Of a DNA stretch of 29,580 bases, positions 1 through 29,580 are shown piece by piece. Positions within the stretch are counted from its first letter, which is position 1. Every line of letters begins with the position of its first letter. A model generated the notes under the pieces. The model saw only the letters and a list, made by a program, of their open reading frames with translations. It was not told the DNA's origin and did not search any database. The translations under genes and the position numbers were made by a program. This stretch comes from a virus. The stretch is taken from the IMG/VR virus record IMGVR_UViG_3300021964_000345, positions 1 through 29,580 of that record, one strand, 5' to 3'.

Positions 1-1
1 T

Positions 2-967
2 GCACTAAAAGATGGAGGTAAACAACGTGTTCAAGAAAAAGCTCTCTCAAACTGTAGAAAACTTCTTGATGTTCTACAGAACTACTTCGCACATCAGCCA
101 CACAACCTCAGAGCGTTTAGAATTTCTTCTGAGTTATTTCCATGTTATACTTTGGATTTCACTAAAGACTGGTATGAAGAAATTATGCCAGAGATATCAG
201 AGATACTTGCAGAAGCAGGGCGAGTGGCACGAGAGTACTCAATTCGCCTTTCTGTTCATCCTGGGCAATATACTGTTCTTGCTTCTAATAAGCCTGACGT
301 TGTAGAAAAATCTATTGAAGATCTAGAGTATCATGCCTTGTACGGTAAGTTAATGGGTTTACCAGCTCAAGATTTTTCTATGAATATTCACTTACAAGGA
401 CTCTATGGAGGAAAACACATTGATGGTATTAAGCGATTTGCCACACACTTCCCGTATCTCTCAGACTATGCACAAGGATGTCTCTCTGTCGAGAACGAAG
501 ATAAACCCAATGGATATGACATCGCACACACACTTGAACTTGCGCAACTTATCCCAATCCGTTGCACACTGGACACCCACCACTATGCCTGCCATCGAAT
601 GGTTGAGACAGAAAAAGTCTATCTCGGAGAAAAAACAGTCAACCGCAAAGTGCGTGATGTGGTACATATCACAGCGAACTCTGATTATTTCAAGGAAGCC
701 GTCAAATCTTGGCGTGGCGTAAGACCTCTATTTCACAAATCACAGTCTTTTCACCCTGACAACGAAGCCTACTGGATGAAACCAAATGCACACTCAGAAA
801 CTTACTGGGACGAAGATCTGATGGCTAATCATGTTCCTATGCTTGAGTATGCCGACTTTGATATCGAAGCAAAGCATAAAGAGGTTGCAGTACAAGGTTT
901 TTACGATTTTATTAAACAAGAGCAAGACTTTGCAGATGAGAGCATCCAATTTAAGAGAGTTGCTTAA
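2..967 (+). CDS. uvsE: UV damage endonuclease (UvdE/UVDE family), 5' end outside window
   Basis: TIM-barrel endonuclease that nicks DNA 5' of UV photoproducts and other lesions. The frame is open from base 2 and already encodes the family motif FRISSELFP before the first possible start (TTG at 152), so the true start lies upstream of the window. Visible metal-site motifs in order are HPGQY, EYH, NIHLQG, SVENED, LDTHH, a His-rich segment near HPDNEAYW, and the C-terminal DIEAKHKE, which corresponds to the Glu-x-Lys of the family. About 320 residues are visible, close to the full family length, so little is missing. This is a DNA repair gene often carried by marine phages. The family call is firm; the symbol is by analogy. 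Confidence 0.93.
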   Translation, partial: ALKDGGKQRVQEKALSNCRKLLDVLQNYFAHQPHNLRAFRISSELFPCYTLDFTKDWYEEIMPEISEILAEAGRVAREYSIRLSVHPGQYTVLASNKPDVVEKSIEDLEYHALYGKLMGLPAQDFSMNIHLQGLYGGKHIDGIKRFATHFPYLSDYAQGCLSVENEDKPNGYDIAHTLELAQLIPIRCTLDTHHYACHRMVETEKVYLGEKTVNRKVRDVVHITANSDYFKEAVKSWRGVRPLFHKSQSFHPDNEAYWMKPNAHSETYWDEDLMANHVPMLEYADFDIEAKHKEVAVQGFYDFIKQEQDFADESIQFKRVA

Positions 968-983
968 TTTTTAAAATATAATT

Positions 984-1011
984 TTGACTCTTTTTACTAA
1001 TTTTGTATAAT
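984..1011 (+). promoter_or_regulatory. Consensus sigma70-type promoter driving a leaderless gene
   Basis: TTGACT at 984-989 and TATAAT at 1006-1011, separated by 16 nt, in an AT-rich stretch just after the UvdE stop. The expected transcription start is near 1018, only about 3 nt before the ATG at 1021, leaving no room for a Shine-Dalgarno site. Confidence 0.8.
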
Positions 1012-1020
1012 ATATGTATT

Positions 1021-1242
1021 ATGGCTGTACGTAAATTAGTTAAATCATCAAAAGGCGAACGTGCTTGGAAAACCATGAGTTCTTCCGTCAAACGAAGACC
1101 TCAACAGGAATGGTGTGCCTTTTATACTCCAATGGGTAGAATGGTATCTAAACCTGCTGGACGTCGTCCAAGAAATATGCACCCTGAAGAGTGGTGTGCT
1201 GCAAAGACTCCTTTTAAGAATATGGTTAGAAGGAGTTACTAA
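1021..1242 (+). CDS. Small basic protein with an internal EWCA repeat
   Basis: 73-residue Arg/Lys-rich protein of unknown function. It holds two tandem copies of a motif of the form (H/Q)-x-EWCA-x2-TP-x3-MV, one near residues 27-42 and one near 60-74, which suggests an internal duplication. Two Cys residues in matching positions could bind metal or form a disulfide. An in-frame TTG at 1003 lies inside the promoter, so the ATG at 1021 is the sensible start. It has no ribosome binding site, and transcription probably begins 2-4 nt upstream. It is first in a chain of coupled small genes; its stop TAA overlaps the ATG of the next. Confidence 0.75.
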   Translation: MAVRKLVKSSKGERAWKTMSSSVKRRPQQEWCAFYTPMGRMVSKPAGRRPRNMHPEEWCAAKTPFKNMVRRSY

Positions 1243-1436
1243 TGGCACCTCGTAAAAAGAAAACAAAATCTACTGTAAATCAGGCTAAGGTTTATACTAA
1301 ACCTACTCTTCGTAAACGTCTTTTTAATAAGATTATGAGAGAAGGCAAAGGCGGAGCACCTGGTCAATGGTCAGCTCGTAAAGCTCAGTTGTTAGCAGCT
1401 GAGTATAAACGTGCTGGTGGCGGTTATAAAAAGTAA
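1242..1436 (+). CDS. Small basic protein with GQWSARKAQ motif
   Basis: 64 residues, Lys/Arg-rich, starting MAPRKKK. The C-terminal half carries the pattern GGxxGQWSARKAQ-x4-EY followed by GGGYK, which I recall as recurring in small proteins of marine phages and algal viruses. Function is unknown; the charge suggests DNA or RNA binding, or packing with nucleic acid. The start ATG overlaps the upstream stop in TAATGG and its own stop overlaps the next start in the same way, so expression is likely translationally coupled. Confidence 0.75.
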   Translation: MAPRKKKTKSTVNQAKVYTKPTLRKRLFNKIMREGKGGAPGQWSARKAQLLAAEYKRAGGGYKK

Positions 1437-1732
1437 TGGCACCACGTATTCCACGAAAGAAAGGACAGAGAGCTAATTCTAAAAAGCACTCTGATTTGTA
1501 CACAGATGAAAATCCTAAAGGTACTATTAAAGGGCTGGGTTTTGCTAAAGTTAAAGACGCTGTGGCTTCTGTTGCTAAAATTAAAGCTTCTGGCAAAAGT
1601 CATGCGCATAAAACGCAAGCAGCAATAGCAATGGAACAAAGAGCTAGAGAAATGGGTAAGAAGTCTGCTGCTGCAGTTTATCGTAAATTTATCAATGCTC
1701 AAAAAAGAATTACTGCGAAAAAGAGAAAATAA
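1436..1732 (+). CDS. Small basic conserved protein (DLYTDENPKGTIKGLGF type)
   Basis: 98 residues, very rich in Lys and Ala. It contains DLYTDENPKGTIKGLGF, an SHAHKTQAA segment, and AMEQRAREMGK with AAAVYRKFI. I recall this sequence type from marine phages and large algal viruses as a domain of unknown function; the exact Pfam name is not certain to me. The N terminus is basic and disordered and the C-terminal half is probably helical. It is coupled at both ends by TAATGG overlaps to the neighbouring small basic genes, so the set is probably co-translated. Confidence 0.8.
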   Translation: MAPRIPRKKGQRANSKKHSDLYTDENPKGTIKGLGFAKVKDAVASVAKIKASGKSHAHKTQAAIAMEQRAREMGKKSAAAVYRKFINAQKRITAKKRK

Positions 1733-1980
1733 TGGCACTTAAACCTACACAACGTTCACTTGTGAATTGGACTAGACAAGAATGGGGTTATTCTGATGAA
1801 AAAGAATCTAAAAAACCTCGTAAAAAACGTGGACGCTATTTACCAAAAGCAGCTTGGGCAGCTCTATCTTCTGGCGAAAAAGCTGCTACAAATCGTGCCA
1901 AGCGTAAGGGCACTAAAGCTGGTAAGCAGTTTGTAAAACAACCAAAAAAAATAGCAAAGAAGACTCGGTCTTATAGATGA
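1732..1980 (+). CDS. Small basic conserved protein with RYLPKAAW motif
   Basis: 82 residues. The layout is an N-terminal SLVNWTRQEWGY segment, a basic linker, RYLPKAAWAALSSGEKAA, then a Lys-rich tail with GKQFVKQPKKIAKK and a terminal YR. This pattern is familiar from marine phage genomes (possibly DUF5872, from memory) but has no known function. The start overlaps the upstream stop (TAATGG), and the stop at 1978-1980 overlaps the next ATG at 1977, which again implies coupled translation. Confidence 0.78.
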   Translation: MALKPTQRSLVNWTRQEWGYSDEKESKKPRKKRGRYLPKAAWAALSSGEKAATNRAKRKGTKAGKQFVKQPKKIAKKTRSYR

Positions 1981-2450
1981 TTGTACCTGATATAGAAACT
2001 ATCACTAAAGGAATTGGTGTTGTTACTGCTACCTTTGCTCTGATCGGCGGTGGATATACTCTATACGATAAGTTTGGATTTGAAGATCCTATTCTAACTT
2101 GGGCGCCAGAATATTTTGAAATTACAGATGGACCAGTTGATGGTGAATTTAAGGTAACAGCTGCAAGAGAAAAACACAGAGACGATTGCACTGTTGAAGA
2201 CTTTGTTTTAGATATAAGAGATAGTGAACGAATAGTACACCCTGCAAGTCCAAGCATAACAAAGTTTATGGGACCTGCAACTGATAAAGTAGACACATTT
2301 GCATATAAAATTACTATTGATGAAGAACATCGTGATAAAGTAGCAAAAGGTTTAGCAACACTAGTCGCTTATATACATTATGATTGTCCGGAGGGTAAGG
2401 TTATTGTTAACTATCCAGACCATGATAATTTAAGGTTCAACATAGAATGA
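1977..2450 (+). CDS. Membrane-anchored protein of unknown function
   Basis: 157 residues. A hydrophobic, Gly-rich segment at about residues 11-29 (VVTATFALIGGGYTLYD) should act as a signal anchor. It is followed by a soluble acidic domain with two Cys (near residues 71 and 137) that could pair. The form TWAPEYFEI after the anchor is one I associate with proteins of marine T4-like phages. The single N-terminal membrane span would suit a periplasm-facing domain, but no catalytic motif is visible. ATGA overlaps join it to both neighbours. Confidence 0.7.
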   Translation: MIVPDIETITKGIGVVTATFALIGGGYTLYDKFGFEDPILTWAPEYFEITDGPVDGEFKVTAAREKHRDDCTVEDFVLDIRDSERIVHPASPSITKFMGPATDKVDTFAYKITIDEEHRDKVAKGLATLVAYIHYDCPEGKVIVNYPDHDNLRFNIE

Positions 2451-2620
2451 AAAGAAAAAAGCCAAAAATTAACTATGCTGATCTACTGCGAAAACATCGT
2501 GCAGGTAAATCTATAGGCTCTACAAACAGAGCAAGACTTGTTGCCCGTGGATTAATTGCTAGAAAATCTGGCAAACACAAGGGCAAGAAAATAGACTTAG
2601 GAAGAAGAGGAAAAAGCTAA
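2447..2620 (+). CDS. 57-residue basic protein, unknown
   Basis: 57 residues starting MKRKKPKINYADLLRKHR and ending in a GRRGKS tail. The ATG at 2447 overlaps the upstream TGA (ATGA) and the TAA at 2618-2620 overlaps the next ATG, which supports a real coupled gene despite its size. It is very Lys/Arg-rich with no Cys, and likely nucleic-acid binding. It fits the preceding run of small basic proteins and was probably inherited with them as one block. No homolog with a known function is recognised. Confidence 0.6.
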   Translation: MKRKKPKINYADLLRKHRAGKSIGSTNRARLVARGLIARKSGKHKGKKIDLGRRGKS

Positions 2621-2775
2621 TGGCTATGCATAAGAAAAATGGAAAAACCATGAATGGTGGCAAAAAGACTATGGGTAAAATGCAAAATAAAGTAGACGGT
2701 CTTACACCAGCACAAAAGAAATTACCACCAGCACTTCAGGCAGCTATCCTGAAGAAGAAAAAAGCAAAAAAATAA
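2620..2775 (+). CDS. 51-residue Lys/Met-rich protein, unknown
   Basis: 51 residues. Starts MAMHKKNGKTMNGGKK and ends in LTPAQKKLPPALQAAILKKKK followed by a short Lys tail. The LTPAQKKLPPALQ core is a pattern I associate with small marine-phage proteins of unknown role. The start is in a TAATGG overlap with the upstream stop. A GAGG element precedes the next gene 11 nt further on. This closes the chain of small basic genes that begins at 1021. Confidence 0.6.
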   Translation: MAMHKKNGKTMNGGKKTMGKMQNKVDGLTPAQKKLPPALQAAILKKKKAKK

Positions 2776-2785
2776 CGAGGTTAAA

Positions 2786-3694
2786 ATGAAAATATTACTC
2801 ACTGGGGGGAGTGGGTTCATTGGTAAATATCTAACGCCAAAACTTTCTCAACACGAAGTTTATCATCTTAAATCAGATTTAAGAGACTATGATAAAGTGC
2901 AAGAGGAGGTTTTGGCGTTTCAGCCTAATGTAGTAATTCACCTTGCAGCAAGAACTGAAGTAGAAGCATCTTTTTATGAGCAAATTACTTTTTCAGAAGT
3001 TAATTATGTAGGATCAGTTAATCTAATTGAAGCTTGTAAAGATCTTGAAGACTTCCAATTATTTTTATTTGCCTCTACTATGGAAACTTATGGTTGGCAG
3101 CCTGTATCAGATTTAGTAAGAGATTATACCTATATTCGTCCACCAGAAGCTTGGGCTTTTGATGAGACAACTCCACTAAATGCTAATGCACCTTATGCAG
3201 TAGCTAAGATTGCTGTTGAAAAATATCTTGAATACGCAGCAAGAGCTTATGGATTACCCTGGTGCGCTATACGCACAACTAATTGTTATGGTCGCTGGGA
3301 TAATGCTTTTTTTGTTACAGAGTCAATTATTTCTCAAATGGTTAAAAGTGACATAGTTAATCTTGGTTATGCTGAACCTTATCGTAACTTTATATTTATT
3401 GATGATTTAATCAATCTGTATTTAGAACTTATTAAAAATGTAGAAGCTGCTAGAACACTTGGAGGATTTACAATTGGACCAAATAATCCCATTAAAATGC
3501 GTGACTATGCAGACTGGATAGCACAAAAATTGGACTGGACTGGCAAGATAAATTGGAATACTAGACCACATAGACCAGGTGAGATTTTTTACTTATCTTC
3601 AACTAATGATAAAGTAACTTCAATACTAGGTTGGAAGCCTGAAACTTCACTTGATGAAGGCTTAGATATCACTATTGATCTATGGAAAAAATAA
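2786..3694 (+). CDS. NAD-dependent epimerase/dehydratase (extended SDR family)
   Basis: 302-residue extended short-chain dehydrogenase acting on a nucleotide-sugar. The Rossmann motif GGSGFIG is at residues 7-13, an SDR-type ASTMETYG segment at about 95-102, and the catalytic Tyr137-x3-Lys141 in PYAVAK. PHRPGEIFYLSS near the C terminus is typical of UDP- or CDP-sugar epimerases and dehydratases. Length is normal. A GAGG site lies 7-10 nt before the ATG. Its end overlaps the next gene by 13 nt. It opens a carbohydrate block and probably makes or modifies an activated sugar; the exact substrate cannot be read from sequence. Confidence 0.9.
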   Translation: MKILLTGGSGFIGKYLTPKLSQHEVYHLKSDLRDYDKVQEEVLAFQPNVVIHLAARTEVEASFYEQITFSEVNYVGSVNLIEACKDLEDFQLFLFASTMETYGWQPVSDLVRDYTYIRPPEAWAFDETTPLNANAPYAVAKIAVEKYLEYAARAYGLPWCAIRTTNCYGRWDNAFFVTESIISQMVKSDIVNLGYAEPYRNFIFIDDLINLYLELIKNVEAARTLGGFTIGPNNPIKMRDYADWIAQKLDWTGKINWNTRPHRPGEIFYLSSTNDKVTSILGWKPETSLDEGLDITIDLWKK

Positions 3695-4860
3695 CTCCCA
3701 CATATATTTCCGATCTATTCTTGGGTAGGCTAGAAGAAAGAGACTATAAATTTTCTCGTAAAATTTATTGGCATCTTAGTTCTTTAACTTTTGACTTAAG
3801 ATCCGCAATATCAAATGAAAAATTTTTACAAGATTTTAAGTATAATGATGCCTTTTTTGTTTTTGATCATTCAAATGATCCTCTAACTCAAGATGCTTTT
3901 CTTACTTTTGGTAAACCTCTATTAGATTTATTTAATCAAAACAATATTAGCACAGATCGTATAATAGTATTATCCCCTCTTCCTAGTCAATTTTTTTATA
4001 AGTCTTATAATGAACCTAATTATGTTAAAGTTGCTCCCTATTCTGTAAGAGAAAAAACCTATTTTCATATATATCACAACAATTTATGGTATAATTTACA
4101 AAAAGATTATTTAAGTAAGATAGGAAAGTGGGGTAACACCGCTACCTTATCTTTTTCAATACCAAAAAAACCTGAAAAATATTTCTTAAGCTTAAGCAGA
4201 AGAGATTCTTTGAGTAGAAGATTTTTAAATTATTTAATGCATAAAGAGGGTTTATTTGATTTAGGGATTGTTAGTCATCAACGTTTAGAAGAAAATGGGG
4301 TTCATAAAACTCAAGACGAGTATTTACTTGAAATTAAACAACTTGCTGTGAGAAGTGATTTTGAAACGGATAAATTTTTAGAATATGGATATAAGAAACA
4401 TTCATTAGAACCGCCTTTAAAGAAGTCAACTTCTGCCTATAGTCTATCTCTTCACCAAGATTTAAGTACAAAAGTGTGTTTTGAGATTGTATCTGAAACT
4501 GATATAAATGATTCCTTGTTTATGACTGAAAAAACTTTAAAACCTATTTTAAACAAAAGTCCCTTTTTATTGAATGGTAGTTATCTTACATTACAGCAGT
4601 TTAAAAAGCTTGGTTTCCAAACTTATGATTTATTATTTGATGAGTCTTATGATAGAGAGCCTATTTTTTATGATAGAATTATAGGAATGTTTGAAAATGT
4701 CAAAAAACTATGTAATATGTCTTTAGAGGATTGCTATAAAAAACTAGGCGTTGTTAAAGAGGTTTGCGATTATAACTACAATCATTTTTTAAGCCATGAT
4801 TGGGAGTTTAATGTAGGTAAAAAAATACAAAATCGAATAGACGAGGTTTTAGGTGTATAA
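3682..4860 (+). CDS. Putative GT-B-like glycosyltransferase, TEK family copy 1
   Basis: 392 residues of no certain family. Near residues 267-284 it carries FEIVSET followed by FMTEK (Thr282-Glu283-Lys284), then PFLLNGSYLTLQQFKKLGF and DESYD. The E-x-(S/T)...TEK...G layout resembles the donor-site region of GT10 fucosyltransferase and exostosin-like GT-B enzymes (EN...TEK...P-V-G). An upstream KYFLSLSRR segment matches the other three copies in this window (6713, 13297, 17772). It overlaps the upstream SDR gene by 13 nt and the following kinase-like gene by 8 nt. The glycosyltransferase role is inference from motif resemblance and sugar-gene neighbours. Confidence 0.6.
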   Translation: MEKITPTYISDLFLGRLEERDYKFSRKIYWHLSSLTFDLRSAISNEKFLQDFKYNDAFFVFDHSNDPLTQDAFLTFGKPLLDLFNQNNISTDRIIVLSPLPSQFFYKSYNEPNYVKVAPYSVREKTYFHIYHNNLWYNLQKDYLSKIGKWGNTATLSFSIPKKPEKYFLSLSRRDSLSRRFLNYLMHKEGLFDLGIVSHQRLEENGVHKTQDEYLLEIKQLAVRSDFETDKFLEYGYKKHSLEPPLKKSTSAYSLSLHQDLSTKVCFEIVSETDINDSLFMTEKTLKPILNKSPFLLNGSYLTLQQFKKLGFQTYDLLFDESYDREPIFYDRIIGMFENVKKLCNMSLEDCYKKLGVVKEVCDYNYNHFLSHDWEFNVGKKIQNRIDEVLGV

Positions 4861-5326
4861 TAATTTTAAGGGTCGTCGAAGAGTCTATAAACTTGATGAT
4901 TTCTATAGGAAAGAGTGGGAAATTAAAGATATCTTTTCTCTACAAAAGTGGGCAGATAGAATGGATATAGTTTTTCCGGGATATGTATTAGACTATGGAT
5001 TAAATGATAGTCATATGTTTGTTGATATGAAATTTATAAAAGGTATACCTGCTAATCAGATTATTCATGATCATGATTTTATTGAAAAAATCATAAAATT
5101 TTGCATTACTAATATAAAACAAACTATACCTTTTGCTCATATGGATTGGTCGATGTCTAATATTATTGTTAGTAATAATCGTATGGAGATGGTTGATTGG
5201 GATGCTCTTGGGCTTTATCCTTATTCTTTGGTTGAGTATAAACTTAATACTGATTTAAAACTAGCTTTTGGAAATAAAATGCAAAATTACATTTCTTTGG
5301 AGAACTACGATGTACAAAAATTTTAA
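4853..5326 (+). CDS. APH/choline-kinase-like phosphotransferase (short)
   Basis: 157 residues with a protein-kinase-like catalytic loop: His96-x-Asp98 in AHMDWSMSNI with Asn103, and the metal-binding Asp115 in MVDWD. This is the Brenner/APH signature HxDxxxxN...DWD. The N-lobe is much reduced, with no clear Gly-rich loop, so the substrate is probably small (a sugar, amino alcohol or lipid headgroup). It starts at GTG 4853 within the upstream stop region. Its N terminus MYNNFKG plus KDIFSLQKW resembles the start of the next gene. Position between sugar genes suggests sugar or headgroup phosphorylation; whether it is active is uncertain. Confidence 0.68.
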   Translation: MYNNFKGRRRVYKLDDFYRKEWEIKDIFSLQKWADRMDIVFPGYVLDYGLNDSHMFVDMKFIKGIPANQIIHDHDFIEKIIKFCITNIKQTIPFAHMDWSMSNIIVSNNRMEMVDWDALGLYPYSLVEYKLNTDLKLAFGNKMQNYISLENYDVQKF

Positions 5327-6413
5327 TGGAGATATTCTAAATTATAATTTAGAAAAATATAATTTTCCTAGATGGGCGCTTACCCGAATTAAAAAGCGAT
5401 TTCCTCAAGTAAGTGATCTTGAGACAATTCATAAAACTGTTCCCCTAAAAGATATTTCTTCTTTACAAACTTGGGTTTCAGCAGGTTGTGAAACTGATGA
5501 ATTTAAAGCTATACTTGATGATTTTTTAGTTGAAAATATTAAACCTTTGATTGATAAGGATTTTTTAATTCAAAGATTCGGAACATTACGGGTAGTAATA
5601 CCTCAGCAAGAAAAAACAGGTAGACTGTTGCAACCTCATCAAGGAGTATTTGTAGGTAATGGCACTGGTTTACGTACTATTTGGACCCCTTTTACTAAAG
5701 CTTATGATTCAAACACTATGTGGATGTGTGATATTGATATTAGTAGACAGATGACTAAAAGAATAATTAAAGAGAAATGGAATCAAGAATTGTATCAAGA
5801 GTTTGCTCATAGTCATTCAAAACCTGTAACACTTGTTCCTGGACAGTCATGGCTTTTTAACCAAGAAATGATGCATGGTAATATAAATAATGAGACAGAC
5901 ATTACTAGAGTTAGTATGGATCTTCGTTGTATGATAAAAGGTGAAAACTATGGTCGTAAATACCCTGGCCAATATTTCAGACACCTGTATGACTGGAAAA
6001 AACCTAAAAGTAGCAGTATAAACTCTTCAGAGTCCTTTCTTACCTACGTAGGGTGGAACTCTAAATATACAAAACATATGCCTATGGTAATTCAAAGAGC
6101 TTTCATTGATAAGTATTTACTTAAAAATAATATTAAAATTAATGAATATACACAAGAAAATGAGTATTTAGATCATCTACCTAATTTGCAGGCTTTAACA
6201 AATACTATAGACAATATAGTTATGCTTAGTATATATGCTTTGCCTGATTTTGAGGAGTACAGACGTAAAATTTATGAAAGCGCTGTTGCTAATAATTGTT
6301 CCTTGCATTTTGCCCAAGAAGATATTATACTCAGATCAGAAGATGATATAAAAATTATTGAAGACTACCTCACTTGGGGTAAATCTTATTTAGATTGGAG
6401 ACTAGATGTCTAA
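5310..6413 (+). CDS. 2OG-Fe(II) oxygenase fused to a sporadic-carbohydrate-cluster (LIC12192-like) domain
   Basis: 367 residues from the ATG at 5310, chosen because GGAG lies 7-8 nt upstream. The middle part looks like a 2-oxoglutarate/Fe(II) dioxygenase of the StrG/phytanoyl type: PHQG with His110, then MMHGN with His189 and TRVSMDLR with Arg200/206. Residues about 250-367 (YVGWNSKY, VIQRAFIDKYL, MLSIYALP, LHFAQEDIIL) match my memory of the sporadic carbohydrate cluster protein LIC12192 family. In bacteria these are usually separate neighbouring genes. It may hydroxylate or oxidise a sugar precursor. It overlaps the upstream gene by 17 nt and the next by 8 nt. Confidence 0.7.
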   Translation: MYKNFNGDILNYNLEKYNFPRWALTRIKKRFPQVSDLETIHKTVPLKDISSLQTWVSAGCETDEFKAILDDFLVENIKPLIDKDFLIQRFGTLRVVIPQQEKTGRLLQPHQGVFVGNGTGLRTIWTPFTKAYDSNTMWMCDIDISRQMTKRIIKEKWNQELYQEFAHSHSKPVTLVPGQSWLFNQEMMHGNINNETDITRVSMDLRCMIKGENYGRKYPGQYFRHLYDWKKPKSSSINSSESFLTYVGWNSKYTKHMPMVIQRAFIDKYLLKNNIKINEYTQENEYLDHLPNLQALTNTIDNIVMLSIYALPDFEEYRRKIYESAVANNCSLHFAQEDIILRSEDDIKIIEDYLTWGKSYLDWRLDV

Positions 6414-6732
6414 CGTTTTTACTAACTCAAATTTTGCAGTTTTATCTATTATGGATGTTATAAATTCACATTCAAATGATTATGTTGGTAGTACAGTTTT
6501 TATACAAAGAAAACCAGAAAGTGATTATGGTAATATTACAATTCTTACTTATGAAGAAAACAGTTCCTATAATCTTTCAAGAGAGGATTTTAATGTTCAG
6601 GCACGTTTTGAAGCAAACGCAGTACCTTCTATCGTTTCAAGACTGTCTGCTCCCGCTGACGGTAATGTAGTATTATCAAATTCAAATATCAGTCCTACTA
6701 GTTATCGTGCTAATGGAACACCCATCACTTAA
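6406..6732 (+). CDS. 108-residue protein of unknown function
   Basis: 108 residues starting MSNVFTNSNFAVLSIMDVI. It is rich in Ser and Asn, with predicted beta strands (STVFIQRK, NITILTYE) and a polar C terminus ending GTPIT. No Cys, signal peptide or membrane segment is seen. Composition resembles small phage adhesin or virion accessory proteins, but no family is recognised. The ATG at 6406 overlaps the end of the oxygenase gene and its own end overlaps the next gene by 20 nt, so it belongs to the same operon. Confidence 0.6.
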   Translation: MSNVFTNSNFAVLSIMDVINSHSNDYVGSTVFIQRKPESDYGNITILTYEENSSYNLSREDFNVQARFEANAVPSIVSRLSAPADGNVVLSNSNISPTSYRANGTPIT

Positions 6733-7675
6733 CTACTTTACAAATCAGATATTTCCATGTGAAATGAATTTAATTACACAAAAAGTAGTTAAGTTCATTT
6801 CACAACGTTTTAAAGGTGATTTCTCTATTGTTGATTTTACTTGGTTTAATCAATATGATAACTCAATATATGATATAGAATCAGACTATATTATAGCTGT
6901 GGACGTCGCTGATCCTCCTTATTATTTTTTAAAAGATAAACTATCTTGGATTAAAAAGCTCAATAAGCCTGTTATATTTGTAGGACCTCCTAATAAAGAG
7001 TTTCCTGTTGTTATTCCTTACTTAGCTTGGCTTCGTCATAGACCTCAATCTTATAAAGAAAAAGAGTCTTTAGATAATTTTTTTGTATCCTTCAATAGAA
7101 AACCTCATCCCCATAGAGAGTTATATTTTAACCTTTTAAATTCTTTTGCTATATCTAATCGCGGTCTAGTAAGTTATCATGATATTAATCCATTACATGA
7201 GATACACTCTCTAGTTTTAGATACAGATATTGTTTATATGCAAAATTTAGCTCAACAAATTGATGAAAAACAACTATATTCTTCTTTTGAGATTATCTGT
7301 GAGACCTCTCCCTCAAACAATCATATATTTTTGACTGAGAAGTTTAATAAATGTGTTGCATCTGAAACTCCCTTGTTTTTAGCAGGTAATTATAAGGCTT
7401 TATATACTCTAAAAAAGTATTATGGGTTCACTGATTTTGGACCAGATGATTCTTATGATTTATTACCTACCTATGAACAACGTACGCTCAAGATGCTCTC
7501 TGTAGCAGATTCCTTTTTTGATTACCCCATAAATTCAGTTTTTGACAATGCTAAGAAAAATGCATATCATTTGTTTAACCACTTTGATACTATCCATGAT
7601 AGTATTGTGGATAAATATATTGAAAAGAGCATTAATTATGTTAAAAACAGCAACTCGTATGGCGTTTCTTTCTAA
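6713..7675 (+). CDS. Putative GT-B-like glycosyltransferase, TEK family copy 2
   Basis: 320 residues from ATG 6713; an in-frame GTG sits 6 nt upstream. It has the family signature FVSFNRKPHPHREL near residues 124-137, then FEIICETS and FLTEK (Thr208-Glu209-Lys210), followed by PLFLAGNYKALYTLKKYYGF and DDSYD. This closely parallels the copy at 17772 and, more distantly, those at 3682 and 13297. The ET...TEK...G arrangement resembles GT10/exostosin C-terminal domains. It probably transfers a sugar; the substrate is unknown. Its 3' end contains a likely promoter for the lipase gene, which overlaps it by 38 nt. Confidence 0.6.
   Translation: MEHPSLNYFTNQIFPCEMNLITQKVVKFISQRFKGDFSIVDFTWFNQYDNSIYDIESDYIIAVDVADPPYYFLKDKLSWIKKLNKPVIFVGPPNKEFPVVIPYLAWLRHRPQSYKEKESLDNFFVSFNRKPHPHRELYFNLLNSFAISNRGLVSYHDINPLHEIHSLVLDTDIVYMQNLAQQIDEKQLYSSFEIICETSPSNNHIFLTEKFNKCVASETPLFLAGNYKALYTLKKYYGFTDFGPDDSYDLLPTYEQRTLKMLSVADSFFDYPINSVFDNAKKNAYHLFNHFDTIHDSIVDKYIEKSINYVKNSNSYGVSF
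7542..7570 (+). promoter_or_regulatory. Possible internal promoter for the lipase gene
   Basis: TTGACA at 7542-7547 and TATCAT at 7565-7570 with a 17-nt spacer, inside the 3' end of the upstream coding sequence. A transcript would start near 7577, about 60 nt before the lipase ATG. Eleven of twelve hexamer positions match consensus, but AT-rich coding DNA can give such matches by chance. Confidence 0.45.
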
Positions 7676-8378
7676 ATTAATTTATGAAGATTATGAAACG
7701 ATCAACACTAAACTTTTAGGGATGGGATTTAAAGACTGGTTTTGGTTTGATAAAGACGGTACTCAAGCTTTTATTATAAAAACAGAAAAAGAAGTTGTTA
7801 TCTGTTTTAGAGGTACTGAGCCTGATCAATTAACTGACGTTCTTTCAGATCTTAAAGCATGGCCAAAACGTAGCCGTGAAAAAGGACTGGTTCATTTTGG
7901 ATTTGCACAAGCTCTTGATAGAGTCTATGATAAAATGATGGAGCAGATTCAGCGTTTTGATATGTCAAAAGTTGAAAAAGTAATCTGCACAGGTCACTCA
8001 TTGGGTGGGGCTTTAGCTACTCTTATGGCAAGCCGCATTGATGCTGAAGAAGCATATACCTTTGGGTCTCCCCGTGTAGGTTCTCGTTCTTTTGTTAAGG
8101 AAATGAAAGCTGATAAAATTAAACTTTATCGGTTTGTTAATAATAATGATATTGTAACTAAAGTGCCTTTAGCTCTTATGGGTTATCGTCACTATGGTGA
8201 ACTATGTTATATTAACCACTATGGTAATATACGCAAAATGACTCCTTGGCAACGAATTAAAGATCAATGGCGCGGTCGTTTTAGAGCTTGGCAAAAACGT
8301 GAATGGTTTGACGGAGCTAGAGACCACTCTATGGATTTATACTTTAAGAAAATAAAAAATGTCAGTCTACAGAGCTAG
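7638..8378 (+). CDS. Lipase class 3 family alpha/beta hydrolase
   Basis: 246-residue alpha/beta hydrolase that should cleave acyl esters. The nucleophile elbow GHSLGG places Ser121; Asp171 in NNNDIVTKVP and His230 in ARDHSMDLY complete the triad, as in lipase class 3. CFRGTE (residues 56-61) is the typical oxyanion-side strand, and AYTFGSPRVG is also diagnostic. No signal peptide, so it acts in the cytosol or is released at lysis. The ATG at 7638 starts just before the conserved N-terminal helix; longer in-frame starts would overlap the upstream gene more. The role could be membrane lipid remodelling or lysis. The next gene overlaps by 20 nt. Confidence 0.9.
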   Translation: MLKTATRMAFLSKLIYEDYETINTKLLGMGFKDWFWFDKDGTQAFIIKTEKEVVICFRGTEPDQLTDVLSDLKAWPKRSREKGLVHFGFAQALDRVYDKMMEQIQRFDMSKVEKVICTGHSLGGALATLMASRIDAEEAYTFGSPRVGSRSFVKEMKADKIKLYRFVNNNDIVTKVPLALMGYRHYGELCYINHYGNIRKMTPWQRIKDQWRGRFRAWQKREWFDGARDHSMDLYFKKIKNVSLQS

Positions 8379-8559
8379 GACTTCCTGTCCAGTATGTAAT
8401 AATCAAGAAGAGGTTTGGTTTTCTAATGGGAAAATTGAACCTCTTGATGTTGTTGAGTGTCCAAAATGTGAGCATATGTTTGAGCCTCAAGATTTTGTAT
8501 CTACCTTCCTTGAAATGAAAAATAATTCTACCATATCAGCAGCCTATGTAAGCCTTTAG
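8359..8559 (+). CDS. Small zinc-ribbon protein
   Basis: 66 residues with two CxxC pairs, CPVC (about residues 10-13) and CPKC (about 34-37), separated by 20 residues: a classic four-Cys zinc ribbon. The remainder holds no domain I recognise. It starts at ATG 8359, overlapping the lipase stop by 20 nt, so it is translated with the lipase. It could be a transcription or RNA-associated adaptor; that is a guess from fold type only. Confidence 0.68.
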   Translation: MSVYRARTSCPVCNNQEEVWFSNGKIEPLDVVECPKCEHMFEPQDFVSTFLEMKNNSTISAAYVSL

Positions 8560-8588
8560 TTGCTTTACACTTTGTTTTTAGTTATTAT
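8560..8588 (+). promoter_or_regulatory. Promoter with TTGCTT -35
   Basis: TTGCTT at 8560-8565, 17-nt spacer, TATTAT at 8583-8588, in the only gap of this area. The expected start is near 8595, giving a leader of about 23 nt with AAAGGAG before the ATG at 8618. It belongs to a set of TTGC-type promoters in this window. Confidence 0.6.
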
Positions 8589-8608
8589 TACTTATCATAA
8601 AAACAAAG
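8570..8608 (+). promoter_or_regulatory. 11-bp perfect inverted repeat overlapping promoter and SD
   Basis: CTTTGTTTTTA at 8570-8580 and its exact reverse complement at 8598-8608, with a 17-nt loop. The right arm runs into the Shine-Dalgarno AAAGGAG (8605-8611); the left arm lies in the promoter spacer. It could be a protein operator or, in read-through RNA, an SD-masking hairpin. No T-tract follows, so a simple terminator is unlikely. Confidence 0.55.
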
Positions 8609-8617
8609 GAGCAAATT

Positions 8618-8881
8618 ATGGGCAAGAAAAAATCAAGAGCACATCAGGTCTCTAAAGGTGAACGCCGTTGTGTTAATAAAAACCTACTTAAATCTATCCG
8701 TTTAGCTTACTTATCTTCTGATGAGAGAATCCGCAATCAGATTGCTGCTTGGCGTGCAGGCAAAAACGTTGTGCTAACAGTTCCTAATCCAGACAAAAAG
8801 AATACTAAAGAACGTATGATTCGTATCCCAGCTGTAGAATACTGGGGTTATCCTCGTCAAATGTCTTTGAAGATGCGATAA
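8618..8881 (+). CDS. 87-residue basic protein of unknown function
   Basis: 87 residues starting MGKKKSRAHQVSKGERRCVNK. The N-terminal half is basic and probably helical (LLKSIRLAYLSSDERIRNQIAAWRAGK). A beta-rich C-terminal half (NVVLTVPNP, RMIRIPAVEYWG) follows. It has an ideal SD, AAAGGAG, 6 nt before the ATG, and its own promoter. The stop TAA overlaps the ATG of the Fpg-type glycosylase gene, so the two are co-expressed and may act in one process. No known family is recognised. Confidence 0.72.
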   Translation: MGKKKSRAHQVSKGERRCVNKNLLKSIRLAYLSSDERIRNQIAAWRAGKNVVLTVPNPDKKNTKERMIRIPAVEYWGYPRQMSLKMR

Positions 8882-9747
8882 TGCCTGAAGGTCCAGAATG
8901 TACACGCACAGCCCGACAAGTTGATCGGGCTGTTCGCGGTAAGTCTTTAGTAAATATAAACTTTATCTCTGGTAGGTACACTAAGAAGTTACCTACTGGT
9001 TTTGCTGATTTTTATATAGCATTAGAAGAAATGCACTTACCTGTTAAGGGTGTATACAATAAAGGTAAATTTATCTGGTGGGAGTTTGGTGACTTACTGC
9101 CTATTTGTTATATGTATACTACTCTTGGTATGTCTGGTAACTTTAAGCTACAACCTTCAAAACATACAAGGATTGCTTTTTATTTTGATGATGACTCTGC
9201 TATCTACTACAACGATATGCGTAATTTTGGTACTGTTAAGTTTGTTTTTGAAGAAAAGGATCATCAAAGAAAGCTTAACTCTATTGGACCTGATATGCTT
9301 AATAATCCTTGTACTCTTAGCGAATTTATTCATATTGCTAGACGTAAGCCTAAATGGACAGTGGTTAAGTGGTTGATGGATCAAGGTCAGATTTCTGGAG
9401 TTGGCAACATCTATAAATCAGAATCCCTCTTCTTAGCAGGGCTAGATCCTCGTAGACTGATGGAGTCTTTTTCAGATGAAGAACTTGAGAAACTTTACTA
9501 TGCTATCTGTAAAATACTAACTGCTTCTTATGAAAGTGGAGGAGCGACTATTCGTAACTATTCAGACCTACATAACAATCACGGCAAATATACTAGGTTT
9601 GCTTCTAGTCCTAAAGAGATGCTTGAGGCTAGACAATCTCGTGTGATGGTTTACAATCAAAAAGAAGATATTTATGGTAATCCTGTTCAACGATTAAAAC
9701 TGAACGATGGACGTACTACATTTTGGTCACCGGAGGTACAACACTAA
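8881..9747 (+). CDS. Fpg/Nei-type DNA glycosylase with zincless finger
   Basis: 288-residue bifunctional glycosylase/AP lyase for oxidised bases. After Met removal, Pro2 and Glu3 of MPEGPE form the catalytic N terminus. TLGMSGNFKL matches the family sheet region, and GQISGVGNIYKSESLFLAGLDP without its first residues is the helix-two-turn-helix. The C-terminal CxxC zinc finger is replaced by a cysteine-free beta-hairpin ending in GRTTFWSPEVQ, i.e. a zincless finger as in NEIL1, plant FPG and mimivirus Nei. It pairs with UvdE as repair capacity. Start and stop both sit in TAATG overlaps; GGAGG for the next gene lies inside its end. Confidence 0.92.
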   Translation: MPEGPECTRTARQVDRAVRGKSLVNINFISGRYTKKLPTGFADFYIALEEMHLPVKGVYNKGKFIWWEFGDLLPICYMYTTLGMSGNFKLQPSKHTRIAFYFDDDSAIYYNDMRNFGTVKFVFEEKDHQRKLNSIGPDMLNNPCTLSEFIHIARRKPKWTVVKWLMDQGQISGVGNIYKSESLFLAGLDPRRLMESFSDEELEKLYYAICKILTASYESGGATIRNYSDLHNNHGKYTRFASSPKEMLEARQSRVMVYNQKEDIYGNPVQRLKLNDGRTTFWSPEVQH

Positions 9748-10697
9748 TGACTTGGTCTAGTTATAATCCAGTAGAAAAAATGCCACATATTTATGGTGAG
9801 CATGTAAAACAAGACGGAGTTCTAATTCCGACTACCGATGAAGTAGCTTGGCAACATTATCGCTGGCATCGATGGGTTTATAACAAGTTTGAAGTAGCAG
9901 AATCACAAGGACTGTCTTGTGGTCTTGTACCTACTGAGCCTACTGAATTTCCTGTGGTAGTTAAACCTGTATTTAACTTAATGGGAGGAAGTATCAATGC
10001 TCGTGTTTGTCATAACATGGATGACTACCGTGCTATAACTGATCCAGGATGTTTTTGGTCTCCTTATCATTTTGGTGAACATCATTCAATAGACCTTATA
10101 CTACTAGACGGTCAAATTATGGAAATGTTTTCGTTTAGAGGTGAGAAGCTACAGTTTGGTGCTTTTGATTTTTGGTCTCTCAATGACGATGAAACTGACG
10201 ATGAGTTATTAGAACTTATAGAACCATGGGTAGAAGAGTATATGGATGGCTATACGGGCTGTCTTAATATTGAAGTTATTGGTGACTATATCATCGAAGC
10301 TCAACTTCGTATGGGTGATATTGATAGGTTAGGAGACTCTGAGTTACTGGAAGCTATTTGGCATCTTTATAACTTTCATGAATGGGTCTACAGTCGCAAT
10401 GATCAAACTCCCACTGAGTTTTATATAGCTGCTCTATTCGCTCAACCTAATAAACAATTTAATATAGATTATAAACTATTTGACTATATTGTTGGTGATG
10501 CGCTAGTTTATTATCAAATTGATGATCCTGATATGTATCATACAAATCCTCCTTCAGGTAATAGAGTTGCAGTATTTTGTGACTACGAACTTGATAATGT
10601 AGTTTGGGCTAGAAATATATGTGCTGCTATGATGAAACCTGATATTGATGGAAAGTATCTTCAACCTCTTGAAGGATACACGGAGTTAACTATATGA
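9747..10697 (+). CDS. ATP-grasp-like protein
   Basis: 316 residues from ATG 9747, which has GGAGG 10 nt upstream (9732-9736) and overlaps the glycosylase stop in TAATG; a longer in-frame start at 9723 is less likely. The central part has ATP-grasp features: FPVVVKPVFNLMGGS (ATP-binding Lys), HHSIDLILLDG, and GYTGCLNIEVIGDYIIEAQLR, with the metal-binding Glu and the final Glu-x-Gln-x-Arg. The family ligates a carboxyl group to an amine or thiol through an acyl phosphate. Its substrate is unknown. It is coupled by ATGA to the dehydrogenase-like gene, suggesting that it modifies an acidic sugar or amino acid. Confidence 0.7.
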   Translation: MTWSSYNPVEKMPHIYGEHVKQDGVLIPTTDEVAWQHYRWHRWVYNKFEVAESQGLSCGLVPTEPTEFPVVVKPVFNLMGGSINARVCHNMDDYRAITDPGCFWSPYHFGEHHSIDLILLDGQIMEMFSFRGEKLQFGAFDFWSLNDDETDDELLELIEPWVEEYMDGYTGCLNIEVIGDYIIEAQLRMGDIDRLGDSELLEAIWHLYNFHEWVYSRNDQTPTEFYIAALFAQPNKQFNIDYKLFDYIVGDALVYYQIDDPDMYHTNPPSGNRVAVFCDYELDNVVWARNICAAMMKPDIDGKYLQPLEGYTELTI

Positions 10698-11821
10698 ATA
10701 TAGGATTTATTGGTTTAGGTAAATTAGGTTTACCAAGTGCTCAGTTATTTGTAGAAATGGGACATAAGTTAGAGGGTTATGATGTTGAAGATAGAGATAA
10801 CTCAGATATTAATATAGTTAGTACAATAGAAGAAGTAGTTTCGCACAAAGATATAGTATTTATTGCTGTACCTACACCACATCAAGAAGGCTATGACGGT
10901 AGTAAACCTACTCACAATCTTGAAGCAAAAGACTTTATGTATGAAACTTTAATAAAAGCTGTTGAACAAGCTGATAGCTTTATGACAGATAAGCAGTTGC
11001 TAGTTATAATTTCAACTGTTTTACCAGGAACAATTCGTCAACACATACATCCAAAAGTTAAAAATGCCAGATTAGTATATAACCCCTACTTAATTGCTAT
11101 GTCAACTGTTAAGCAAGATTTACTAGATCCTGAAATGATTATTGTCGGTACTGTAGACGGTAATAACAAGGGATACGATGATATTGTTAAATTACAAAAG
11201 TTTTACAATTCTATTTGTAACGAGGGCTATAGGTTTGTAACAGGAACTTGGGAAGAGGCAGAATGTATTAAAATCTTCTATAACACATTTTTATCTACAA
11301 AGCTGAGTCTGGTAAATATGATTCAAGATGTTGCTCAAAAAATTAATCATTCAGACACTGATATAATTACTCAAGCTATTGCTAATAGCTCTAAAAGAAT
11401 TACTAGTTCAAAATATATGAAAGCTGGTTTAGGAGATGGAGGTTCTTGTCATCCTCGTGACAATATAGCTTTGAGATATTTAGCACAAAAATTAGATTTA
11501 GGTTATGATTTATTTGATGCAATAAACTTCTCTAGAGATATGCAGGCTAAAAATCTTGCTAAAGCTATTTTAGAACATGGAAGACGTATTCAATTTAGCA
11601 GTGATTATTATAAGCCTAGTACTCAGATTACTGATGGGTCTTATAGCTTGTTAGTACAGTATTATATAAACGCCCTTGGTGGGGTCGTTGTTGATAGTAA
11701 ACCTGAAGTTTTTGTTATCATTCATGAAGGCGACCCTGTACCTGACGACGTAAAAGTATTTGACCCTTGGAGAACTTATAAAGGTAACAATAATTGTGTA
11801 TACTACGGTAAGACTAGATAA
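10694..11821 (+). CDS. UDP-glucose/GDP-mannose 6-dehydrogenase-like protein
   Basis: 375-residue NAD-dependent nucleotide-sugar dehydrogenase. The N-terminal Rossmann motif is GFIGLGKLGLP, with VPTPHQEGYDGSKPT as the UGD signature. Catalytic Cys252 lies in GLGDGGSCHPRD, equivalent to GFGGSCFPKD of the family. The C-terminal NAD/UDP-binding part ends in KVFDPWRTY. All key motifs are present, so it is probably active and makes a uronic acid sugar nucleotide by two-step oxidation. It overlaps the ATP-grasp gene by 4 nt. Length is a little short of the usual 390-450, mainly at the C terminus. Confidence 0.88.
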   Translation: MNIGFIGLGKLGLPSAQLFVEMGHKLEGYDVEDRDNSDINIVSTIEEVVSHKDIVFIAVPTPHQEGYDGSKPTHNLEAKDFMYETLIKAVEQADSFMTDKQLLVIISTVLPGTIRQHIHPKVKNARLVYNPYLIAMSTVKQDLLDPEMIIVGTVDGNNKGYDDIVKLQKFYNSICNEGYRFVTGTWEEAECIKIFYNTFLSTKLSLVNMIQDVAQKINHSDTDIITQAIANSSKRITSSKYMKAGLGDGGSCHPRDNIALRYLAQKLDLGYDLFDAINFSRDMQAKNLAKAILEHGRRIQFSSDYYKPSTQITDGSYSLLVQYYINALGGVVVDSKPEVFVIIHEGDPVPDDVKVFDPWRTYKGNNNCVYYGKTR

Positions 11822-11834
11822 TACGCATTGTAAT

Positions 11835-11863
11835 TTGCATAATTCTAATATTTTTGTTAATAT
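11835..11863 (+). promoter_or_regulatory. Promoter with TTGCAT -35
   Basis: TTGCAT at 11835-11840, 17-nt spacer, TAATAT at 11858-11863. The start would lie near 11870, so the leader is about 15 nt and contains the SD AGGAGA (11874-11879) before the ATG at 11885. It is the only gap in this stretch. Confidence 0.62.
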
Positions 11864-11884
11864 ATAAAAAATTAGGAGAATTAT

Positions 11885-12199
11885 ATGAAACGCTATAGAC
11901 CGTCTAAACATACAATGCAAGAAGATCATGACCGTTGGTTACGTAAACGCGGTGTTCATCCTGAACAACTAGCTAAAAAACACAAAGCTAGTACTATTAT
12001 TCCCTCATATAAGACTGAACGTGTAGCAGATACATCCGACTTTGTCGGTAAGATTGTTTATCGCAAACAACTTACTCAAGAGGAGCGAGACGCTGTTACT
12101 GCAAAATACACTATAGGACAGGCCTATAATAAAGGGGGATTAGTAGTTCTATCTTCTAAGGAAGCAAATGACGCTGCAACAGGTAAAAGAAGAACTTGA
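11885..12199 (+). CDS. 104-residue protein of unknown function
   Basis: 104 residues, N-terminal half basic (MKRYRPSKHTMQEDHDRWLRK), then a polar linker and a beta-rich C-terminal part (GKIVYRKQLTQEERDAVTAKYT, GGLVVLSSKEANDAA). The C-terminal part resembles, from memory, small T4-like phage proteins with the same Ser-rich close; I cannot name the family. It has its own promoter and good SD. The next gene begins inside it at 12168, a 32-nt overlap. Confidence 0.7.
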   Translation: MKRYRPSKHTMQEDHDRWLRKRGVHPEQLAKKHKASTIIPSYKTERVADTSDFVGKIVYRKQLTQEERDAVTAKYTIGQAYNKGGLVVLSSKEANDAATGKRRT

Positions 12200-12620
12200 A
12201 GAGTTTTATATATACCAAAATATGTTACACCATGACTGTGTAAAAAATTCTTTAATGCTAGTTTGGCATTGGAAATTAAATCCTTATATGGTTCATATAA
12301 CTGGTCACTGTGTTGTCGCTTGTCCAAAACGTAAAATACTGATTGACCCTACTGTAGGTTGTATCTGGAATACTAATACTTTTAATAAAGACTTTTTTAT
12401 GAAATTACTCAAAGGAAAAAGACCAGATGAGTATTTAAGTTGGTATATAGAAGATAAGTATAGATTTTGGTGGGACTACGCTTTTAAGTATGAAAAAAAT
12501 AAACATAGATTTGAAACAAGAGAAGAGTGGGATGTTGATTTAAAACTTGAGATCTCGTCTTTTCAAATATCTAGTAAAGTCTATAAAGATATAGGTAAAT
12601 TTTCGGATTATATGAGATGA
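12168..12620 (+). CDS. Possible Cys-His-Asp (transglutaminase-like) protein
   Basis: 150 residues with HHDCVKNSLMLVWHW at about residues 20-34, TGHCVVACP at about 45-53, and ILIDPTVG. The order Cys in a helix start, His before a beta strand, Asp in the IDPT turn, is that of transglutaminase/papain-like enzymes and of phage proteins in that fold. The catalytic assignment is inference only. The C-terminal half is Lys/Glu-rich and helical. It overlaps the upstream gene by 32 nt and the next by ATGA. Confidence 0.55.
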   Translation: MTLQQVKEELEEFYIYQNMLHHDCVKNSLMLVWHWKLNPYMVHITGHCVVACPKRKILIDPTVGCIWNTNTFNKDFFMKLLKGKRPDEYLSWYIEDKYRFWWDYAFKYEKNKHRFETREEWDVDLKLEISSFQISSKVYKDIGKFSDYMR

Positions 12621-12778
12621 AACGTGGTAAAAGCAAAACAATGAGAGAGTATATTGAGATTCGTATTGAGCAACTCTCTGAAGATAGAGAGCTAGCTAGA
12701 GATGATTATGACAAAATGTGGTATTCAAGAGTAATTCAAGAACTAATATGGGTGTTAGAAAATGACAAAACTGATTGA
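12617..12778 (+). CDS. 53-residue charged helical protein
   Basis: 53 residues: MKRGKSKTMREYIEIRIEQL followed by a charged, helix-prone stretch and ending WVLENDKTD. The ATG overlaps the upstream TGA (ATGA), and its end overlaps the SprT-like gene by 17 nt, which supports it as a real coupled gene. No recognised family; probably a small helical hairpin or dimer. Confidence 0.55.
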   Translation: MKRGKSKTMREYIEIRIEQLSEDRELARDDYDKMWYSRVIQELIWVLENDKTD

Positions 12779-13313
12779 TCAAGTAGAAATAAATAAATAT
12801 GCTAATGATTTTATTCGTCGTGTCGAAAAGCAGTGTCAAGAAGAAGTGTACACTGAGTTTAAACTAGCTATGATTAAACTTGATTGGAGTCCGAAACGTA
12901 GATGTTCGCGTGGTGGATTCTACGCTGATGGGCCTGGTATTAATATCGCTATGCACCATCTTGTAAAACCACAAGGAGATATATATTACTCTCAAGAATA
13001 CAAGTCTTTTGATAATGATCCTGAGATTGGGGGCATCTACTCTCGTAACCGCTGGCATAGACTAGAGATGGTAATCCTTCACGAAATCGCTCATGCACTT
13101 CAGTACTATTCTTATAGATTAAACAACTATAGATGTACTCCTCACGGTCCTGCTTTTAAAAACTTTTATCGTAGACTTCGTAATATACACTTAAACCCCT
13201 TCCTTGAGGATCAAAAAGAGTTAGGTGATTATTATAAAGAAGCTAAAAGGCAGATTGAGAAGCTAGATCAATTTGCATGGATGAATAGAGCCGCTAGTGC
13301 TAAAGATTCATAA
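12762..13313 (+). CDS. SprT-like zinc metalloprotease
   Basis: 183-residue protein with the SprT signature: LHEIAHALQ (His107-Glu108-x2-His111) and a third ligand His128 in TPHGPAFKNFYRRL. SprT/SPRTN-type proteases degrade DNA-protein crosslinks or act as zinc-dependent proteases on DNA-bound proteins. No zinc-ribbon C terminus is seen; the tail is Lys-rich and may be disordered. No signal peptide, so it acts in the cytosol. It starts at ATG 12762 inside the previous small gene and is followed by an overlap with the next gene at GTG 13297. Phage copies are common in marine T4-like genomes. Confidence 0.85.
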   Translation: MTKLIDQVEINKYANDFIRRVEKQCQEEVYTEFKLAMIKLDWSPKRRCSRGGFYADGPGINIAMHHLVKPQGDIYYSQEYKSFDNDPEIGGIYSRNRWHRLEMVILHEIAHALQYYSYRLNNYRCTPHGPAFKNFYRRLRNIHLNPFLEDQKELGDYYKEAKRQIEKLDQFAWMNRAASAKDS

Positions 13314-14526
13314 TTTAACCCCTGACTCTTTTCATAAAAAATACCTGGTTACTCAAAAAAAGGCAACGACTCTTTCCGACTATTGCTGGTCTCTTGGGTT
13401 GCCTTTTTCCTTTGACGAAGATTCTTATTTATGTGAAATTGAATTACCAAAAGGTGCAGACATAAAACTAAATCTACAAGAGATAGATTGGAGTTTTTTA
13501 TCTAAAAATAAGTCTAAAAAACTAATTTTAACCCATAGAATAATATATTCTTTATCTGAGTTTAGAGAAGAATTAAATGAAATAATAATTAAAAATGATT
13601 TACATGGAAGAGTATTTTGGCTTTCCATGAATCCTGTAGATTTCAAATTTAAAAAGCATTGTCTTTTTAATCTTCTTTTTTTAGATAGTCTAATTCATGC
13701 TACTCTTGAGTTTAATATTCTTCGTTTATATGAAAAGTTTAAAAAAAATAGTACATTTAATATCTCTAAAGACTATTTTATTAAACACAATGACTCTAGC
13801 ATATATAAGCACAGTTTACTTTACGAGGTTAAAAATCAGCAACGAATAAGTTTTGATGATTGTGATAAGTATTTTTTATCAGCATCTAGAGTTCAAAAAG
13901 CTCATAGACTTATAGCTACTTATTTAATTAAGAATAATACTGCTGTAGACTCTGTAATTACTCAGCATGGATTTAATGATGATTACTTGGATTTAGAAAA
14001 TTATTTAGATGCTCATAGAGATGATCTAGAAAAATTTGGTATTAGTTTATCTGAATTACTTAAATTTAGAACATTTAGGGGGTCCTCTTTTGGATCAGAA
14101 GTCTCAGATAAATTTATAGGCACAATATCTGATCACCAACAAGTAATTAGTGAGTGTCTTGTTAACTATGTTAATGAAACTACTTCTAATGATGTAGAGA
14201 TATTTTTAACAGAAAAAACTTGGGGTAATTATTTATATGGGAGGCCTTTTATCTTAAATGGTAATAAAGGCTCTATTGCTTATCTAAATAAGTATTATGG
14301 TTTTAAATCTTTTGAAGGTCTTTTTGATGAAAAATATGATCTGATGGATAGTTACGTAGACAGAGTTTATTACGGGGTTGAAGAACTCGTAAAGTTTTGC
14401 TGTTTAGATTTTAAACAAGCAAAAGAGAAGGTAGAATCACTTGAGGCAGTTTATACTCATAATTACAAAGTTTTTAACTCTATTGACTTTAAAAAAATGT
14501 TTTTAAAGGTTTTTGATGGCATCTAA
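13297..14526 (+). CDS. Putative GT-B-like glycosyltransferase, TEK family copy 3
   Basis: 409 residues, starting at GTG 13297 within the SprT-like gene; no ATG occurs for the next 300 nt in this frame. It carries YFLSASRVQKAHRLI near residues 190-205, then VNETTSND and IFLTEK (Thr305-Glu306-Lys307), followed by PFILNGNKGSIAYLNKYYGF, and FDEKYD. This is the same layout as the copies at 3682, 6713 and 17772. A GT10/exostosin-like donor-site motif is inferred. The N-terminal half is unlike the other copies, so acceptor specificity probably differs. It overlaps the radical SAM gene by 11 nt. Confidence 0.58.
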   Translation: MLKIHNLTPDSFHKKYLVTQKKATTLSDYCWSLGLPFSFDEDSYLCEIELPKGADIKLNLQEIDWSFLSKNKSKKLILTHRIIYSLSEFREELNEIIIKNDLHGRVFWLSMNPVDFKFKKHCLFNLLFLDSLIHATLEFNILRLYEKFKKNSTFNISKDYFIKHNDSSIYKHSLLYEVKNQQRISFDDCDKYFLSASRVQKAHRLIATYLIKNNTAVDSVITQHGFNDDYLDLENYLDAHRDDLEKFGISLSELLKFRTFRGSSFGSEVSDKFIGTISDHQQVISECLVNYVNETTSNDVEIFLTEKTWGNYLYGRPFILNGNKGSIAYLNKYYGFKSFEGLFDEKYDLMDSYVDRVYYGVEELVKFCCLDFKQAKEKVESLEAVYTHNYKVFNSIDFKKMFLKVFDGI

Positions 14527-15595
14527 TTACTGTTCTAGACCTTTCAATGAGATGCATATAGAAGAGAACGGTAACGTTACTCCTTGTTGTGTTATGCCTT
14601 CAAATAGATTTTTTATGGGTAATGGTATAAAAGATTATTTTTATGGTGATAGTTTAAGAATATTAAAAGAACAGTTTTTAAACAATCAAAAACCTGATAG
14701 TTGTGAATACTGCTGGGATGCAGAGAAAGTAAATCTTAAAACACATAGAATAGATAATAAAACTGACGGCATACATCAGATGCATATCAGGCTGAACAAT
14801 GTCTGTAACTTTAAATGTAGAATGTGTAATCCTAAATTCTCGTCTGCTTGGGAAATTGAAAATAGAAAACATAATTACTTTATACATGATTATTCTACTC
14901 AGAAAGACGTTTTTGACTATGATCCTAATCTTTTACCTTTTATAGTAAAACTTGCAAAAGCAAATCAACTTAAATTTTTAAATATTTCAGGCGGAGAGCC
15001 ATTAATAACTGACGCTCATTATAAACTTTTAACCTATTTGTTAGAAAACGGTGCAAATAATTTGATTCTAGGGTATTCAACTAATCTTTCAAATTTAACT
15101 TATAAAAACATTGATCTCATGTCTCTTTGGTCAAAGTTTTATCAAGTATTAATTGAGGCTAGTTGTGATGGCTGGGGTGACGCAGTTGAGTACTCTAGGA
15201 CTGGTTTTAAACGTGATATATTTATGAAAAATTTTATAAAAGCACACAGCTATATTAATAGGATTAACTGTGTCGTTAATATTTATAGCGTATGGACTTT
15301 ACCCTATATTGAAAAAATATGTGATAAGTTTGGTGTTAAGCCTATATACTCCCCTTGCTTTTTACCAGATTTTCTAAACCCCCAACACTTATATAGAGAA
15401 GACAAAGATGAATTAAAAAAGCTTTATGAGCCGTATCCTAGACTACGCCAAGTTTTTAATGATTATATAGATAGAGATAAAGTAACTTTAGGTAAAGATA
15501 TGTGTGAATATAATCTCTTGCTAGATTCATATCGTGGAACTGATTTCTTTGAAACTTTTCCTCAGTATAGGAAATACTATGATTCTGGTAGCTAA
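14516..15595 (+). CDS. Radical SAM protein with N-terminal SPASM/twitch-like cluster
   Basis: 359 residues from ATG 14516 (an in-frame TTG sits just upstream). The radical SAM cluster motif CNFKCRMC places Cys97, Cys101 and Cys104, and LNISGGEPLI is the SAM-binding GGE motif. Before the core lie Cys6, Cys24-Cys25, and Cys63-x2-Cys66, which look like an auxiliary Fe-S cluster placed N-terminally instead of the usual C-terminal SPASM. These proteins modify peptides, sugars or cofactors by radical chemistry. Neighbouring sugar genes and SGNH hydrolase suggest a carbohydrate or glycan-linked substrate. An overlap with the next gene supports one operon. Confidence 0.9.
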   Translation: MASNYCSRPFNEMHIEENGNVTPCCVMPSNRFFMGNGIKDYFYGDSLRILKEQFLNNQKPDSCEYCWDAEKVNLKTHRIDNKTDGIHQMHIRLNNVCNFKCRMCNPKFSSAWEIENRKHNYFIHDYSTQKDVFDYDPNLLPFIVKLAKANQLKFLNISGGEPLITDAHYKLLTYLLENGANNLILGYSTNLSNLTYKNIDLMSLWSKFYQVLIEASCDGWGDAVEYSRTGFKRDIFMKNFIKAHSYINRINCVVNIYSVWTLPYIEKICDKFGVKPIYSPCFLPDFLNPQHLYREDKDELKKLYEPYPRLRQVFNDYIDRDKVTLGKDMCEYNLLLDSYRGTDFFETFPQYRKYYDSGS

Positions 15596-16319
15596 TGGTT
15601 GTTCTCATACTGCAGGAGCTGAGTTAGAATACATCAGTCAACGTAGATGTTATGAAAAAGCATGGCCTAAGTATTTATCTGAATTACTGGGATACACACA
15701 CCTAAACTTATCTGATTCTGGAGCTTCTGGTCATAGAGTTGTAAGAACTACAATGAGATATGTAATTGATCAGTTTTCTAAAAGAAAAAACTTATCAGAC
15801 CACTTTTTTATTATTAATTGGCCTGGAGCTCATAGAACTGAATTAAGAAAGCTATCTGATGGATCAGATGAAGAGCAACTCTTATTTTATGATGATGAAT
15901 GGTTACCTTTAATCGTAGGTAATGATGAATCTTATAAAAGAACTTTTTCTAAAAGACTTTATACCTATTATAAGTCTTGGGTTGCAACATCTGAAGCTAT
16001 AAAGCCTAGATTAGATTATTTACATGATATAATTCTTTTACAAAACTTTTTCTTACTTCATAAGATTAAATTTCTTTTTTGGTCAGCAAGTTATGTGAAT
16101 TTGACTCCTGCACACAAAGAGTTAGAAGGGTATAAAGGTTTAATTCATTCTAAAACTTTTCCATATTTTACTGACGTAACTCAATCATATACTGTTTTAC
16201 TTAAAAACAATGGTCAGAAAATATCTGAATACAGCTTACATTCACACTATGACGAAAACGCTCAACGTTGGTTTGCATCTTATTTACATTCTTATCTTGC
16301 CAACTCGTCTATAATTTAG
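15579..16319 (+). CDS. SGNH-hydrolase-like protein with GCSHT block I
   Basis: 246 residues from ATG 15579, with AGGAAA just upstream. MILVANGCSHTAGAE has the block I form G-C-S-H-T-x-G, in which Ser9 could be the nucleophile and Cys8 replaces the usual Asp. LNLSDSGASGHRVVR is block II-like, and HSHYDENAQRWFASYL near the C terminus is the expected Asp/His region. No signal peptide. SGNH enzymes remove or transfer acetyl groups on glycans, so this fits the sugar block. It overlaps the radical SAM gene by 17 nt. Confidence 0.72.
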   Translation: MILVANGCSHTAGAELEYISQRRCYEKAWPKYLSELLGYTHLNLSDSGASGHRVVRTTMRYVIDQFSKRKNLSDHFFIINWPGAHRTELRKLSDGSDEEQLLFYDDEWLPLIVGNDESYKRTFSKRLYTYYKSWVATSEAIKPRLDYLHDIILLQNFFLLHKIKFLFWSASYVNLTPAHKELEGYKGLIHSKTFPYFTDVTQSYTVLLKNNGQKISEYSLHSHYDENAQRWFASYLHSYLANSSII

Positions 16320-16347
16320 TATGATAGATAAAATTATGGAGAAATTT

Positions 16348-16575
16348 ATGGCAGAATATCTAGTAAGGAGAGCAAAGTATGGATTCGAAGTGGCAAAGTT
16401 TGAAGAATCGAGTTATCCCATTGATGTTTACAGTATCACTGGTAGCAGATGTTTTTGTCCTGCTAGGACTCGTTCTTGTAAGCACATGAAGATATTTAAA
16501 GCATGGGAACGTAACGGTTCCCAACCAGGTGAGGTGTACGATGACACCGCAAAAATTATTAATAGGTTGGTATAA
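16348..16575 (+). CDS. SWIM-type zinc-finger protein
   Basis: 75 residues from ATG 16348, selected because GGAG (16338-16341) lies 6 nt upstream; an in-frame ATG at 16321 is possible but has no SD. The core is RCFCPARTRSCKHMKIF, which fits the SWIM finger pattern CxCx(n)CxH. SWIM domains bind DNA or proteins. It may be a small regulator; nothing else is recognised. Its stop overlaps the start of the following nucleotidyltransferase gene (TAATGG). Confidence 0.7.
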   Translation: MAEYLVRRAKYGFEVAKFEESSYPIDVYSITGSRCFCPARTRSCKHMKIFKAWERNGSQPGEVYDDTAKIINRLV

Positions 16576-17366
16576 TGGAAGTAATTGTATTATCAGGTGG
16601 GTTTGATCCTGTACATGATGGACATATTAGTATGTTTCGTGAAGCAGCTGAGAAATATGACCATGTGATTGTAGGACTTAATTCTGATGATTGGTTGACT
16701 CGTAAGAAGGGTCGTGCCTTTATGTCATACGATGTTCGTAAATCAGTTCTTCAATCAATTAAATGGGTTGATGAGGTTGTAGGATTTAATGATGATGACA
16801 ATACTTGCTGCGATGTGTTAGAATATGCTATTTCAACCCATACAAATGTATCTTTTGGTAATGGTGGTGACCGAGCAGGAGGCAACTTTCCTGAATTAGA
16901 ATATTGTAAGCAGAATGATATTCAAATAGACGACACACTAGGCGGTGATACCAAAATTAACTCGTCTTCAGATATACTTGCACAATGGACTTGGCAATTA
17001 ACAAAACGTGATTGGGGTTTATGGAAAGTTCTTGCTGACTACCAAACTGTAAAAGTTAAGGAGTTAGTCGTAAATCCGAAGAGTGAATTGTCTTGGCAAT
17101 CACACGAAAAGAGAAATGAAATCTGGTTTATTAGGCAAGGAACTGCTACAATTTACTATTCGTCTGATGATGACGGAGAAGAGGTATTTAAAACTACTAA
17201 GAGGGAAAACCAAACTTTTGATATACCAGTAAAGAAATGGCATCAGCTTGTTAATGAAACTGAAGAACTACTTTCTATTATTGAAATTCAGTATGGTTCT
17301 GACTGTGTTGAGTCAGACATCCTTCGCGGCAGTCGTCCCTCAGGAGATTACTTGCCTAGCTACTAA
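16575..17366 (+). CDS. Cytidylyltransferase fused to a mannose-6-phosphate isomerase-type cupin
   Basis: 263 residues. The N-terminal domain, residues 1-130, is a HIGH-type nucleotidyltransferase: SGGFDPVHDGH with His14-x-Gly16-His17, VGLNSDDWL and FGNGGDR, as in RfaE/TagD enzymes that make CDP- or ADP-linked sugars. Residues 135-255 are a type II PMI/GMP-type cupin: DWGLWKVL, SWQSHEKRNEIWFI (His177) and IIEIQYGSDCVESDILR. The family normally isomerises mannose-6-phosphate or serves as the guanylyltransferase partner. A two-domain fusion in this order is unusual to me. It probably makes an activated sugar for the block. The 3' 113 nt also encode the start of the SleB gene in another frame. 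Confidence 0.85.
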   Translation: MEVIVLSGGFDPVHDGHISMFREAAEKYDHVIVGLNSDDWLTRKKGRAFMSYDVRKSVLQSIKWVDEVVGFNDDDNTCCDVLEYAISTHTNVSFGNGGDRAGGNFPELEYCKQNDIQIDDTLGGDTKINSSSDILAQWTWQLTKRDWGLWKVLADYQTVKVKELVVNPKSELSWQSHEKRNEIWFIRQGTATIYYSSDDDGEEVFKTTKRENQTFDIPVKKWHQLVNETEELLSIIEIQYGSDCVESDILRGSRPSGDYLPSY

Positions 17367-17772
17367 TATCTATTGGGAGGCTAGAAATCAATCTAAGGAA
17401 GGTATGATAGCTGTAGGCTCTGTTACTAGAAATAGAGTACATGATAAGCATTTTCCTAATAATTACTGTGATGTAGTATATCAGGCAAAACTATCAAAAT
17501 GGTGGTTTGAGCATCATCAACGTGAAGTACCTCTTAGAAATAAGTGTCAGTTCTCTTGGTATTGCGACGGTAAACCAGATGATATTCCTTTTCAAGACAA
17601 AGAGCTATACGAGCGCATAAAGCGTTTAGCTGTTCGTATCTATTTCGGTTATACCCCTGATAACACCTTTGGGTCAAACTTCTACCATGCTGATTATGTT
17701 TATCCACTTTGGGCTGATACCATGACACATACAGTTACTATTGATAATCATATTTTCTATAGATCAGAGTAA
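17254..17772 (+). CDS. SleB-type cell wall hydrolase with Sec signal peptide
   Basis: 172 residues from ATG 17254. The first 25 residues form a textbook signal peptide, MKLKNYFLLL followed by a hydrophobic core and TSFA, with likely cleavage before AVVPQ. The rest is the Hydrolase_2 (SleB) domain: LATNIYWEARNQS with probable catalytic Glu42, NRVHDKHFPNNYC, CQFSWYCDGK, and SNFYHADYVYPLW. It should cleave peptidoglycan glycan strands, acting in the periplasm as the phage endolysin or a release factor. The signal peptide region lies wholly in the coding sequence of the upstream fusion gene, in a different frame (113-nt overlap). The next gene follows in a TAATG overlap. Confidence 0.9.
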   Translation: MKLKNYFLLLKFSMVLTVLSQTSFAAVVPQEITCLATNIYWEARNQSKEGMIAVGSVTRNRVHDKHFPNNYCDVVYQAKLSKWWFEHHQREVPLRNKCQFSWYCDGKPDDIPFQDKELYERIKRLAVRIYFGYTPDNTFGSNFYHADYVYPLWADTMTHTVTIDNHIFYRSE

Positions 17773-18785
17773 TGAATATTTATCCTAAAGAACTAAGAGG
17801 TTTTCGTGGTGAGTATGTTAATAGTTACTTGTGCGAGACAGAAACAATATTTTTTAACTATTTAAACAAGTACGTTGACAATAGTTTTATATTCTCACTT
17901 ACTTTTTGGTATACCGAATCTAATCAAGTTCTTTATGATACTGATTTCTCATCTTATGATTATATTTTTATGTTGGATTTTTTAGATCCTCCTGATTATC
18001 TTAATAAATGGGATGAAGTATATAGTATTTTTAAAGGTCATTTAGATAAGTGTTATGTTGTTTCATGCCCTTATAAAAACCCTTATTTTAAAACTTTACC
18101 TTTTGATCACTTTTTTCATTTTTATTCAGACTTCAGTACTAATCGTGTTTATCCTAGAAAGCATAAAAAGAAATTTTTATCGTATAATGGTAGACCTCAC
18201 ACTCACAGAATTGAGTTACTAAAATATTTATATAAAAAAGATTTATATAAAGATGGGTACGTTTCAGGTAGGCTAGATAAAAATAAATCTTATTCTAATG
18301 ATTTTAAGTCTTTATTCCCGATGATTTTGAAAAATGATGTATCTATAAAGATGCAAAATCAGCTAAATAATCAATTAAAGACAACTCCGTACAACTATTA
18401 TGCCCCAGTTAATATAGTAACTGAAACTTCTATTAATGCAGACCACGTTTTTTGTACTGAAAAGCTATGCAAATCTATAGTTAGCAAGCAAATTACTATG
18501 TTAATAGGCAGTCCTTTAACTTATAAATATTTAACTAATGTTTATGGATTAAAGAATTATGGATTTGATTTTGAACCTAGAATAGCTGATTATTCTTTTG
18601 ATTATAAAATTAAATACTATTGCAGTTTTCTTAAAGAAACAACTTTAGACGATTTAATAGCTATTTATAAGGAAAAAGAGGATATACTTGAGTACAATAA
18701 GAATAAAGTTTTAAAGGAGTTCAAGCAGATCTCTTACAATTTATTCTTGACTTCTCTTAAAAAACATCATATAATTCACTCATAG
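17772..18785 (+). CDS. Putative GT-B-like glycosyltransferase, TEK family copy 4
   Basis: 337 residues starting at ATG 17772. KFLSYNGRPHTHRIELLKYLY near residues 138-158 closely parallels the copy at 6713, followed by VNIVTETSIN and FCTEK (Thr229-Glu230-Lys231), then a Gly-containing loop and YGLKNYGFDF. PFLL of the other copies is changed to ITMLIGS. The donor-site resemblance to GT10/exostosin enzymes is inferred. The start is in a TAATG overlap with the SleB stop. A strong promoter for hsp20 lies inside the last 40 nt of this gene. Confidence 0.58.
   Translation: MNIYPKELRGFRGEYVNSYLCETETIFFNYLNKYVDNSFIFSLTFWYTESNQVLYDTDFSSYDYIFMLDFLDPPDYLNKWDEVYSIFKGHLDKCYVVSCPYKNPYFKTLPFDHFFHFYSDFSTNRVYPRKHKKKFLSYNGRPHTHRIELLKYLYKKDLYKDGYVSGRLDKNKSYSNDFKSLFPMILKNDVSIKMQNQLNNQLKTTPYNYYAPVNIVTETSINADHVFCTEKLCKSIVSKQITMLIGSPLTYKYLTNVYGLKNYGFDFEPRIADYSFDYKIKYYCSFLKETTLDDLIAIYKEKEDILEYNKNKVLKEFKQISYNLFLTSLKKHHIIHS
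18747..18775 (+). promoter_or_regulatory. Consensus promoter for hsp20 inside the upstream gene
   Basis: TTGACT at 18747-18752 and TATAAT at 18770-18775 with a 17-nt spacer, located within the 3' end of the preceding coding sequence. The start would be near 18782, which gives a leader of about 52 nt with AAGGAG before the Hsp20 ATG. Confidence 0.72.
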
Positions 18786-18833
18786 ATGCTCGAAAGAGGT
18801 CTATTACATATCTTGCTTAATTAAAAGGAGAAA

Positions 18834-19247
18834 ATGATGACTGGATCATTCGCTTATCCAAGAAGCGCATTTTTGGGCTTCGACCATATTTTTGATGAAC
18901 TACAAAAAATCCGTGCTCATGCAAACGACGGATACCCTCCTCACAATGTGATTAAAACAGGTGAAAAAACCTATACGGTTGAACTAGCAGTTGCTGGTTT
19001 CAAGAGAGATGATTTATCTATTGAAATCAAAGATCATGTGCTCACTGTCAAAGGTGAACGAGGTCAACGCAGACCAGAGGAGCAATACATCCATCGTGGA
19101 CTAAGCACTCGAAAGTTCTCAAAATCATACAGACTCAGCGAGTATACAGAAGTCGTTGGAGCTGATCTTGTTGATGGTATTTTGTCTGTTGACTTAGAGG
19201 TAATTGTGCCTGAAGCCAACAAACCGAAAATGATTACTATTAAATAA
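18834..19247 (+). CDS. hsp20: Small heat shock protein, Hsp20/IbpA type
   Basis: 137-residue alpha-crystallin-domain chaperone that holds unfolding proteins. GFDHIFDEL at residues 15-23 is IbpA-like, LTVKGER at about 70-76 and YIHRGLSTRKFSKSYRLSE are core motifs, and GILSVDLEV ends the domain. The C terminus has a short KPKMITIK tail without the classic I-x-I. ATGATG gives two possible starts (18834, 18837) behind AAGGAG. It has its own strong promoter and is followed by an SD-masking hairpin. Hsp20 is a common auxiliary gene in marine T4-like phages, probably aiding capsid or host protein folding. Confidence 0.93.
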   Translation: MMTGSFAYPRSAFLGFDHIFDELQKIRAHANDGYPPHNVIKTGEKTYTVELAVAGFKRDDLSIEIKDHVLTVKGERGQRRPEEQYIHRGLSTRKFSKSYRLSEYTEVVGADLVDGILSVDLEVIVPEANKPKMITIK

Positions 19248-19251
19248 GATA

Positions 19252-19285
19252 GCGTCTCTTATATAACTATATAAGGGAGAAACGC
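19252..19285 (+). promoter_or_regulatory. Stable hairpin that masks the next gene's SD
   Basis: Downstream of hsp20, TCTCTTATAT (19255-19264) pairs with ATATAAGGGA (19269-19278) around the loop AACT. GCGT (19252-19255) can alternatively pair with ACGC (19282-19285). The paired right arm includes AAGGGAGA, the SD of the ATG at 19287. No T-tract follows. It could be a terminator-like stem or an RNA thermometer. Confidence 0.55.
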
Positions 19286-19286
19286 A

Positions 19287-19445
19287 ATGTTAAAAAACAT
19301 ATATAGAATCTTCTTTGGAGACATTGATGATGAACGTATGTACAGATGGTGTCAGGTTGAGTTTAAAAAAGATGCTGATTTTGCGTATCACCTAATGAAA
19401 AAGGGAGATAATCCCATAAAACATATAAGGAGTACGCAACAATGA
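19287..19445 (+). CDS. 52-residue protein of unknown function
   Basis: 52 residues, MLKNIYRIFFGDIDDERMYRW at the start and KKGDNPIKHIRSTQQ at the end, containing one Trp-Cys pair. AAGGGAGA lies 7 nt before the ATG but is in the stem of a hairpin. The TGA overlaps the next ATG (ATGA). AT-rich but codon use looks like its neighbours. It has no recognisable domain; a small helical membrane-peripheral protein is possible. Confidence 0.5.
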   Translation: MLKNIYRIFFGDIDDERMYRWCQVEFKKDADFAYHLMKKGDNPIKHIRSTQQ

Positions 19446-19564
19446 GTGCAATTTTTAATAAGACTATTACCTTCTTTGAGCGTGTCGGACGCGCTCGTGC
19501 AGCTTCAGAAATGGCTCGTATGGGCTATCAAGAAGAAGCAAAAAGGTTGTTGATTAATGCTTAA
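19442..19564 (+). CDS. 40-residue DUF1127-like micro-protein
   Basis: 40 residues: FFERVGRARAASEMARMGY followed by QEEAKRLLINA. The Arg-rich helical pattern resembles DUF1127-type micro-proteins of alphaproteobacteria, which bind RNA and affect RNA turnover; the match is by eye. The ATG at 19442 overlaps the upstream TGA (ATGA) and an AAGGAG precedes it. It overlaps the next start by 8 nt. Confidence 0.5.
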   Translation: MSAIFNKTITFFERVGRARAASEMARMGYQEEAKRLLINA

Positions 19565-19685
19565 ATTTTTCAAAAACCTACTTTCTGCCCAAGATCCTAT
19601 AGAAAAGTATCTTTCAGAAGCTTCAGATCATGTAGATTTGGAGAACCGCATGAAAGAACTGAAGTACAAAGGAATCTGGGTATAA
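19557..19685 (+). CDS. 42-residue DUF3563-like micro-protein
   Basis: 42 residues: MLKFFKNLLSAQDPIEKYLS, then EASDHVDLENRMKELKYKG. The YLS-x-ASD-x-VDLE-x-RM-x-EL core closely resembles the small DUF3563 proteins of proteobacteria, of unknown function. The ATG lies inside the end of the previous micro-gene, and the TAA overlaps the next ATG, so translation is coupled. Confidence 0.55.
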   Translation: MLKFFKNLLSAQDPIEKYLSEASDHVDLENRMKELKYKGIWV

Positions 19686-19732
19686 TGTGGCCTTACACAC
19701 AAGAAGAGAACGACATTATCTCAAAACAATAA
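19685..19732 (+). CDS. 15-residue micro-ORF MWPYTQEENDIISKQ
   Basis: A 15-codon ORF in a TAATG overlap with the DUF3563-like gene, encoding MWPYTQEENDIISKQ. The MWPYT-x-EE start recurs, in my memory, as tiny ORFs in other marine phages, which supports real translation. Too short to classify. Confidence 0.35.
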   Translation: MWPYTQEENDIISKQ

Positions 19733-19735
19733 GCG

Positions 19736-19759
19736 AATGGAGGGCTTGTGCCCTCCATT
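19736..19759 (+). terminator. Perfect 10-bp hairpin, likely terminator
   Basis: AATGGAGGGC (19736-19745) pairs perfectly with GCCCTCCATT (19750-19759) around TTGT. It is GC-rich for this genome and lies between gene groups. Only a poor T-tract follows, so it may be a terminator or an RNA 3'-end stabiliser. Confidence 0.6.
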
Positions 19760-19778
19760 ACATAATAAGGAGATTTAA

Positions 19779-20096
19779 ATGAAAAAATTAATCGTAGCAG
19801 CTACTTTTGCTGCACTTCCACTTTCATCTTTCGCAGCAGATGTAACTACTACAGTAGGCGCAGAACGTAGCCTTGAATCAGAAGTAAATACACTTTATGG
19901 TTCTTTAGGCTATGGTATTGCTACACTAGGCGCAACTATGGAAGACACCGCAACAGATTCAGGTCAGTTCAATATTCAGAAGTATGAACTTGATTTTTCG
20001 CAACCTGTCGGACCGGTTACTCTTTACATGAAGAATGACTTTGATGATGGTATGAAGCATACTGAAACCGTTATTGGCGGTAAAATTTCATTCTAA
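19779..20096 (+). CDS. Secreted mini beta-barrel-like protein
   Basis: 105 residues with a clear signal peptide, MKKLIVAATFAALPLSSFA, cleaved before ADVTT. The mature 86 residues have alternating hydrophobic strands (LYGSLGYGIATLGATM, KYELDFSQPVGPVTLYMK, ETVIGGKISF) and end in Phe, the outer-membrane beta-barrel (BAM) signature. With only about five or six strands it is too short for an ordinary 8-stranded barrel. It may be a porin fragment, oligomeric barrel, or outer-membrane-associated protein. AAGGAG precedes the ATG. A phage gene of this kind could alter host surface permeability or superinfection. Confidence 0.65.
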   Translation: MKKLIVAATFAALPLSSFAADVTTTVGAERSLESEVNTLYGSLGYGIATLGATMEDTATDSGQFNIQKYELDFSQPVGPVTLYMKNDFDDGMKHTETVIGGKISF

Positions 20097-20120
20097 TTAT
20101 TTCTTAATTTTTAGAATACT

Positions 20121-20148
20121 GAAAGGAGTTGAGCAATCAGCTCCTTTC
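20121..20148 (+). terminator. Rho-independent terminator with GCAA tetraloop
   Basis: GAAAGGAGTTGA (20121-20132) pairs with TCAGCTCCTTTC (20137-20148), 12 bp including one G-U, around the GNRA loop GCAA. T-rich DNA (TTGCTTTTTG) follows. It ends the beta-barrel transcript. Confidence 0.82.
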
Positions 20149-20177
20149 TTGCTTTTTGCTTAAATTTTTTGTAAGAT
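20149..20177 (+). promoter_or_regulatory. Promoter with TTGCTT -35 upstream of tRNA cassette
   Basis: TTGCTT at 20149-20154 and TAAGAT at 20172-20177 with a 17-nt spacer, overlapping the terminator tail. The start would be near 20184, about 20 nt before the ATG at 20204. It may drive the small gene, the three tRNAs and bL33. Confidence 0.42.
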
Positions 20178-20203
20178 AAATAAAATAACAAACGGAGATA
20201 TAA

Positions 20204-20410
20204 ATGTCACTCAAAGGAACTATTACTTTTAATATTCGTCCAGACTACGATCAGGATGTTACTACTTCAACTCATGTTGTGCCTAGCTCAGAATACTCTT
20301 TTGAGTTTGACCATACAGAAGGTTTAACACTTTCTACTGTAGATATTCAGTATCACTTCAATGCATGGCTACGCTCAATCGGTTATGTAATTGACCACGA
20401 AGACCAATAG
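20204..20410 (+). CDS. 68-residue protein of unknown function
   Basis: 68 residues, acidic: MSLKGTITFNIRPDYDQDV with a beta-strand start, a central SSEYSFEFDHTEG segment, then DIQYHFNAWLRSIGYVIDH. It looks like a small alpha/beta fold. The preceding GGAG supports the ATG. Its TAG stop (20408-20410) contains the first two bases of the tRNA-Trp gene. No family recognised. Confidence 0.65.
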   Translation: MSLKGTITFNIRPDYDQDVTTSTHVVPSSEYSFEFDHTEGLTLSTVDIQYHFNAWLRSIGYVIDHEDQ

Positions 20411-20482
20411 GGGCTAAGTGTTACGGCAGCACAGCTGATTCCACCTCAGCGGGATAGGGTTCAATTCCTTACGCCCCTGCCA
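20409..20482 (+). tRNA. tRNA-Trp (anticodon CCA)
   Basis: 74 nt including encoded CCA. Acceptor stem AGGGGCT/CGCCCCT (T7-C66 mismatch), D stem GTG/CAC, anticodon stem GCTGA/TCAGC with loop TTCCACC, T stem TAGGG/CCTTA (one G-U) with loop TTCAATT. The A1-U72 pair, G73 and CCA anticodon are the bacterial tRNA-Trp identity elements, and the acceptor end matches E. coli tRNA-Trp closely. Position 37 is C instead of a purine, which is unusual. Its first two bases overlap the upstream stop codon. Confidence 0.85.
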
Positions 20483-20483
20483 A

Positions 20484-20558
20484 GCGGGTATAGTATAACG
20501 GCTATTATTACAGCCTTCCAAGCTGAGGATCGGGGTTCGAGTCCCCGTACCCGCTCCA
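20484..20558 (+). tRNA. tRNA-Gly (anticodon TCC)
   Basis: 75 nt with encoded CCA. Acceptor GCGGGTA/TACCCGC, discriminator T, anticodon loop CTTCCAA with TCC at the anticodon position, T stem CGGGG/CCCCG with loop TTCGAGT. It resembles E. coli tRNA-Gly(TCC) closely. A27-A43 is a mismatch in the anticodon stem. It is separated by 1 nt from each neighbouring tRNA. Confidence 0.93.
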
Positions 20559-20559
20559 T

Positions 20560-20635
20560 GTCCCGTTCGTCTAGTGGTTTAGGACACCGCCCTTTCACGG
20601 CGGCAACACGGGTTCGAATCCCGTACGGGATGCCA
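20560..20635 (+). tRNA. tRNA-Glu (anticodon TTC)
   Basis: 76 nt with encoded CCA. Acceptor GTCCCGT/ACGGGAT, discriminator G, anticodon stem CCGCC/GGCGG with loop CTTTCAC, and T stem ACGGG/CCCGT with loop TTCGAAT. Standard tRNA-Glu structure. Only 1 nt separates it from tRNA-Gly; five T follow before the next SD. Confidence 0.93.
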
Positions 20636-20651
20636 TTTTTTAGGAGTCAAT

Positions 20652-20819
20652 ATGACTACAAGAGATCAGTTAGTTGTTGCTTTTTGTGCATTAGGAATAT
20701 GGGTAGGATTAAAACTAGTTTTTACACCTGATTTTCTAATTAGTATGTTAGGTTATGTAGCTATTTATAGTAACTACAACATTTTTTTACGATATGCCTT
20801 TTGGCGTAGATATAATTGA
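20652..20819 (+). CDS. 55-residue membrane protein, two spans
   Basis: 55 residues from the ATG at 20652, preceded by TAGGAGTCAA. Two hydrophobic segments (about residues 8-25 and 28-46) separated by a polar turn, and a basic C terminus (FWRRYN). It is probably an inner-membrane hairpin; it could be a holin-like or small host-interaction protein, but nothing specific is seen. It sits between the tRNAs and the bL33 gene. Confidence 0.6.
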   Translation: MTTRDQLVVAFCALGIWVGLKLVFTPDFLISMLGYVAIYSNYNIFLRYAFWRRYN

Positions 20820-20828
20820 GAGGTTTAA

Positions 20829-21032
20829 ATGGCCGTTAAAAAGAATAGAAATAATAAGGTTTTAATGATACCTGAAGGCGAGAAGAGGGATTCAGCATCT
20901 TTTCATTTTGTACACGCTAAAACCTTAAATCAACTTAGAAATGCAAAGAAACTTAGAATGAAAAAATACCATCCTGGACTTAGACAGCATGTATGGTTCA
21001 TTGAGGCTAAGATGCCTCCTCATTCTAAATAG
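20829..21032 (+). CDS. Ribosomal protein bL33-like (phage-encoded)
   Basis: 67 residues. The C-terminal part KLRMKKYHPG plus LRQHVWFIEAK (residues 41-61) aligns with the bL33 core KLELKKFDPV plus VRQHVIYKEAK of E. coli: 12 of 21 positions are identical by eye. The central SASFHFVHAKT matches the SAGTGHFYTTTK strand. The zinc-type Cys are absent, as in C-minus bL33. The N terminus and the PPHSK tail are longer than in E. coli. bL33 lies at the ribosomal E site, so this could replace or modify the host protein. GGTTTAA precedes the ATG; it is three genes after the tRNAs, forming a translation cassette. Confidence 0.8.
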   Translation: MAVKKNRNNKVLMIPEGEKRDSASFHFVHAKTLNQLRNAKKLRMKKYHPGLRQHVWFIEAKMPPHSK

Positions 21033-21040
21033 GAGAAATA

Positions 21041-21439
21041 ATGAAAAATACTATAGTAACTATAGCAGGCATTTGGGCTTGCTCATTTCTAGCTGGATAT
21101 GCTTCAGCAGAAGAAATTAAAGATCATTATAAAAATGTGATTAATCGTATACCATATACTGTAGAAGTCTGCACAGAAGGTAATGGTAAGTCAGATTTAG
21201 ATAATTTTATTACAGGAGCAATTATTGGTGGGGCAATAGGTAATAATGTTCCTGGAGAAAAGAACGGCGGTGCTTTAGGCGCAATACTTGGTGGAGCACT
21301 TAACACTGAACGGAATAAAACTCCTCAGTGTAGAACTGAAACTCGCTATAACGAAGAACAACAAACAGTTTACTCGCACTCAACAATTACCTTTTGGTCA
21401 GAGGGTAAACAATACACTTTGAAATTTAGAAAGAGATAA
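21041..21439 (+). CDS. Secreted glycine-zipper protein
   Basis: 132 residues with a signal peptide, MKNTIVTIAGIWACSFLAGY plus ASA, cleaved before EEIKD. A Gly-zipper segment follows (TGAIIGGAIGNNVPG and GGALGAILGGAL, about residues 58-88), typical of 2TM Gly-zipper proteins that insert into membranes. Cys in VEVCTEG and PQCRTE could pair. The C-terminal region has beta strands. It probably sits in the periplasm or envelope of the infected cell. AGGAGA precedes the ATG. Its function in phage is not known. Confidence 0.8.
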   Translation: MKNTIVTIAGIWACSFLAGYASAEEIKDHYKNVINRIPYTVEVCTEGNGKSDLDNFITGAIIGGAIGNNVPGEKNGGALGAILGGALNTERNKTPQCRTETRYNEEQQTVYSHSTITFWSEGKQYTLKFRKR

Positions 21440-21440
21440 A

Positions 21441-21683
21441 ATGAGAGAAAAACTTATCAAAGCATTTATAAGTCACGCACAAGGTCATATCGACAAGCAC
21501 GTAGCAAATATTGAAGTATATCTTGCAAATCCAGTTGGTATTGGAGAACACTCTGATATTATGGAAGCAATTGAGATAGAAATGAAGCAGGTTGCTGAGT
21601 ATGATGATATGCTTGAGATGATGAAAAAATACTTTACTGAAAAAGAGATAACAATCACTGTAACAGGATATGAGGGACCATAA
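21441..21683 (+). CDS. 80-residue conserved marine-phage protein
   Basis: 80 residues: MREKLIKAFISHAQGHIDKH, then ANIEVYLANPVGIGEHSDI and an acidic helix. I recall very similar short proteins (HVANVEVYLxNPVGIGEH) from T4-like cyanophages and pelagiphages. Function unknown; predicted helical with no membrane span. The start follows directly after the upstream stop, and its own stop overlaps the next ATG (TAATGG). Confidence 0.82.
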   Translation: MREKLIKAFISHAQGHIDKHVANIEVYLANPVGIGEHSDIMEAIEIEMKQVAEYDDMLEMMKKYFTEKEITITVTGYEGP

Positions 21684-21862
21684 TGGAAGCAATCGGTATT
21701 GTAGTAGTTCTATGGGCTTGGACAAACCTTGACTTTATTACCACTAAAAATGAACAAATAGCTCAAGGATATGATTGGGTTGAGATTGACTGTCGAGAAC
21801 CAGACAACACTGTTCCTTATTTCACTATCAAAGGCAAAGTTTGTTATAAACTTGTAAAATGA
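21683..21862 (+). CDS. 59-residue membrane-anchored protein
   Basis: 59 residues. MEAIGIVVVLWAW is a hydrophobic N-terminal anchor; the rest is a small polar domain with two Cys (WVEIDCRE, GKVCYKLVK) that could pair. The ATG is in TAATGG, and its TGA overlaps the ATG of the next gene at 21859. It is probably a small periplasm-facing protein. Confidence 0.6.
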   Translation: MEAIGIVVVLWAWTNLDFITTKNEQIAQGYDWVEIDCREPDNTVPYFTIKGKVCYKLVK

Positions 21863-22533
21863 TTTATATCTACGGTACTTGTTGGAGTAATTCAAGAATT
21901 GATTCTTACTTATGGACTAATATAGTAAGAAAACACTTTAAGTGTAAAGTAAAAAATTACTCATTTACAGGAGTATCTTTTGATTGGTGTTTTTCAAAGA
22001 TTGATAGAACAAAACATCTTTGGAAACCAGATGATATTATACTTTTCACAGAACCTGACTTAGATCGAAAATGGTTCTTTAAACGGTATCCTGGCATATC
22101 TCAGAAGCATCGTATTTTAAGCACTAATAGATTGTCTCAAGAAGATAAAGAATTTGCTGTTCTTTGGCTAGAAAAATACTATAATCCTAGAGTTGAGTTT
22201 CTCAACTTGAAAGCAAACTACCACCTGATGAATCAAAGTATAAAAGATGCTAATGCTAGAGGATTTGTCATACAAGGGTTTGATAGACTTGTTATAGACG
22301 ATATGTCTCATCTTCTTTTTTCTACAGGAAAGTCTATGGCTCATATCTCTAAACATGAGTATATTGCTCCTGACAAATGGTGGCAAGAGAGAGATGATCG
22401 AATTAATCATATAAGTAAAGAAAATCACCTTATACTAGCACAGCAGGTTGCTAAAGCAATTAGAACTAATTCTAACATTAATTTAACAGTAGACTTCAAA
22501 GAGAATTTTCATGAGCGAGTGTCTAAGATTTAG
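21859..22533 (+). CDS. SGNH-like protein, GTCWSN block I
   Basis: 224 residues. MIYIYGTCWSNSRIDSYLW has a G-x-C-x-S block I variant, SFTGVSFDWC a block II-like element, and RDDRINHISKENHLILAQQV near the C terminus the Asp-His region expected of SGNH hydrolases. No signal peptide. A second SGNH-like gene in this window (15579) also has Cys at this place. Activity on acyl groups of glycans is inferred. The ATG at 21859 overlaps the upstream stop; the next gene overlaps by 23 nt. Confidence 0.58.
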   Translation: MIYIYGTCWSNSRIDSYLWTNIVRKHFKCKVKNYSFTGVSFDWCFSKIDRTKHLWKPDDIILFTEPDLDRKWFFKRYPGISQKHRILSTNRLSQEDKEFAVLWLEKYYNPRVEFLNLKANYHLMNQSIKDANARGFVIQGFDRLVIDDMSHLLFSTGKSMAHISKHEYIAPDKWWQERDDRINHISKENHLILAQQVAKAIRTNSNINLTVDFKENFHERVSKI

Positions 22534-23350
22534 CGGAGGTAGGTCTATCCCTGATGTTGATACTTTAAATTTTTTATCAAATCTTTTACCGCAAATTAGT
22601 CTTAAAAATTGCCTCTTGTACGAAGATTTAGAATACTGTGATAAGTATCGTGCTTGGGTTGATTCTTCAGATCTGAACAAAGTTACTGGATTAGATCAAT
22701 TTCCTTATCAACAGTTTACATTAGGAGTAACTGAGGCTATTGATAAGTTTTATATGAGACATAGAAATAGAACTATTAAAGTATTACCAGGTGAGTACTC
22801 TTATCATACTAGACCTAATTATGCACTTGAACTTGGAACTCTTACTTTTAATGATGCTCTAATTATTTCTCTTCCTTTTTCTTCTACTGGTGATCAACAT
22901 CATTATAATAAATTACTGATAAAAGCTACCGAACTTGATATACCTGTCTTTATTGATTGTGCTTGGTTTGGTACTTGTTATGATATAAACTTCGATTTAA
23001 CCTATTCTTGCATTGAGGAAGTTGCATTTTCTCTATCAAAATCCTTTCCTGTTGCCTATCTTAGAATTGGTTGCAGATTTACAAAGGTTAAAGACGGGTT
23101 GTCATTGTATGACGACGCAAAATATGTATCGCGTTTAGGTCAATGGATAGGCACACAATTCATAGACCATTATTCTTCAGATTACATTCCGAAGAAGTAT
23201 TATAAGGCACAGCAAGATATGTGCAACCATTTGAATTTAACACCCACTAATTGTGTTCAGATTGCTATTGGTGGTGATGAGTGGGGTCACCTCAAAAGAT
23301 ATCAATGGAATCGTTTGTGCTTATCAGACGAAATTATAGGATGGTTATGA
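22511..23350 (+). CDS. Short PLP-dependent aminotransferase-like protein
   Basis: 279 residues with the fold type I PLP pattern: a TLGVTEAIDKF helix near residue 70, PVFIDCAWFGTC with Asp149 (to the PLP ring nitrogen), and SLSKSFPVAYLRIG with candidate Schiff-base Lys177. Spacing Asp149 to Lys177 is 28 residues, within the type I range. The protein is 80-120 residues shorter than typical enzymes; the C-terminal small domain is reduced. Most likely it transaminates a sugar or amino acid, but it may be catalytically altered. It overlaps both neighbours (23 nt and ATGA). Confidence 0.65.
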   Translation: MSECLRFSGGRSIPDVDTLNFLSNLLPQISLKNCLLYEDLEYCDKYRAWVDSSDLNKVTGLDQFPYQQFTLGVTEAIDKFYMRHRNRTIKVLPGEYSYHTRPNYALELGTLTFNDALIISLPFSSTGDQHHYNKLLIKATELDIPVFIDCAWFGTCYDINFDLTYSCIEEVAFSLSKSFPVAYLRIGCRFTKVKDGLSLYDDAKYVSRLGQWIGTQFIDHYSSDYIPKKYYKAQQDMCNHLNLTPTNCVQIAIGGDEWGHLKRYQWNRLCLSDEIIGWL

Positions 23351-23673
23351 CAACTAAACTGAAACAAACTATCATGACTCGTATTAATGATCGTATGGAT
23401 CGCTTACAGCATTGGATGGAGTCTAACTATCACCTAGAGCACGAAGATGAGGTGTTAGAACTTATTAGAAGTGTTACTCCCTATTGGGCACATCTGTCAG
23501 AAGAAGATCAAGACTACATTCATGGTTGTCGTTATGCTATTGATGAGAAGATATATTGGGATGTTTCTTATAAAGATGTACCAAACCCCACTCCGTCAGA
23601 ACCTGTAAAGATAAGCACTGACATGAAGTATAAACAGGTTGGTGATGATTGGATAAAGATAGAGGATGAATAA
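23347..23673 (+). CDS. 108-residue acidic protein conserved in marine phages
   Basis: 108 residues from ATG 23347, overlapping the upstream TGA. It contains a helical N terminus (MTTKLKQTIMTRINDRMDR), then the segment SVTPYWAHLSEEDQDYIHGC and a Trp-rich turn, KIYWDVSYKD. I recall the LSEED-x-YI pattern from cyanophage and pelagiphage proteins of unknown role. It has no membrane span. Its stop overlaps the next ATG (TAATGC). Confidence 0.7.
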   Translation: MTTKLKQTIMTRINDRMDRLQHWMESNYHLEHEDEVLELIRSVTPYWAHLSEEDQDYIHGCRYAIDEKIYWDVSYKDVPNPTPSEPVKISTDMKYKQVGDDWIKIEDE

Positions 23674-24113
23674 TGCAATATACTGTTAAAGTAAAACCTA
23701 GATACAAAAAATCAGTTGAAGAGATTGAAGGGTTCTATAATAAAGAACTACAGCACTATGTTCAATATACTACTGGCTGGCGTTATGGCGAATACTATAT
23801 CACCTGCTCAGAAGAGGAATACAAAGAAATTGTAGAACTAAGCAAAGAAGACGAGTACGCACAGCTTGAGGTCACAGCATATGATGATTGGGAACTAGAC
23901 CATACATTCGATCAGTGTTGGGGTGGTTGGGAGTCTTGGAAGCAAAATTCAGCAGAAACTCAGGCTGACCGAGAGTTTGCGGAAGAACTTGAAGAAATGG
24001 AAGATGCTTGGTTATGGTTAGAGATTCATGAATATTATCACTCTTGGATTGAGGTGTATATCTATGGATTTGAGGTAGAGCTTATTGAAACTACAGAGAG
24101 TAGAGATAGTTAA
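23673..24113 (+). CDS. 146-residue very acidic protein
   Basis: 146 residues, rich in Glu, Trp and Tyr (WELDHTFDQCWGGWESW, EFAEELEEMEDAWLWLEIHEYYHSW). Probably a compact alpha/beta fold; the strong negative charge could mimic DNA, but no known anti-restriction family is recognised. It starts in a TAATG overlap and ends just before the promoter of the nuclease-methyltransferase-helicase operon. Confidence 0.65.
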   Translation: MQYTVKVKPRYKKSVEEIEGFYNKELQHYVQYTTGWRYGEYYITCSEEEYKEIVELSKEDEYAQLEVTAYDDWELDHTFDQCWGGWESWKQNSAETQADREFAEELEEMEDAWLWLEIHEYYHSWIEVYIYGFEVELIETTESRDS

Positions 24114-24120
24114 AGACTAG

Positions 24121-24149
24121 TTGCTTAATGCTTTAATTTATGAGATAAT
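24121..24149 (+). promoter_or_regulatory. Extended -10 promoter for the nuclease-methyltransferase-helicase operon
   Basis: TTGCTT at 24121-24126 and GATAAT at 24144-24149 with a 17-nt spacer and a TGA extended -10 element (24141-24143). The start would be near 24156. It serves the MutH-like gene at 24181; AGAGGCG is the likely SD. Confidence 0.62.
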
Positions 24150-24180
24150 TACTGATAATCGAAATTTATCAGAGGCGAAT

Positions 24181-24777
24181 ATGCAACTTCAACAAGCATT
24201 TGAAATTCTCACCCCAATGGTTGGTCAGACCATTGAAATAAATGAAAATGTAGCAAACAAAGGTAAGTTCGGTCACGCACTTGAAAAGTTTCTTGAACTT
24301 AATCTTGGTTCACATCATCTTGACTTTGAAGATGGTGAACTAAAAACTTGTGCTGTTCGTAACGGTAATATGAAAGAAGATTTTAAGATTTGCAAAGTGT
24401 GGGATAAAGACTATATTGAGTCTAAACTTGCTAATATGCTACTAGTGTTGTATGATTATGATACTGGCGAAATTCAATCTGTCCAACAAATGTCAATCTT
24501 AGGTCATCCTGTTATTCGTTCACAGTTCGATAAAGAGGTTGATTGGTTGCTTGAACAACCTAATATAAATCTCATATCACAACGAGATACAGAAGTTTTT
24601 TTAGCAAAGACAAATGACACAGGCAACAAAGCAATCAACGACCGAGCACTTTATATTGCTAGAGCACCTTGGGGGTACATTACTGGTTGTGGTTATTCAA
24701 ATCGTGCCAGAAAAGGCAAACAATTTGTAAAAGAAATGGAAACTTATGAGCAGACAAAAACAGGGTGTGCGGCTTAA
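24181..24777 (+). CDS. MutH/Sau3AI-like restriction or mismatch endonuclease
   Basis: 198 residues. NKGKFGHALEKFLEL gives Glu35, and LDFEDGELKTC gives Asp48, Glu53 and Lys55: the E...D...ExK active site of the MutH/Sau3AI group of PD-(D/E)xK nucleases. The KG-x-G-x-LE and D-x-E-x-K layout matches MutH (Glu56, Asp70, Glu77, Lys79), with a two-residue shorter Asp-Glu gap. Such enzymes nick or cut at GATC-like sites depending on adenine methylation. The C-terminal half matches no domain I know but has YITGCGYSNRARKGKQF. It is first in an operon with an adenine methyltransferase and a DExH helicase; it overlaps the next gene by 32 nt. Confidence 0.8.
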   Translation: MQLQQAFEILTPMVGQTIEINENVANKGKFGHALEKFLELNLGSHHLDFEDGELKTCAVRNGNMKEDFKICKVWDKDYIESKLANMLLVLYDYDTGEIQSVQQMSILGHPVIRSQFDKEVDWLLEQPNINLISQRDTEVFLAKTNDTGNKAINDRALYIARAPWGYITGCGYSNRARKGKQFVKEMETYEQTKTGCAA

Positions 24778-25312
24778 CGCTACCGACTTCTACCCAACAC
24801 CGTCCTGGTGTTACAAAAATCTTGATATTGATTGGACACAATTCACTTCTGCACTAGAACCGTGTAGAGGTGATGGTCGTATTTATGAATGGTTAAAGAC
24901 TCACATCGAAGATGTAGACTACTGTGAAATCAGAGAAGATCGTGACTTTTTAGAGTATACAACCGAACGAGACTTAGTATTTACTAATCCTCCCTTTTCA
25001 CTTGCACAAGAGTTTATAGACCGTTCAGTGTCAATCGCTAACACAACTTTTATGTTGTTGCGTATTAATTATTTAGGTTCTATCTCTCGTCACGACTGGT
25101 GGAAGTCTCAACCTCCTACAGCTCTTTATGTGATGTCAAAACGTCCATCATTTACAGGTAAAGGCACTGACGCTACAGACTATGCGTGGTTTGTATGGGA
25201 TAAAACTGATAGAGTGCAGAGAGGAATACATTTTGTATCTCCTCCTACAAAAGAACAAGCAGCAGAAGATAATAAACTATGTGCAGAAGCACTGGCAACT
25301 CAGGAGACTTAA
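24746..25312 (+). CDS. DNA N6-adenine methyltransferase-like protein
   Basis: 188 residues, starting at ATG 24746 inside the nuclease gene. DFYPTPSW near residues 14-21, EPCRGDGRI (38-46, motif I for SAM binding) and DLVFTNPPFS with Asn81-Pro-Pro-Phe84 (motif IV, N6-adenine) identify the family. It is short but has both core motifs; no separate target-recognition domain is evident. In this operon it probably methylates the sites recognised by the MutH-like nuclease and so protects phage DNA. AGGAG near its 3' end is the SD of the next gene, which starts immediately after its stop. Confidence 0.87.
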   Translation: MSRQKQGVRLNATDFYPTPSWCYKNLDIDWTQFTSALEPCRGDGRIYEWLKTHIEDVDYCEIREDRDFLEYTTERDLVFTNPPFSLAQEFIDRSVSIANTTFMLLRINYLGSISRHDWWKSQPPTALYVMSKRPSFTGKGTDATDYAWFVWDKTDRVQRGIHFVSPPTKEQAAEDNKLCAEALATQET

Positions 25313-27013
25313 ATGATCGATGATCAAAGACCGATTAAGATTTTTACTGATGAACGTACCTATATCTTTCCAAAAGGACGTAACCTACTAGTCTCTCCTG
25401 TTCGTTGGGGTAAAACCACTCTTTTAGCAAAGGCAGCTCGTCAACTAACTGCAACTGATAATGCAATCTGTCTATTTATTTCTCCAAATCTTAACAATCT
25501 ACAAGAAGACTGGGTAGACAAACACTCTGCTCTCAACTTAATTGATAAGCTTGATCTTGAATGTTGTTTTCTTAAACGGTCATACCACACTTGGACTCCA
25601 GATTTACTCTCAGATACACCGCTAAAACGCATCTATTCTACTAATAAGCATATTAAGTGGTTAGATGAGTTAAAGGAGCATCTTGAGGCTGTAATTGAGA
25701 TTCGTCATAAAATTACTAAACATCTTGTGTTTTTAGTGGATGAGGTACATGGAATTGCCAGCGATGCGGAAGCTAACCGTAAACTTCGTGAATGTATTGA
25801 TTTGATGAGTGAACTAGGAACTGTGATCGCATCAACTGCTACTCCTCACCGAGTTATTGGTCGTGAAGAGTGGACAAAACATATCAACATTGAGTATCCT
25901 GAAGGCGTGCTTAAACCTCATGAAACTCCACTGGCTGAGCTATCTCATGAATCAATTCAACAGTTACGAGATCAAGAAAAGATACCACAAGAGTTAATTG
26001 ACCTAATTGATAAACACCGTCAACCAGGATGGAATATTTGTCCTGTAGTAGGTCAACGATTTATCAACTGGCATATGTGGTTTGTGAGAGAGATGAAATC
26101 AATCTATCCTCAGGCTGAGTTTCTTCGCATCTCAAATGGAGAATATTCACTCTGGCAAGATGGAGTTGAAGTCTCACTAAAGCGAATGTTCAATCGTCCT
26201 ATCACTTCTGTACAACAGGCTGTTGATGCTATCACTGACCATCTCTTCTCAGACCGTGATGACCTACAGCTTTTTGTTGTAGGACACGCACAGATTGAAG
26301 AAGGACAGACTCACGGTAACTTCTCAGGCACTCGATTTCCAACTCTTCAAATCATCATTCCGCCTCAACACCCGTGGGATGATAAGTTTGCGCAGTGGGT
26401 TCGTATTGAGCATCGTAAAGCCTCTGCCTACAATATCATTCCGACTATGATTACAGGTGTAGACTGGTGGACAGACTATGTAACATCTACTAACTACATG
26501 GCTGAGTATTCTAAGGCGTTAAATGATCAAACTCCTTTCAACAATCCGCTTCCTAAGTTAGATAGATTAAAGCAGTCAGCTGTTGCACACGGTACTTTTA
26601 AGCCAAGAACTCCAACAGATATTTCAAAGTTTAAACTCTGTCACGATACGCTAGAGCTATCCTTTGAAGGTGCACAAACTTTGATTGATGCTCAAAGAAA
26701 AAAGAGAGGTGGTCATCGTTTTGCACAACTTCGTAATGCAGCCAAACAACTTGCAGCTGAAAACGGTGCACCATTTGATGATAATTGTCGCATACTCTAT
26801 AGTTCAGATGATCTTGAGTCTAAGTTTTTCTTTACAGCTGAAAAGCCAAGAGAAGCTATTCACATTCTACGACACAATCATCCAGACCGTGCCTGGGTTG
26901 TTATATATCATGAACCTTTTGATCCTGAAAAGCATCGAAAGATTCATCCTAGAACTAAAGAACCGTGGGTAGCTGACCAGATGCTCCCTCCACCTACACA
27001 ATCTGTCTCTTAA
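25313..27013 (+). CDS. SF2 DExH helicase/ATPase (type III restriction-like)
   Basis: 566 residues. Walker A SPVRWGKTT (Lys34), with Ser in place of the first Gly; Walker B FLVDEVHG with Asp143-Glu144-Val-His146; motif III ASTATP (173-178). QIEEGQTHG and WVRIEHRKAS in the C-terminal half resemble motifs V and VI. This is a superfamily 2 translocase like those of type I/III restriction, Hel308 or T4 UvsW. The C-terminal about 150 residues match no nuclease motif I know. It is third in the operon and has the same expression as the nuclease and methyltransferase, suggesting a single multi-subunit complex. Confidence 0.86.
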   Translation: MIDDQRPIKIFTDERTYIFPKGRNLLVSPVRWGKTTLLAKAARQLTATDNAICLFISPNLNNLQEDWVDKHSALNLIDKLDLECCFLKRSYHTWTPDLLSDTPLKRIYSTNKHIKWLDELKEHLEAVIEIRHKITKHLVFLVDEVHGIASDAEANRKLRECIDLMSELGTVIASTATPHRVIGREEWTKHINIEYPEGVLKPHETPLAELSHESIQQLRDQEKIPQELIDLIDKHRQPGWNICPVVGQRFINWHMWFVREMKSIYPQAEFLRISNGEYSLWQDGVEVSLKRMFNRPITSVQQAVDAITDHLFSDRDDLQLFVVGHAQIEEGQTHGNFSGTRFPTLQIIIPPQHPWDDKFAQWVRIEHRKASAYNIIPTMITGVDWWTDYVTSTNYMAEYSKALNDQTPFNNPLPKLDRLKQSAVAHGTFKPRTPTDISKFKLCHDTLELSFEGAQTLIDAQRKKRGGHRFAQLRNAAKQLAAENGAPFDDNCRILYSSDDLESKFFFTAEKPREAIHILRHNHPDRAWVVIYHEPFDPEKHRKIHPRTKEPWVADQMLPPPTQSVS

Positions 27014-27023
27014 ATTTTTACTA

Positions 27024-27052
27024 TTGCAGATGCTCTAAGATTGTGCTACTAT
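27024..27052 (+). promoter_or_regulatory. Extended -10 promoter with TTGCAG -35
   Basis: TTGCAG at 27024-27029 and TACTAT at 27047-27052 with a 17-nt spacer, plus TGC directly before the -10 (extended -10). The start would be near 27059, at the beginning of the non-coding stretch. Confidence 0.6.
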
Positions 27053-27057
27053 ATGTT

Positions 27058-27180
27058 CATTAGCTAGTTTGAATTGATAACGCTGGCGAACAGCGGTGTC
27101 CCAGATTGTTCAACACTGTGCGACCGTAGGGAGCTAGTGTGAGAAACGGAGTTTCTTAGAGTTATACGCCACACTTGCGT
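27058..27180 (+). ncRNA. Candidate structured small RNA
   Basis: Gene-free DNA directly behind a promoter, with higher GC than its surroundings. Four helices are visible: CATTAGCT (27058-27065) with AGCTAGTG (27132-27139); CGCTG/CAGCG (27081-27095) around GCGAA; TGAGAAAC/GTTTCTTA (27140-27158) around GGA; and ACGC/GCGT (27166-27180) around a 7-nt loop. A second pairing, AGTGTG with CACACT, competes. A T6 run at 27207-27212 may end it. No known RNA family is recognised and no ORF fits. Confidence 0.5.
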
Positions 27181-27191
27181 CTACATTCCTA

Positions 27192-27220
27192 TTGCTAAAT
27201 CCCCTATTTTTTGCTATATT
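27192..27220 (+). promoter_or_regulatory. Extended -10 promoter with TTGCTA -35
   Basis: TTGCTA at 27192-27197 and TATATT at 27215-27220 with a 17-nt spacer and TGC before the -10. The start would be near 27227, about 32 nt before the ATG at 27259, with AGGAG in the leader. Confidence 0.62.
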
Positions 27221-27258
27221 TATTACAGAATGAAATTATAACTGTAGGAGATATTCTT

Positions 27259-27831
27259 ATGCCTAATTGGTGCGCTAATTCAACCACTCTTGTTTTTCCT
27301 ACTTCTGAAGAAGCTCAAGAGTTTAAAGACCATATTACTGCTATGGAAGCAGATGAAGATGCTAAAGATGAGAATGGTAACTCACTCTCTCTTTTAGGTT
27401 TCTTTGTACCTGAACCAAAGTATGATAATGAAGGTGATTGGTATTGGTGGAGAGTCAATAACTGGGGAACTAAGTGGGATGTATCTGTAAGCAGCATTGA
27501 TTGGGTTGATGATGTCAACTGTGTTATGAACTTTGACACTGCTTGGGGTCCTCCAACTACAGCTTATGGTGCTATGTGTGAACAAGGTCTTAATGTGTAT
27601 GCTACTTACTATGAACCAGGTATGTGCTTTGTAGGTGCTTGGGAAGATGGTGCGGAAGAACACTATGACTATTCTAACATTGAAGACCCTGATGAACTGC
27701 GCGACTATATTGGTAATGACTTAGACGATGAATATGGAATCTCTGAGTGGATGCGTGAGTGGCAGGCAGAGGAAGAAGAAGTGGTGATCCATGTTGAAGA
27801 AAGTGATTCAGGAGTAGAAAACTTTGGCTGA
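27259..27831 (+). CDS. Api92/DUF1281-like phage protein
   Basis: 190 residues from ATG 27259 (AGGAG 8 nt upstream). MPNWCANSTTLVF at the start, FVPEPKYDNEGDWYWW with NNWGTKWDVSV in the middle and the WGPP loop match phage proteins of the Api92/DUF1281 type, with a ferredoxin-like fold and no known function. The C-terminal 50 residues are strongly acidic. It has its own promoter, and a low-quality overlap of 8 nt with the next gene starting at TTG. Confidence 0.76.
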   Translation: MPNWCANSTTLVFPTSEEAQEFKDHITAMEADEDAKDENGNSLSLLGFFVPEPKYDNEGDWYWWRVNNWGTKWDVSVSSIDWVDDVNCVMNFDTAWGPPTTAYGAMCEQGLNVYATYYEPGMCFVGAWEDGAEEHYDYSNIEDPDELRDYIGNDLDDEYGISEWMREWQAEEEEVVIHVEESDSGVENFG

Positions 27832-28039
27832 GTATATAACTGGTTATATGAGTGTCTTTGAAGAAAGACTCAGAGATCAAAAAGTGCGTCTTAATGAAGA
27901 GCTTCAAAGAGCTAAATCTGATAGAAGAAAAGAATGGCTTAGAGAAGAAATTGGTTACGCAAAAAAACTTAGAGACCTTCTTAAAAAGATGAAAAAGAAA
28001 GCAACTTGTCCTCATTGTGGTGGGGAGATTGATGGCTAA
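27824..28039 (+). CDS. Coiled-coil protein with C-terminal CPHC
   Basis: 71 residues if started at TTG 27824, which has GGAG 9 nt upstream; ATG 27848 would remove eight residues. A charged helix (EERLRDQKVRLNEELQRAK to LKKMKKK) is followed by CPHCGGEIDG, half a zinc finger that could complete a site in a dimer. The coiled coil also favours dimerisation. Its stop TAA (28037-28039) overlaps the next ATG. Confidence 0.65.
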   Translation: MAEYITGYMSVFEERLRDQKVRLNEELQRAKSDRRKEWLREEIGYAKKLRDLLKKMKKKATCPHCGGEIDG

Positions 28040-28470
28040 TGTATAGAATAACAGGATATTTCAAAAACACTAAAATAGTACAATCATTTTATGATAGGTG
28101 TGATGCTATAGAGTTTAAAGATATTATTGATGCTAATTATCCTGTTAAAGTAACTTTTGAAAAAGGAGTATATCCAGTGAGAACACTTATAATTAGTAAT
28201 TGGAATGTAATTATGAATCATAATGCAAATCCACTTAGACACATCCCAGACTTACAGACAAGGCACGTAGTCATGCAGTTTCTTGCATGGATGTGGTGTA
28301 TTATCTTTTCTATGAGTATTGGATCAATTACGGTCTTCGGTGTAAGTGCAGTTGCCCATGCTTTGTTAATAGCAGGCATTGTTGTTACTGTTGGCACTTT
28401 TGAAACTGCTAAGAGACGCCCTCAATACTTTGGCGGTCTTGGTCGTGGTAATGGCGGTGAGCATGAATAA
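28039..28470 (+). CDS. Two-span membrane protein with soluble N-terminal domain
   Basis: 143 residues in two parts. Residues 1-50 (MYRITGYFKNTKIVQSFYDR) form a small alpha/beta domain that looks like a separate unit. Residues 78-115 hold two hydrophobic segments (VVMQFLAWMWCIIFSMSIG, HALLIAGIVVTVGTF), and a Gly-rich basic tail follows. A second in-frame ATG at 28213 precedes the membrane part, so an alternative short form is possible. Function unknown. Confidence 0.65.
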   Translation: MYRITGYFKNTKIVQSFYDRCDAIEFKDIIDANYPVKVTFEKGVYPVRTLIISNWNVIMNHNANPLRHIPDLQTRHVVMQFLAWMWCIIFSMSIGSITVFGVSAVAHALLIAGIVVTVGTFETAKRRPQYFGGLGRGNGGEHE

Positions 28471-28609
28471 GATTCTTAAAAGATTAGGGTTAAAAGATGA
28501 TTATGGATATTGTGACACTAGTATAGTTGGTTTTATAGTACTATGGTCTTTGTTTGGATATGGTTTTTATCTGACGATCGTAGCTGTACTTGGAAGATTC
28601 TTTGCGTAG
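28463..28609 (+). CDS. 48-residue membrane protein
   Basis: 48 residues from ATG 28463: MNKILKRLGLKDDYGYC, then a single hydrophobic segment, SIVGFIVLWSLFGYGFYLTI. It begins inside the end of the previous gene and ends at a TAG that overlaps a TTG-started gene at 28602. A small inner-membrane protein, unidentified. Confidence 0.55.
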   Translation: MNKILKRLGLKDDYGYCDTSIVGFIVLWSLFGYGFYLTIVAVLGRFFA

Positions 28610-28769
28610 AGCTTGGAATATATGGTGTAAAACTATAGGTAGTAAAATAACAGATGATAATCGTGAAAACGATATTGCTGCTATCATTCGCACTGTATGG
28701 GTTATTACTCATATGGTTGCTTGTTTCTTCATAATTATTCACAATGGTATAAAGATAGGGTGGTTTTAA
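28602..28769 (+). CDS. 55-residue conserved membrane protein with TTG start
   Basis: 55 residues starting at TTG 28602: RRAWNIWCKTIGSK, DDNREND, then IAAIIRTVWVITHMVACFFI as a membrane segment. The WNIW-x(8)-DDNRE-x(2)-IAAIIRT layout is one I recall from T4-like marine phages. GGAAG lies 6-9 nt before the TTG; no ATG is available before the membrane segment. Its stop TAA overlaps the next ATG at 28769. The gene is easily missed because of its start codon. Confidence 0.68.
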   Translation: MRRAWNIWCKTIGSKITDDNRENDIAAIIRTVWVITHMVACFFIIIHNGIKIGWF

Positions 28770-28972
28770 TGGCTAAAAAAGACTTTGGAAATGTAGTAGG
28801 AAAGTGTGAGATATGCACTATCAATTTATGGGATGCGTCAGGTGGAGAGCCTGCTATCTGGCCTTGTAATGTTCCTAAATGTCCTTATGAAAAGGCAGAG
28901 GAACAACACAATCATCTTACTATTAGACATGGTGGCGAAATGGGGTCTGGCCTTGGTCAGATAGAGTTTTAA
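28769..28972 (+). CDS. Small Cys-rich protein, likely zinc-binding
   Basis: 67 residues: MAKKDFGNVVGKCEICTINL, then PAIWPCNVPKCPYEKAEEQ. CEIC and CNVPKC give two Cys pairs suitable for a zinc site. The His-rich tail (QHNHLTIRHGG) could add ligands. It starts in a TAATGG overlap and ends in a TAATG overlap with the next gene. Function unknown. Confidence 0.65.
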   Translation: MAKKDFGNVVGKCEICTINLWDASGGEPAIWPCNVPKCPYEKAEEQHNHLTIRHGGEMGSGLGQIEF

Positions 28973-29202
28973 TGTTGACGAATGAAACAGAAGCAGAAAG
29001 ATACAGAAAACAGATGGTAGAACAAGCAGAACATATTGAAGGCTTAAAACGTGAGATTGCAGAACTGACACAAGCATCTTATGCGACTATTGCAAAGATG
29101 AAAGAGGTTTGTGATGAGCGTGATAACCTAAAGATACAAGTAGAAAATTTAAAAGCACAACTCAATATCCAACGCTATTGGGAAGATGATAAAACAGCTT
29201 GA
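28972..29202 (+). CDS. 76-residue coiled-coil protein
   Basis: 76 residues, almost entirely charged helix with heptad-like Leu/Ile spacing (AEHIEGLKREIAELTQ, DERDNLKIQVENLKAQL). Probably a dimeric coiled coil; no domain is recognised. The ATG is in a TAATG overlap with the previous gene. It ends 3 nt before the consensus promoter at 29199; the TTGA of the -35 lies in its last codons. Confidence 0.62.
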   Translation: MLTNETEAERYRKQMVEQAEHIEGLKREIAELTQASYATIAKMKEVCDERDNLKIQVENLKAQLNIQRYWEDDKTA

Positions 29203-29227
29203 CACATTAATTTGATTATTCTATAAT
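29199..29227 (+). promoter_or_regulatory. Perfect consensus sigma70 promoter, leaderless
   Basis: TTGACA at 29199-29204 and TATAAT at 29222-29227 with a 17-nt spacer: exact consensus. The expected transcription start is near 29234, 2 nt before the ATG at 29236, with no SD site. It is the strongest promoter in the window by sequence. Confidence 0.85.
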
Positions 29228-29235
29228 CTGTTATT

Positions 29236-29580
29236 ATGTTAAATTCGTATTGGGAGTATGCAGGTACTCGGTACAAACATAAGTTTAAAGCAATTGAAGC
29301 ATCACACGGAGATATCCATAATATTACTTTCAATATGTATGAAAGTGATGCTTTTCATGACTATGACTGGTCTATCGAACCTGCACATTCATTTAAATCT
29401 TTAATGCTTACCAGAGCCTTACAATTAAGGGACGATTACTCGTACCTTAAATTTTGTTATAGTGGAGGTGCAGATAGTACTTCCATTTTAAATGTATTTT
29501 TAGCTAATAATATATTTATTGATGAGATAATTGTATGGAGATTTGGAAACAATCTAAGTAATTATGAAGTTGACGAATAC
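29236..29580 (+). CDS. PP-loop ATPase (asparagine synthase/ATP-pyrophosphatase type), 3' end outside window
   Basis: At least 115 residues, open to the window edge. FCYSGGADSTSIL, near residues 76-88, is the PP-loop SGGxDS motif of N-type ATP pyrophosphatases, which adenylate a carboxylate or carbonyl (asparagine synthase C domain, ExsB/QueC, NAD synthase). The preceding WSIEPAHSFKSLM region is as in phage asparagine-synthase-like proteins without the glutaminase domain. It starts at ATG 29236, which has no SD and is placed 8 nt after a perfect -10 element, so the mRNA is probably leaderless. The substrate cannot be assigned. Confidence 0.8.
   Translation, partial: MLNSYWEYAGTRYKHKFKAIEASHGDIHNITFNMYESDAFHDYDWSIEPAHSFKSLMLTRALQLRDDYSYLKFCYSGGADSTSILNVFLANNIFIDEIIVWRFGNNLSNYEVDEY

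Follow-up and report, generated by a model that had tools for sequence, protein, structure and literature searches.

A phage locus with a predicted MutH/Sau3AI-fold endonuclease, an adenine methyltransferase and an SF2-like ATPase as a probable restriction-modification-like cassette

Three consecutive genes on the plus strand (positions 24121-27013) of a viral DNA record of 29,580 bases, referred to as the window, probably constitute a phage-borne restriction-modification-like cassette, in which a nuclease would cut unmarked DNA with optional ATP-driven help. The phage is represented by environmental DNA as its sole source. The genes encode a nuclease with a predicted MutH/Sau3AI fold and conserved catalytic residues, a DNA methyltransferase (MTase) of the phrog_799 family and a P-loop ATPase, and they are laid out as an operon. 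In related phage contigs the MTase is paired repeatedly with two unrelated nuclease families, and the pattern of exchange identifies the MTase as the core around which the partners change.

The nuclease gene (24181..24777, plus strand) encodes 198 residues and begins at ATG 24181, preceded by the ribosome-binding site GAGG at 24172..24175. A start at TTG 24121 is ruled out by this site and by the homologues, which begin at the position of ATG 24181. The end of the gene overlaps by 32 nt (24746..24777) with the start of the MTase gene (24746..25312, plus strand, 188 residues), and the ATG of the ATPase gene (25313..27013, plus strand, 566 residues) follows the MTase stop codon with no gap. The first-pass annotation had described the three genes as overlapping or abutting, which is correct, and had placed an extended -10 promoter in front of them, which is not upheld. 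The element TGAGATAAT is visible by eye at 24141-24149; it is not among the promoters listed by a consensus scan, and the candidate was rejected since promoter-like sites in the region are no commoner than chance (13 against 11.1 expected). Downstream of the genes, no structured RNA was detected in 27014-27210 (z = 0.37). Rfam gave tRNA matches only.

Single-sequence profile searches with the nuclease gave nothing useful, as did single-sequence PDB searches with all three proteins. Homologues of the nuclease were found through the neighbouring MTase in five phage contigs (L041, L050, L053, L055 and L056) and are 39-43% identical to the window protein. In their alignment, numbered from ATG 24181, N26-K27-G28, E35, D48, E53 and K55 are kept in all five homologues, and the predicted catalytic residues E35, D48, E53 and K55, invariant in the six sequences, are aligned with E. 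coli MutH. An AF2 model of the window nuclease based on the homologue alignment has a pLDDT of 84 and a pTM of 0.82, and the best 11 Foldseek matches of this model in the PDB are all MutH or Sau3AI, the first being MutH 2aor (TM 0.69, E 9.5e-8). A PDB-sequence profile search aligned the same catalytic motif with MutH, although weakly (E 0.28), and the nuclease of L050 matches the NCBI MutH models at 2e-6. With the Foldseek matches, the conserved residues and the profile matches in agreement, the protein is assigned, as a predicted fold with good confidence, to the MutH/Sau3AI variant of PD-(D/E)XK nucleases. The same four residues had led the first-pass annotation to liken the protein to MutH and Sau3AI and to name its fold in advance as the point to be checked; the model places it in that fold. 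For the predicted fold and for the catalytic site the assignment holds, but judged by its scores the protein is not a MutH equivalog, because these fall far under the cut-off of the NCBI model: L050 reaches 27 bits against a cut-off of 243 and the window protein gives no match.

The part of MutH that reads GATC is the C-terminal one. The C-terminal part of the phage nucleases gives no clear alignment with MutH, and therefore GATC specificity is not claimed for them. GATC avoidance in the phage DNA was considered as a sign of such specificity and rejected. GATC is indeed rare in L053 (0 versus 15.8 expected) and L056 (2 versus 23.4), but contigs with no MutH-type partner in view are equally depleted, with none in L062 and L074 and 5 versus 51.9 expected in L073; the window itself has 81 versus 112 expected. 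The counts are thus uninformative on the target, because depletion is common whatever the partner. Strong depletion, to 0-20% of expectation and independent of the nuclease type, is seen in L053, L056, L059, L062-L067, L073, L074, L084 and others, and points to GATC restriction in the hosts of these phages.

The nuclease profile identified 53 bacterial relatives in GTDB genomes, chiefly from Clostridia and Saccharibacteria. A Dam-type MTase is found nearby in 42 of the 53 loci and an N6_N4 MTase in 28. Three of the four bacterial relatives run against Pfam MutH score above the cut-off and the fourth just below it, the three run against NCBIfam match both the MutH and the Sau3AI models below cut-off, and a profile-profile comparison relates the phage set to the bacterial set at 99% probability. 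The neighbourhood of these bacterial kin is that of restriction-modification (RM) loci and not of mismatch repair. The Sau3AI/MutH-type enzymes of bacterial Dam-type (D12) RM loci resemble the phage nuclease in predicted fold, catalytic residues and the presence of a neighbouring adenine MTase. They differ in that the phage MTase belongs to phrog_799 and not to D12, that the phage enzyme is shorter and diverges in its C-terminal part, and that an ATPase gene follows in the phage cassette.

Among the roles suggested for the trio by the first-pass annotation, the restriction-like one is favoured by the bacterial kin, which lie mostly near Dam-type MTases, with the role of the cassette as such being a prediction. 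Another, the processing of mismatches, obtained no specific support. It would make the three genes a reduced set for methyl-directed mismatch repair or strand discrimination, comprising a Dam-like MTase, a nickase resembling MutH and a helicase as a substitute for UvrD. The closest fold is indeed that of MutH, an enzyme whose partners are the Dam mark and a helicase. However, neither MutS nor MutL is present among the annotated genes of the window, a possibly incomplete contig, the unrelated PDDEXK_11 nuclease takes the place of the MutH-like one in close relatives, the bacterial kin reside in RM-like loci and not in the setting of E. coli mutH, and the scores lie far under the MutH equivalog cut-off. 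Mismatch repair was consequently ranked low and is highly improbable.

In one of the bacterial loci, L131 (5660-6558), and in similar loci of Lachnospiraceae, a 219-aa MutH-like nuclease is encoded behind an 80-aa HTH protein that may be a controller (C) protein, and Dam-type and N6_N4 MTases are located nearby.

The MTase matches phrog_799 with E 3e-54. Its motifs DFYPTP, EPCRGDG and NPPF are conserved across the family alignment and stand in the order that is typical of N6-adenine enzymes; motifs I and IV, EPCRGDG and NPPF, are both present. On these sequence grounds it is an N6-adenine-type enzyme of the phrog_799 family, in agreement with the earlier proposal made from DFYPTP and NPPF. Relatives occur in 545 phage records. 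The protein is 90% identical in the IMG/VR contigs L006-L010 and 54-69% identical in dozens of other IMG/VR contigs.

The pairing of this MTase with a nuclease recurs in 30 contigs. A small PDDEXK_11 nuclease (assigned from five representatives with Pfam E values of 3e-10 to 1e-14), unrelated in sequence to the MutH-like nuclease, precedes the MTase in 25 of them, directly in 23 and with an ATPase gene in between in L012 and L017. The MutH-type nuclease accompanies the MTase at six loci counting the window; in the window, L050, L053, L055 and L056 no gene separates the two, the nuclease coming first, and in L041 the order is nuclease-ATPase-MTase. Many relatives have a nuclease and the MTase with no ATPase in view, and many others have the MTase alone; in some the ATPase may lie out of view, because many contigs are short. 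When viral sequences were scanned with the nuclease and ATPase profiles, no loci came up beyond those already known, and the evidence for linkage is therefore the neighbour pattern itself. Conservation of the trio in relatives, another point raised by the first-pass annotation, is thus found in part: the exact trio does not recur and the helicase of the window has no detectable relative, whereas the MTase and a nuclease do, joined by an SF2-like ATPase in L041, L012 and L017.

The exchange of partners is visible at the DNA level. In the cassette region, similarity between L006 and the window is confined to 24747-25312, the full length of the MTase ORF, with 84.6% identity, and the genes on either side of the MTase differ between the two. 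A 91-aa gene and an Fpg-like glycosylase gene flank the PDDEXK_11-MTase pair in L006-L010. The window counterparts of these two, an 87-aa gene and the glycosylase gene (8618..9747, plus strand), abut at 8881 with the MTase 16 kb away, and this stretch is therefore a site without the cassette. Three unrelated upstream proteins, in the window, L006 and L012, are encoded with the same 32-nt overlap at the MTase start and for this reason have a common C-terminal tail (EQTKTGCAA, EQTKTRCAA and VQTESRTAA, respectively); the overlap is absent in L050, L053, L055 and L056. At least four changes of the MutH label are required by the MTase tree, all forced by well-supported branches, in a count that does not distinguish gain from loss. 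L041, with a MutH-type nuclease and an ATPase, and L017, with PDDEXK_11 and an ATPase of the same family, are sisters on this tree at 98/84. Two tandem phrog_799-type MTases are found in L011 (8484-10558), one located behind an HNH nuclease and the other behind PDDEXK_11.

A separate observation concerns L037, where the gene before the MTase (3911-4627) shows an HNH-like Cys/His motif by eye and has no Pfam match; it may represent a third type of nuclease at this position.

The exchange of partners and sites could also be that of a homing-like or self-spreading cassette, whose nuclease would cut cassette-free genomes and thereby spread the MTase gene and its partner among phages. The cassette does occupy different sites in related phages, with the window lacking it at the L006 site, L011 carries HNH-MTase and PDDEXK_11-MTase pairs in tandem, and the PDDEXK_11 proteins also match, weakly, PHROGs named HNH or homing endonuclease. 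Nevertheless, homing enzymes are not known to need an MTase, and the known enzymes that have the MutH/Sau3AI fold recognise short target sites, so that homing is considered improbable.

A different possibility is that the MTase is an orphan anti-restriction shield, and that the genes of the nuclease and the helicase serve DNA metabolism independently of it, being its neighbours by chance in a variable region. Orphan phrog_799 MTases of Vequintavirinae and other phages belong to the same family as the window enzyme, with about 40-45% identity; in the three Vequintavirinae inspected the gene directly upstream is clpP, for a ClpP-type protease, and there is no nuclease partner, whereas the window MTase has a nuclease beside it. 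Inspection of four annotated phages showed no annotated nuclease of the kinds described here beside the MTase, and many IMG/VR contigs also have the MTase without one. Moreover, a conserved link between the window ATPase and the MTase cannot be demonstrated because this ATPase has no relatives. Chance, however, explains neither the occurrence of two unrelated nuclease families in the same place in these 30 contigs nor the recurrent 32-nt overlap at the MTase start, and the bacterial kin of the nuclease are MTase-linked. The orphan explanation, while it deserves some weight, is therefore unlikely.

The third protein contains Walker A (GKTT), DEVH and the motif III sequence STATP, in that order. 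The first-pass annotation had taken it for an SF2 helicase from Walker A and DEVH; the motifs are there, but the assignment as a helicase is weak, with Pfam ResIII, the best Pfam match, at E 4.5e-4 just below the curated cut-off and an AF2 model on a 7-row alignment reaching a pLDDT of 40. PADLOC PbeA matches at 2.3e-4 over the ATPase motifs only, the second RecA-like domain (motifs V and VI) is covered by no profile, and Z1 is absent from the Pfam results even at E 10. No homologues were found in phages, IMG/VR or GTDB genomes. Judged from its motifs, the protein is an SF2-like P-loop ATPase and a probable DNA motor.

In relatives, a P-loop protein of 513-537 residues (about 520) adjoins the MTase. 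The ATPases of L012, L014 (where it is cut), L017 and L041 form one family and precede the MTase, as do those of L057 and L058; that of L049 follows the MTase, as in the window. Within a seven-sequence set, the ATPases of L012, L041, L049, L057 and L058 are related to each other with pairwise BLASTP values of 5e-5 to 4e-8, and that of L049 contains a Z1 domain at 2.1e-9, above cut-off. The window ATPase has no detectable or statistical relation to these MTase-linked proteins, and the motif layout alone agrees. For this reason we infer its membership in the module from its position and by analogy with L041 and L049.

The nearest characterised systems to the window module are CglI and NgoAVII, in which the MTase M, the nuclease R and the SF2-Z1 ATPase N are three genes of one RM system and DNA is cleaved only if N hydrolyses ATP (PMC4267653). 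The likeness lies in an MTase, a separate nuclease and a separate SF2-type ATPase encoded as three genes and extends, in the related locus L049, to a real Z1 domain in the MTase-linked ATPase. The R proteins of these bacterial systems contain a PLD nuclease and a B3 DNA-binding domain (PMC4267653), while the window nuclease has the predicted MutH fold and its carrier is a phage; N has a Z1 domain, which is not detected in the window ATPase. Because of the PLD/B3 R protein, the window cassette is not a member of this group. RM enzymes of chloroviruses, such as CviJI, have been proposed to act against host DNA (PMC7019647) and provide another case of a virus with an MTase and a restriction nuclease side by side. 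Those are eukaryotic algal viruses, however, with other enzyme families and no ATPase gene in the described pair (PMC7019647). Type III RM (Mod and Res) likewise combines an adenine MTase, an SF2 motor and a PD-(D/E)XK nuclease, and ResIII is the best, below cut-off, Pfam match of the window ATPase. In Type III enzymes, however, Res unites the SF2 motor and the nuclease in one protein, as opposed to the separate ORFs of the window, and Mod is far larger than the 188-aa MTase.

For the preferred restriction-modification-like reading, we infer methylation, cleavage, a target common to both enzymes, a coupled ATPase and the victim DNA as follows. The MTase would place an N6-methyl-adenine mark on the phage DNA, and the MutH-fold endonuclease would cut or nick DNA devoid of this mark, either the chromosome of the host or the DNA of a co-infecting phage. 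The SF2-like ATPase, optional in relatives, may move on DNA at the expense of ATP and activate or position the nuclease, like the N protein of CglI/NgoAVII. The partners of the conserved MTase would be exchanged by recombination at the MTase ends, so that one and the same MTase occurs with different nucleases or ATPases in related phages. A difficulty for this reading is that two unrelated nucleases working with one MTase would need either the same target or an indirect reading of the mark.

A more elaborate and tentative proposal, which is conceivable but carries less conviction, is that of a modular ATP-assisted RM weapon. It would combine the mark of a constant small MTase with interchangeable nucleases attached at the MTase start codon (MutH-fold, PDDEXK_11 and perhaps HNH) and with fast-evolving Z1/SF2-like motors, as a viral counterpart of CglI-type RM directed against host DNA or rival phages. 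If this is true, a phage could change the cutter and keep the mark. Phage MTases are mostly regarded as protection from host restriction; with a cutter in addition, and sometimes a motor, a phage would use restriction-modification as a weapon of attack or exclusion. The repeated replacement of the nuclease beside a nearly unchanged MTase amounts to a natural experiment, in which two unrelated nucleases should respect one mark, and three short genes therefore allow a direct test of the purpose of phage-encoded RM. The open-access literature yielded no paper on phage MutH-like nucleases that are paired with MTases.

Several other genes of the window are of interest. Four mutually related proteins of 322-409 residues (BLASTP E down to 2e-15), encoded at 3682-4860, 6707-7675, 13297-14526 and 17772-18785, form a paralogous family and have no significant match to Pfam or PHROG families. 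Genes related to repair and stress encode a UvdE-like UV endonuclease (2-967), the Fpg-like DNA glycosylase (8881-9747), a SprT-like protein (12762-13313) and Hsp20 (18834-19247), an unusual set for one phage. Sugar modification is represented by a nucleotide-sugar epimerase (2786-3694), a UDP-glucose dehydrogenase-like protein (10694-11821), a radical SAM/SPASM protein (14513-15595) and a cytidylyltransferase fused to a mannose-isomerase cupin (16575-17366). A Class 3 lipase domain (Pfam 4e-27) encoded at 7542-8378 is odd for a phage contig, and three tandem tRNA genes, for Trp, Gly and Glu, are located at 20409-20635.
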